From: Asterias amurensis | Taxonomy: Eukaryota; Echinodermata; Asteroidea; Forcipulatida; Asteriidae | DNA length: 64,000 bases | Reading direction: 5' to 3' | NCBI RefSeq assembly: GCF_032118995.1 | Contig: NC_092666.1 | Location: forward strand, 7,328,501 to 7,392,500 | Shown here: in pieces, positions 1 through 64,000 of the stretch | Layout of the letters: each line of letters begins with the position of its first letter | How positions within the stretch are numbered: the stretch's first letter is position 1 | The notes under the pieces: model-generated | The model's input: only the letters and a program-made list of their open reading frames with translations | Databases searched by the model: none | Told to the model about the DNA's origin: nothing | Position numbers and translations under genes: made by a program

Positions 1-430
1 ATTGGTTTGCCCTACCAACAAGCCCCCACCCCCTTTATAGAATTTCCTGTCTTAATCCACCCTTGACGATGCTAGGAATGAACCGCCGTCTGAGCATTAT
101 ATGTAGAAATAATTTGTATACGCAGCTATAATTGAATTGGTTTTTAGCTAATAACCAGGATAGCAATTAAATGGTGCATCATTTGTCATAGCTCGAAATA
201 GCCATTAAATTCCAAGATCTCAGATGGGGCACATCTTCCCTCAGACTCATAAGATTGCACTAGAGAGCATAAATGGTCTTAAAATTTTCCTGGGGCCCTT
301 AAGCGAGGCGGGACCCCACGCCGTAGATGGTATGACTAACGATGTTCCTCCCCCCATCTTTCAAGACAGATTGACGTCGATGCTAATGGTCACTCTAAAG
401 AAATTATAACATTATGAATGTTTTCTCATT
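1..430. other. Intronic or intergenic sequence, no recognisable gene
   Basis: AT-rich sequence with one short open frame (224-409) of 61 codons that shows no family resemblance. It precedes the exon at 438 and is probably intron. Identical sequence lies at 53704-54133. Confidence 0.4.
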
Positions 431-437
431 TTCTCAG

Positions 438-514
438 TTGCACAAAACCCAAGAGAGCAAAAGAGCTGAGCTGGAGAGTCAAATGAAGGATAACAGGAAG
501 CGGAGGAAAACTCT
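438..514 (+). CDS. Candidate internal exon, coiled-coil-like protein (copy A)
   Basis: A pyrimidine-rich tract ending in TTTCTCAG precedes the exon and a GTAAGA donor follows it. The 77 nt are open in the frame reading LHKTQESKRAELESQMKDNR and on to RKRRKTL. This is rich in K, R, E and Q, as in a coiled coil or charged helix. The incoming phase is 0, which fits the exon at 50248-50308 seen upstream of the second copy at 54141. In copy A the upstream partner exons would lie before the window. The only difference from copy A' in this exon is AAA versus AAG, a synonymous lysine change. The protein family was not recognised. Confidence 0.55.
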
Positions 515-995
515 GTAAGAGACACTGTTTTTTTTCTTATTCAAGATTACATCTCAGCAACACCGTACTTAAGGGTTTGGATACCTTTTGTACAACACAA
601 AACTCAATGTCAACAGATATACATTAAACTATCCGGTTTGAAGATAATGGTGGTAGAAGGCTTCTAAAATATTACTTGCCTTGCTGAGGTTGTAAGTTTT
701 GAGACATGAGTAAAAAAATATTATGAAAGTAGTTTTTGTTTCATGAAACAAAAGTGATCTTAGCATGTAAAACGTATTTACGCTACTCTCCTGAAAACCT
801 TGCTGTTTGATTTTGCCTTTTGTTTTCTTCGCAAAACTTTAAAACTAATGTTGCTAAAATTGTATAGTACATGTACATCATTCACAGTGCATAGGGATTT
901 ATGTAATGGGCAAAATTGTTATACAAAAGGTACCAAAACCCTTTAAAGATACAACTTTGTACTTGTTTTTGAGATCGTCATTCCTTTTATCGATT
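515..995. other. Intron-like AT-rich sequence
   Basis: No open frame, repeat family or structured RNA was recognised. It lies between the exon donor at 515 and a SINE. Confidence 0.4.
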
Positions 996-999
996 GTCC

Positions 1000-1240
1000 C
1001 TGAATGAGAATGCATTTATTAACTCAACCATTTCTGGGTTTATAATTTGTTTTTAACCTTTACACTGATGTGTTTTAACCACTGTACCCTGTGAAAACAA
1101 ATATAGTATGCAAATCACTCGAGTGGGATTTGAACGCGCGACCTTTGCATTGCTAAAGCAGATGTCCTACAACTAGACCACCGAGCTAGCCCGATGGCTA
1201 GAGGCAGCTCAAATCCTGGGTTTAAAAAACTGACTGACCC
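1000..1240 (-). mobile_element. tRNA-derived SINE (copy A)
   Basis: Read on the minus strand, the region has an A-box-like segment TAGCTCGGTGGTCTAG near 1185 and a B-box-like segment GCGTTCAAATCCC near 1130, spaced as in tRNA-Ala-like SINE heads. An AT-rich body follows toward position 1000. It is not a functional tRNA gene: no proper acceptor stem closes. A diverged relative is at 24655-24835. The duplicate is at about 54703-54943. Confidence 0.65.
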
Positions 1241-1397
1241 ATAACCCTATTAACAATAAATAATTGTAGTGCCAGTAGTAAAAATTCTTTTTGTTACTGT
1301 CCAAATTGCTTGTATTAGAAATGTAAAGTTATTGTGTAATGTTTATTTTCATCTGCAGCACGCAGCAGCGCTGGAGTGGGAGTGAAAAGATCACCTT

Positions 1398-1835
1398 TTG
1401 TCACAACAGTGGAGTCAGTGCTACTATACGGAGATGAGACCTAGACCCTAACCACCAGGATGGAGAAGTCTCTGGATGGTTGCTACACCAGGATGCAGCG
1501 TATGACCCTAAACATCCCCTGGCAAGACCACATGAGAAACTCCAATCTGTATGCTGGCTGGCCAAAGGCTACAGAGAAGATCCGTGAACGCCGCCTCAAG
1601 CTTGCTCGGCACTGTGTCCGCCACTCAGAGCTTGCCCCTTGCCCAATCATCCTCTGAGAGCCCACCCAAGGCAAGGCTTCTCGTGGGAGAAGATGACTCT
1701 CCTACCTAGACACACTGAAATGAGACATCGGCTTGACCAGCGCTGAAGAACTACGCTCCTTCATGCTGGACCGGAACATCTGGAGAAAAATCACTGAGCA
1801 GGCTCGAGCCTCTAGATGGCGCTTGACTTGATTGA
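1398..1835 (+). mobile_element. Non-LTR retrotransposon relic, reverse transcriptase C-terminal part (copy A)
   Basis: The translation contains VESVLLYGDET, then a stop where a tryptophan is usual, then MEKSLDGCYTRMQRMTLNIP and RERRLKLARHCVRHSELAP. These are typical of the region downstream of the RT domain in RTE- or Jockey-like LINEs, ending with LRSFMLDRNIWRKITEQARA near 1790. Stops at 1442 and about 1658 and the lack of an RT core show a dead 5'-truncated copy. The family assignment is approximate. Duplicate at about 55101-55538. Confidence 0.75.
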
Positions 1836-1941
1836 TTGGGAGTATGATTCAAACTGCGAGCAGCTCATCAGGCCTCATCCAAAACACCTGTAATCATAGT
1901 CTATAGTGATGGTACCCAAGCCCATCAAGAGAGCCCCATAG

Positions 1942-2304
1942 TCTGCCGACCAGAACACCAATGGGAATCTTGAGGTTCAGGTGGTCACCAAGCAAAATCC
2001 TAAGGAGAGGTCAGATAAGACTGGTGAGGTCCACCATTTTGAAGTCCAGTCGCTCAGACGACGTCATTTTTGTCACAGTGATGAATTTGGTAATGCTTCA
2101 CCAAAGTCAGTCGGTTCAGAGCCTCCATCGCCAACACGATCAACGGAGAAATCTCCAAGAAAAGATGCTGTCATCCCATCACCTTGGGGTTCACCACAGA
2201 AATCCCAAGGTGATGAGCTCTCTGCAGCGTTTCCTGGTCATCACACCAGAAGCATCAGCCATAAGAAAGTACCGGAAGAAGGCGTCAATCCCGAAGTTTT
2301 TTAA
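1942..2304 (+). CDS. Candidate exon, Ser/Pro-rich basic protein segment (copy A)
   Basis: An open frame of about 120 codons between the in-frame stop at 1939 and the TAA at 2302. It includes SEPPSPTRSTEKSPRKDAV and PSPWGSPQKS, with several S-P and T-x-S-P sites as in disordered nuclear proteins. No methionine is evident near the start, so it would be an internal or terminal exon entered from an acceptor between 1942 and 1981. None of the AG choices is strong. One substitution between the copies (AGA versus AGG, arginine) is synonymous in this frame. It may belong with the coiled-coil exon at 438, but the phase could not be reconciled. It could also be a chance ORF. Confidence 0.35.
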   Translation, partial: SADQNTNGNLEVQVVTKQNPKERSDKTGEVHHFEVQSLRRRHFCHSDEFGNASPKSVGSEPPSPTRSTEKSPRKDAVIPSPWGSPQKSQGDELSAAFPGHHTRSISHKKVPEEGVNPEVF

Positions 2305-2430
2305 ACAGGTTTTATTGTTTTGTTATCCTTGAGTTTTATACATATTAACTGCAACAATGACGCTACAGTTGTACCAGTTGCTTTTAAATGTATTAAACCA
2401 CCTCAGATGTATAATTTTTAACTTGGCTTT

Positions 2431-2602
2431 TAAGACACTGGACACTATTGGTAATTGTCAAACACTAGTCTTCACAGTTGGTGTATCTCAACATATGCAC
2501 AAAATAACAAACCTGAGAAAATTTGAGCTCACAAAGTTTTATACTATCACCCTCTCCCCATTACTCATAATCAACTGGTATGCAGTGCTAACCCCTAAAT
2601 GA
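2431..2602. repeat. Truncated TTAA-type element, GGACACT family
   Basis: Starts with TTAAGACACTGGACAC and continues with the conserved arm (TTGGTAATTGTCAAA, TGTATCTCAACATATGC, TTTGAGCTCA), then jumps to the right-arm segment CTCTCCCCATTACTC and decays. The full family is a long imperfect palindrome of about 350-390 bp with TTAA at its borders. Confidence 0.7.
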
Positions 2603-2747
2603 ATTAGCACCGTGGACTTGTTAATGCCTTTATCAAATTATGTGACAGGATGCCATACACAAAGCAAACCCTTTCCATGTTATATGGGATAGTAGGGTTT
2701 GTATAAAAAGCAAAACTTATAACAAGGAACAAAGTTAACTTACTGTT

Positions 2748-3088
2748 TTAAAGGCACTGTACACATTTGGTAATTACTCAAAATAGGCCTTTATTAGCAT
2801 AAAACATTATTTGGTAACGAGCAACGGAAGACTGTTGATAGTATAAAACATTGTGAGAAACGACTTCCTATAAAGAGATAATTTCTCACTAAAATAATAT
2901 ATATAAAAATTGGCCAGAAGCACACTATTTTATACAACAAGGGTGATTTTTTCTTTCATCAGTTTCTTGCAACTTCAATGAACAGTTGAGTCCAAATTTC
3001 CACATTCTTGTTTCTTTATGCATATATGTTCGGATACACCGAGTAAGAATACTGGTCTTTGACAAAAACCAAACGTGTTCAGTCCTTA
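2748..3088. repeat. TTAA-type palindromic element, GGACACT family
   Basis: Begins TTAAAGGCACTGTACACATT and ends with the inverse CCAAACGTGTTCAGT near 3085. The internal segments (GTGAGAAACGACTTCC, CAAGGGTG) match other copies. No coding capacity. Duplicate at about 56452-56792. Confidence 0.75.
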
Positions 3089-3237
3089 TTGTTTTTTTTT
3101 TTAAATTAAGATGCGTACTGCCTGTGATAGTATTAACAAACCATGCAATGTACTTGTACAGTAGCATTAACATCAGTGCCCAATTTCATATAGCTACTTT
3201 TAGCAAGCACAAACCATAGAGTTATATATAAGAACTA

Positions 3238-3715
3238 GAGCGCGCACTGACCTATATACGCGCCCCGGTATGCGAGCAGGCGGCCATTTTTTAAGTTGAC
3301 AACACAGCTATCTCACAGCGTGTGTTTGTGCGGCCATTTTGTAAGTTGAACAAACAGCATCGCGTGAGTGTGAGTGTAGTGCTCTGAAAACCTGTTGTTT
3401 CCAGTCCGCCGTTTCGAAAATACCAGGGTCTTTTCGAAACGCAGGTATTTTTACAGGTCAGGATCCAAAAGTACTTAAAGTCTGCTATATCCATTCGCCG
3501 TTTCTAAAACGCCCAGATAATTCGAACCCTGATGTTGTAGCGCCACCAACTGGCGGTGTATTCCTCGGCTGCTGAAACGGCGGAGATCCTGAAACTGGTC
3601 CGTGAACTGGACCACACAGCCGGTGTGTATTTTCATAATTGTAAGGGCCTACAATAAGTATTCTGGCAAGGGAAGATCTATTAAGGTATGTTATGGAAAA
3701 CCAAAGCAAAATTAT
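3238..3715. other. GC-richer unique segment with short internal repeats
   Basis: Contains two copies of GCGGCCATTTT followed by GTAAGTTGA-like sequence (3290 and 3331) and paired CCGTTTC-containing motifs (3410, 3494). No recognisable gene. Confidence 0.3.
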
Positions 3716-3989
3716 TTATTTTGGTAGCGTACCTTACTCCAGTCATCAGTGTTCAAACAAGAGTACTTCTTTTATTGACTCGAAATTGCCCAACTTTAAC
3801 TTGCATATTCCTTTGTAAAGTACATTACTTACCAATGCATAGTACACAGTACATGTGTACATCATAAGACATGTGCAATATTACCAGATACAGTACTTCT
3901 GCAGTATTATCTAACCAGCACCAATAAAATGCCTAAAAACTTTACAAATGGTCACTCAGGATTATGTTACACTTTAAAAAAAGGTTGGA

Positions 3990-4114
3990 AAAGTTTCCGT
4001 ATGGCGCCACCACTTTTTCATTCGAAATAAAATAATATAGTATCTAATTTACCTGATTGATATATCCCTTTTTGTAAAAATGAGTGAAAAGGTGGTGGCG
4101 CCATACGGAAAGTT
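3990..4114. mobile_element. Small MITE with inverted ends (copy A)
   Basis: The left end AAGTTTCCGTATGGCGCCAC is inverted at the right end GTGGCGCCATACGGAAAGTT, about 125 bp overall, with an AT-rich centre and no ORF. Duplicate at 57694-57818. Confidence 0.8.
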
Positions 4115-4216
4115 ATCCAAATGGTCAGATTTAGCGGAACTTGAGTGTAGTAGGCAACAAAATAGTTTGTTAATTCGGTTCACAATTACTGACTGAGCAT
4201 TTTGATTGACACCAGT

Positions 4217-4607
4217 ATTAAAGGAACACGTTGCCTTGGATCGGACGAGTTGGTCAAAACAAAAGCGTTTGTAACCGTTTTTTATAAAATGCATATGGTT
4301 GGAAAGATGTTTTAAAAGTAGAATACAATGATCCACACAAGTTTGCCTCGAAATTGCGTGGTTTTCCTTCTACTATGCGAACTAACATGGTCGGCCATTT
4401 ATGGGAGTCAAAATTTTGACCCCCATAAATGGCCGACGTGTTAGTCGACGAGGTAAAAGGAAAACCACGCAATTTCGAGGCATGTTTGTGTGGATCATTG
4501 TATTCTACTTTTACAACATCTTTCTACCCATTCGCATTTTACAAAAAACGGTTACAAACGCTTTTCAAAGACCAACTCGACCGATCCAAGGCAACGTGTT
4601 CCTTTAA
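4217..4607. mobile_element. TTAA-flanked foldback MITE, AGGAACACG family (copy A)
   Basis: The ends are TTAAAGGAACACGTTGCC and its reverse complement. The two arms are near-perfect inverted repeats along almost the whole 390 bp, meeting near 4413 at CAAAATTTTG. The TTAA borders suggest a piggyBac-like target choice (inference). A second, diverged copy is at 26577-26944. Small ORFs here are palindrome artefacts. Confidence 0.85.
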
Positions 4608-4684
4608 TGTTGCACTATGTCTATGAGTATGATTGAATGATGATGATGTTGTTTTGCAGAATTATTATGGGCACCTGAGTGGCT

Positions 4685-5067
4685 GAAAGGCAGTGGACAC
4701 TGTTGGTAATTGTCAAAGACTAGTCCCCACAGTTAGTGTATCTCAACATATGCATAAAATAACAAACCTGTGAAAATTTGAGCTCAATTGGTCATTGAAC
4801 TTGCGAGATAATGAAAAAAAAAACCACCCTTGTCACACGAAGTTGTGTGCGTTTAGATGGTTGATTTCGAGACCTCCAGTTCTAAATCTGAGGTCTCGAA
4901 ATCAAATTCGTGGAAAATTACTTCTTGCTCGAAAACTATGGCACTTCAGAGGGAGCCGTTTCTCAAAATGTTTTTTACCATTAACCTCTCCCCATTACTC
5001 CGTACCAAGTAAGGTTTTGTGCTAATTATGTTTTTGAGTAACTACCAATAGTGTCCACTGCCTTTAA
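4685..5067. repeat. TTAA-type palindromic element, GGCAGTGGACACT family (full copy)
   Basis: The left end GGCAGTGGACACTGTTGG is answered by CCAATAGTGTCCACTGCC and TTTAA at the right. The centre has GATTTCGAGACCTC facing GAGGTCTCGAAATC. It is among the most complete family copies in the window. Duplicate at about 58391-58773. Confidence 0.85.
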
Positions 5068-5647
5068 AGTCAAATTTGAAAAGTGGCAAAAGCCCATTCA
5101 CCCAATTCCAGAACCTTGGGAACTAGCACTTAAGCATCACATACTAGTTGCGATACGTAACTCTCCTCCCGACGGCCGCCAGGCCATAGGGTTACGAGAT
5201 TCTTTTGATCGGAAACAGTTGATCTGGTCCAACACATACAATTTCGACAGCTAGTCACCAGATTTGCCCCATCTTTACCACTTTCAAAAATCATGACACA
5301 AATTCTGAGGGTATGAACTTAATCCGCAATGTCTAATGCAGCCTTCCATAATACTCAAAACACCATTTGGAATATTTTTCGAAGAACAATGGACAAAAAC
5401 TTACAGATCCTGGAGCGATTCCCAGGTTCATATTTTGAACCTGTCGCATCAAACGCATTATTTTGTTGATGGGCTAAATGGGCTAAACCATTCTGTAAAA
5501 TGGTTCCTGACCATTGAAAGTAAAAGTTAAACTTTTTTTCGTTGGAGCAGGTGATACTCTTTGAAATACCATTCACTCAAACAAATCTATTTTTTTATGT
5601 TTGGGGCCAAACATCTGACATAGCATCTTTTAGCCGCTCAAGTGCCC
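5068..5647. other. Unique sequence, no recognised gene
   Basis: Short open frames only (5051-5254 and 5336-5530), without start context or similarity that I recognise. Probably intronic or intergenic. Confidence 0.3.
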
Positions 5648-6044
5648 TTAAAGGCAGTCGGACACTGTTGGTAATTACTCAAAATAATGTTCAGCACAAA
5701 TCTTTTCTTGGTGACGAGTAGTAGGGAGAGGTTGATGGTATAAAACATTGTGAGAAACGGCTCCCTCTGAAGTGCCATAGTTTTCGAGAAAGAAGTAATT
5801 TTCCATGAATTTGATTTCGATACCTCAGATTTAGAACTTGAGGTCTCAAAATCGACCATCTAACATGTCCTAACGCACACAACTTCGTGTGACAAGGGTG
5901 TTTTTTCTTTCATTATTATCTTGCAACTTTGATGACTGATTGAGCTCAAATTTTCACAGGTTAGTTATTTTATACATGTGTTGAGGTACACCAACTGTGG
6001 AGGCTAGTCTTTGATAATTACCAACAGTGTCCACTGCCTTTAAA
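5648..6044. repeat. TTAA-type palindromic element, GGCAGTGGACACT family (full copy)
   Basis: Bounded by TTAAAGGCAGTCGGACACTG and AGTGTCCACTGCCTTTAA. Relative to the copy at 4685 the internal segments run in reverse order, as expected for the opposite orientation. Duplicate at about 59353-59748. Confidence 0.85.
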
Positions 6045-6670
6045 TCCTGTGAATTGAGTCAACCAATTATTTTATTGCATACTAATTCAGGTTCCAATAA
6101 ATCTGACCATTTGTAAGTAGTTAAATACTTTGTTAGTGCAGTTTAGTTATTTTAGTGAGTTTTATTGTGTCCATATTATTTAGTGATTTATGGTTGTACA
6201 TTTACTCTTTTTCGATGTGCTTTTTACATACATCTAGGCCTAAATCCCATGCCATACTCAAAATTCATCAAGAGGGACTAATACAATACATCAGGCCTGT
6301 ATGCTATTGCTTCGTTTTTGAAAGGGCAAGCGCACCAAGGCATTTTCTCTTGGGAAAAGGGGAGGAAATTATAAATTTGCACTGGAGCATTTCAAGGGCA
6401 CCAAGGCAATGACCAGGGGCCAGGGAGGCAATCGCCTTTGGTGCCACAGTGAAGTATCATACATCTAGGCCTAAATCACATGCCATAGATTAGTCCAAAT
6501 TCATCATGACAGACCAATACAATACTACATGTAAATAGCTTCATACATGTTTTACTGTTAGTTCATGTCAGCGCTATGACAGAATTAGTCTTTAAACAAT
6601 CTAGTAATCTGCAAAAATAAATTAACTGATTTTTGTCTGTCTTTCTTCTTACATAATTTACAAGCTAGAT
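6045..6670. other. AT-rich sequence with a short direct repeat
   Basis: CATCTAGGCCTAAATC occurs at 6232 and 6463 with similar flanks (CATGCCATA, AAATTCATCA), a direct repeat of about 75 bp spaced 231 bp. No gene recognised. Confidence 0.4.
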
Positions 6671-6930
6671 CCCAGTGTAGCCGTTAACATCCCAATGTCA
6701 ACACGCACACAAGTAAACTTTCAAGACGTTTTCCTAAGCCCAAGACAAAACAGGTGTCAAGGACATCCCTGTGTAGGAAGAAGCATTCTTCGCCCAGGTC
6801 CGGTGAGAAGGTGGCTCGAAGTAGGGAGACGTCTCACAGTCGGGATTGAGAATCGACGAAATTGGAGGAAAATACACCCTGCAGAAGAATGGATACAATG
6901 AGATTGCTGTTGTGGCTGAGTGTGAGGTAA
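6671..6930 (+). other. Possible exon or degraded coding remnant (copy A)
   Basis: Follows a pyrimidine-rich tract (6635-6655) and AG dinucleotides near 6663-6680. Three overlapping frames each look partly protein-like: IPMSTRTQVNFQDVFLSPR, then RTSLCRKKHSSPRSGEK ending at a TGA near 6850, then IDEIGGKYTLQKNGYNEIA. A protein-like signal that changes frame suggests a decayed exon. The one difference between copies (C/T at 6793) is non-synonymous in the first two frames. Not assigned to a family. Confidence 0.25.
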
Positions 6931-6965
6931 CTTTTACAAGATTCAAATCCATCAAAGTCAACAAT

Positions 6966-9900
6966 CGAGCAAAGCAGAGGTTACTTTGTATTGGGATTAG
7001 TGTTGTGGGTCATTTAAACATGGTTTTATTAGGCTACTCTGATGTGGGGGGGGGATGTGTCTGGCAGGCCTAATGCAGCAGAAAACTTGTCTGGTGGTTG
7101 ATACTTATTGTATGATGAATAGTGTTATTGGTCATTTCAACTTGGTTGGAGGTACTTTCTCAGATGGCAAACCCAAGGAGAGGGGATAGAGGGTGTCTGG
7201 CAGGCAAAAAAGAGCAGACAACTTGTCTGGCTGTTGATCTTTTCTTTGAAATAGAGTTACTGGTCATATTCAACTTGGTTTCAAGTGGTTACTCCAATGT
7301 TGGGTGAGGGGGGGGGGGTGTCTGCATTGTCTGGTGGCTGATACTATGTATTCGGTATATTTTTTGGTAATTTCAACATGATTTCAGGTGGTTACTCTGA
7401 CGGGGAGGGGGGGTTGTCTGGTGGGTCTAATGCAGCAAAACTTTTGTCTGGCGGCTCATACATGTACGTTGTTTAGGAAATAGTGTTTTTGATCATTTCA
7501 ACATTGTTTCATCGGGTGGTTCCTCCGATGTTGGGGGGGGGGTGTATGGCAGCCTAAAGCGGCAGACAGTTTGTATGGCGGTTAATGCTTGTATGGAGAA
7601 AAGTGTTATTACTAATTTCAACTTGGTTTTGACCAAGAGAGGGGAAGGGGGTGGTGTTCTAAGATGGTAAACCCAGGGAGGGGGGGGGTGGGTGTCTGGG
7701 CGCAAAATGCAGCAGACAATTTGTCTAGTGGCTGATACTTTTCATTGGCAATGCTGTTATCGTTCATTTGAACTTCGTTTCAGGTGGTACTTCGGGGGGT
7801 GGGGGGTGCTTTCCATGGCAGGCCTAATGCAGCAAAGCAGAGTCTACTTTGTATTGGGATTAGAGTTTTGGGTCATTTAAACATAGCTTCATGGGGCTCC
7901 TCTGATGTGGGGAGGGGGGAGGTCTGGCTGGCCTAATGCAGCAGAAAACTTGTCTAGTGGTTGATGCTTGTATGAAGAATAGTGTTATTGGTCATTTTCA
8001 ACTGCAGGTACTTTCTCAGATGGTAAACCCAGGGAGAGGGGATATAGGGTGTCTGGCAGGCAAAATGGGGCAGACAATATGTCTGGCTGTTGATCTTTTC
8101 ATTGGGAATAGTGTTACTGGTCATATTCAACTTGGTTTCTAGTGGTTACTCCAATGTTGGGTGGGGGGTGTCTGCATCCTTACACAGCAAAACATTGTGT
8201 GGTGGCTGATACTATGTATTCGGTATACTTTTTTTGGTCATCTTAACATGGTTTCAGGTGGTTACTGTGATGGTTAACCCAGGGGGTGGGGAGGAGGGGG
8301 GTGGTTTTCTGGCGGGCCTAATGCAACAAAACAGTTGTCCGGCGGCTTATACATTGTTTAGGAAATAGCGTTTTTGGTCATTTCAACATTGTTTCAGGTG
8401 GTTCCTCCGAGGGTGGGGGGGGGGCCTAAAGCTGCAGACAATTTGTCTGGCAGTTAATGCTTGTACATGTTGTATGGAGAAAAGTGTTATTGGTCAATTC
8501 GACTTGGTTTTGACCCAGAGAGGGGGACGGGGTGGGTGTCTCTTGAGGCAAAATGCAGCGGACAATTTGTCTAGCAGTTGATGCTTTTCATTGGGATAGT
8601 GTTATTGGTCATTTCAACATGGTTTCAGATAGCTCCTCCGATGTTGGGGGAGGGAGGGGGTGTGTCTGGCGGGCCTAATGCAGAAGACATGTTGTTTGGT
8701 TGTTGATACTGGTTGGAAGAGTAGTGTTTTTATTGGTCATTTCGACTTGCTGGGAGGTAGTTCCTCAGATGGTAAACCCAGGGAGGGGGCGGAGGAGGTA
8801 TCTGGGCGCGCAAAATGCAGCAGACAATTTGCCTCGTGGTTGATACTTTTCATTGGCAATGGTGTTATTGGTCATTTGAACTTGGTTTCAGGTGGTTCCG
8901 ATGGTGGGGGGGGGGGGCGGTGTTGTCCATGGCAGGCCTAATGCAGCAAAGCAGAGGATACTTTGTATTGGGATTAGTTTTTTTGGGTCATTTAAACATG
9001 GTTTCATAGGGCTCCTCCGATGTGACGGGGAGGGGTGTGTTTGGCTGGCCTAATGCAGCAGACAATTGATCTGGTGGGTGATACTTGTATGGAGATTAGT
9101 GTTGTTGGTCATTTCAACTTGGTTGCAGGTATTTTCTCAGATGGTAAACCCAGGGAGAGGGGATAGAGGGTGTCTGGCAGGCAAAATGCAGACAATTTGT
9201 CTGGCTGTTGATCTTTTCATTGGGAATAGTGTTACTGGTCATATTCAGCTTGGTTTCAAGTGGTTACTCCAATGTTGGGTGAGGGGGGTGGGGGGTGTCT
9301 GCATTGTCATGATTGTCTGGTGGCTGATACTATGTATTCGGTATACTTTTTTTTTGTTTTTTTTTTGGGGGGGGGGTGTCTGCATTGTCATGATTGTCTG
9401 GTGGCTGATACTATGTATTTAGTATACTTTTTTTGGTAATTTCAACATGGTTTCAGGTGGTTACTCTGATGCTTAACCCAGGGGGCGGGGAGGGTGTTGT
9501 CTGGTGGGCCTAAATGCAGCAAAACATTTGTCTGGCGGCTCACACGTTGTTTAGGAAATAGTGCTTTTAATCATTTCAGCACTGTTTCATCAGGTGGTTC
9601 CTCCGATGTGGGGGGGGGGGGTGTATGGCAGCCTGTCTGGTTGTTGATACTTGTTTAAAGAATAGTGTTATTGGTCATTTTCAACTTGGTTGCAATTACT
9701 TTCTCAGATAGTAAACCCAGGGAGAGGGGATAGAGGGTGTCTGGCGGGCAAAATGCAGCAGACAATTTGTACGGATGTTGATCTTTTTATTGGGAATATT
9801 GTTACTGGTCATTTCATTTTGGTTTCAGGTGGTTCCTCCAATGTGGTCATTTCAACATGGTTTCAGGTGGTTACTCTGATGGTTAACCCATGGCACGGGG

Positions 9901-10112
9901 GGGGGGGGGGGGGGGGGGGGGGTTGTCTGGCGGGCCTAATGCAGCAAAACATTTGTTTGGCGGCTCATACGTCGTATAGGAAATATTGATTTTGGTCATT
10001 TCAACATGGTTTGAGGTGGTTCCTCTGATTTTTTTTTTTGGGGGGGGCGTGTCTGGCGGTTGATACTTAAACGAAGAATATCGTTACTGTTCATTTCGAC
10101 TTGGTTTTAGGT
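6966..10112. repeat. Poly-G satellite array, about 25 units of roughly 125 bp (copy A)
   Basis: The repeated order within a unit is: AATGCAGCAGACAATTTGTC, TGG-TTGATACTT, ATAGTGTTATTGGTCATTTC, AACTTGGTTTCAGGTGG, a TCCTCCGATGTT-like segment, a G run of 5-24 bases, then TGTCTGGCGGGCC. Unit length varies because of the G run and small deletions. All ORFs inside are by-products. Related arrays lie at 45463-48985 and 60670-63824. The GG-rich tracts could form G-quadruplexes (inference). Confidence 0.9.
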
Positions 10113-10370
10113 GGTACCTACAATGTTTGATTCAGCTCATTATATTGCGTCTTTGTTGGGTGTCCATGGCAAACATCCATATCTGACTATGTCAGGTTAT
10201 CCAGTAAATGTTCTTGTACTCAAATATTGGTACCTTGTTCGTTTAACCAAAGTGCTCTGGGCTCTGGATGAGACAAGACCAACACAACTTGAAAAAGAGT
10301 CAAGGAACGGAACTGTTATGTAGGTTTTTAACAAACACAGATAGAGATGATGAATATTTAACAGCATCAT

Positions 10371-10675
10371 TTAAAGACAGTGGAAACTATTGGTAGTTGT
10401 CAAAGACCAGTCTTCTGTATCTCAACATCTATTATGCATAAAATAACAAACCTGTGAAAATTTGAGCTCAATTTGTCGTCGAAGTTGCAAGATATGAATG
10501 AAATAAAAACACCCTTGGCACACGAAGTTGTGTGCTTTCAGATGCTAGATTTCGAAACCAAGAGGTCTCGAAATCAAATTCGTGGAAAATTACTTCTCCC
10601 CATTACTCAATACCAAGTGAGGTTTTATGCTAAAAATGATTTTGAGTAATTATCAATAGTGTCCACTGCCTTTAA
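10371..10675. repeat. TTAA-type palindromic element, GGCAGTGGACACT family (internally shortened)
   Basis: Starts TTAAAGACAGTGGAAACT and ends GTGTCCACTGCCTTTAA. Part of the right arm before CCCCATTACTC is missing. It abuts a second, inverted-order copy starting at 10672, so the two share the TTTAAAGGCA junction. Confidence 0.8.
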
Positions 10676-10738
10676 AGGCAATGGACACTATTGGTAATTA
10701 CTCAAAATAATTTTTAGCATGAAACCTCACTTTGTTAC
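10672..10738. repeat. TTAA-type element split by the LTR retrotransposon, left part
   Basis: TTTAAAGGCAATGGACACTA and onward to CCTCACTTTGTTAC matches other copies up to the point where the consensus continues GGTAACGAGTAATGG. That continuation is found after the LTR element at 15435-15448. Confidence 0.75.
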
Positions 10739-10859
10739 TGTTGAATCTTCTGTTTATTCGTTTCTAAACTACAAATCACAATCCCACCGGCACATGCACA
10801 CACGACCTTTGACCTAATGGTAATTAGACTAGCGCTGTTTGTCGCTCGTAAGCACAACA
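10739..10859 (-). repeat. 3' LTR of the Gypsy element
   Basis: 121 bp, beginning TGTTGAATCTTC and ending GCACAACA on the plus strand. It is the 3' LTR because the element is transcribed on the minus strand. TG...CA borders are present. Confidence 0.9.
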
Positions 10860-11197
10860 TCCGTCCCTTTTTAGACAAAATCTCAACTTTTGTAAACAAT
10901 GGGAAACAACTGGAGATAGCCTAAATTGCTTAACAGTAGCCTACTTTCTGACTTACTACATGTATGTTTCTGACAAGGCAATTTCTACAACTTGTTTAAA
11001 GACTTGATTGGATGCAAATAAAGTTGTTATATCAGTAACATATGTGTACAATATAAACCACTTTTTTTTTTTAGTTTAAACTTTTAACTTAGCAGTATTG
11101 AAAACGGTCGTGCATTAATAAAGACCAACTGCTTTTTAATACAATGAAAAACTTTTAAACAAACTTTAATAAACAAAGAACAATGCTTTCAATGTTT

Positions 11198-12154
11198 TCA
11201 ATGTATTCTCATCTTCAAGTTCAAAGTTCTGTCCAGTTCATTCAGTTTAGAACAAAGTCTTTGTATTTCGGATGCATGCCACACTGTCTTTTGGGTCTGG
11301 CAATGGTGGGGAAGATTGTTGGTCCACGACAGGTGGGGGGTCGCGACTGAATTGGTATCTGCCAAACTCTGAGTCGGGGAAACTAAAATCTGTTCAGGGA
11401 CAGCACTTCCGTGATCCATTTTGGATGGTTGAATGGCAGGGTCAGACAGTGGCATATCCGCGTCATGTGCAGTTTGCATAAACTTCTTCACATGGCTAGT
11501 GTTTCGCGAATATTGAACACCTTTCAGGGAGGCAACTATGACACTATTGCCAGTTTTGCCCACAATTGTGAAGGGTTCAGGGTTGAACGGGGTAGAAAAC
11601 TTGTTTGTTTTCTCTTGTCTCACAAGGACTTGATCACCGACTTCCACCTCAGAGTATCTTGCATTCCGACGAGCGTCCGTGTAAAGCTTGGCTTTTCCTT
11701 TGTTTTCGGCATCGTGATCGCGGACTTCCAAGTCAGAATGATTCTCGGCCTGAAACACTGGTAGTTTTCCGCGCATTTTCCGATTGAACAACAACTCGGC
11801 TGGAGTTTTCCTTGTGGCGGGGTGTTCAGTAGCGCGATACTTTGTGACATATTTTCGTAGTTCCTTTCGCCAGTTTTGACCTTCGGCCTGTGCGATACGG
11901 ATTCTTTTCATGATTGAGTCATTTTGGCGTTCCACTTCGCCATTCGCTTGAGCCCACTTAGCTGTGACCTTGACATGGTCTATACCGTTCTCACAGAACT
12001 CGCGAAACTCATGAGAACGGAACCGTGGACCATTGTCGCATTTCAGTGTCACTGGAAGTTCATGACGGCTGAAGATTTCCTCTAGGGAATCAATGACTTT
12101 GTCTGCGGTAGTGGAACTCAGTATCTGGTACTCATAGTATCGGCTGTAGTTCAA
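11198..12154 (-). pseudogene. Gypsy integrase core and C-terminal region
   Basis: An open stretch of 318 codons. It starts within the integrase catalytic core: the second catalytic aspartate is in KCDNGPRFRSHEF, and the glutamate follows in AQANGEVERQNDSIM, matching the D,D-35-E spacing. The region after it (KTPAELLFNRKMRGKLP, then DQVLVRQEKTNKF) fits the post-core domain of Gypsy integrases. The first aspartate and the zinc-binding part lie in other frames upstream (12155-12480), so the gene is broken. Its 3' end lies about 340 bp before the 3' LTR. Confidence 0.88.
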
Positions 12155-12244
12155 TAACTACTAGAACGGAATGTCCTGATGGAAATGGTCCAAGTAAATC
12201 AGTTGCTAAGTCCTGCCAAGGACCGTCAGGGAGTGTGGTTGGTC

Positions 12245-13086
12245 TCAGTGGCTCAGGGGGTCAGGTCGTGCTACAATTTGACATCCATGGCACGATCTGC
12301 AGAACTTTGCGGCACCTTTTTCCATTCCTGGCCACCATCTTTTGTGCGAAGGTTTTGCTTCGTTCCCACAATACCAAGGTGACCCTCGTGCGCAAGAGCT
12401 AAGGCTTGTTGTCTGAGTTTCTGTGGTAAGACGATACACGTTCCACGTAATATCAGCTGTCCGATGACACATAGCTCTCCTGCAATCGGCGCATACGCCT
12501 TACAGTTTTCAAAGTGGCCGGTTCGAACTGCTTCTCTTAACTCTGCTAGCTCTTTATCCTCTGCGGATGCGCTTTCAACTTGTTTCGTTGTCATAGCACT
12601 GGGTGTGGCAGAGATGGCTACAAAACGCACATAGTCCTCTGCCCTGTGGTCATGCTTGAATTGAATCTTTTCCTGCGAAAGCCGGGACAAAGCGTCGGCA
12701 ATGTCATCGCCTCCAGGGGTGTATACAACTCGTGCACATGGTTTAGATCGGGGTCCATATATCGCCTCCAATGGTTTGTGATCAGTCAGTAGTTCAAAAC
12801 TGCGACCATCGATGAATGCGTGAAATCTTTCACAAGCCCAGACGAGTGATAGGGCTTCTTTCTCTGTTTGCGAATATCTCCTCTCGCAATCTGTCAGACT
12901 GCGACTGGCATAGCAGATCGGAACTAAACCGTCGTGTTGTTCCTGGACTAAAACGGCACCCAGTCCTACTGGACTCGCATCAGCTATCACTTTTGTCGGT
13001 GCGTTCTTGTCATAGTACGCGAGCGTGGTTGCGTTTGTGAGGCTCTCCTTTAGCGAATTGAAGGGCTGTTCGCTCGTGAGATCCAA
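12245..13086 (-). pseudogene. Gypsy RNase H and integrase zinc-binding region
   Basis: RNase H features in order: YDKNAPTKVIADASPVGLGA (first acidic residue), RRYSQTEKEALSLVWACERF (glutamate) and FELLTDHKPLEAIY (TDHKPL motif). A gap then joins GPRSKPCARV to VYTPGGDDIADALSRLS, so the usual tether segment is deleted. The HHCC zinc finger follows: ALAHEGHLGI in this frame, then WWPGMEKGAAKFCRSCHGCQ in another frame, giving a frameshift near 12370. The region 12155-12244 also contains a stop. Confidence 0.88.
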
Positions 13087-14330
13087 ATTGAAATGGAATT
13101 CCTTTCCTGGTTAGCTTTCGAAGTGGATCTGATACTGTAGCAAAGTTAGGTATGAATCTGCTACTAAACCCAACGAGGCCAAGAAAGCTTCGAATCTCTG
13201 AGACGTTACGCTTCTGCTACAGCTCTTATGCGCTCTTGTGTAGGACCAATGCCTTTCTCTGATAGTAGGATTCCTATGAATACCAACCGACTCATGTTAA
13301 ACTGGCACTTCTCTTGGTTCAAGGTAAGACCTACCTCCTCTAATCTGCGTAACACTGCGAATACTCTGTTATTGTATGTCTCCTTGTCAGACGCATGAAC
13401 GATGATGTCATCTGAGATGTTTTCCACACCTTCAAGTCCCGCTAGTGTCTTTGCGATCATGTATTGGTATTGCTCACTGGCAGAGCTAACTCCAAAGAGT
13501 AGGCGTTTGTATTGGTAGAGACCGCAATGAGTAACAAAGGTTGTGATCCCTCGCGACTCGTTATCAAGTTCCAACTGGTGATAGCCCCATTTGAGGTCGA
13601 GCTTGCTGAAGAACTTTGATCCATTCATTGTCTGCAACAGTTCATCTACTGTCAGAATTGGATGACGACCGCGTATTATCGTGTCATTAGCGCGTCTCAT
13701 GTCGAGGCAGAGTCGTATGTCACCATTCGGTTTTGGCACGGTGACTACTGGATTGACCCAAGGGGTTGGACCATCCACACGCTCAATGATATCCAGATCC
13801 TCCAATTCATGAATCTTTTCCTCCACTCTACTGCGTAAATTGAATGGAGTGCGTCTTAGTGGTTGTGCTACTGGCTTTACAGAGGGGTCAATGTGAAGCT
13901 TCACTTGTTCAGTTTTGAGCTTACCCACACCTTTGAACACATCTGGAAATTGCTTATTGAACTGGGTCGAGCCGTTCTTTGTGCGCTCATCAATACTGGC
14001 TACCGCTGTGGTGTGTGGAGGACCGTTAGCTGCATCCACTCCAATTTTGAGTACACCCAACTCCATTGCAGTAACTTTGCCTTTTATGACAATGAATTCA
14101 GCTAGTACAGATTTCCTTGATATACTCGCTTCACAGCTGAGGAGACCTTTCAACGATAGGGCTTGGTCAGCACCGTATGCCCACAATTTCCTGTTTGGTG
14201 GGGCGACACGAGATTCACACTTAATTTTGGCATTTTTCAGTGATTCCCATGTATGTTCATCAATAATGTTGCTCGTGGCCCCAGAATCAATCAACATGTG
14301 AAGGTCAATTCCACCAACAGTTACCTTCAT
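13087..14330 (-). pseudogene. Gypsy protease and reverse transcriptase
   Basis: An open frame of 374 codons (14330-13206) followed by a broken stretch to 13087. The retropepsin active site is LHMLIDSGATSNIIDEHTW (DSGA). RT motifs include PWVNPVVTVPKPNGDIRLCL, FFSKLDLKWGYHQLELD, RLLFGVSSASEQYQYM and NISDDIIVHASD. The catalytic pair is S-D-D-I rather than the common Y-x-D-D, with the aspartates retained. After ERIRAVAEA a stop and frame change interrupt the connection to RNase H. Confidence 0.92.
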
Positions 14331-14408
14331 CTTATTCGAGTAAGTATTCTCATGAATGAGAAATGCATAGTCATGCGATGGTTCTGAATCAAGATGTTGC
14401 TCACCGAT

Positions 14409-15285
14409 TTAGTTGACTGTTGGCTTGGACTTGGTCTTGCAGACTTTGGCCAAATGATCTCTTCCAGAACATTTTTGGCATGTCTGGCCACTTGCGGGGC
14501 ACTTGGGGTCTCGACCAAAATGCCCAGTTCGACCACACCTGTAACAAGCACCTTTGGTAGTCATGGTAGTGGTTGCGGATTTCACTGAGTGGTTTTCCTG
14601 TCTCTGATATTTGGATTGTTGGGTCCATTTCTTAGGCTTGCTTGATTTGTCATGAAGCTTTGGTTTCCTGTCAGACACCATGTTGACAGTAGTGTCAGAC
14701 AGAGAGGTTTTGCTCTTGACAGACAGTGCAGCCATCTGACTTTCTACCTTTTCACATTTATCAGCTACTTTCATTGCCTTTGCTAAAGTTAGTTCATCCC
14801 CTGCTTCCAATAGCTTGCGTCTAACGTAATCAGATTTGCACTTACTCAGCACAGCATCTCTTATCTGGTTGTCTTTTTCACCTCCAAAATCACAGTCTCT
14901 ATAAACTAGCCGCTCTCCGAAGTCTGGTTACAAATTGTTATACCGTTTCCCCTTCCTTCTGGACGACTTAGTGAAAAGTCTGCCGTGCAAATGCTGCATT
15001 TTTCTGCGACACGAAGTATTTGTTCAGTGCGGTTTTGGCAGCTTCAATATCAGTAGTTACGCCCGTGTCCGGTAGTGTCAAGAAAATGTCCTGTACGTCC
15101 GGTCCGGTAAGATGGAGCATTAGTGCACGTCGTCGTTGCTTTACCTTCGGTGCCGTGGTGGACCCAATAATATGGCCTTTGCCGTCTGCATACAGCTCGA
15201 ACGACATTAGCCACCTTTCCCATCGTGGTCCAAGGGTTGCTGGCTCCGAAAAACAGTCAAATATGGGGATTAATGTTTTCTCCAT
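14409..15285 (-). pseudogene. Gypsy gag with two zinc knuckles
   Basis: The probable start is the ATG at 15285, 29 bp inside the 5' LTR edge: MEKTLIPIFDCFSEPATLG. The first open part ends at 14968. Stops and frame changes lie between 14968 and 14852. The second part (14852-14409) carries two CCHC knuckles, CYRCGRTGHFGRDPKC (spacing 2-4-5) and CQKCSGRDHLAKVC (2-4-4), as expected for a nucleocapsid. The protease frame starts downstream at 14330. Confidence 0.88.
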
Positions 15286-15313
15286 GATTTTTCCGGATTA
15301 TCCTTGTCGCCAA

Positions 15314-15434
15314 TGTTGAATCTTCGGTTTATTCGTATCTAAACTACAAATCACAATCCTGTCGGCACATGCACACATAACCTTTGACCTAATGGTAATT
15401 AGACGAGAGCTGTTAGTCGCTCGTAAACACAACA
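15314..15434 (-). repeat. 5' LTR of the Gypsy element
   Basis: 121 bp, TGTTGAATCTTCGG to AAACACAACA on the plus strand. The minus strand starts TGTTGTGTTTACGAGCGAC. It is followed on the minus strand by the primer-binding-site candidate at 15295-15313. Confidence 0.9.
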
Positions 15435-15439
15435 GTAAC

Positions 15440-15790
15440 GAGTAATGGTCTAGCAGTTAAGAGCGGCAGATTCAAGCTCTGGCGTTAGATCAGTAGAGTG
15501 TACGCAGATGTGAGTCCTGGTCGTTACACTTGTGTTCTTAAGCAAGACACGTAACCATATTGCTTCATAAAAGTTGGGGAGGTAGTGCTTTCTGCTCTTC
15601 CAGCCAGGCTTCAGATAGATTATACCCAAGTCTGCATCTGTATGGACTGTAAAGGGGGTAATCCTGTAGAAAAACAGTTGATTGAAGGCAATAACTTGAA
15701 GTGGCCTTCAGGCCATGTGTGTCTGGCGACACAATTAATGTGTTGACTGACAAGGCTTGATTGTTGTAATTATTAGTAATGATAACTGTT
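15440..15790 (+). mobile_element. tRNA-derived SINE
   Basis: The head carries TGGTCTAGCAGTTAAGAGCG (A-box-like) and, about 55 bp on, GTGAGTCCTGGTCGTTACAC in the B-box position, degenerate. The body CTTGTGTTCTTAAGCAAGAC resembles the SINE at 19495-19850 (complement of GTCTTGCTCAAGGACAC-like sequence). The tail ends with TTATTAGTAATGA. It adjoins the LTR target sequence GTAACGAGTAATGG, so the exact 5' border is uncertain. Confidence 0.6.
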
Positions 15791-15962
15791 TTCATGTGCT
15801 ATGATGGGTTTTTCCATGTTACATGTAAATCTTATTTATTTCAAGTGGCATTCTTGTAACCAGACGCATTTTTAGACAAAACTCACAAATCATTTATGAC
15901 TTGTAATTGAAGAACACTAAGCAACTCATCCTATCTTTGTTTTCTTTGTGATCACCCAGTAG

Positions 15963-16091
15963 GTTCCTGTAACTATCAACCGATATTTGAGAGATGACCA
16001 AAGGGAGGGAGTGAAGTTCTTGTGCCAGCATTATAAGATGGGCGAGGGTGCTATATTGGGAGATGGCATGGGAATGGGAAAAACAGTTCAG
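15963..16091 (+). pseudogene. ERCC6L2-like SNF2 ATPase exon with motif I (Walker A)
   Basis: Acceptor CACCCAGTAG and donor GTACGA bound 43 codons. The translation includes [20 protein letters not shown] and [15 protein letters not shown]. [13 protein letters not shown] followed by a DxMGxGKT motif and VQ is characteristic of the ERCC6L2 branch of SNF2 helicase-like ATPases (DNA repair); the assignment comes from recalled family motifs. Two residues usually conserved are changed: the tyrosine of LRDYQ is aspartate, and the acidic residue after the first D of motif I is glycine. With the frameshift in the next exon this favours a decaying fragment, though sequence error is possible. No other SNF2 motifs were found downstream. 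Confidence 0.72.
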
Positions 16092-16147
16092 GTACGACTA
16101 ATTACTTGTTATGAGTGTTAGGGCATCAAGCAGGAATATTATCTGCT

Positions 16148-16687
16148 TTAAAGACAGTGGACGCTATTGGTAATTGTCAAGGAACAGTCTTCGCACTTGG
16201 TGTATGTAAACATATGCATAAAATAACAGACATGTGAAAACTAGAGCTCAATTGGTCGTCGAAGTTGCAAGATATGAATGAAATAAAAAACACCCTTGTC
16301 ACACGAAGTTGTGTGCTTTCAGATGCTTGATTTCGAGACCTCAAATAATAAATCTGAGGTCTTGAAATAAAATTCGTGGAAATTACTTCTTTCTCGTAAA
16401 CTACGTCACTTCAAAGGGAGCTGTTTCTCGCAATGTTTTATATTATATAACACCCAAGCAGATTCTTGCCATTTGATTGCAGGATTGTCCGTCACGTGTT
16501 AGCAAATAATCTGAGGTCTTGTAATCAGATTCATGGAAAACTACTTTTTACTCGAAAACTATGTCACTTCAGAGGGAGCTGTTTCTCACAATGTTTTCAC
16601 AATGTTCTTTATTATCGAACTCTCCCCATTACTCGTCACCAAGTAAGGTGTTATGCTAATTACTTTTTTGAGTCATTACCAATAGTG
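16148..16687. repeat. TTAA-type palindromic element with internal partial duplication
   Basis: Starts TTAAAGACAGTGGACGCT. The right-arm segment (ATCTGAGGTCTTG, ATTCATGGAAA, CTACTT, AGGGAGCTGTTTCTC) occurs twice, at 16348-16445 and 16508-16600, so part of the element was duplicated or a second copy inserted. It lies in the intron between the two ERCC6L2-like exons. Confidence 0.75.
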
Positions 16688-16898
16688 AGCATATGAACTT
16701 CTCTTTACAAGGATTTCACTTACTTATTTTTCTGCTCTCATATTTTTCTTGTTAAGTACCAACACCCACCACATTGATAGGTGCCCAGTCCTGCTGTGAT
16801 TTATTTCGTTATTCATTTTTATTTCAACATGTCTTGTAATGTTTTGTATTCAGGGGGTGTTGCTAATTTATCATCCGTCTTCTTATCTGTATCTCCAG

Positions 16899-16984
16899 GT
16901 CCTTGCCTTTTTTATTAAACTGTGCTTGGAAAGACTGGTACCAGGGAAGACTGCCCAATACGCTTGCCAGAGTTTTTAAAGAAG
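16899..16984 (+). pseudogene. ERCC6L2-like exon following motif I, frameshifted
   Basis: Acceptor ATCTCCAG and donor GTATTG. The incoming phase 0 gives VLAFFIKLC. One base out of frame, the exon reads VLGKTGTREDCPIRLPEFLK, the expected ERCC6L2 continuation (VL..KGTRED...PEFL). The exon is 86 nt where a multiple of three is expected, so one base is missing between about 16913 and 16922. Read in the spliced frame it meets TAA at 16976-16978. This is a pseudogene signal or a one-base sequence error. Confidence 0.7.
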
Positions 16985-17560
16985 GTATTGTTTTCAAACG
17001 AATCCATACAATTCATATAATTCATTCGGATTACAACAATAGCTGATGGTACTGTACTTGTTTGTAGATTACAACAATAGCTGATGGTACTGTACTTGTT
17101 TGTAACAATAGAGAAAAACAAAATAAATACAGACAAAATAACAGTTTGTGAAGATTGGTATAAAAACCTTGTTGGTCTTTGACATTGTAAGGTTGATTTT
17201 TGGGGGTTATAATTGTGCAGTATTTCTATCTTACGTGACATTTTGGTTTATCTTATTTCATTTTTTTTCTCATGTTGTGTGTGTGTTTTTTCGGCATGTT
17301 CTTACTGTATTTTTAACCAAATAACTTTAATCAGTCAATCAATCAATCAATCAATCAGTCAATTACTCAACTAATGCTAGTTGTTTATTATACAGAGTGC
17401 GATCCACTGTATAACCAGCCGTTGATTTCACCAAACTCTTTCTAACTTAGGATATAATCTAATGGCTTAGGACGAGTTAAGTTCCGTAACCATACTAGTT
17501 AAGACACATTGAACCCTTCCTTAAGTTGGGATGAGTAACTTGTCCTTACTCTAGATCGGG
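16985..17560. other. AT-rich sequence with a 38 bp tandem duplication and (AATC)n
   Basis: TTACAACAATAGCTGATGGT and the following bases are repeated in tandem at about 17031 and 17068. A short tetranucleotide run of AATC units lies at 17333-17360. No further helicase exon was recognised. Confidence 0.6.
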
Positions 17561-17563
17561 ATT

Positions 17564-18062
17564 AATCCTAGACTTGTGGACAAGTCGTTAAATTGGCCCC
17601 ACGCGCTGAGATAGTGCTCGCATGAGAGCACTCTCGCGTGAACTGATGGTTTCCGATTATGACTCTGAGGAGTCATAATCGAGAGAGAGCACTGTCTCAG
17701 CCCGAGGGGCAGATTTAACGACTTGTCCACAAGTCTAGATTCATCCTAGACTTGTGGACAAGTCGTTAAATCGACCCCACGCGCTGAGGAGTCCAAATCG
17801 GGGAGCCATCAGTTCACGCGAGAGCACTGATCTCGTGAGAGCACTATCTCAGCCCGAGGGGCAGATTTAACGACTTGTCCACAAGATTAATCCTAGACTT
17901 GTCGACAAGTCGGTAAATCGGCCCCACGCGCTAAGGAGTCGAAATCGGGGAGCCATCAGTTCGCGCAAGAGCATTGATCTCGTGAGAGCGCTATCTCAGC
18001 CCGAGGGGCCGATTTAACGACTTGTCCACAAGATTAATCCTAGACTTGTCCACAAGTCTAGA
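17564..18062. mobile_element. Three MITEs in tandem, ACTTGTCCACAAGTC family
   Basis: Three units (about 17564-17738, 17744-17888 and 17890-18062) each begin CCTAGACTTGTGGACAAGTC followed by GTTAAATCGGCCCCACGCGC, and end with the inverse GGGGCAGATTTAACGACTTG TCCACAAG. Internal blocks (CATCAGTTCACGCGAGAGCA, GTGAGAGCACTATCTCAGCC) are shared. Unit 1 has a different inner segment with GACTCTGAGGAGTC. Adjacent units share the ATTAATCCTAG-like junction. No ORF. Confidence 0.85.
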
Positions 18063-18089
18063 TTATTCCTAGCTTCTTTTTTTTTATTG

Positions 18090-18298
18090 CCGGCGTTTGC
18101 AGCAAACTTCGGGTCAGGAAAGTGTGGACTTGGGGAAATTGACATGGCAAGGCTCCCCACTATATCTCTGAATTGCTTCAAGTTTACACTTTGTCATGGA
18201 GTCTTTGATCATGTTCCATGCTTCTCCTCATTGAACCCCAGTCTCAACACTCATGGAGTGACAGGTCTTTTTCTTCAGCTTTGCCATGCATCTGGAAC
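18090..18298 (+). mobile_element. CR1/L2-like LINE fragment, left part
   Basis: The translation contains GKAPHYISELLQVYTLS and, in another frame, LPCIWN. These match the order near the C-terminus of L2-like RT ORFs (APxYISELL ... LPxLWNSLP). It is interrupted after TGGAAC by the minus-strand element at 18299-18966 and resumes at 18967. Confidence 0.6.
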
Positions 18299-18978
18299 AT
18301 CATCATCATCATCATCATCATCGTCGTCATCATTCTCTTAATACATTATGGGGACGTTAAGCTGCCAAACCAATGGGTTCTAATGCTCTTCGCCACAGCT
18401 GCCACGCAGATACTCAAAGTCCGCAAGGTAGGCAGGGGCGGGATCCTCCCCGTGCGTCGACATTCAGCTTAATGGTCACATGGGAAGGTGTATCCTCTTG
18501 GATGTCATCAATGATGGTGGTCTCCGAGATTGTTGCATTAGTGATGAAGTAGACACTTTAGGCTGAAGGCTTGGAGCCTTCCTGTGTCCTCTGCCCGGAG
18601 TGTCCATGTTTCTGAGCCAAAGAGTAGGACGAGGAGGACACAGGTAGTAAATACCTTCAGCTTGGTTGTGAGCTTCAGGCGTTTGTTTCTCCAGACACAA
18701 TCTCATTGGCCAAAGGTGGATGAGGCAAGTCCAAGACGTCGGAGAATGTCGGGGGAGGATGAGCCGGAGGAATGGATGTCACAGTCGAGATACCTGAACT
18801 TCTGTGTAATTTGGACAGAGTTACCCTCAACGTTGACTGAAGCAGGTGTTTGGCGGAGGTTGGTACAGTTCTGGATCTTGGTTTTTGCCCATGATGTGTG
18901 CATCCCCATCATCTCAGCTTCTTCCTCGAATCTTTGGAGTGAGGAACAGTGCAGCGTCGTACTGGCACTCTCTACCAC
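18299..18978 (-). mobile_element. RTE/Jockey-like LINE 3' fragment nested in another LINE
   Basis: The minus-strand translation includes MMGMHTSWAKTKIQNC, then FRYLDCDIHSSGSSSPDILR and RLGLASSTFGQ, the segment after the RT catalytic motif. The downstream part (to 18476) is frameshifted. The plus-strand ATC triplet run at 18298-18326 is the 3' tail. Insertion into the L2-like LINE is supported by TCTGGAAC before it and TACTGGCAC after it. Confidence 0.7.
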
Positions 18979-19200
18979 TTAATCTTGGATCTTTTCTTTG
19001 TACCACAAAATTTAAATCTAATCAAAACTTATCTTATGCCACAGGTTTTCAATTAGGACTAATTTTGTTGTGTCTGTTTTCTTTAATTTTGTTTTTGGTT
19101 TTTACTACGCCTTGAACACCCAGCATGGTGGATATGTGCACATTACAAGACTTTAGTTTTATCATTACTTTTAGTTAATACCAGGCAGGCCAACCAAGGG
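18967..19200 (+). mobile_element. CR1/L2-like LINE fragment, right part
   Basis: YWHSLPLNLGSFLCTTKFKS continues the broken LPCIWN of 18090-18298. ALEHPAWWICALYK-like sequence follows in a shifted frame near 19115-19150, resembling the end of L2/CR1 ORFs. Degenerate. Confidence 0.5.
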
Positions 19201-19494
19201 TATTTTTTAATTTGGAAAAGAAAAAGAGCTAACACCAAAACAAACCCAGTCAATTAATTATTATATTTCTATCGGATTTCTTTATTTTTCTTAGATAGCC
19301 AGCACCACATACTTCTTCGCAAGAGAGTACTCTTTCCAGCCAATCAAATGGATCACTACAAGAAATCTCGCTTGGCCAATCAAAGCAAGCCTCTTATAAA
19401 ATGAATGAAACAACGGCTCAGATTGGTCAGACACCTAGACGAATCAGGAGGTATGATATTCAACCCTGAACTATTAGTAATAAAAAATGGTATA

Positions 19495-19850
19495 ATAATA
19501 ATAATAACAAGTTCTTATATAGGGCATTTCACAATAAACCGTATCAATGCGCTTTACATTAGTCCCCTGGTCATTGAGCCAATAAACATCCCTTTAATCT
19601 TTCTCAGCTCCCATTAGGGAGTATACAGCCCCGAGCTGCTGTGCACTCCAAAAGCTTTTCATTCACAATATCAACCTCTACCCTGGCAGGTACCCATTTA
19701 TACCCCTGGGTGAAGAGAAGCAATTATAGTAAAGTATCTTGCTCAAGGACACAAGTGTCACGACCGGGATTTGAACCCACACTCCGGTGAATTCAGGCAG
19801 AACTTGAATTCGATGCTCTTAACCACTCGGCAGTGACACTCTATGATAAA
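19495..19850 (-). mobile_element. tRNA-derived SINE with LINE-like tail
   Basis: Minus strand from 19850: CACTGCCGAGTGGTTAAGAG (A box), GGGTTCAAATCCCGGTCGTG (near-perfect B box), then GACACTTGTGTCCTTGAGCA, a long body, and CTATATAAGAACTTG next to a (TAAT)n-like tail at 19495-19508. The TTATATAG...GCATTTCA segment also occurs at the 3' end of the LINE at 22734, suggesting a shared LINE tail (inference). Confidence 0.75.
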
Positions 19851-20073
19851 CAAGTTTTATTTATCATTTCGAAAATTGGTGTGACTTCGAAGTAAAAGTA
19901 GTGACATTTTGTGAAGTTATAACACTTTCAAGTAATGTGTTTTAATGGTTTTCAAATTCGAAAACAATCTGTTTATTATGTCTATAACACTCATGTATGC
20001 AACTATGGTGAAATTGGCGTTTCATGCATTTGTCACTTATTATTATGTCCTGAGTAGCTCGGACATTATTTTA

Positions 20074-20441
20074 TTAAAAAAGCACTGGACACTTTTGGTA
20101 ATTGCTCAAAATAATTGTTAGCATACAAACTTTTTTGGCAACAAGCATTGGAGAGCTGTTGGGGAGCATTGTGATAAACAGCTCCCTCTGAAGTAATGTG
20201 GTTTTTTAGAAAGAAGTAATTCTCACTGAAATAATTGAATTTGATTTCATGACCTCAGAACTGATTTTGAGGTCTCAAATTCAGGCATCTGAAATCACAC
20301 AACTTCGTGTGACAAGAGTTTTTTTCTCCCATTATTATCTCACAACTTCATAGTATGAACAGTTGAGTTCAAGATGTTGAGATACACGTAGTGAGAAGAC
20401 TGGTCTTTGACAGTTACCAAAATGTGTTCAGTGTCTTTTTT
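20074..20441. repeat. TTAA-type palindromic element, GCACTGGACACT family
   Basis: TTAAAAAAGCACTGGACACT opens and CCAAAATGTGTTCAGTGTCT closes. Family blocks CTCCCTCTGAAGTAATG and CACACAACTTCGTGTGACAA are present. Diverged copy. Confidence 0.8.
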
Positions 20442-20553
20442 TTGACAAGGTTGGATTGAAAATTGCAACCAAACTTTCTATTCAGTCCTGCTAGGGTCAT
20501 TTTTTATTTGAAGAAATTAATCAATGTATTTAATTCAACTTTTTTCTGTTTTA

Positions 20554-20904
20554 TTAAAGGCACTGGACACTAACGGCAATTACCTAAAATAATTGTTAGT
20601 AATGGAGAGCTGTTTATGGTATAAAACATTGTGAGAAACGGATCTCTCTGAAGTAACGTAGTTTTTTAGAAAGATGTAATTTCTCGCAAAAACATTTGCA
20701 TTGAATTCAAGACCTCAGCTGAGTTATCAGCTGATGTCTCGAAACTTTTGCGACAAGGGTGTTTTTTTCTTTCATTATAATCTTGCAAGCTCGATGACCA
20801 GTTGATTTCAAATCTTGACAGGTTTGTTATTTAAAGCATATTTTGAGATACACCAATGAGAAAACTGGTCTTTGACAATAACCAAATGTGTCCAGTGCCT
20901 TTGA
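20554..20904. repeat. TTAA-type palindromic element, GCACTGGACACT family
   Basis: TTAAAGGCACTGGACACTAA to CCAAATGTGTCCAGTGCCTT. Same orientation as the copy at 20074, about 110 bp away, and of the same diverged subfamily. Confidence 0.8.
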
Positions 20905-21545
20905 ACATTTCAAATGTAGAGGCTAGTTTAATAATGTTTGATGCAACTTGTCCTCCGTCTTTATGCATTGAAATGTATGTAATAAGATTGTATTTCTGGC
21001 TTGATCTGCTGAGTGTCTTGCCATTTACAAGATGCCAAATGCCAAGTCTCTGTTTTAACTCTGTAAATAAAGTAAGTTTTTAACCAGTTTAAAAAACGGG
21101 TTTAAATGTTACTTTTAATCTTTGGGCCACAACCCCTCTTGGGTTATAAACTTAGGCATGTTCTTATAAGTCTTAGATAAAAAAACTTTTATTCAAAGGC
21201 CACTTTCACTATTATACTATCACCCTGATATTGTTTCACACTCAAATAACCATTTTCTCCTGCGTATAGGATGCCGTGTATCTGAGCTTTAAGGTAGACA
21301 CCAAATCACATTAAATCTATCTGTGTGGCTTATTTGGTATCTTAGAAGTGAGAATCATGAATTTAATTTTAACAAACAATTGATATGGTGGTAGGCTTTT
21401 AATGTATATTGTTGAACCGCCACATTTATTTGGTTGATTTTTCCTTACATGCCAAGTGCCTTGTATCTTGTATGCAGGAAAGGACTGAAAACAAATCACT
21501 GAAATCATTCTGATCGGTAAATTTTACTGTCCAAGTTCTTGGTCT
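20905..21545. other. AT-rich unique sequence, no recognised gene
   Basis: Only short incidental frames. A polyadenylation-like AATAAA occurs at 21065-21070, without a coding exon that I can support upstream. Confidence 0.3.
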
Positions 21546-21560
21546 ACGTTCTGTTTAACT

Positions 21561-21716
21561 GGGGTCCCTTGCTTAATTTTAGCATGGTTGTAAACTGTAG
21601 CAATGTTTAACAAAATTTCGCAAGAACACTTGGGCAGTAGAAACAAATTGTTGTCCTTTCACATGACTACATCTTTGTAAAATTTAACAACCATGCTACA
21701 ATTTAGCAATGGACCC
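21561..21716. mobile_element. Small MITE with imperfect inverted ends
   Basis: Left GGGGTCCCTTGCTTAATTTT then AGCATGGTTGT. The right end reads ACAACCATGCTACAATTTAG then CAATGGACCC, its imperfect reverse complement. About 156 bp, no ORF. Confidence 0.7.
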
Positions 21717-21860
21717 TTGCTAAAAGTGCTCTCGTGTGAATTAAGCTTTAAGTGTGATCTGTAAACTCGAATAATACTTCTTGTTTTACGAGTCGATATG
21801 GTGCTACCTAGGTGTCTGTAATTTTGGACATTCTCGTTTCTTGTTTCGTTTTTGTTTTAG

Positions 21861-22249
21861 TTAAAGGCAGTGGACACTAATGGTAATTTCTAAAGACTTC
21901 TCTTCACAGTTGGTGTATCTCAACATTATATGCATTAATTAACAAAGCTGTGAAAATTTGAGCTCAATCGGTCGCCGAAGTTGCGAGATAATAATGAAAA
22001 AGAAAACACCCTTGTCACAGGAAGTTGTGTGCTATCAGATGCTTGATTTCGAGACCTCAAATTCTAAATCTGAGGTCTCGAAATCAAATTCATGGAAAAT
22101 TACTTCTATTCCGAAAACTGCATTACTTCAGAGGGAGCCGTTTCTCACAATGTTTAATACTATCAACCTGTTCCCATTATTTGTCACCAAGTAAGCTTTT
22201 ATGCTAATAATTATTTTGAGTAATTACCAAAAGTGTCCACTGCCTTTAA
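21861..22249. repeat. TTAA-type palindromic element, GGCAGTGGACACT family (full copy)
   Basis: TTAAAGGCAGTGGACACTAA to AGTGTCCACTGCCTTTAA, with the central facing pair GATTTCGAGACCTC and GAGGTCTCGAAATC. Little divergence from the copy at 4685. Confidence 0.88.
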
Positions 22250-22317
22250 GCAACCAAAAAGTTATCTTAATATTTTTTGTTCACAAATAAAAATAAACAA
22301 ATAAATAAATAAACAAT

Positions 22318-22650
22318 AGGAGAGAGAGAGAAAAAACTAAGCTAAATAAATTTGGAAATAATTTAACAACAAAGAAGATTGGATACAAAGCAAAATATTG
22401 TAGAAGAGGGTTTTGATTTCATTCTTTGTCAAAGACCACTTACTATAAAAGCATTCAGTCTTTCTGAATAATTTCCAGGGTCTCCATAATTTGTCTTGAA
22501 AGATTGAGAGATTGGGTCAATTCTAAATCGGTATAAACGTATTGCTCGCGTAAGAAGATCAATTACATTTTAAACAAATCTTGTTTAAAAGCTCACGACA
22601 CTACTGGCAATTATTCAAAATAATTGTAAAAAAAATAACAACTTACTTTA
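22318..22650. repeat. Direct repeat flanking a LINE, copy 1
   Basis: AGAGAGAGAGAAAAAACTAA then GCTAAATAAATTTGG and onward to GGCAATTATTCAAAATAATT matches 23612-23945 with scattered differences. A minus-strand LINE tail and ORF lie between the two copies. Confidence 0.8.
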
Positions 22651-22733
22651 CCAAAAAGTTATCTTAATAGTTTTTTTTGCAAAACAACACTGAATACAAA
22701 AAAAACAATAAAAACAAATAAAAACAAATAAAC

Positions 22734-22773
<40 letters not shown>

Positions 22774-23655
22774 GCTAATTCTTATATAGCGCATTTCATA
22801 ACTGAAAGAAATACCAATGCGCTTAACAAAAAACAAAAGGCAAACAATAAAGCAACCAATAACAAAAAATACGCTAACAAAATGCAAACGAAAGGATTAA
22901 ACTGAACAGAAGGCAATAGAAAACAAATGGGATTTGAGCAGAGTTTTGAATTGTTCCATGCTCTGTGGAGAGCGGATGTAGCCAGGAAGAGAGTTCCAAA
23001 GTTGGGGGGCGGCACTAGAGAAAGTCCTTGAACCGAAGGATTTAGTTCGAACGGGTGGTATGGTGAGAAGATGTGATGATGAACGGAGTGGACGGGCTGG
23101 TACATAAGGAATGATGAGGTCAGACAGGTAGCTAGGGCATGTTCTATGGATTGCTTTAAACGTAGTGATGAGGAGCTTGTATTGAATTCTAAAAGAGATG
23201 GGAAGCCAGTGTAATTCTTTCAGAACCGGAGTGATGTGTTTGCGCTTAGTAGAACGTGAGACCAGACGGGCAGCGGAATTCTGGATACGTTGAAGTTTAG
23301 CTATGTCTTTTTGGGGAATGTCAAACAAGAGAGAGCTGCAGTTATCCAGAAGGGAGCTTACAAATGAGTGGACCAGAATCTCTGTAGTTTGCTTATCGAG
23401 AAGATGGCGCACTTTGCCGATTCTATAAAGTGCGAATGAGGCTTTGCGACATACTATGTTCAGATGCTGGCGTAGAGATAGATGGCTGTCTAGTGTCACC
23501 CCAAGATCCCTCACTGCACCACTACATGAGACCCGGGTCTCACCAATGTGTACAGGAGGTAATTCTTGAGATCTCTTCTTCTGTGAAGTAACATGGAGAA
23601 TTTCCGTCAATATGAGAGAAGAGAGACAGAAAGAAAATAAGCTAAATAAATTTGG
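22734..23655 (-). mobile_element. CR1/L2-like LINE, C-terminal third of ORF2, truncated
   Basis: The 280-codon minus-strand frame (23739-22897) contains GAVRDLGVTLDSHLSLRQHL, ASFALYRIGKVRHLLDKQTT, KLQRIQNSAARLVSRSTKR, LKELHWLPISFRIQYKLL, RTKSFGSRTFSSAAPQLWNS and LPGYIRSPQSMEQFKTLLKS. This is the hallmark of the region after the RT domain in CR1/L2-type LINEs. The RT core itself is absent, so the copy is 5'-truncated. The 3' end is an (AAT)n tract at 22734-22773 on the plus strand. The C-terminal frame is intact, suggesting moderate age. Confidence 0.88.
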
Positions 23656-23945
23656 AACTAATTTAACAACAACGACCACTTGGATACAAAGTAAAATATT
23701 GTAGGAGAGGGTTTGATTTGATTCCTTATCAAAGACCACTTACTATAAAAGCATTTAGTCTGATTAATTTCCAGTCTCTCCATAATTTGTCTTGAATGAT
23801 TGAGAGATTGGGTCAATTCTAAATCAGTATAAATGTATTGCTCGCCTAAGAAAATCAATTACTTTTTAAACAAATCTTGGTTAAAAGCTCACGGCACTAC
23901 TGGCAATTATTCAAAATAATTGTAAACAAAAATAACAACTTACTT
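23612..23945. repeat. Direct repeat flanking a LINE, copy 2
   Basis: Matches 22318-22650 (shared blocks: CCACTTACTATAAAAGCATT, TTGAGAGATTGGGTCAATTC, GTATTGCTCGC). Confidence 0.8.
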
Positions 23946-24133
23946 GGTAACGAGCAATGAAGTTGTCTTGAATTCAAGCATCTGAAAGCACACAACTTGT
24001 GCGACAAGGGTGTTGTTTCCTCCATTATTCTCTCGCAACATTGACGACAAAGAGTTCGAATTTTCACTGGTTTGTTACATGTATGTTATGCGTATGTTGA
24101 TAAACACCTACCAAACGTGTCAAGCGCCTTTAA
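23881..24133. repeat. Truncated TTAA-type element
   Basis: TTAAAAGCTCACGGCACTAC TGGCAATTATTC at the left and CCAAACGTGTCAAGCGCCTTTAA at the right, with CACACAACTTGTGCGACAAG inside. The middle is deleted. A related left arm is at 22587-22640. Confidence 0.65.
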
Positions 24134-24328
24134 ACAAATTGTAACCAAACATGATATTATATTCAGAAGATCAATATTAAGTTTTAATAAAAAGCTTGTT
24201 CTTACTTACTTTTTTCCAAAATTGAAAAACTTATGGCTAGTTGACACAATAAGTGCACCATATCCTCAATATTATGGTTAAAAATGGTTCAATCTGGATA
24301 AAAACATCATTAACCATGAACCTTATTG

Positions 24329-24467
24329 CCGTTTCTCACAATGTTTTATACAATCAACCTCTCCCCATTACTCGTCACAAAGATAGGTTTTATGCCAACA
24401 ATTATTTTGAGCATGGAGGTAGGATAAGAAATTTTGAGTAATTACCAATAGTGTCCACTGCCTTAAA
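24329..24467. repeat. TTAA-type element, right arm only
   Basis: GCCGTTTCTCACAATGTTTT then CCCCATTACTCGTCAC and ACCAATAGTGTCCACTGCCT. The left arm is missing. Confidence 0.7.
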
Positions 24468-24654
24468 GCAGCTACATACTGGGACCAATTTCGTAGGCAT
24501 GCAGGAATACAAAAAAACGTAAGCACATAAAAGTATTGCTTAGCAGAAACAGATTGTTAGCAAAAGAAGTTTGCATATTGTGGCTATCGTGGTATTTATG
24601 AGATTGGGTCCAGATCGGATCTCAGGTTCCAGATCCACCAAAGTAAGGTGCGCG

Positions 24655-24835
24655 ACATGAGGATTTTTACAGTTACACACAGATGTGTTTAATAACCTTG
24701 TAAACTAAGTACTTGTAAAATCACAGGCATATTACTCGGTGAGATTGGAACCCACGACCCTTGAAATTCTAGAGCAGTGTCATACCAACTAAACCACATA
24801 GATTGCCCGGTGGCTACACTAGAGGCAGTTCGGAT
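24655..24835 (-). mobile_element. tRNA-derived SINE, relative of 1000-1240
   Basis: Minus strand: ATGTGGTTTAGTTGGTATGA (A box) and GGTCGTGGGTTCCAATCTCA (B box), preceded by CTCTAGTGTAGCCACCGGGC, which parallels CCTCTAGCCATCGGGC in the SINE at 1000-1240. The body extends to about 24655 with the CACACAGATGTGTTTAATAA segment. Confidence 0.6.
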
Positions 24836-26135
24836 ATTATGTTTTAGCAGCGGGTACTGCGAACGATTTATTAATGTTAAATTTGCATCGGGGATAAAGA
24901 ATATTCATTTTGTTTTTTACCCACACACACCGACGTGTGTTAGCACTGTACATATGCCTACTCAGTACTCGGTACTCATATTTATTAAACCATCCTTCCA
25001 CCATGGTTAATCTTAAAACGAAATGGTGCATTGCCAACTGCTCATGAAAGCTGTGGGACATCTTAAAGTTTGTCCCGTTGTTATACAGAGAATCTTGCAT
25101 CATCCATTTATTCCAATAACAAGTCAAGGAAATAGTTGACATTCCTAGTTCAATGAAGCATAACCCTGTATAGAAGTGGCGCTAGAAAATTTAGGTCAGG
25201 CCGCTATACGCCATAGGATACATGTCAATACCTTACATTATAGTAAATCAGTACTATCGAGAAACGATGTATAAAAAAGTGGAGCCGACTGGGGTTTACA
25301 CTGACTTGCCATTCGAAACAGCATTATTTCGACTGAAAGCTCCAGTCGATCACAAACGCAACATCAAACGAGGCTGATGTAAGATTTAAAGAGCTTTGAG
25401 CGGGGAGAGGCACAACAGCTAACAATAGCGAGAAAATAGCACCGTTTTCATTTCTGCGGACAGTTGGAAATTCGGTTGGGAAAACTGATACAAGCAAATC
25501 TGGTCGGATAACCATCATCCAACGTCTCGAGAGATGGGAGAAAAACCAGCATTTCCTCAGAGGACAGACAGAGAGTTTTAGTATCAGAGGAGGCATCCAA
25601 GAAAGAATTGGAGCTAAGAAGACCGTAGATGCCAAGATGGCTACAGGACACTTTCTGCAAACTGTCATCTTTTACGAGGTAATGAAACTGATGTGTCGGT
25701 GTAATTGTTATGTCGCCCGATACAGAACCCTATTTGATGCCTATACGCAAAGCAAAGGCGAATAAAAGTTGAGTTTTGTTCGGTGGGAGGACTTAGCGTT
25801 GGCTGCAAGAATGCAACAGCGCGGTAATAGTTGCCATACCTATAGACCTGGCGGCCATATACTTTCGTATTATTAAATATAGTGTACGGATTTACAGTAC
25901 AAAGAGTCCTATACAGATCTACCATTCCTAGTTCATCGAAGCATTACCAGGTGTTTTTTTTAAAGCAAAGGAGGCGCTAGAAGATTACAGTTCAGCCCGT
26001 TATACGCCAAATAGTCTAGTCTTTAAAGGCCCCCCAAAAATGACTTGACCTGTAGACGAAATTGCAACACCACATCGAAAAAGTAGAAAAAAGCAAGCAG
26101 GTAAAATATGCATTGTTTGTGAAATTTCAAGTTGC
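24836..26135. other. Unassigned region with a spaced direct repeat
   Basis: ATTCCTAGTTCAATGAAGCA with TGGCGCTAGAAAATT and CGCTATACGCC (25141-25213) recurs as ATTCCTAGTTCATCGAAGCA with AGGCGCTAGAAGATT and CGTTATACGCC (25922-26010). An open plus-strand frame of about 95 codons spans roughly 25532-25764, with 114 codons on the minus strand over 25324-25668. I recognise neither. The paired repeats may bound a small insertion. Confidence 0.4.
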
Positions 26136-26576
26136 CATTTTGCCTCTAGGTACATTAATGTATGTATGTATCCCTGGTAGTAGTCAAAGTTATATCATTT
26201 TCACTTCAAATTTTGAAATCAATTTTGAAACAACCCAAAACAATGTATCACGTAGAAAAAAAGGAACCACGAAACATAGTCATAACTGCATGAATTCAAA
26301 ATTGTCTGTTTTCGCCTGTTTTTCACTATGTGTATGTGTGTACACGCCCTGATAGTTCCACAATAATTGATATCTTGTCATATGTCTCTTGAAACAAGGT
26401 AACCCTCCCGAATAATGTATCAACCATATTCGAGGTATCACAAATGCAAATACATTTTAATTGAATTTGTACATTTAGAGTTACGCGCGTATTATGCACT
26501 AACAAGTAATGCAATAATGACTGCGTCTTTAAATTATGTTTGACGTCTTGGACTTAGCACCCTAGGTTGAAAATGT

Positions 26577-26944
26577 TAAAGGAACACGTTGCCTTGGATC
26601 GGTCGAGTTGGTCTTTGAAAAGCGTCCTGTAACCGCTTGTTATGGTTAGAAAGATGTTGTAAAAGTAGAATACAATGATCTACACAAATATGCCTCAAAA
26701 TTGAGTGGTTTTCGTTTTACCTCGTCGATAAACACGGTCGGCCATTTATGGGAGTCAAAACTTTGACTCCCATAAATAGTCGACCGAGTTAGTTCACGAC
26801 GTAAAATGAAAACCGTGCAATTTTGAGTGATACTTGTGTGGATCATTATATTCTACTTTTAAAACATCTTTCTAACCATATGCAAACGGTTTCAAACGCT
26901 GTTCATAGACCAACTCGTCCGATCTAAGGCAACGTGTTCCTTTA
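26577..26944. mobile_element. TTAA-flanked foldback MITE, AGGAACACG family, second copy
   Basis: TTAAAGGAACACGTTGCC to GGCAACGTGTTCCTTTAA with near-complete arm pairing through TTTATGGGAGTCAAAACTTT. Diverged from the copy at 4217. Confidence 0.85.
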
Positions 26945-27510
26945 ATGAGGTTCCAAACTTTACAAATTTTTTATCCCTAGCCCTGTCATGGGGGTTCCAG
27001 TATAATTTAATTAAATTTTTTTAATTAAGATTACGTGCGTAACAAGCCCCTACAAATGCTTGCAATAATGAGTGCACCTTTTTAAGGCCTGACCACACAA
27101 GGTCAGTAGATGTTAGGGAGGTTGACAGCCTTACCTAGTGGTGCCCAGTCTAAGGTGTCCAGCATAATTTAAAGCGCAAGTGACATAATTATTTCAATAA
27201 CATTTAGTGCATTGTAATACGTGACGTAATACTTATTAAACTAAGTTCAGTCCCAAAAAATACTTAAACCCCCATAACCCTGCTAGAGATAATACTTTTG
27301 CAACCCCTCTCTAATATCTTCCGTTCCAGTGGTGACCGGTCCAAGGCGACAGACATAAATTAAAGCAGTCTCGATTTCTTGTTAGGCATTAAACGCAAGT
27401 AACTTAAATTAAACAAATTTAGTTTCACTTTATTGTCACCTTAGATGCTTTATTTGGTAGGGTTAGTTTCAAGAGACAATTGCATGCAAATTCAGTGTGA
27501 CAGTGATATC

Positions 27511-27692
27511 AATAGACCGATCCAGAAGGCACCGCTCACGACGCACGTGTGATCAAGAACACGTGGGGCTCTCCAATGCTTTTCTGCAGAACTCTGCCGC
27601 GCGCACCAAGATACGCGCACACATGTCGGACCTTCGTTGCTTTGTGATTGGTCAATACGCAGTTGGGCGGAGCTTAGTGAATCGGTCTATTA
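27511..27692. mobile_element. Small MITE, AATAGACCGAT family
   Basis: AATAGACCGATCC at the left and GAATCGGTCTATT at the right form 13 bp inverted ends. The interior is GC-rich (CACGTGTGATCAAGAACACG, GGCGGAGCTTAG). About 180 bp. Confidence 0.7.
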
Positions 27693-27931
27693 AACAACTA
27701 TCAGGGCGTGTGCACACATAAACTAGTGGAAATAACAGGCGAAAACGGCAATTTGAACTTGTGCAAGTTTCCAATATTTCTAAACTTGTATACATTTTCT
27801 ATGCTTTGTATTTTTAAGTTTCAAGAAACGTTTGCATTAAAATTTGAGGTGAAAGTTTTCTTAATTGTACTACTATCTGGGCCTAAGAATGTTCAAATAG
27901 AATTGAAAATATTGGCCAAAAGTAGGCGTCC

Positions 27932-30138
27932 TTTTTTGGCTTGCATCGCTTAGATCCAAGCCACAGACACAAAACAAAAACACTAAACTGTAGCCAATGA
28001 TTTACGCTTTCCGTTGGTGTATAGTATGTGCGAATCAAATAATGTATTGGATATTATATGGGCCTCCGTGTAGTGTCATTATTTGGAGAAAAACTTACTT
28101 TTTTAGCCTTTTTCTCCCTTAGGGTGAGGGGTAGCTTTTTCGCCGCCCGTGTTGCGCAGATTTATGCGTCAGACACGAAACAATTATAAACGTGTAGCCC
28201 TTGAATAGGGCTTTCCTCTGGTTTATAGTATGTGTGGATCAACAATATTCTTCGGGTTCAAAATAAGCTTTGTACTTTGAATTTCTCTCCAGAACGGCTA
28301 ATATTGACGTCCGGAAAACACTCTTCGTGCCAACCATTCGGAGTAGGCTTGCTCAAACACTTTTTGAGCACCACGGAGTTGATGTAGGGTCTCATCAAGT
28401 TGATTATCGGATGTGGTATTATTCAAGCCACACACAGGTACCCTGATTATTTCTCTAGCCTACCAAGTTCAGGAATAATGGTCAAGTTCACAGACTCTGA
28501 GCGAACTTGTATGCCAACCATTTTCGGCACCCCGTTGCCTGGCGTTTTCAAACTTGACCAAAATGGCCGAAAATGGCTCCCTCCTTTGTCGGCTTGCATC
28601 GCTTAGATCCAAGCCACAGACACAAACCAAAGACATGAAACTGTAGCCCATGATTAGCGCGACCGTTGGTGTATAGTATGTGCGAATTGTATAATGTCTT
28701 GGATATGATATGGGCCTCCGTGTAGTGTCATTATTTGGAGAAAAACTTACTTTTTTTAGCCTTTTTCTCCCTTAGGGTGAGGGTTAGCTTTTTCGCCGCC
28801 CTTGTTGCGCAGATTTATGCGTCAGACACGAAACAATTATAAACGTGTAGCCCTTGAATAGGGCTTTCCTCTGGTGTATATTATGTGTGGATCAACAATA
28901 TTTTTCGGGTTCAAAATAACCTTTGTACTTTGAATTTCTCTCCAGAGTGGCTAATATTGACGTCCGGAAAACACTCTTCGTGCCAACCATTCGGAGTAGG
29001 CTTGCTCAAACGTTTTTTAGAGCACCACGGAGTTGATGGAGGGTCTCCGCAAGTTGATTATCGGATGCGGTATTATTCAAGCCAAACACAGGTACCCTGA
29101 TTATTTCTCTAGCCTACCAAGTTCAGGAACAATGGTCAAGTTCACAGACTCTGAGCGAACTTGTATGCCAACCATTTTCGGCACCCCGTTGCCTGGCATT
29201 TTCAAACTTGCCCAAAATGGCCGAAAATGGCTCCCTCTTTTGTCGGCTTGCATCGCTTAGATCCAAGCCACAGACACAAAACAAAAACATGAAACTGTAA
29301 CCCATGATTTACGCTTTCCGTTGGTGTATCGTATGTGCGAATCCAATAATGTATTGGATATGATATGGGCCTCCGTGTAGTGTCATTATTTGGAGAAAAA
29401 CTTACTTTTTTAGCCTTTTTCTCCCTTAGGGTGAGGGGTAGCTTTTTCGCCGCCCTTGTTGCGCAGATTTATGTGTCAGACACGAAACAATTATAAACGT
29501 GTAGCCCTTGAATGGGGCTTTCCTCTGGTTTATAGTATGTGTGGATCAACAATATTCTTTGGGTTCAAAATAAGCTTTGTACTTTGAATTTCTCTCCAGA
29601 ACGGCTAATATTGACGTCCGGAAAACACTCTTCGTGCCAACCATTCGGAGTAGGCTTGCTCAAACACTTTTTGAGCACCACGGAGTTGATGTAGGGTCTC
29701 ATCAAGTTGATTATCGGATGTGGTATTATTCAAGCCACACACAGGTACCCTGATTATTTCTCTAGCCTACCAAGTTCAGGAATAATGGTCAAGTTCACAG
29801 ACTCTGAGCGAACTTGTATGCCAACCATTTTCGGCACCCCGTTGCCTGGCGTTTTCAAACTTGACCAAAATGGCCGAAAATGGCTCCCTCCTTTGTCGGC
29901 TTGCATCGCTTAGATCCAAGCCACAGACACAAACCAAAAACATGAAACTGTAGCCCATGATTAGCGCTTTCCGTTGGTGTATAGTATGTGCGAATTCAAT
30001 AATGTCTTGGATACGATATGGACCTCCGTGTAGTGTCATTGTTTGAAGAAAAACGTACGTTTTGAGCCTTTTTCCCTTAGGGTAAGGAGTAGCTTTTTTG
30101 CTGCCCTTTTTGCGCAGGCCTTGAATAGGGATTTGGCA
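27932..30138. repeat. Tandem repeat, 653 bp period, about 3.3 copies
   Basis: The marker CTTGCATCGCTTAGATCC falls at 27940, 28593, 29247 and 29900, giving spacings of 653, 654 and 653. Units share TTTTTAGCCTTTTTCTCCC, GACGTCCGGAAAACACTC and TCACAGACTCTGAGCG. The fourth unit fades after about 30138. Open frames of 60-87 codons recur in each complete unit on both strands (for example 28400-28606 and 29707-29913), but no family was recognised. Confidence 0.93.
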
Positions 30139-30640
30139 AGGGGGTATTTTGGGTGCGTGGTTCTAGTCATGGTGCGAAAAAAAGAACTTTGCAAAAATCT
30201 GACGTAAAGTAAACGTCTTTGATTAATACTCGTTTTTATGCAAATCTTTAGTCTCGAGAATTTGGGAGCAATTCTGCCTAAAGTGAGCGCACTTTTGTGC
30301 TTTTGGAGGCTTATTAGTGAGTAATTATTTTTTTTACTTTCATTTCACGTCAGATTGTCTACTTTCCGGGGGGGAAATGCTAAAAAATCATCTTTTTTAG
30401 TAATTACAAATAGTGCCTTTAACAGCTTATGGAACTAGCCCATGGATGTATGACTTCTTACATCATTTCATAGCTGACCAATTATAACTCAGAAAGTAAA
30501 AGCCCGTGAAGATTCCATTGATCGCTACTGCTATAAGATCGTATTGATTAAGAAGAGCGCTTTTGTGATCCAATTTCTTTGTTATATTTGGTGTGGGGCT
30601 TGCATGCTCCTTGGCTAATTAGAATGTGAATAGCCCAGTT
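30139..30640. other. AT-rich sequence upstream of a candidate transcript
   Basis: No gene recognised. A fragment of a TTAA-type right end (TAATTACAAATAGTGCC) is at 30400-30418. Confidence 0.3.
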
Positions 30641-30802
30641 GTGAATAGTTCTTCTCAAGTAAGCACGTGATTGAGTGGAAATTTCTGCTACGAAACCTGC
30701 ACACAGCACGGTTGAGTGACTCGTCAATATGTCGCGGTTGGAAGTGCTTGTTGGTGGATCTGTGTGCTGTGCTGTTTTGCTTTGCTTTGCTGTGCTATGT
30801 TT
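30641..30802 (+). ncRNA. Candidate first exon of a spliced transcript
   Basis: A GTGAGT donor, close to consensus, lies at 30803-30808 immediately before the 12 bp minisatellite. Upstream sequence is free of repeats. The start of the exon is a guess. ATG codons at 30716 and 30729 run into the minisatellite only if this donor is not used. Candidate partner exons are at 36212 and 36608. Confidence 0.2.
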
Positions 30803-30813
30803 TGTGAGTACTG

Positions 30814-33800
30814 TTTCAGTTGTAGTTTCAGTTGTAGTTTCAGTTGTAGTTTCAGTTGTAGTTTCAGTTGTAGTTTCAGTTGTAGTTTCAGTTGTAGTTC
30901 CAGTTGTAGTTCCAGTTGTAGTCCCAGTTGTAGTCCCAGTTGTAGTCCCAGTTGTAGTCTCAGTTGTAGTCTCAGTTGTAGTCTCAGTTGTAGTCTCAGT
31001 TGTAGTCCCAGTTGTAGTCCCAGTTGTAGTCCCAGTTGTAGTCCCAGTTGTAGTCGCAGTTGTAGTCCCAGTTGTAGTCGCAGTTGTAGTCGCAGTTGTA
31101 GTCGCAGTTGTAGTCGCAGTTGTAGTCGCAGTTGTAGTCGCAGTTGTAGTCGCAGTTGTAGTCGCAGTTGTAGTCTCAGTTGTAGTCTCAGTTGTAGTCT
31201 CAGTTGTAGTCTCAGTTGTAGTCTCAGTTGTAGTCTCAGTTGTAGTCTCAGTTGTAGTCTCAGTTGTAGTCTCAGTTGTAGTCTCAGTTGTAGTCTCAGT
31301 TGTAGTCGCAGTTGTAGTCGCAGTTGTAGTCTCAGTTGTAGTCTCAGTTGTAGTCTCAGTTGTAGTCTCAGTTGTAGTCTCAGTTGTAGTCTCAGTTGTA
31401 GTCTCAGTTGTAGTCTCAGTTGTAGTCTCAGTTGTAGTCTCAGTTGTAGTCTCAGTTGTAGTCTCAGTTGTAGTCTCAGTTGTAGTCTCAGTTGTAGTCT
31501 CAGTTGTAGTCTCAGTTGTAGTCTCAGTTGTAGTCTCAGTTGTAGTCTCAGTTGTAGTCTCAGTTGTAGTCTCAGTTGTAGTCGCAGTTGTAGTCGCAGT
31601 TGTAGTCGCAGTTGTAGTCGCAGTTGTAGTCGCAGTTGTAGTCGCAGTTGTAGTCGCAGTTGTAGTCGCAGTTGTAGTCGCAGTTGTAGTCGCAGTTGTA
31701 GTCGCAGTTGTAGTCGCAGTTGTAGTCGCAGTTGTAGTCGCAGTTGTAGTCGCAGTTGTAGTCGCAGTTGTAGTCTCAGTTGTAGTCTCAGTTGTAGTCT
31801 CAGTTGTAGTCTCAGTTGTAGTCTCAGTTGTAGTCTCAGTTGTAGTCGCAGTTGTAGTCGCAGTTGTAGTCGCAGTTGTAGTCTCAGTTGTAGTCTCAGT
31901 TGTAGTCTCAGTTGTAGTCGCAGTTGTAGTCGCAGTTGTAGTCGCAGTTGTAGTCGCAGTTGTAGTCTCAGTTGTAGTCTCAGTTGTAGTCTCAGTTGTA
32001 GTCTCAGTTGTAGTCTCAGTTGTAGTCTCAGTTGTAGTCTCAGTTGTAGTCTCAGTTGTAGTCTCAGTTGTAGTCTCAGTTGTAGTCTCAGTTGTAGTCT
32101 CAGTTGTAGTCTCAGTTGTAGTCTCAGTTGTAGTCTCAGTTGTAGTCTCAGTTGTAGTCTCAGTTGTAGTCTCAGTTGTAGTCTCAGTTGTAGTCTCAGT
32201 TGTAGTCTCAGTTGTAGTCTCAGTTGTAGTCTCAGTTGTAGTCGCAGTTGTAGTCGCAGTTGTAGTCTCAGTTGTAGTCTCAGTTGTAGTCGCAGTTGTA
32301 GTCGCAGTTGTAGTCGCAGTTGTAGTCGCAGTTGTAGTCGCAGTTGTAGTCGCAGTTGTAGTCTCAGTTGTAGTCTCAGTTGTAGTCTCAGTTGTAGTCT
32401 CAGTTGTAGTCTCAGTTGTAGTCTCAGTTGTAGTCTCAGTTGTAGTCTCAGTTGTAGTCGCAGTTGTAGTCTCAGTTGTAGTCGCAGTTGTAGTCTCAGT
32501 TGTAGTCGCAGTTGTAGTCGCAGTTGTAGTCGCAGTTGTAGTCGCAGTTGTAGTCGCAGTTGTAGTCGCAGTTGTAGTCGCAGTTGTAGTCGCAGTTGTA
32601 GTCGCAGTTGTAGTCGCAGTTGTAGTCGCAGTTGTAGTCGCAGTTGTAGTCGCAGTTGTAGTCGCAGTTGTAGTCGCAGTTGTAGTCTCAGTTGTAGTCT
32701 CAGTTGTAGTCTCAGTTGTAGTCTCAGTTGTAGTCTCAGTTGTAGTCTCAGTTGTAGTCTCAGTTGTAGTCTCAGTTGTAGTCTCAGTTGTAGTCTCAGT
32801 TGTAGTCTCAGTTGTAGTCGCAGTTGTAGTCTCAGTTGTAGTCGCAGTTGTAGTCGCAGTTGTAGTCGCAGTTGTAGTCGCAGTTGTAGTCGCAGTTGTA
32901 GTCGCAGTTGTAGTCGCAGTTGTAGTCGCAGTTGTAGTCGCAGTTGTAGTCGCAGTTGTAGTCGCAGTTGTAGTCGCAGTTGTAGTCGCAGTTGTAGTCG
33001 CAGTTGTAGTCGCAGTTGTAGTCGCAGTTGTAGTCGCAGTTGTAGTCGCAGTTGTAGTCGCAGTTGTAGTCGCAGTTGTAGTCTCAGTTGTAGTCTCAGT
33101 TGTAGTCTCAGTTGTAGTCTCAGTTGTAGTCTCAGTTGTAGTCTCAGTTGTAGTCGCAGTTGTAGTCGCAGTTGTAGTCGCAGTTGTAGTCGCAGTTGTA
33201 GTCTCAGTTGTAGTCGCAGTTGTAGTCGCAGTTGTAGTCGCAGTTGTAGTCGCAGTTGTAGTCGCAGTTGTAGTCGCAGTTGTAGTCTCAGTTGTAGTCT
33301 CAGTTGTAGTCTCAGTTGTAGTCTCAGTTGTAGTCTCAGTTGTAGTCTCAGTTGTAGTCTCAGTTGTAGTCTCAGTTGTAGTCTCAGTTGTAGTCTCAGT
33401 TGTAGTCTCAGTTGTAGTCTCAGTTGTAGTCTCAGTTGTAGTCTCAGTTGTAGTCGCAGTTGTAGTCGCAGTTGTAGTCGCAGTTGTAGTCGCAGTTGTA
33501 GTCGCAGTTGTAGTCGCAGTTGTAGTCGCAGTTGTAGTCGCAGTTGTAGTCGCAGTTGTAGTCGCAGTTGTAGTCGCAGTTGTAGTCGCAGTTGTAGTCG
33601 CAGTTGTAGTCGCAGTTGTAGTCGCAGTTGTAGTCTCAGTTGTAGTCTCAGTTGTAGTCTCAGTTGTAGTCTCAGTTGTAGTCTCAGTTGTAGTCTCAGT
33701 TGTAGTCTCAGTTGTAGTCTCAGTTGTAGTCTCAGTTGTAGTCTCAGTTGTAGTCTCAGTTGTAGTCTCAGTTGTAGTCTCAGTTGTAGTCTCAGTTGTA

Positions 33801-35240
33801 GTCTCAGTTGTAGTCGCAGTTGTAGTCGCAGTTGTAGTCGCAGTTGTAGTCGCAGTTGTAGTCGCAGTTGTAGTCGCAGTTGTAGTCGCAGTTGTAGTCG
33901 CAGTTGTAGTCTCAGTTGTAGTCGCAGTTGTAGTCGCAGTTGTAGTCTCAGTTGTAGTCTCAGTTGTAGTCGCAGTTGTAGTCGCAGTTGTAGTCGCAGT
34001 TGTAGTCGCAGTTGTAGTCGCAGTTGTAGTCTCAGTTGTAGTCTCAGTTGTAGTCTCAGTTGTAGTCTCAGTTGTAGTCTCAGTTGTAGTCTCAGTTGTA
34101 GTCTCAGTTGTAGTCTCAGTTGTAGTCTCAGTTGTAGTCTCAGTTGTAGTCTCAGTTGTAGTCTCAGTTGTAGTCTCAGTTGTAGTCGCAGTTGTAGTCG
34201 CAGTTGTAGTCGCAGTTGTAGTCGCAGTTGTAGTCGCAGTTGTAGTCGCAGTTGTAGTCGCAGTTGTAGTCGCAGTTGTAGTCGCAGTTGTAGTCGCAGT
34301 TGTAGTCGCAGTTGTAGTCGCAGTTGTAGTCGCAGTTGTAGTCGCAGTTGTAGTCGCAGTTGTAGTCGCAGTTGTAGTCGCAGTTGTAGTCGCAGTTGTA
34401 GTCGCAGTTGTAGTCTCAGTTGTAGTCTCAGTTGTAGTCTCAGTTGTAGTCTCAGTTGTAGTCTCAGTTGTAGTCTCAGTTGTAGTCTCAGTTGTAGTCT
34501 CAGTTGTAGTCTCAGTTGTAGTCGCAGTTGTAGTCGCAGTTGTAGTCGCAGTTGTAGTCGCAGTTGTAGTCGCAGTTGTAGTCGCAGTTGTAGTCGCAGT
34601 TGTAGTCGCAGTTGTAGTCGCAGTTGTAGTCGCAGTTGTAGTCGCAGTTGTAGTCGCAGTTGTAGTCGCAGTTGTAGTCGCAGTTGTAGTCGCAGTTGTA
34701 GTCGCAGTTGTAGTCGCAGTTGTAGTCGCAGTTGTAGTCGCAGTTGTAGTCGCAGTTGTAGTCGCAGTTGTAGTCGCAGTTGTAGTCGCAGTTGTAGTCG
34801 CAGTTGTAGTCGCAGTTGTAGTCGCAGTTGTAGTCGCAGTTGTAGTCGCAGTTGTAGTCGCAGTTGTAGTCGCAGTTGTAGTCGCAGTTGTAGTCGCAGT
34901 TGTAGTCGCAGTTGTAGTCGCAGTTGTAGTCGCAGTTGTAGTCGCAGTTGTAGTCGCAGTTGTAGTCGCAGTTGTAGTCGCAGTTGTAGTCGCAGTTGTA
35001 GTCGCAGTTGTAGTCGCAGTTGTAGTCGCAGTTGTAGTCGCAGTTGTAGTCGCAGTTGTAGTCGCAGTTGTAGTCGCAGTTGTAGTCGCAGTTGTAGTCG
35101 CAGTTGTAGTCGCAGTTGTAGTCGCAGTTGTAGTCGCAGTTGTAGTCGCAGTTGTAGTCGCAGTTGTAGTCGCAGTTGTAGTCGCAGTTGTAGTCGCAGT
35201 TGTAGTCGCAGTTGTAGTCGCAGTTGTAGTCGCAGTTGTA
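30814..35240. repeat. 12 bp minisatellite, about 369 units, 4.4 kb
   Basis: The unit is CAGTTGTAG plus a variable triplet-like end: TTT then TTC in the first units, then TCC, TCT and mostly TCT or TCG further on. Variants come in runs of 1-20 units, and the last about 60 units (34514-35240) are uniform with TCG. No insertions break the 12 bp register, so four-residue repeats stay open for about 1500 codons in several frames (C-S-R-S and V-V-V-A on plus, L-Q-L-R on minus). These frames are a consequence of the period being a multiple of three; I do not call a gene. Confidence 0.97.
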
Positions 35241-35254
35241 GCCGCATCGCAGAG

Positions 35255-35350
35255 AGTGCCTGACTACGAGCCACATCCCAGAGGGTGCCTGACTACGAGC
35301 CACATCCCAGAGGGTGCCTGACTACAAGCCACATCCCAGAGGGTGCCTGC
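35255..35350. repeat. 29 bp tandem repeat, block 1
   Basis: About 3.3 units of GTGCCTGACTACGAGCCACA plus TCCCAGAGG. It follows the minisatellite directly, through CCGCATCGCAGAGA. Confidence 0.9.
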
Positions 35351-35358
35351 CTAAAGGA

Positions 35359-35581
35359 CATCATCCCATGTGATTGAAGCACATCAAACATTGGTAGATG
35401 GCTAGAAAATGATCTTGTTAATTCAAGGGGTCTCGGTTTAAGACTTGGTCCCTCTTAGAAAACTTTTTGGTTTAGACCCTCAAATGGTGTTGGAAGTCCC
35501 ATCCCCTACATGGTGTCTTTCCGTTGATGTATGCCTTTAAAAGTGCTTGCCCTAACCAAGTTTTTTTGTGTGGATCTTTTT
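35359..35581. repeat. Spacer, copy 1 of a duplicated 29 bp-block-plus-spacer unit
   Basis: CATCATCCCATGTGATTGAA onward (GTAGATGGCTAGAAAATGAT, TCGGTTTAAGACTTGGTCCC) recurs at 35802. Confidence 0.85.
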
Positions 35582-35806
35582 AGTGCCTGACTACGAGCCA
35601 CATCCCAGAGAGTGCCTGACTACGAGCCACATCCCAGAGGGTGCCTGAATACGAGCCACATCCCAGAGGGTGCCTGACTACGAGCCACATCCCAGAGGGT
35701 GCCTGACTACGAGCCACATCCCAGAGGGTGCCTGACTACGAGCCACATCCCAGAGGGTGCCTGACTACGAGCCACATCCCAGAGGGTGCCTGACTACGAG
35801 CCATCA
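35582..35806. repeat. 29 bp tandem repeat, block 2
   Basis: Eight units with only one or two substitutions, more than twice as many as block 1. Confidence 0.92.
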
Positions 35807-35990
35807 TCCCATGTGATTGAAGCACATCAAACATTGGTAGATGGCTAGAAAATTATCTTGTTATTTAAAGGGCTCTCGGTTTAACACTTGGTCCCTCGTA
35901 GAAAACATGTTGGTTTAGACCCCCAAATGGTGTTGGAAGTTCCATCCCCTACAAGGTTCCTTTTCTTCGATAAATGCCTTTAAAAGTGCT
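35802..35990. repeat. Spacer, copy 2
   Basis: Matches 35359-35560 with about 10 percent visible differences (ATTATCTTGTTATTTAAAGG for ATGATCTTGTTAATTCAAGG). The larger unit therefore has a period near 443 bp. Confidence 0.8.
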
Positions 35991-36041
35991 TTAAAAGTCA
36001 GTTTAAGCATTTTTTTAAGCAGTAGTCCTGTGATGATCATC

Positions 36042-36152
36042 TGGGACCAATTTTATAGAGCTGTTTAGGCAGAAATATTGCTAAAACAGTTCTCTATTAT
36101 TTTATGCTTGGATCCTTTTTTTGCCTATAAGCATCTCTATGAAATTTGCCCC
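36042..36152. mobile_element. Short MITE, GGGACCAATTTTAT family
   Basis: CTGGGACCAATTTTATAGAG then CTGTTTAGGCA at the left. TGCCTATAAGCATCTCTATG AAATTTGCCCC at the right is the imperfect reverse complement. Similar GGGACCAATTT or GGGCCCAATTT ends occur at 24480 and in the 194 bp repeats at 39.7-41.0 kb. Confidence 0.7.
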
Positions 36153-36211
36153 TGATGATCTATGTCTTTATATGGTTTGTACTTATGTAGTACATTGTAA
36201 TTTTCTTTCAG

Positions 36212-36343
36212 ATGATTGTGACGACTGCTTTCCAGCCATCCCGTCAACCTGGACCATGAAGATGTGACAGCACAGTACAGAGAGAGAGAGATACATCATG
36301 GCTTGAGGCAGCTACATACCAGGGTCCCAAATGGAATATGAAG
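36212..36343 (+). ncRNA. Candidate exon of a spliced transcript
   Basis: Acceptor TTTTCTTTCAG and donor GTAAGA enclose 132 bp with stops in all forward frames (for example CATGAAGATGTGACAG). If real it is non-coding or untranslated. Confidence 0.3.
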
Positions 36344-36607
36344 GTAAGATGTCTTTTAAGTAAAGCTTGACTTTCAAGTTTAGAAGTCAATTAAAGTGCA
36401 TAAAATTGACATTTCTTGGGTCTCATAATTAAAGTTAGTCCCATTTACCTTGCACGAATACTGTTAAAGGGCCAGGAGCGTCACTGAGTGAGGGATATGC
36501 ATGCTTTATAAAAAGCCATTATTGTTACTATTATGCACAAATCTTCGATCTTTAAATCCAAGTCGCAATCTAACTGGTTTATTTTTCGGTTTTTGATCAT
36601 ATTACAG

Positions 36608-36935
36608 GACTAACGCAGTCGAACAACTTTGAGTTGGACACATCAAGATGCTGAGCCACCTTATGCCGTACCATTTAAAGTCAGCATAGCATACATCATC
36701 ATCACCACCTCATCTAAGGCGTCATGACAACAGATGAACACATTGTCAACAGAATGGAACCCAAGTACACGAATGAGACGAAGAGACAGACCAAGTTGGC
36801 GTTAGATGGATGACATCAAGCAATAAGCACAAGAAAGATCAAGGTGGAATGGTGATGAAGAAGCCTTCCTTCTGCAGTATGGAGCCACATAGGCTAGATA
36901 TTATGTCACTTACAATAAAAAAAAAAGATTTGTGA
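36608..36935 (+). ncRNA. Candidate terminal exon with polyadenylation signal, partly LINE-like
   Basis: Acceptor CATATTACAG, then about 310 bp ending with AATAAA at 36914-36919 followed by an A run. The translated stretch RRRDRPSWR, stop, MDDIKQ, stop, AQERSRWNGDEEAF near 36778-36885 resembles the C-terminal tail of some LINE ORFs. The region may simply be a LINE 3' end with its own AATAAA. Confidence 0.3.
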
Positions 36936-36989
36936 AGATTTCACATTTCGTTGGCCTGTTTAATTCATTCTTGGAAGTATATGTGCTTT

Positions 36990-37240
36990 TAGAAATATTG
37001 TCAACATACTTGAAATGAGGTACTTCATTACAAGTATGTAGACAGAATACATAATAAACTTGTATCGAGGTACTATACAAGTTCATGTATTCACATACAA
37101 AAATTGCATGTTTGTAATGAGGTACTTCATTACAATCATGTAATTATAACATGCTTGCAATAAAGTACCTTATTGCAAGTATGTAAAAGCTTCATGTGCG
37201 TAATGAAGTACCGCATTACAACCATGAAACAAGTTAAGTT
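36990..37240. repeat. Cluster of palindromes with GGTACTTCATTAC cores
   Basis: Four related inverted repeats: AATGAGGTACTTCATTACAA (37013), TTGTATCGAGGTACTATACA A (37062), GTAATGAGGTACTTCATTAC (37114), and the perfect CTTGCAATAAAGTACCTTAT TGCAAG-like arm at 37153-37178. A fifth, GTAATGAAGTACCGCATTAC, is at 37200. Spacing is 40-55 bp. Confidence 0.8.
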
Positions 37241-37517
37241 AATTTGTAATGCAGTTTGCTAATTACAAAATACGAAACAACATAATTTTATTTGTAGTAA
37301 ATTCATAACAAATAAAAAGAGTGTTTATTAGACATTAAGTTTTGTATTGTTACTACTTAATTTGAATAATGAATCAAATATAAAATGTAACTTTTGTAAT
37401 GTGTCATTCTGTCTATCAATTATTTATTAGTCTAATTGTTTACATGGTATTTGTTCTGGGGTAGCTTACATGGTGGCCACCATACTTTGTTGTTGGTAAC
37501 TCTGAATAAAGCTTTTA

Positions 37518-38995
37518 ATGTGAAAGGTCATGCCATTGTGTCGTGTGAAAATGGAGGTTGGTTAAGAGTACTCATTAAACGAGTTTATTTAAGTACAAGG
37601 GTCATGACAATGTCATAGGGTACTCATTAACAAGGTTATTTAATTACAAAGGGAATGGCAATGTCATAGAGTACTCATTAACGAGGTTATTTAATTACAA
37701 AGGTTATGACAATGTCATAGAGTACTCATTAACGAGGTTAATTAATTACAAAGGGAATGACAATGTCACAGAGTACTCATTAACGAGGTTATTTAATTAC
37801 AAAGGTCATGACAATGTCATATAGTACTCATTAAAGAGGTGATTTAATTACAAAGGTATTGACAATGTCATAGGGTACTCATTAACGAGGTAAATTAATA
37901 ACAAAGGTGATGACAATGTCATAGAATACTCATTAACAAGGTTAATTAATTACAAAGGGAATGACAATGTCATAGAGTACTCATTAACGAGGTTATATAA
38001 TTACAAAGGTGATGACAATGTCATAGAGAACTCATTAACGAGGTTAAATAATTACAAAGGGAACGGCAATGTCATAGAGTACTCACCAATGAGATGATTT
38101 AATTACAAAGGTATTGACAATGTCATAGAGTACTCATTAACGAGGTTATATTAATTACAAAGGTGATGACAATGTCATAGAGTACTCATTAACGAGGTTA
38201 ATTAATTACAAAGGGAATGGCAATGTCATAGAGTACTCACCAATGAGATGATTCAATTACAAAGGTATTGACAATGTCATAGAGTACTCATTAACGAGGT
38301 TATATTAATTACAAAGGTGATGACAATGTCATAGAGAACTCATTAACGAGGTTAATTAATTACAAAGGGAATGGCAATGTCATAGAGTACTCACCAATGA
38401 GATGATTTAATTACAAAGGTATTGACAATGTCATAGGGTACTCATTAACGAGGTTATATTAATTACAAAGGGAATGACAATGTCATAGAGTACTCATTAA
38501 CGAGGTTAATTAATTACAAAGGGAATGACAATGTCATAGAGTACTCATTAACGAGGTTATTTAATTACAAAGGGAATGACAATGTCATAGAGTACTCATT
38601 AACGAGGTTAATTAATTACAAAGGGAATGACATTGTCATAGAGTACTCATTAACGAGGTGATTAAACTACAAAGGTGTTGACAATGTCATAGGGTACTCA
38701 TTAACGAGGTTATTTAGTTACACAGCTATTGACATTGTTTAGCTGTATAGAGTACTCATTAACAAGGTTGAATAATTTCAAAGGTCATGACATTATCTGT
38801 ATAGAGTACTCTTAACAAGGTTTTATAATTACAAAGGTCATGACATTGTCTTAGCTGTATAGAGTACTCATTGACAAGGTTTTATAATTACAAAGGTCAT
38901 GACATTGTCTTAGCTGTATAGAGTACTCATTAACAAGAATTAATAATTACAAAGGTCATGGCATTGTCTTAGCTGAATAGAGTACTCATGAACAA
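37518..38995. repeat. AT-rich tandem repeat, about 51 bp period, about 27 units
   Basis: The unit is GACAATGTCATAGAGTACTC followed by ATTAACGAGGTTAATTAATT ACAAAGGGAAT. Each unit holds the inverted pair TGACAATGTCA. From about 38735 the units lengthen to near 60 bp (CATTGTCTTAGCTGTATAGA). Higher-order patterns occur: the CACCAATGAGATGATT variant recurs at about 38085, 38238 and 38392, spacing about 154 bp, i.e. three units. Confidence 0.93.
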
Positions 38996-39669
38996 GATTT
39001 TATATTATAATAATAATATAAAATAATAGTGATAAATAATTTTCAGAGAGGGGTAACATTACAAATAAGCAATTGTTGTAGTGGTTACACACTCAAATTT
39101 ATTACGATCCCTTTTGTGGGGTGGGAGATGACAACCTTCACGTGGTCCACCCTGTTGTTAACTAATTGTCATCAAACAATACAGCTGTATATACGTATGT
39201 ATATATAGCTCTATGCATTTAACCAGTAACCCCATCAGGCTCGATGAACTTTCAAGAATGTTCATGATCAGTCAATGACCATGCCTAAAACAGTTCATAA
39301 CATGTTCATTAGAGCAGATCATGAACCAAGTTCAAGAACTGTTTATCTGTTCAATTGATGGACGTTTGATAGGGGAACAAAAGGGAAGCGACGAGTTCTT
39401 TATTGGCCTTTTAAAACCAGCAGGGTCATTGCCAGGTGATAAAGGCCCGAGCAGATGGCGAGGGCCTTTATTGCACGGCAACATACGTTTAAGAACAAGT
39501 CACTACTCTTTTATTCCCATTAATAGTAATGCCCTTTTGTTAAAAAGCGCGCTTAGAAATAGATATGTGTGCGCACTTACATTACGCCCTGTTACTAAAA
39601 GCTATGAATTGCGTGTTTGGCATGAGTATATTGGCGTACGTGCAAGCCTGACACGCGGAAGCCAGCCGG

Positions 39670-40990
39670 TTATAAACAGCTCCAGCTGGGCCCAATTTCA
39701 TGGCTCTACTTACAGTAAGCAGAGAATCAGTGCTTACCGAAGCAGGGAATTCTGTGTATACGGCAAGCGTACTTCACAGGTTAGCGGAAAATTTTGGCTT
39801 TTGCGCGTGCCTACTCCACATTTCTAGGCATTCTGCGCTGAAAAGGCTAGCAATGAAATCCGGTTATAAACGGCTCCAGCTGGGCCCAATTTCATGGCAC
39901 TGCTTACGGTAGGCAGAGAATCAGCGCTTACGGTAGCAGGGAATTCTGTGTATACGGCAAGCGTATTTCACTGGTTAGCGGCGAATTTTGGCTTTTGCGC
40001 ATGACGTTTCTAGGCATTCTACGCTTGAAAGGCTAGCACATAAAACCGGTTATAAACAGCTCCAGCTGGGCCCAATTTTATGGCACTGCTTACAGTAAGC
40101 AGAGAATCAGCGCTCTCCGAAGCAGGGAATTCTGTGTATACAGCAAGCATATTTCACGGGTTAGCGGCAAATTTTGGCTTTTGTGCGTGCCTACTCCATG
40201 TTTCTAGGCATTCTACGCTTTAAAGGCTAGCACATAAAGCCGGTTATAAACAGCTCCAGCTGGGCCCAATTTCATGGCACTGCTTACGATAAGCAGAGAA
40301 TCAGCGCTTACGGAAGCAGGGAATTCTGTGTATACAGCAAGCATATTTCACGGGTTAGCGGCAAATTTTGGCTTTTGTGCGTGCCTACTCCATGTTTCTA
40401 GGCATTCTACGCTTTAAAGGCTAGCACAGAAAGCTGGTTATAAACAGCTCCAGCTGGGCCCAATTTCATGGCACTGCTTACGATAAGCAGAGAATCAGCG
40501 CTTACGGAAGCAGGGAATTCTGTGTATACGGCAAGCGTATTTCACAAGTTAGCGGCGTATTTTGGCTTTTGCACATGCCTACTCCACGTTTCTAAGCATT
40601 CTACGCTTAAAAGCCTACCTCAGAAATTTGGCGCTTGCACGTAAGCGGGGAATCGTGATGGTAACTCCACGTTTCTATGCATTATCTGCTTAAAAGGCTA
40701 GCACAGAAAGCTGGTTATAAACAGCTCCAGCTGGGCCCAATATCATGGCTCTGCTTGCCGTAAGCAAAGAATCAGCGCTTACGGAAGCAGTGAATTCTGT
40801 GTATATGGCAAGTGTATTTCACGGGCTTGCGACGAATTTTGGCTTTTGCGCAAGCCTACTCCACGCTTCTAGGCATTCTACGCTTAAAAGCCTACCTCAG
40901 AAATTTGGCGCTTGCACGTAAGCGGGGAATCGTGATGGTAAGCGCGGAATTCGGCGGTAAGCAGAGCCATAAAATTGGGCCCTGGTCATT
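39670..40990. repeat. Tandem repeat, about 194 bp period, six units, with inverted outer ends
   Basis: CAGCTCCAGCTGGGCCCAAT falls at about 39677, 39871, 40057, 40251, 40445 and 40722. Each unit contains two facing segments (CTTACGGTAAGCAGAGAATC and GCTTACGG-AAGCAGGGAATT) and CATTCTACGCTTAAAAGGCT. The last interval, 277 bp, holds an extra partial duplication. The array ends at 40955-40981 with AGCAGAGCCATAAAATTGGG CCC, the inverse of the left-end GGGCCCAATTTCATGGCTCT. The 168-codon frame at 39321-39827 crosses into it and is not supported. Confidence 0.9.
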
Positions 40991-41950
40991 CTCAACCATT
41001 TAAACACCTCAGGTGTAGCGCTCTCAACCAATAGGAGTAGCGAAACTGTCTTGGGTATTTATGAATGGATTTTTATAAATTTCATGAATTTTCAGTAAAA
41101 CTTCCGTCTAAGCTTTCTTAGTTTGCAGTTTATTAACTTTAATGCATTATCATAACTCGACTGTGTATCAGCTCCCTGGCATTATGTTATTTTTAGTATC
41201 CGTATGTCATTGCTGGTAATGCTCATTAACATAATTATCAATCACTTTACTTTGAAGTGTTTTCTTTTGCCATTAGGTCTAAGCTATAGTAAGTTTTAAA
41301 ATGTTCAATTTGTGTTGCCAGGTTTTATTCATTCAAACTTACATTTATCTTCATGAAATCAAGTACAAACAATTGGTTTTGTAAAGGATAACCAATAAAC
41401 AAAGCTGTTTATTGAGGCAGAGAAAAATAGAGCTTAACATTCAGTGTACAAGTATGGCTTTTGAGTAAAATAAATGCATTGGTCATGTGAAACAGGAAAC
41501 AACTGTGTGATGTAGACTGATCATTGTAAAAAATAGTAGAAATACCCCTGCCCTGTAAAACAACCGTGCATTGTTTTGTCAAAATGTCAAAGGAAAAGGG
41601 GCCTGTGTGAATTATGATTTGTTAACCTATAAAAAATCCGGAAAAACCTTAAGTTATTTGGTTTGTATCCCACTCCAGTGAATTTGTCTTTGTTCACCCC
41701 AAAATCATTTACAATTTGCCCAGTCAGTAATTTCCTTTGATATGATTTGAAACTTTGCACGGTGGAAGTTTTATTAAAGAGATAGTACACAGTAAAACAT
41801 CTGTTTTGAGAAGTGTTTGTTTTAAAGACCGTTGGTTAACGATTCTTTATGCCAGAACTTCAAACATAGAATTAATCTGCAACAAAACATTTCAAAAAGT
41901 GATTGCGTTTTTAAAAACCTGTGTAATTTGTGTCAACATGGAAAGAATTT
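40991..41950. other. AT-rich sequence, no recognised gene
   Basis: No repeat family, exon or long frame that I can support. Confidence 0.3.
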
Positions 41951-41954
41951 TCCC

Positions 41955-43125
41955 TTTATATAGGAATACAAGCTGGAAAGCGTTACCGCTGTAACGATTC
42001 TTATGTTCAATTTGTGAGAGGGGTTCAAAATTGTTACACCTTTTTCATCCCCATAATGTACAAAAAAGATGAAATGTTTCTCAAAATGCGATTATCTAAA
42101 GCTGTTTACTAAGCTTCACCGCAGTTATAAGTTTTAACTGACCCATTATTTGAAAGTTGAATATTATCTATAGGAATACAATCTGGGAGGCAATAAAGGC
42201 ACTGTACACGTTTGGTAATTGTCAAAGACCAGTATTCTCACTTGGTGTATCCCATCATAAGCATAAAATAACAAGCCTGTCATAATTTGGGCTCAATTGG
42301 CCATCGAAGTTGCGAGAAAACATTTGGTGTGCTTGCAGCTAGGAATAAAATACTTCTAGCTAGAAGTCTTTTAATATTTTAGTTAGAAATAACCCCTTTC
42401 TCAAAAATTACGTTACTTCGGAGGGAGTCGTTTCCCAGAATGTTTTATACCATGAACAACCGCTCTCCAATGCTCGTTACCAAGTCAGTTTTTAAGTTAA
42501 TTGTTTTGAGTAATTACCAAACGTGTACCTTCCCTTTAACGCTTCTCATTTTAATTATTTGGGAGAATAAAAATAGGAAGGATAATCCCAATAGGAATAT
42601 AATCTGAGAAGCATTACCGCGGTAATGCGTGTTATGATCGGGGAGGGGGGGGGGGGGGGGGTCAAGCGTTTGTAACAGGAAGCGAAGTATAATTTTTTTA
42701 TCTAAAACTTGCACTGTAGGGCCTACTATCCAACTGCTATAGGCCCTACTCCTCACCGCATGTATAAAGTTTTATGGCATTCCAGAGTTCAATATGGTCC
42801 AACTGGAAAGAATTTAGTCAAATTAGGATACAATAGGGATACAATCCGAGAAGCGTTACTGCGGTAATGCTTTTATATTCAATTTGGGGGGGGGGGGGGA
42901 GGGGAGGGAATAAAAAGTGGTACCCCGTTTTCCATACCCGGACGTAAATGTACTTCTTAAACGATGCATTGTACTATCCAAAGCTGTCGTACTTCTTACC
43001 ACTTAGATTTTTTTCCACTGGTTTTTCAGAGTTTCATTGTCATAATGGGAAGAATAGTTCCTATAGAAACACAATCTGAGAAGCATTACCGCAGTGACGC
43101 TTCTTACATTAAATTTTGGGGTCGC
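41955..43125. repeat. Spaced repeats with a TTACCGCGGTAA palindrome
   Basis: ATAGGAATACAA-type starts followed by GAGAAGCATTACCGCGGTAA TGC occur near 41960, 42170 (truncated), 42593, 42836 and 43065. The spacing is about 210-245 bp except where the TTAA-type element at 42194-42539 is inserted. The 42610-42627 copy is a perfect 18 bp palindrome. G runs (42640-42661, 42884-42906) follow two of the copies. Confidence 0.75.
42194..42539. repeat. TTAA-type palindromic element within the spaced repeats
   Basis: AATAAAGGCACTGTACACGT to CCAAACGTGTACCTTCCCTTTAA. Internal blocks are more diverged than in the GGCAGTGG copies. Confidence 0.8.
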
Positions 43126-43127
43126 CA

Positions 43128-43514
43128 GAAGCCATTGGACACTATTGGTAATTGTCAAAGACCAGTCTTCCCACTTGCTGTATCTCAACATAATATGCAT
43201 ATAATAACAAACCTGTGAAAATTTGGGCTCGATTGGTCGTCGGAGTTGCGAGATAACTATGAAAGAAAAAAACACCCTTGTCACGCAAAATTGTGTGCTT
43301 TCAGATGCTTGATTTCGGGACCTCAAATTCTAAACTTGAGGTCTCGAAATCAAATTCGTGGAAAATTACTTCTTTCTCGAAAACTACCCACTTCAGAGGG
43401 AGCCGTTTCCCACAATCTTTTATACTACGAACCTCTCCCCATTACTCATTACCAAGTAAGGTTTTATGCTAATAATTATTTTGAGTAATTACCAATAGTG
43501 TCCACTGCCTTTAA
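43128..43514. repeat. TTAA-type palindromic element, full copy
   Basis: AGAAGCCATTGGACACTATT to AGTGTCCACTGCCTTTAA, with the central facing GGGACCTCAAATTC and GAGGTCTCGAAATC. Confidence 0.85.
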
Positions 43515-44245
43515 GCTATTTTTCTGTGCTTAGCAAGTGTTTGTGCTTCCAGGCATAATGAAATTAGGCCTACGTTCCAGTCTATTTCCTGGCAGGCAAT
43601 ACATTCCACTGCTCATATTATGAAAAATGCTGTATGATAACGACCAAATAAAATAATAGAAGGCTGGATTTCTGCACAAAAATATTGGAAAAAGTCATAC
43701 AAATTGAACTTTGATAGCGCCCTCTATTGACAGGCTAATTTCATTATGATTCAAATTATATCGCCAATTGTTCTTCACCAATGTTCTCCAATAATTTCAC
43801 GAAATCGCCTTAAAAATTACAGATTATTCTTCATCCATCAACCAGTTAATTCTCGCCCGTGCGTGCAGTATAGAAGTGAGTAGGACTTTTCTTCTTTTGT
43901 TATCTCTAAAGATGGGATATTGGTATTTTTTAAGTATGGGGCTCGTGATCAGTGTGATGATCAATCATTGATGGTTTGCTGCGTGCATGGGAAAGTTTGT
44001 TATTTACCAGTTACGATATGGTAGTGTTTTACCGTAGTTACAGAAGTTCCGGAGTACCCAATCATCAAGTGGTTGATTATTAAGGTTACTAGTGCTGTGT
44101 TTCTTCTCTTTGGGCCTAATAATAATCCAGTTGATCTCATTGTTTTGTGTACATGCTGTATTACCTATAAAAAATTTTTTAATAATAATTGACACTAGGC
44201 CTAGGCCTGTTTCGTTGTCTACGGATATGTGATGTGTGCTTTGTT
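43515..44245. other. Region upstream of a candidate gene start
   Basis: Unique sequence without exons. It would hold the promoter of the plus-strand gene starting at 44324, but no promoter element can be named with confidence. Confidence 0.3.
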
Positions 44246-44323
44246 TACCCACGCCTGCTTCTTCTATTCTGTGGAAGAGGTAAAGACATCACCAATCAGT
44301 GGTAAAGCTCGTTCATTTCAACA

Positions 44324-44333
44324 ATGGATGAAG
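44324..44333 (+). CDS. Candidate first coding exon (M-D-E)
   Basis: ATGGATGAAG followed by a strong GTAAGT donor, with CAACA before the ATG. It is short but a plausible 5' UTR-plus-start exon. The next exon is uncertain. This start is the best I see for the gene whose later exons are at 49268, 50248 and 54141. Confidence 0.35.
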
Positions 44334-44520
44334 GTAAGTGAAGATTGAACAACTTCTTTCCAATTTTCTCATTTGCTTTCACCTTTTTTGTTTACAGTAC
44401 AGTACTCTTGATGTTGGAACTGTAATACTTACCTTCATTGGTGATGATCAGTGTTGTAGCCATGGTGGGCGACGGTGGGCGGGCCTGCCCAGTACTGACA
44501 TGTTCCGCCTGGCACTTCAG

Positions 44521-44559
44521 CTGAAAAACAGACTGCCAATACCACAACTAGTTCCAATG
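44521..44559 (+). CDS. Candidate second coding exon
   Basis: Acceptor GGCACTTCAG and donor GTAGGT. Joined in phase to the exon at 44324 it reads A-E-K-Q-T-A-N-T-T-T-S-S-N, and it leaves phase 1. The exon at 49268 needs phase 2, so at least one exon between is missing or one of these calls is wrong. An alternative open frame here (44506-44559, ...FRLALQLKNRLPIPQLVPM) cannot be joined to the M-D-E exon. Confidence 0.25.
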
Positions 44560-44807
44560 GTAGGTCTTGTATTGCATAATGGTCATCAGCCAGTGAGGCA
44601 GTTGAACATCTTCTGTGATTAATTTGTGGGCAGAAGTTTTATTGGGCTCTTAAAGTTACCTGGAAGTGGTATTTTTTAAAAATAAAGCTTTTGTCACTAA
44701 TGTGTTTTGATGAGTGGAATGTGAATCAGTTAACTAAGGTTTTAAAAAATCAGTTCTTATGTTATTTACAAATTTAACAGTAGACCCCGACCCGAGAAGG
44801 CGCTGTT

Positions 44808-45064
44808 CGTGACGTCAATCGAGGCAGACTTTGCCTGTAATGCGTAGAGTAAACACAATTGCAAAATGTACGGACCAAGTCGTGAGTTTGTACTTTTAAA
44901 AACAAACAAAAATGTTTTTTTCCGGCAATGCCGACCAGGTGTATTGCTGCTGAATGCAGAAAAACACTTTTTGAAATGTACCAACTCACGACTTGGACGT
45001 ACATGTACTTTGCACGTGTGTTTATTATACGCATTGCAGGCAAAGTCTGCCTCGAATGGCGTCA
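44808..45064. mobile_element. Inverted-repeat element (MITE-like)
   Basis: Left arm CGTGACGTCAATCGAGGCAG ACTTTGCCTGTAATGCGTAG...CAAGTCGTGAGTTTG. The right arm CAACTCACGACTTGGACG...CGCATTGCAGGCAAAGTCTG CCTCGAATGGCGTCAC is its reverse complement with substitutions. Arms about 85 bp, loop about 95 bp. Frames inside are by-products. Confidence 0.8.
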
Positions 45065-45462
45065 CAAAAGGGGTAGGCGGAGTCAGCCCCCCAAACAACT
45101 TTATATATTTTTTTAACATATATATCGTGACAAACAATTACTAAAAAAATTATATACTCTTATGTTTGAAAGAAAAAATTGTACTTCCAGGTGACTTTAA
45201 GTTTGTACAATGATGCTTTAAGGCAAAATGAGTTGTCTTTCGACCCTTGTCATTTTTTATTTAATTTTTGGAAATCTGAAAAGAGCAAAAGCTATACTCT
45301 GCTACTTTGAAAACTCTAGGTTTATACAACCTTTTGTTCAAAATTTATGAAAGGAGATAACACCATGAGATCTGAGCAACTGAAAAAGGTTGAAAGCCCT
45401 TTCTGGTTTAAAACCCTTTACATCCACATGTATGAACTGCTAGACAAACCGCTTAGGCCTGC
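45065..45462. other. Unique sequence between repeat blocks
   Basis: No gene recognised. A 60-codon frame at 45347-45529 runs into the satellite and is not supported. Confidence 0.3.
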
Positions 45463-46010
45463 AGACATCCCGCTCCTCCGCCCCTTTGACATAATATCGG
45501 AGGAACCACCTGCAACCGAGTGGAAATGACCAAAAACACTTTTCCAAAAACAAAGTGTCACCCGCCAGACAAATGTTTTGCTGCATTTGGCCTGGCAGAC
45601 GCTCTGCTCCCCCCCAACTTTGTATAGGGAATGGTGTTATTGGTCATTTCAACTTGGTTTATGTGGCTCCTCCGATGTTTAACCTGGGGGTTGGGAGAGG
45701 AGGAGTCTGGCGGGCCCAATGCAGCAAAAACCTTGTCTGGCGGCTGATACTGGTTTGGAGAATAGTGTCATTGGTCATTTCAACTTTGTTTGAGGTGGTT
45801 CCTCTGATGTTTACTTAAGTAATGGGGGGGGGGGGTGTCGGGCGGGCCCAATGCAGCAAAACTTCTGTCAGGCAGCTGATTACTGGTATTAAGAATAGTG
45901 TTAATCGTCCTAATTCTCTATGGTCATTTCAACTGCGTTTCAGGCTGTTCCTCTGATGTTTAACCCGGGGGGGGGGGGGGGGGGGGGGTGTCTGGCGGGC
46001 CCCTGGATGG
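45463..46010. repeat. Poly-G satellite, second locus, left part with an inverted first unit
   Basis: 45463-45612 matches the unit in reverse (GTGTCACCCGCCAGACAAAT, TTTGCTGCATTTGGCC, CTCCCCCCCAAC). After that the units run forward (AATGCAGCAAAACTTCTGTC, GGTCATTTCAACTGCGTTTC, the G run at 45968-45988). The array is split by the LINE at 46015-48617. Confidence 0.85.
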
Positions 46011-46014
46011 CGGG

Positions 46015-48617
46015 CCCCTAATTCGCGGGTCGCCTGGAAAATTACCACGTCGTGTAAGGGAAACCTTCCAGTACCACAAAACGGACCTTGTTCATTTCCA
46101 GACTTTGCTAGCTGCAGTTCCTTGGGGAGTGATTGACTACAACGACATTAACGATGCTTGGGATACGTTCAGTGATTTCTTCCTCAATTGCGTCAAGGAG
46201 TGTGTTCCTGTCCGAAAAGGTAGCAAGAGAGCTAAGCCCTGGATCACCGAGGAACTTCATCGGCTCATCCTTGAGAAGCAAAGGTTGTTTAAACGAGCTC
46301 GTGTAAGTGGAACTGAGACAGCTTGGAAACAATTTAAACTTGTCAGGAACAAAGTACGCAATCTCTCCAAAAGGGCGTACAGTGAGTTCGTAACTGATTT
46401 GTTTAAGAAAAGAGATAATCGGAAAACTTTCTGGTCTTTTGTGAAGTCCAAACGCAAATCTTCTCAATCTACCAATTCTTATTTCATCAATGGTGAAAAT
46501 ATAAGTGACCCATCTCGGATTGCAAATGAGTTTAACTCTCTTTTCGCCAGTTTTTTCTCCGGATCCACCGACCAGGACCGTGTCACTTCTCCCACGTTGG
46601 AATTTCCCCCGTTGGAACGTTTTTCCATCACTTCAACTCAAGTTTCGTCTGAGATTCGGAATCTTTCCGCACACAAAGCATATGGACCTGATGGTATTAG
46701 CGCCCAAATGTTGAAACTTGCTGCCCCAGCCATTGTTCCTGTTCTCACAACTTTTTACAACCACACTCTTGCTTCAGGTTGTCTTCCAAGTGCGTGGAAA
46801 CGTGCTAATGTAGTGCCCGTCTTCAAAAAAGGAGAAAAGAGCAACTTGATCAATTACAGACCCGTTTCTTTGACTCCAATAATCTGCAAGCTTTTAGAAA
46901 AAATCTTGTGTCGTCAAATTCTCAACCACTGTCAAATCAACGGACTTGTAGCTGACCGGCAACATGGGTTCATTCCTGGGAGGTCTTGTTCTACAGCATT
47001 GGTGTCAGCTAGTTCTCGATGGCTTCAATCTTTGGACGCACGGGTACCTGCAGTGGATGTAATCTCCTTAGATTTCAGTCGTGCGTTTGACACTATAAGC
47101 CACGATATTCTTGTTAAGAAACTCCAACTTTGCTACAACATAAAGGGTGCTGCTCTTGACTGGATTGAGTCGTTTGTAACAAACCGCCTGCAACGAGTTG
47201 TCTACAAAGGCTTTACTTCAGACTGGCTACCGGTCGGTTCAGGAGTGCCACAGGGCTCTGTACTTTGCCCCCTGCTCTTTGTTTTGTACGCGAACGATCT
47301 TCAGCTTCAACTTTCTTCAAACCTTGTACAGTACGCAGATGACACATTTTAGTTCAAAAATGTTACAACTGACGCGCCGGATTCTCTACTTCAGAAGGAC
47401 CTAAACACTATAGTTAACTGGGCTAAATTGAACTGTTTGCGCTCAAATGCTGACAAGTGCAAATCGATACGGTTGACTTGGCAACGTATGAGCAAACCAG
47501 AATACAATCTTGGAAACTCCCCCCTGGAATGTGTGGACTCCATCAAGCTTCTAGGCTGTATATTCCAGAGTAACTTATCTTGGGATCTACAAGTGCAGGC
47601 TGTTACTTCAAAATGTAATAGACTGATTGGTTTGATTCGCCTCATCTCTGGCAACTGTCCTTCGTGCGTATCGCTCCATTTGTTCAAGACTCTTGTGCAG
47701 CCAATCTTGGACTACTGCTCACCCGTCTGGTGGGTTCACCGTAAAAAACACATCATATCAATCTAATCGGTACAGCGCAGAGCCAGCAGGATGATACTTC
47801 GGCAAACATATATGGAACAGCCTTATCAAGAAAGACTGAAGACTCTGGGTCTTATGTTGCTGTCTGACAGAAGAATTTTTTTAAACATTTGCTTTATTGT
47901 AAAACTGTTGATGTCCACTCGGTATAGTTTTATGAATGACTTAACTAATCTGTCTAAAGTTAACTCCCGTCACACAGAATCGCTCACTTTTCATCACCTA
48001 AAACCTAGGACGGATGCTTATAAATTTTCTACCATTGTTCGCTTTCCTAAAATGTTCTCAGAGCTCACTTTGGATACCAGGAATGTTTTGATTTTGGAGG
48101 GGTACAAGTCCTTTCGTATGAAGCTGAGGGGGGAATTTTTAGTATGTTTAAAGTGCTAGTGGTTTTAATTGTCTAAGGGGTCTTTGTGCTTTTTGGGTGG
48201 TGTTTGGGGAGGCTCTCTGCTATCATTGTCCTCGAGCCCAGTGGGTTGGCATGAATCTGTGAGGGTGCACTCTGTGCCAATTTTATTTTTTCTGGGTTTT
48301 TTTAGTCCATTCTATGTTTTTTATTATTTTCAATTGTTGTCCCTTCCTCTTATCGCTGCGGTGTTTTGTTGTGGGTGTAGTTTTGTGTTTTCAATAGTCT
48401 GATTTTGTTGTGTTTTAATGATTTCTATTGTGTGATTCTTAAATGTTTCAGTGCAATCACCTTTTTATATTGTATAATTATATTTTTATCGTTGGCAGGG
48501 GTCTGGTTTTACACATCTTTTGATGACAGTTTTATACTTTTGTTTTAGCCTTGACAGCCCCTGTACAACTTGCAACTATTGTGTATGTCTAAAGATTTAA
48601 AATAAATAAATAAATAA
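46015..48617 (+). mobile_element. CR1/L2-like LINE inserted in the poly-G satellite
   Basis: A 5'-truncated non-LTR element: no endonuclease domain, then linker, RT, C-terminal region and 3' UTR, ending in an (ATAA)n-type tail at 48598-48617. Satellite sequence flanks both sides. The 3' UTR (48160-48600) is T-rich. Confidence 0.9.
46030..48159 (+). pseudogene. LINE ORF2 remnant with reverse transcriptase domain
   Basis: The main frame runs to a TAG at 47350. It contains HKAYGPDGISAQMLKL, RPVSLTPIICKLLEKIL, QHGFIPGRSCSTALV, DVISLDFSRAFDTISHDIL, GVPQGSVLCPLLFVLYANDL and the catalytic QYADDTF, all in RT order. The stop falls right after YADDTF. The same frame continues with LNTIVNWAKLNCLRSNADKC and IKLLGCIFQSNLSWDLQ to a stop at 47764. 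The rest (RRASRMILRQTYMEQPYQER LKTLG to 48159) is in another frame. Two lesions therefore disable an otherwise well preserved RT region. The start shown at 45988 lies in satellite sequence and is not real. Confidence 0.92.
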
Positions 48618-48985
48618 AAATGCAGCAAATGTTTTGTCGGGCGGCTGATACTGGTATTGGGAATAGTGTCATCATTTGTCATTTCAACTTGGTTTACAAG
48701 GGGGTCTGATATTTAACGTGGGGGGGTCTGGCAGGCCTAATGCAGCAAAACCTTTGTCTGGTGGCTGATACTGGTATTGGGAATAGTGTCATCATTGGTC
48801 ATTTCAACTTGGTTTTAGGTGGTTCCTCAGATGTTTAACCCAGGAGAGGGGGGGGGGGGTGTCTGGCGAGCCCAATTCAGCAAATCTCAAGTCTGGTGGC
48901 TGATACTGGTATTAATTATAGTGTTATTGGTCCTTTCTCTATCTGGTCATTTCAACTGCGGTTCCTCTGTTGTTTAACCCAGCTA
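48618..48985. repeat. Poly-G satellite, second locus, right part
   Basis: About three units (AATGCAGCAAATGTTTTGTC, TGATACTGGTATTGGGAATA, GTCATTTCAACTTGGTTT, G runs at 48720 and 48848) resume directly after the LINE tail. Confidence 0.85.
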
Positions 48986-49267
48986 CTAGCATACTTGTTG
49001 TTATTAAATTATGGGCTCTTACGTTTTAAAAGAATACCAGGTCGACGGGTGGGGTCAGGGCTGGAGCTCCAGAAAGGGGGTGTTTTTAGAATTATGTATT
49101 TCAAGAGGCAGTATCATTGAGTATGGATTGAATTTTTGGTGCATCTTCATAAACCCTTGGAGTATCAAGAAGACGACAGGCCTAACCATGCCGGATTAAC
49201 ATGAGTTGAGATTTGTGAGTTTGGTGTTATTTACCGAGCTTTGTTTGTTTTGATTGGCTGTTTGCAG

Positions 49268-49318
49268 GGAAGAGGTTGAATCAAGGAAGAGGCTTAGTGA
49301 GAACAATGCAGAGGACAA
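49268..49318 (+). CDS. Candidate internal exon, coiled-coil-like protein
   Basis: Acceptor TGTTTGCAG and donor GTAGTT bound 51 nt. In phase 2 it reads E-E-V-E-S-R-K-R-L-S-E-N-N-A-E-D-K, highly charged. Its 17-codon length leaves the phase unchanged, so it joins the exon at 50248 through an AA|G lysine codon. Confidence 0.45.
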
Positions 49319-50247
49319 GTAGTTTATTTATTTGTTTATTTATTTATTCACCCAGGCTTTAAAAACTTCAAAACACACAGCAACAATAAGTAGAAATGTA
49401 TAACTTTTGCATTATTAGTAAAATAATTAGAGACATATCAACAAAAAGCAAGCAGAAGCCTATATGGATTGCCCAATAGGGAACCAAATCACTATTCAGT
49501 TCTTGAATTGGTCTCAACATTTTGACTAGCTTGCTCTAGCCATCGTCAAGAGACTGACTCCGGGGTAGTGCAGTTAATTATGATCCTATAAAGCTAAAGT
49601 AGTTGTCCCAGCCAATTTTCTATACCTGCGCCAGGGTATATTTACAAAGCAGGACAGTTCTTTTCAGAACAAGTTTCCCCAAAATCTGATATTCTACTCT
49701 TTGCGGTAGTAAAATAAAGCAAGACAGTTCTCTAAAGAACAAACTCTACCTGGCAAGTAGAAACACACATGGTGTTTGTTACCGCAAACCAAATACAATT
49801 GATACCTCACCATGCAAAGCCTAAATTCTTTTGTACCCTTTTCACTGATGAAAGAGGTTTCTAAAAAAAGTATTGCCTTGTTAGTGATTTCCAATCCATG
49901 TTTAGTTTCACCTCACATGTAGGTACTTTTTTCCCCAAAAGACTTCGTTGGATTAAAACACAAGTGCTTTATTTGTCTTTAAAAAGACAAATTTGTCTTT
50001 AAAAAGACAAATAGGTAATTAATATCTGCAAATTATTTATTATGGCCCATCAAAATGAACTAGGCATTTCTGAGCTTTTAAGAAACTGGTGATTGTTAAA
50101 TGTAATACTGTAAAAAATTAACTATGCCTAGTGCTAGTGATCAAATGCACCCAAAACATGCAACTACACATGTAGATCATTCAGACTGAATTTCTTCGTT
50201 TAACAGCAGCTGATGTAAATTTGTCCGATATTTGTTGTCTATTGTAG
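49319..50247. other. Intron-like sequence with LINE-like tail and small palindromes
   Basis: An ATTT-type run at 49322-49350 followed by CACCCAGGC may mark the tail of a minus-strand LINE relic. TTTGTCTTTAAAAAGACAAA, a perfect 20 bp palindrome, occurs twice in tandem at 49971-50011. Confidence 0.45.
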
Positions 50248-50308
50248 GTTGCGTAGTAGAGAAGCCCTACAGAAGTACATTCGGCGAGCAGTAGCATCTA
50301 GACAAACG
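50248..50308 (+). CDS. Candidate internal exon, coiled-coil-like protein
   Basis: Acceptor GTCTATTGTAG and a strong donor GTAAGT bound 61 nt. Joined to 49268 it reads LRSREALQKYIRRAVASRQT and ends in phase 0, which is the phase needed by the exon at 54141 (LHKTQESK...). The combined charged helix spans the three exons. The family was not recognised. Confidence 0.6.
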
Positions 50309-50659
50309 GTAAGTACAGTCTTTCTAATGATTTTTCTCCTGTAGATGATCAGCGTATATTAATAGAAACATGAGTCTTTAATCAATAGTTCTTTTCCTAA
50401 CCAACACTATTCAAAAAGAGACTCACACGGTGTTATCACAAAATGTTCTTATAGTTATAATTCCACCATACAAAGTTTCAAATTCTACTAATGGTGGTGG
50501 GCATCAAATAGGTGGGGGTGGGGTGTGACAAGGGGAGAGGGGCACAATATCAAATGTACCCCCCCCCCCCATCTTTTTGACCACCTTGATCATGAAGCCA
50601 AAGTATTGCACTGTGTAAGACCAACCCTGTGTCTCGCCATGGGCATTAATCCTGGGGGC

Positions 50660-52270
50660 TAAGGGACCTTGTCAAAACTCATCCTGGACAGCCAACGGAC
50701 GGGCGCCCGTCCAGGACCAGGTTTCTGTCCCATGTTCAATTCCCTTGTAGTGATTACTTTATCGGACGGGCTATAGGACGAGCTCGCAGTGACTGGCCTT
50801 CACCAGAGATCATTTGTTTACAAACCGCAGAGTGTTTAGATTGCTATCTACTGGAAAACAAGCAGGGGGTCTCCCGAGGGCCAGTTTGCGGTTTCACACT
50901 GGGCTTCAATGACCTTGAGTATTTACTACAGACAAATTGGTCATATCTTAAGCTCTCTGTGCATTTCAATTTGTAACTTTTTAACAGGATGGGTTTCAAC
51001 GTTTTTATTTCAGTCTGTGGACAAAATTGCAATTGTCTTTATTGTCTATGTTGTTCTTCTGCGTCAATAAAAGCTTATTTAATTATTTGAGATCCTAGAG
51101 AATCAGTTTCAACATATCAACAAGAAAAGTTTTCGAACAAACGGGGTACCTTGTTTTATTAGAGTTTGGAACAATGAGACGGATCCGATTCTCGTATCTT
51201 TCACTATTAATGGTCAACTTAAACTTGAAGGCACTCGAATGTAATTGTGTTGCATCAACCCCCCAAAAAACTCAGTTCATTACAAAGTTTAAATCGGTCG
51301 GGGTGTTTTTAATTACAGTATATATACTTAATTTAACTCATTATCAACAAAAGGATAGAAGTTTTATGTACTTAAAATGTACGCATTTTAAATAGATATC
51401 TTACAATGGTATTTTCAAAATTGTACGCAGTGATTATAAAATGTTAAAAAGCAAACGGTTCTTACAGTATATATTTCCTTAAAACAAAAGTCACAAACGT
51501 CAAATGATGAATTAGGATCAACACAATAAACAGTCAGTTTTATGTTTATGCATGTTGGTGCCATTCAATCTAGTGGGACAACCCCTTTTAAAATCTTTAG
51601 ATTAAAATCTAATTATTTGAGAAATCCATGTTATTAAACAGCACCTTTACAATGATGTATCCCTTTTGATGCATCGTGATTGAATAGAAATTATCCTGAA
51701 AGTAATTTAGACAATAAATAACCTTGGAACATCACCCCACAATCCAACAAGTTTGAAGTGTTATGGTCCATTTTTGAAGGGTATAAATCTTTGAAGGGAA
51801 TTTCCTGTGTATGAACGGGTGGCCATGATTAGCATCCATGTGGTTATTTTTCAAGATGGTGGATAATTTCACCAATATTGCAATAAGTTTTCATTTGATG
51901 CTTTATATTTTTCATTGGTTTAATTTTTATAAACCTATACAATTTAGGAATGGAGAATAAAACACTGTTAACGGTTTACATGAGCTATGCTAGTATAATC
52001 TTTCCTACAGTGACCTCCAAACAGTCAGTCCAGACTTGCCCCAAACCGCAAACCCCAGGTTTGTTTAGTTAGTGTTTAATGAGCCAGTGAAACCGCAGAG
52101 CGCTCAGTGGGGTGCCTTGGGTACTGTGTATCGGACGGGAATACACATTTCATCGTGTGGAACCTTGTTCCATATGAACTCCCATCCTGTGGCCCGTCCG
52201 ACAAAAATGTGACATCGGACGAGCCTCGTCATGTGGTCTGTCCAGGATGAGTTTTGACAAGACCCCTAAG
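50660..52270. mobile_element. DNA transposon-like element with inverted ends, 1.6 kb, no transposase
   Basis: The left end CTAAGGGACCTTGTCAAAAC TCATCCTGGACAG is inverted at the right end CTGTCCAGGATGAGTTTTGA CAAGACCCCTAAG. Subterminal blocks also face each other (GTCCCATGTTCAATTCCC with GGAACCTTGTTCCATATG-like sequence; CAAACCGCAGAGTG with AAACCGCAGAGCGC in both halves). The interior is AT-rich without a transposase frame. It is most likely non-autonomous. It lies in the intron between the exons at 50248 and 54141. Confidence 0.7.
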
Positions 52271-52380
52271 AATGACACAACTTTTTAGAAGGGTGGGGGA
52301 CACTATATCAAACGTCCCCCTCTCAAAATTGACCAAAGATTGCACCACAGAGCATCTAAAATGCAGAATTTTCCCGTGCC

Positions 52381-52591
52381 TATAGACGATGTGACCTCTG
52401 ACATCACACGAAAACCATAACATGATTCGCGCGCATACTGCCAGGCAAAACCTTTGTGTTTTGGCAGCCAGCTAGAAAATGTACGCAATCTTACTGTGAC
52501 TGCGCAACTCAGGTGCCCGGCGAAACATGACGTATAGAGTGTTTTGTCAACAGAGGGTGGTTTGAATGTAAACATGGTCACATCGTCTATA
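52381..52591. mobile_element. MITE, TATAGACGATGTGACC family
   Basis: TATAGACGATGTGACC at the left and GGTCACATCGTCTATA at the right form perfect 16 bp inverted ends, 211 bp apart overall. The interior is GC-richer than its surroundings. Confidence 0.82.
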
Positions 52592-52596
52592 AGCGG

Positions 52597-52884
52597 GCCT
52601 GGACCCTATGCTGTTTGGCTTCTCACACAAATGCTCAAACATTATGATTGATGCCATTGACGGGACACAGGGTTTGGTCTTATACGGTGCAATACTTGAG
52701 TTTCAAGATAAAGACAAGTCATTAGATACGGCAAACATTTGAGTTTATGCCCTCCACCCTTCAAAAATGGGGGGGGGGGGGAGGGGGGGATAGTCCCTTC
52801 CATTGTTTCAAGGGGGAGGTGCAATTTTGTCAACGTTTGAGCAATAGTGTGAGAAGCCAAACAGCATCTAGGATCCAGGCCTGA
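52597..52884. mobile_element. MITE with about 45 bp inverted ends
   Basis: GGGCCTGGACCCTATGCTGT TTGGCTTCTCACACAAATGC TCAAAC at the left. GTTTGAGCAATAGTGTGAGA AGCCAAACAGCATCTAGGAT CCAGGCC at the right is its reverse complement with few changes. Contains a G run at 52770-52789. Confidence 0.82.
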
Positions 52885-53265
52885 TTAAAGGCAGTGGACA
52901 CTATTGGTAGTGACTCAAAATAATTATCAGCCTAAAACCTCACTTGGTAACGTGCAATGGGGAGAGGTTGATAGTATCAAACATTGTGAGAAACGGCTCC
53001 CTCTGAAGTGTCGTAGTTCCCGAGAAAGAAGTAATTTTTCATGAAATTCATTTCAAGATCTCAGATTTAGAATGCCAGGTCTCGAAATAAAGCATCTGAA
53101 AGCACACTACTCTGTGTGACAGGTGTTTTTTTGTTTTGTGCATTAATATCTCGCAACGACCGATTGAGCTCAGATTTTCACAGGTTTGTTATTTTAGGCA
53201 TTTTGAGATACACCAAGTGAGAAGACTGGTCTTTGAAAATTACCAATAGTGTCCAGAGTCTTTAG
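52884..53265. repeat. TTAA-type palindromic element, full copy
   Basis: TTAAAGGCAGTGGACACTAT to CCAATAGTGTCCAGAGTCTTTA. It abuts the previous MITE. Confidence 0.85.
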
Positions 53266-53289
53266 GCGAGCCCGGACTCATTTGCCCCC

Positions 53290-53700
53290 TACAACTTGTG
53301 TCATGTATGTAGATCCGTACTTGAAGATGCTGTTAACTCAAAAGGTTCTACTGCTGCTCACATTTTAAAGGCTTTGCTCTATTCCATTCTTTTTGCCTCT
53401 TGTTGACAGTTGCCCTAAGATTGCACCACAGAGCATCTAGAATGTGAACTGTTCCCAGGCCCTTAAATGGGCCCGACCCACGCCGTAAAGGTTTCACACG
53501 AGCATGCTTATAGATCCGCACATGAAGATGATGTTAACCAAAAAGGTTATACAACTGCTGCTCACATTTAAAAGGCTTTATAAATGTTCTGTTCCATTCG
53601 TTTTGCCTATTGGCCTAAGTTTGCACCAGAGAATCTAGAATGCAAAGTTTTGCCCAGGCCGAAAAAGGTTTTGCGTTCCGCTTTATAGCATGCTCCATCT
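53290..53700. repeat. Two tandem divergent copies of about 215 bp
   Basis: GTAGATCCGTACTTGAAGAT GCTGTTAACTCAAAAGGTT...GCTGCTCACATTTTAAAGGC TTT...GATTGCACCACAGAGCATCTAGAATG (53310-53442) recurs as ATAGATCCGCACATGAAGAT GATGTTAACC...GTTTGCACCAGAGAATCTAG AATG (53510-53642). A third fragment with GATTGCACCACAGAGCATCT lies at 52339. Confidence 0.7.
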
Positions 53701-54140
53701 TTAATTGGTTTGCCCTACCAACAAGCCCCCAACCCCTTTATAGAATTTCCTGTCTTAATCCACCCTTGACGATGCTAGGAATGAACCGCCGTCTGAGCAT
53801 TATATGTAGAAATAATTTGTATACGCAGCTATAATTGAATTGGTTTTTAGCTAATAACCAGGATAGCAATTAAATGGTGCATCATTTGTCATAGCTCGAA
53901 ATAGCCATTAAATTCCAAGATCTCAGATGGGGCACATCTTCCCTCAGACTCATAAGATTGCACTAGAGAGCATAAATGGCCTTAAAATTTTCCTGGGGCC
54001 CTTAAGCGAGGCGGGACCCCACGCCGTAGATGGTATGACTAACGATGTTCCTCCCCCCATCTTTCAAGACAGATTGACGTCGATGCTAATGGTCACTCTA
54101 AAGAAATTATAACATTATGAATGTTTTCTCATTTTCTCAG

Positions 54141-54217
54141 TTGCACAAAACCCAAGAGAGCAAAAGAGCTGAGCTGGAGAGTCAAATGAAGGATAACAGG
54201 AAGCGGAGGAAGACTCT
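54141..54217 (+). CDS. Candidate internal exon, coiled-coil-like protein (copy A')
   Basis: Second copy of the exon at 438-514, with the same TTTCTCAG acceptor and GTAAGA donor. It lies downstream of the exons at 49268 and 50248 with compatible phase, giving one reading frame ...VASRQT-LHKTQESKRAELE.... It leaves phase 2. The next coding exon is not certain: the CTGCAG acceptor near 55061 gives T-Q-Q-R-W-S-G-S-E-K in phase, but then runs into LINE sequence. Confidence 0.6.
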
Positions 54218-54702
54218 GTAAGAGACACTGTTTTTTTTCTTATTCAAGATTACATCTCAGCAACACAGTACTTAAGGGTTTGGATACCTTTTGTACAACA
54301 CAAAACTCAATGTCAACAGATATACATTAAACTATCCGGTTTGAAGATAATGGTGGTAGAAGGCTTCTAAAATATTACTTGCCTTGCTGAGGTTGTAAGT
54401 TTTGAGACATGAGTAAAAAAATATTATGAAAGTAGTTTTTGTTTCATGAAACAAAAGTGATCTTAGCATGTAAAACGTATTTACGCTACTCTCCTGAAAA
54501 CCTTGCTGTTTGATTTTGCCTTTTGTTTTCTTCGCAAAACTTTAAAACTAATGTTGCTAAAATTGTATAGTACATGTACATCATTCACAGTGCATAGGGA
54601 TTTATGTAATGGGCAAAATTGTTATACAAAAGGTACCAAAACCCTTTAAAGATACAACTTTGTACTTGTTTTTGAGATCGTCATTCCTTTTATCGATTGT
54701 CC

Positions 54703-54943
54703 CTGAATGAGAATGCATTTATTAACTCAACCATTTCTGGGTTTATAATTTGTTTTTAACCTTTACACTGATGTGTTTTAACCACTGTACCCTGTGAAAA
54801 CAAATATAGTATGCAAATCACTCGAGTGGGATTTGAACGCGCGACCTTTGCATTGCTAAAGCAGATGTCCTACAACTAGACCACCGAGCTAGCCCGATGG
54901 CTAGAGGCAGCTCAAATCCTGGGTTTAAAAAACTGACTGACCC
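54703..54943 (-). mobile_element. tRNA-derived SINE (copy A')
   Basis: Duplicate of 1000-1240, with the same A-box and B-box segments. Confidence 0.65.
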
Positions 54944-55100
54944 ATAACCCTATTAACAATAAATAATTGTAGTGCCAGTAGTAAAAATTCTTGTTGTTAC
55001 TGTCCAAATTGCTTGTATTAGAAATGTAAAGTTATTGTGTAATGTTTATTTTCATCTGCAGCACGCAGCAGCGCTGGAGTGGGAGTGAAAAGATCACCTT

Positions 55101-55538
55101 TTGTCACAACAGTGGAGTCAGTGCTACTATACGGAGATGAGACCTAGACCCTAACCACCAGGATGGAGAAGTCTCTGGATGGTTGCTACACCAGGATGCA
55201 GCGTATGACCCTAAACATCCCCTGGCAAGACCACATGAGAAACTCCAATCTGTATGCTGGCTGGCCAAAGGCTACAGAGAAGATCCGTGAACGCCGCCTC
55301 AAGCTTGCTCGGCACTGTGTCCGCCACTCAGAGCTTGCCCCTTGCCCAATCATCCTCTGAGAGCCCACCCAAGGCAAGGCTTCTCGTGGGAGAAGATGAC
55401 TCTCCTACCTAGACACACTGAAATGAGACATCGGCTTGACCAGCGCTGAAGAACTACGCTCCTTCATGCTGGACCGGAACATCTGGAGAAAAATCACTGA
55501 GCAGGCTCGAGCCTCTAGATGGCGCTTGACTTGATTGA
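55101..55538 (+). mobile_element. Non-LTR retrotransposon relic (copy A')
   Basis: Duplicate of 1398-1835, carrying the same stops, so the element was already dead before the large duplication. Confidence 0.75.
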
Positions 55539-55644
55539 TTGGGAGTATGATTCAAACTGCGAGCAGCTCATCAGGCCTCATCCAAAACACCTGTAATCAT
55601 AGTCTATAGTGATGGTACCCAAGCCCATCAAGAGAGCCCCATAG

Positions 55645-56007
55645 TCTGCCGACCAGAACACCAATGGGAATCTTGAGGTTCAGGTGGTCACCAAGCAAAA
55701 TCCTAAGGAGAGGTCAGATAAGACTGGTGAGGTCCACCATTTTGAAGTCCAGTCGCTCAGACGACGTCATTTTTGTCACAGTGATGAATTTGGTAATGCT
55801 TCACCAAAGTCAGTCGGTTCAGAGCCTCCATCGCCAACACGATCAACGGAGAAATCTCCAAGGAAAGATGCTGTCATCCCATCACCTTGGGGTTCACCAC
55901 AGAAATCCCAAGGTGATGAGCTCTCTGCAGCGTTTCCTGGTCATCACACCAGAAGCATCAGCCATAAGAAAGTACCGGAAGAAGGCGTCAATCCCGAAGT
56001 TTTTTAA
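55645..56007 (+). CDS. Candidate exon, Ser/Pro-rich segment (copy A')
   Basis: Duplicate of 1942-2304. One synonymous difference was noticed (arginine codon near 55862). The frame stays open in both copies. Confidence 0.35.
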   Translation, partial: SADQNTNGNLEVQVVTKQNPKERSDKTGEVHHFEVQSLRRRHFCHSDEFGNASPKSVGSEPPSPTRSTEKSPRKDAVIPSPWGSPQKSQGDELSAAFPGHHTRSISHKKVPEEGVNPEVF

Positions 56008-56137
56008 ACAGGTTTTATTGTTTTGTTATCCTTGAGTTTTATACATATTAACTGCAACAATGACGCTACAGTTGTACCAGTTGCTTTTAAATGTATTAAA
56101 CCACCTCAGATGTATAATTATTTAACTTGGCTTTTAA

Positions 56138-56792
56138 GACACTGGACACTATTGGTAATTGTCAAACACTAGTCTTCACAGTTGGTGTATCTCAACATAT
56201 GCACAAAATAACAAACCTGAGAAAATTTGAGCTCACAAAGTTTTATACTATCACCCTCTCCCCATTACTCATAATCAACTGGTATGCAGTGCTAACCCCT
56301 AAATGAATTAGCACCGTGGACTTGTTAATGCCTTTATCAAATTATGTGACAGGATGCCATACACAAAGCAAACCCTTTCCATGTTATATGGGATAGTAGG
56401 GTTTGTATAAAAAGCAAAACTTATAACAAGGAACAAAGTTAACTTACTGTTTTAAAGGCACTGTACACATTTGGTAATTACTCAAAATAGGCCTTTATTA
56501 GCATAAAACATTATTTGGTAACGAGCAACGGAAGACTGTTGATAGTATAAAACATTGTGAGAAACGACTTCCTATAAAGAGATAATTTCTCACTAAAATA
56601 ATATATATAAAAATTGGCCAGAAGCACACTATTTTATACAACAAGGGTGATTTTTTCTTTCATCAGTTTCTTGCAACTTCAATGAACAGTTGAGTCCAAA
56701 TTTCCACATTCTTGTTTCTTTATGCATATATGTTCGGATACACCGAGTAAGAATACTGGTCTTTGACAAAAACCAAACGTGTTCAGTCCTTA
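56138..56792. repeat. Two TTAA-type elements (copy A')
   Basis: Duplicates of 2431-2602 and 2748-3088. Confidence 0.75.
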
Positions 56793-57693
56793 TTGTTTTT
56801 TTTTTTAAATTAAGATGCGTACTGCCTGTGATAGTATTAACAAACCATGCAATGTACTTGTACAGTAGCATTAACATCAGTGCCCAATTTCATATAGCTA
56901 CTTTTAGCAAGCACAAACCATAGAGTTATATATAAGAACTAGAGCGCGCACTGACCTATATACGCGCCCCGGTATGCGAGCAGGCGGCCATTTTTTAAGT
57001 TGACAACACAGCTATCTCACAGCGTGTGTTTGTGCGGCCATTTTGTAAGTTGAACAAACAGCATCGCGTGAGTGTGAGTGTAGTGCTCTGAAAACCTGTT
57101 GTTTCCAGTCCGCCGTTTCGAAAATACCAGGGTCTTTTCGAAACGCAGGTATTTTTACAGGTCAGGATCCAAAAGTACTTAAAGTCTGCTATATCCATTC
57201 GCCGTTTCTAAAACGCCCAGATAATTCGAACCCTGATGTTGTAGCGCCACCAACTGGCGGTGTATTCCTCGGCTGCTGAAACGGCGGAGATCCTGAAACT
57301 GGTCCGTGAACTGGACCACACAGCCGGTGTGTATTTTCATAATTGTAAGGGCCTACAATAAGTATTCTGGCAAGGGAAGATCTATTAAGGTATGTTATGG
57401 AAAACCAAAGCAAAATTATTTATTTTGGTAGCGTACCTTACTCCAGTCATCAGTGTTCAAACAAGAGTACTTCTTTTATTGACTCGAAATTGCCCAACTT
57501 TAACTTGCATATTCCTTTGTAAAGTACATTACTTACCAATGCATAGTACACAGTACATGTGTACATCATAAGACATGTGCAATATTACCAGATACAGTAC
57601 TTCTGCAGTATTATCTAACCAGCACCAATAAAATGCCTAAAAACTTTACAAATGGTCACTCAGGATTATGTTACACTTTAAAAAAAGGTTGGA

Positions 57694-57818
57694 AAAGTTT
57701 CCGTATGGCGCCACCACTTTTTCATTCGAAATAAAATAATATAGTATCTAATTTACCTGATTGATATATCCCTTTTTGTAAAAATGAGTGAAAAGGTGGT
57801 GGCGCCATACGGAAAGTT
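57694..57818. mobile_element. Small MITE (copy A')
   Basis: Duplicate of 3990-4114. Confidence 0.8.
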
Positions 57819-57920
57819 ATCCAAATGGTCAGATTTAGCGGAACTTGAGTGTAGTAGGCAACAAAATAGTTTGTTAATTCGGTTCACAATTACTGACTGA
57901 GCATTTTGATTGACACCAGT

Positions 57921-58313
57921 ATTAAAGGAACACGTTGCCTTGGATCGGACGAGTTGGTCAAAACAAAAGCGTTTGTAACCGTTTTTTATAAAATGCATAT
58001 GGTTGGAAAGATGTTTTAAAAGTAGAATACAATGATCCACACAAGTTTGCCTCGAAATTGCGTGGTTTTCCTTCTACTATGCGAACTAACATGGTCGGCC
58101 ATTTATGGGAGTCAAAATTTTGACCCCCATAAATGGCCGACGTGTTAGTCGACGAGGTAAAAGGAAAACCACGCAATTTCGAGGCATGTTTGTGTGGATC
58201 ATTGTATTCTACTTTTACAACATCTTTCTACCCATTCGCATTTTACAAAAAAAACGGTTACAAACGCTTTTCAAAGACCAACTCGACCGATCCAAGGCAA
58301 CGTGTTCCTTTAA
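57921..58313. mobile_element. TTAA-flanked foldback MITE (copy A')
   Basis: Duplicate of 4217-4607 with two extra A residues near 58250. Confidence 0.85.
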
Positions 58314-58390
58314 TGTTGCACTATGTCTATGAGTATGATTGAATGATGATGATGTTGTTTTGCAGAATTATTATGGGCACCTGAGTGGCT

Positions 58391-58773
58391 GAAAGGCAGT
58401 GGACACTGTTGGTAATTGTCAAAGACTAGTCCCCACAGTTAGTGTATCTCAACATATGCATAAAATAACAAACCTGTGAAAATTTGAGCTCAATTGGTCA
58501 TTGAACTTGCGAGATAATGAAAAAAAAAACCACCCTTGTCACACGAAGTTGTGTGCGTTTAGATGGTTGATTTCGAGACCTCCAGTTCTAAATCTGAGGT
58601 CTCGAAATCAAATTCGTGGAAAATTACTTCTTGCTCGAAAACTATGGCACTTCAGAGGGAGCCGTTTCTCAAAATGTTTTTTACCATTAACCTCTCCCCA
58701 TTACTCCGTACCAAGTAAGGTTTTGTGCTAATTATGTTTTTGAGTAACTACCAATAGTGTCCACTGCCTTTAA
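58391..58773. repeat. TTAA-type element (copy A')
   Basis: Duplicate of 4685-5067. Confidence 0.85.
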
Positions 58774-59352
58774 AGTCAAATTTGAAAAGTGGCAAAAGCC
58801 CATTCACCCAATTCCAGAACCTTGGGAACTAGCACTTAAGCATCACATACTAGTTGCGATACGTAACTCTCCTCCCGACGGCCGCCAGGCCATAGGGTTA
58901 CGAGATTCTTTTGATCAGAAACAGTTGATCTGGTCCAACACATACAATTTCGACAGCTAGTCACCAGATTTGCCCCATCTTTACCACTTTCAAAAATCAT
59001 GACACAAATTCTGAGGGTATGAACTTAATCCGCAATGTCTAATGCAGCCTTCCATAATACTCAAAACACCATTTGGAATATTTTTCGAAGAACAATGGAC
59101 AAAAACTTACAGATCCTGGAGCGATTCCCAGGTTCATATTTTGAACCTGTCGCATCAAACGCATTATTTTGTTGATGGGCTAAATGGGCTAAACCATTCT
59201 GTAAAATGGTTCCTGACCATTGAAAGTAAAAGTTAAACTTTTTTTCGTTGGAGCAGGTGATACTCTTTGAAATACCATTCACTCAAACAAATCTATTTTT
59301 TTATGTTTGGGGCCAAACATCTGACATAGCATCTTTTAGCCGCTCAAGTGCC

Positions 59353-59748
59353 CTTAAGGCAGTCGGACACTGTTGGTAATTACTCAAAATAATGTTCAGC
59401 ACAAATCTTTTCTTGGTGACGAGTAGTAGGGAGAGGTTGATGGTATAAAACATTGTGAGAAACGGCTCCCTCTGAAGTGCCATAGTTTTCGAGAAAGAAG
59501 TAATTTTCCATGAATTTGATTTCGATACCTCAGATTTAGAACTTGAGGTCTCAAAATCGACCATCTAACATGTCCTAACGCACACAACTTCGTGTGACAA
59601 GGGTGTTTTTTCTTTCATTATTATCTTGCAACTTTGATGACTGATTGAGCTCAAATTTTCACAGGTTAGTTATTTTATACATGTGTTGAGGTACACCAAC
59701 TGTGGAGGCTAGTCTTTGATAATTACCAACAGTGTCCACTGCCTTTAA
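59353..59748. repeat. TTAA-type element (copy A')
   Basis: Duplicate of 5648-6044. One A is missing at the left border (CTTAAGGCAGTC for CTTAAAGGCAGTC). Confidence 0.85.
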
Positions 59749-60374
59749 ATCCTGTGAATTGAGTCAACCATTATTTTATTGCATACTAATTCAGGTTCCA
59801 ATAAATCTGACCATTTGTAAGTAGTTAAATACTTTGTTAGTGCAGTTTAGTTATTTTAGTGAGTTTTATTGTGTCCATATTATTTAGTGATTTATGGTTG
59901 TACATTTACTCTTTTTCGATGTGCTTTTTACATACATCTAGGCCTAAATCCCATGCCATACTCAAAATTCATCAAGAGGGACTAATACAATACATCAGGC
60001 CTGTATGCTATTGCTTCGTTTTTGAAAGGGCAAGCGCACCAAGGCATTTTCTCTTGGGAAAAGGGGAGGAAATTATAAATTTGCACTGGAGCATTTCAAG
60101 GGCACCAAGGCAATGACCAGGGGCCAGGGAGGCAATCGCCTTTGGTGCCACAGTGAAGTATCATACATCTAGGCCTAAATCACATGCCATAGATTAGTCC
60201 AAATTCATCATGACAGACCAATACAATACTACATGTAAATAGCTTCATACATGTTTTACTGTTAGTTCATGTCAGCGCTATGACAGAATTAGTCTTTAAA
60301 CAATCTAGTAATCTGCAAAAATAAATTAACTGATTTTTGTCTGTCTTTCTTCTTACATAATTTACAAGCTAGAT

Positions 60375-60634
60375 CCCAGTGTAGCCGTTAACATCCCAAT
60401 GTCAACACGCACACAAGTAAACTTTCAAGACGTTTTCCTAAGCCCAAGACAAAACAGGTGTCAAGGACATCCCTGTGTAGGAAGAAGCATTCTTCGCTCA
60501 GGTCCGGTGAGAAGGTGGCTCGAAGTAGGGAGACGTCTCACAGTCGGGATTGAGAATCGACGAAATTGGAGGAAAATACACCCTGCAGAAGAATGGATAC
60601 AATGAGATTGCTGTTGTGGCTGAGTGTGAGGTAA
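60375..60634 (+). other. Possible degraded exon (copy A')
   Basis: Duplicate of 6671-6930, with a C-to-T change near 60497. Confidence 0.25.
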
Positions 60635-60669
60635 CTTTTACAAGATTCAAATCCATCAAAGTCAACAAT

Positions 60670-63600
60670 CGAGCAAAGCAGAGGTTACTTTGTATTGGGA
60701 TTAGTGTTGTGGGTCATTTAAACATGGTTTTATTAGGCTACTCTGATGTGGGGGGGGGATGTGTCTGGCAGGCCTAATGCAGCAGAAAACTTGTCTGGTG
60801 GTTGATACTTATTGTATGATGAATAGTGTTATTGGTCATTTCAACTTGGTTGGAGGTACTTTCTCAGATGGCAAACCCAAGGAGAGGGGATAGAGGGTGT
60901 CTGGCAGGCAAAAAAGAGCAGACAACTTGTCTGGCTGTTGATCTTTTCTTTGAAATAGAGTTACTGGTCATATTCAACTTGGTTTCAAGTGGTTACTCCA
61001 ATGTTGGGTGAGGGGGGGGGGGGGTGTCTGCATTGTCTGGTGGCTGATACTATGTATTCGGTATATTTTTTTGGTAATTTCAACATGATTTCAGGTGGTT
61101 ACTCTGACGGGGAGGGGGGGTTGTCTGGTGGGTCTAATGCAGCAAAACTTTTGTCTGGCGGCTCATACATGTACGTTGTTTAGGAAATAGTGTTTTTGAT
61201 CATTTCAACATTGTTTCATCGGGTGGTTCCTCCGATGTTGGGGGGGGGGGGTGTATGGCAGCCTAAAGCGGCAGACAGTTTGTATGGCGGTTAATGCTTG
61301 TATGGAGAAAAGTGTTATTACTAATTTCAACTTGGTTTTGACCAAGAGAGGGGAAGGGGGTGGTGTTCTAAGATGGTAAACCCAGGGAGGGGGGGGTGGG
61401 TGTCTGGGCGCAAAATGCAGCAGACAATTTGTCTAGTGGCTGATACTTTTCATTGGCAATGCTGTTATCGTTCATTTGAACTTCGTTTCAGGTGGTACTT
61501 CGGGGGGTGGGGGGTGCTTTCCATGGCAGGCCTAATGCAGCAAAGCAGAGTCTACTTTGTATTGGGATTAGAGTTTTGGGTCATTTAAACATAGCTTCAT
61601 GGGGCTCCTCTGATGTGGGGAGGGGGGAGGTCTGGCTGGCCTAATGCAGCAGAAAACTTGTCTAGTGGTTGATGCTTGTATGAAGAATAGTGTTATTGGT
61701 CATTTTCAACTGCAGGTACTTTCTCAGATGGTAAACCCAGGGAGAGGGGATATAGGGTGTCTGGCAGGCAAAATGGGGCAGACAATATGTCTGGCTGTTG
61801 ATCTTTTCATTGGGAATAGTGTTACTGGTCATATTCAACTTGGTTTCTAGTGGTTACTCCAATGTTGGGTGGGGGATGTCTGCATCCTTACACAGCAAAA
61901 CATTGTGTGGTGGCTGATACTATGTATTCGGTATACTTTTTTTGGTCATCTTAACATGGTTTCAGGTGGTTACTGTGATGGTTAACCCAGGGGGTGGGGA
62001 GGAGGGGGGTGGTTTTCTGGCGGGCCTAATGCAACAAAACAGTTGTCCGGCGGCTTATACATTGTTTAGGAAATAGCGTTTTTGGTCATTTCAACATTGT
62101 TTCAGGTGGTTCCTCCGAGGGTGGGGGGGGGGCCTAAAGCTGCAGACAATTTGTCTGGCAGTTAATGCTTGTACATGTTGTATGGAGAAAAGTGTTATTG
62201 GTCAATTCGACTTGGTTTTGACCCAGAGAGGGGGACGGGGTGGGTGTCTCTTGAGGCAAAATGCAGCGGACAATTTGTCTAGCAGTTGATGCTTTTCATT
62301 GGGATAGTGTTATTGGTCATTTCAACATGGTTTCAGATAGCTCCTCCGATGTTGGGGAGGGAGGGGGTGTGTCTGGCGGGCCTAATGCAGAAGACATGTT
62401 GTTTGGTTGTTGATACTGGTTGGAAGAGTAGTGTTTTTATTGGTCATTTCGACTTGCTGGGAGGTAGTTCCTCAGATGGTAAACCCAGGGAGGGGGGGCG
62501 GAGGAGGTATCTGGGCGCGCAAAATGCAGCAGACAATTTGCCTCGTGGTTGATACTTTTCATTGGCAATGGTGTTATTGGTCATTTGAACTTGGTTTCAG
62601 GTGGTTCCGATGGTGGGGGGGGGGGGGGGCGGTGTTGTCCATGGCAGGCCTAATGCAGCAAAGCAGAGGATACTTTGTATTGGGATTAGTTTTTTTGGGT
62701 CATTTAAACATGGTTTCATAGGGCTCCTCCGATGTGACGGGGAGGGGTGTGTTTGGCTGGCCTAATGCAGCAGACAATTGATCTGGTGGGTGATACTTGT
62801 ATGGAGATTAGTGTTGTTGGTCATTTCAACTTGGTTGCAGGTATTTTCTCAGATGGTAAACCCAGGGAGAGGGGATAGAGGGTGTCTGGCAGGCAAAATG
62901 CAGACAATTTGTCTGGCTGTTGATCTTTTCATTGGGAATAGTGTTACTGGTCATATTCAGCTTGGTTTCAAGTGGTTACTCCAATGTTGGGTGAGGGGGG
63001 TGGGGGGTGTCTGCATTGTCATGATTGTCTGGTGGCTGATACTATGTATTCGGTATACTTTTTTTTTGTTTTTTTTTGGGGGGGGGGGTGTCTGCATTGT
63101 CATGATTGTCTGGTGGCTGATACTATGTATTTAGTATACTTTTTTTGGTAATTTCAACATGGTTTCAGGTGGTTACTCTGATGCTTAACCCAGGGGGCGG
63201 GGAGGGTGTTGTCTGGTGGGCCTAAATGCAGCAAAACATTTGTCTGGCGGCTCACACGTTGTTTAGGAAATAGTGCTTTTAATCATTTCAGCACTGTTTC
63301 ATCAGGTGGTTCCTCCGATGTGGGGGGGGGGGGTGTATGGCAGCCTGTCTGGTTGTTGATACTTGTTTAAAGAATAGTGTTATTGGTCATTTTCAACTTG
63401 TTGCAATTACTTTCTCAGATAGTAAACCCAGGGAGAGGGGATAGAGGGTGTCTGGCGGGCAAAATGCAGCAGACAATTTGTACGGATGTTGATCTTTTTA
63501 TTGGGAATATTGTTACTGGTCATTTCATTTTGGTTTTAGGTGGTTCCTCCAATGTGGTCATTTCAACATGGTTTCAGGTGGTTACTCTGATGGTTAACCC

Positions 63601-63824
63601 ATGGCACGGGGGGGGGGGGGGTTGTCTGGCGGGCCTAATGCAGCAAAACATTTGTTTGGCGGCTCATACGTCGTATAGGAAATATTGATTTTGGTCATTT
63701 CAACATGGTTTGAGGTGGTTCCTCTGATTTTTTTTGGGGGGGGGGGGCGTGTCTGGCGGTTGATACTTAAACGAAGAATATCGTTACTGTTCATTTCGAC
63801 TTGGTTTTAGGTGGTACCTACAAT
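60670..63824. repeat. Poly-G satellite array (copy A')
   Basis: Duplicate of 6966-10112. Most differences between copies are in G-run lengths, for example about 12 G at 63607 against more than 20 at 9897. Confidence 0.9.
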
Positions 63825-64000
63825 GTTTGATTCAGCTCATTATATTGCGTCTTTGTTGGGTGCCTCCATGGCAAACATCCATATCTGACTATGTCAGGTT
63901 ATCCAGTAAATGTTCTTTTGTACTCAAATATTGGTACCTTGTTCGTTTAACCAAAGTGCTCTGGGCTCTGGATGAGACAAGACCAACACAACTTGAAAAA

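Follow-up and report, generated by a model that had tools for sequence, protein, structure and literature searches.

The window (the whole stretch of DNA that was analysed, 64,000 nucleotides from Asterias amurensis, without any N) contains at 30817-35232 a minisatellite with a unit of 12 bp. By direct parse it is composed of 368 consecutive units, each made of the invariant core CAGTTGTAGT followed by two further bases (NN), so that unit positions 1-10 are the same throughout and variation is confined to positions 11-12. The distance from one CAGTTGTAG to the next is 12 in 368 of 368 cases, and TRF calls the array at 30817-35246 with period 12, 369.2 copies, 98% matches and 0% indels, confirming the perfect register of about 369 units that was given in the preliminary description. 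Identity at period 12 spans 30813-35241, and the GTTTCAG at its left edge (30813-30819, plus strand) may have been the seed of the first unit. The core does not occur elsewhere in the window on either strand, and no unit contains a single-base run longer than three. The last two bases are CG in 199 units, CT in 153, CC in 8, TT in 6 and TC in 2. With its 12-bp unit and 368 units the array falls within the definition of minisatellites given for human loci (tandem units of 9-100 bp, PMC2599865), and its five unit types provide the internal variant map, produced by base substitutions, that also characterizes them.

Several other tandem repeats are present. A 29-bp array, recognized by TRF and alignment, occupies 35240-35353, its first diverged unit abutting the 12-bp array, and a second one lies at 35583-35811; in fact, in the region 35240-35991 the 29-bp array is duplicated together with its spacer (35240-35548 and 35683-35991, 91% alike, no gaps). 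About 3.4 tandem copies of a unit of about 652 bp are found at 27913-30117, ending 0.7 kb left of the 12-bp array; they are 94-95% alike, with 88% for the last partial copy, and their longest ORF has no Pfam match. A 51-bp minisatellite called by TRF at 37565-38913 (about 26 copies, 84% matches, 3% indels), with self-matches extending to 39004, has inverted repeats beside it at 36999-37229, and a 194-bp array is called by TRF at 39664-40617. At 6968-10057 and 60672-63745 there are complex tandem repeats that are rich in G, with G runs and a strong GC skew. Comparison of the left flank (30118-30816) with three stretches to the right of the array gave no convincing homology, the score being reached in 14, 28 and 4 of 200 shuffles.

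Pieces of mobile elements are also present. Pfam models above cut-off at 11198-14927 (minus strand) include reverse transcriptase, RNase H and a zinc knuckle, with integrase and aspartyl protease below it, and a reverse transcriptase model is matched at 45964-47349 (plus strand); we read the former as a Ty3/Gypsy-like and the latter as a non-LTR-like element. Matches were obtained for five of the 17 ORFs scanned against Pfam and for twelve there were none; Rfam gave no match at gathering scores. Two stretches are exon-like by eye, 36212-36343 with acceptor and donor signals and 36608-36927 with an acceptor; we take the second to resemble the decayed 3' end of a retrotransposon with an A-rich tail. 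A direct repeat, with copies at 1-10296 and 53704-64000 that lie 53.7 kb apart and touch both window edges, is 99.5% identical, its 10,314 aligned columns containing 14 substitutions and 16 gaps. Either the segment was duplicated in tandem recently, or the assembly contains a false or haplotypic duplication. Altogether, the DNA that hosts the array looks eukaryotic and rich in transposon pieces and tandem repeats.

Variant map and comparison with known minisatellites

The map of unit types along the array, as obtained by direct parse, is polar and blocky. The left end (units 1-21, 30817-31068) is rich in variants and holds all five types (TT, TC, CC, CT and CG); in the middle (units 22-308, 31069-34512) blocks of CT and CG units, some of them of a single unit, alternate with 37 switches; the right end (34513-35232) is composed of 60 identical CG units. 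The switch test was restricted to units 22-308, excluding units 1-21 and the last 60, and there the type switches between T and G 37 times over 286 steps, whereas 2000 shuffles gave 143 switches on average and never fewer than 114. The types can be joined by single steps, TT-TC-CC-CT and CC-CG, and four substitutions would therefore be sufficient to generate them. A satellite with higher-order repeats was considered and rejected: in units 22-308 a periodic multi-unit pattern was not found, no lag of 1-150 units performing better than 3000 run-shuffled maps (global p 0.302).

Similar organizations have been described in human minisatellites. According to the account of it in PMC2599865, MSY1 (DYF155S1) is a Y-chromosome minisatellite with 48-118 units and an AT-rich 25-bp unit for which a hairpin is predicted; its variants form blocks, units of a different length are said there never to have been observed, and length mutants alter blocks by 1-3 units. 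Like MSY1, the array displays base-substitution variants of one unit distributed in blocks (37 switches against a mean of 143) and has no units of other length (all 368 spacings being 12). Unlike MSY1, its unit is of 12 bp, its units are 368 and no fold is predicted, the minimum free energy being 0 for four 96-nt strands, composed of CG-type and CT-type units on both strands. The same account interprets the strict unit length of MSY1 as favouring a role of the hairpin, and this argument, transferred by analogy, would count against a neutral reading here, where the unit has no predicted fold.

TRACT, as presented in a preprint (PMC13131567), is a 30-bp VNTR in an intron of human CACNA1C, studied in populations, and its growth is there proposed to proceed via perfect tracts of one variant that substitutions break later. 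The array is similar in being several kb long with one-base variants, whereas TRACT is intronic, has a longer unit and is known from population data, the array being known from one sequence. As in D7S21, studied by MVR-PCR, two similar unit types can be read as a map; in the description of D7S21 in PMC2363947, however, the types are called randomly interspersed, and those of the array are blocky (37 switches versus 143). The array matches MSY1 and TRACT in structure and differs from MSY1 in that no fold is predicted for its strands. A literature text search for the letters of the unit, with four strings, found no paper.

Growth and register of the array

We consider it very probable that the array is a young neutral minisatellite that has grown in register by gaining a few units at a time, beside an older 29-bp array; its reading as something special is not supported. 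In a short left-hand seed of TTT-type units, unit positions 11-12 would have undergone a few substitutions, and growth would then have taken place mostly by gaining and losing a few units at a time, in register, through slippage or gene conversion between misaligned copies, spreading two variants as blocks and leaving at the right a homogeneous tract that is probably the youngest. Repeat-to-repeat copying would pair whole units, as a consequence of which the array length would stay a multiple of 12 and, 12 being a multiple of 3, open frames would remain open as a by-product. The strict period had been attributed tentatively to chance plus young age or to a mechanism favouring whole-unit changes, and both suggestions fit an array that we suppose to be young; whole-unit changes are also described for other minisatellites (PMC2599865; PMC2674676), although in section 1.2 of the latter complete-unit duplication is presented as an assumption that seems valid in general but from which some loci may depart.

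With ten of 12 positions invariant in 368 units, the array is as homogeneous in sequence as it is in length, and the absence of odd-length units is no more surprising than the absence of substitutions at ten positions. Neighbouring repeats give an idea of how many indels could be expected. Taken together, two pairs of 652-bp copies that have one copy in common display 67 substitutions and 7 gaps, and the 309-bp pair at 35240-35548 and 35683-35991 has 27 substitutions and no gap; supposing that the five unit types arose through about four substitutions, the ratio of the 652-bp copies would predict about 0.4 indels in the array. The copies 53.7 kb apart, with 14 substitutions and 16 gaps, count against the neutral reading, since at their ratio some indels would be expected and zero would be less likely; these gaps would be irrelevant to the array if they are mostly slips in long runs, its units having no run longer than three.

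A toy model, in which 347 units were grown from a seed of two by gaining blocks in tandem (1500 runs per setting), illustrates such growth and does not prove it. With mean steps of 1.4-2.0 units and no loss, 25-55 switches are obtained in 21-35% of runs, and with loss in up to 38%, after discarding the runs in which one type disappeared (865-1193 of 1500 retained at loss 0.3, and 130-461 of 1500 at loss 0.45). On a coarser grid, single-unit gains lead to a median of one switch and mean steps of at least 5 units to medians of at least 121. The number of switches and the longest run (40-90) are jointly reproduced in at most 8.9% of runs at any setting, which counts against the neutral reading.

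The composition of the units is also informative. TG and CA are the deamination products of CpG; none of the 368 units ends in either of them, and the 199 CG units retain their CpG. The flanks, by contrast, are depleted in CpG (observed/expected 0.61) and enriched in TpG and CpA (1.21). This contrast fits a young or an unmethylated array.

Open reading frames and splice signals

Four of the six frames are open over the whole length of the array, measuring 1571, 1515, 1533 and 1522 aa from stop to stop. The previously noted open frames of about 1500 codons on both strands are therefore real in these four cases (1515-1571 aa); openness does not extend to a fifth frame (DYNC, minus strand), in which TT and CT units place a stop, so that only runs of CG units are open, for 269 aa at the right end and for 83 and 79 aa elsewhere in the array. 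Such openness is expected of a 12-bp period: when 20,000 12-mers sampled from the flanks (window 15001-30000 and 36001-53000) were repeated in tandem, at least four of six frames were open in 18,444, and the same occurred in 19,287 of 20,000 shuffles of the array unit. Among the four frames open throughout, the G/T change at position 12 is silent in LQLR and replaces the residue in the other three (R/L, A/S and A/E). At positions 1-10 even silent sites are invariant, which argues for overall homogeneity and not for purifying selection on a protein.

No ATG occurs inside the array on either strand. Of the four frames open throughout, three have a single ATG just beyond the array, at 30797 (plus), 30729 (plus) and 35247 (minus), with ATG-to-stop lengths of 1488, 1530 and 1507 codons respectively; none was found for the minus-strand TTTA/TTTE frame, whose tail at 30551-30817 (89 aa), the only non-repeat tail compared with Pfam, matched no model. 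When 248 aa of the TTTA frame were searched against PDB sequences, three distinct sequences were matched, all named circumsporozoite protein (best E 3.5e-6); we read them as low-complexity matches of four-residue repeats. The long open frames and the perfect spacing can thus be explained without function, and the proposed selection on the reading frame is not supported by these observations.

A GTGAGT donor followed by acceptor-like ends had also been attributed to each unit. The hexamer is actually single, it lies outside the array, just to its left (30804-30809, plus strand), and is judged a chance match, GTGAGT occurring 19 times in the window (13 on the plus and 6 on the minus strand) versus about 31 expected by chance on both strands of 64 kb, by our own arithmetic assuming equal base use. 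Neither GTAAG nor GTGAG is found inside the array, and its units have no pyrimidine tract, the longest pyrimidine run being 4 on the plus and 2 on the minus strand. Splice sites were consequently rejected, and the splicing idea is weak.

Competing explanations and significance

The array could be a coding repeat, its minus strand specifying a Thr-rich (TTTA/TTTE) mucin-like stalk, or another frame being translated, with selection keeping the frame. The minus-strand frame of 1571 aa and the three frames that start just beyond the array are in agreement with this, and so is the use of the same core elsewhere. In a search of viral and bacterial or other prokaryote contigs, from which records of the window's own genome were possibly left out, three consecutive core units turned up at eight loci, four of them in viral contigs and four in bacterial genome contigs; at six (L001-L006) the units read as Thr-rich TTTx stretches within ORFs of 416-1657 aa. 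However, L001-L003 are seemingly near-identical and hence not independent, L007 has only a 96-aa ORF and is not clearly coding, and L008 is 377 bases long and open in two frames. The repeats of L001-L006, from bacterial or phage-like contigs, share with the array the ten-base core, at least three units and the strand that reads TTTx, and differ from it in having few units, inside long ORFs; they are apparently convergent coding repeats and not relatives of the locus. Moreover, the TTTA/TTTE frame has neither an ATG nor a Pfam match in its tail, its G/T variants exchange A for E while silent positions are invariant, and open frames are what most 12-mers would produce. A coding repeat is therefore unlikely, and we give it a very slim chance. 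An assembly or polishing artefact, in which consensus building created the length or uniformity of the array, receives some support from the near-identical 10.3-kb repeat at both window ends (99.5%; 14 substitutions, 16 gaps), maybe a false duplication, but a non-random block map with single-unit blocks is unlike the result that collapse or polishing would be expected to give, and we regard such an artefact as extremely improbable.

A further possibility concerns the core. The confinement of all variation to two adjacent positions, with P 0.0085 for four independent random substitutions and 0.049 for three, is a residual oddity, noticed after the fact, which variants already in the seed could explain. 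Alternatively, a sequence-specific constraint or a templated process may hold CAGTTGTAGT while positions 11-12 are free, for example a putative core-binding protein (CAGTTG in the core presumably fits the E-box and MYB-type consensus), or repair or copying that tolerates change only at those two positions. The 0 changes in 3,680 core bases, compared with five states at the other two positions, and the low P for four substitutions falling at random point in this direction; on the other hand, the substitution events are few and reconstructed, their number was set after seeing the data, the variants were possibly present in the seed, and no relatives were found for comparison. To such a process we assign a small probability; if it were true, the array would bring together over 360 copies of a single candidate binding site.

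The neutral reading remains the one that we prefer, and the array looks like a probably ordinary minisatellite, presumably of recent expansion. Frames of about 1500 codons and perfect register in an array whose period is a multiple of three need no selection, which is a caution for gene prediction in repeat-rich genomes, and the clean map of two main variants would serve, given sequenced alleles, as a marker of repeat turnover.
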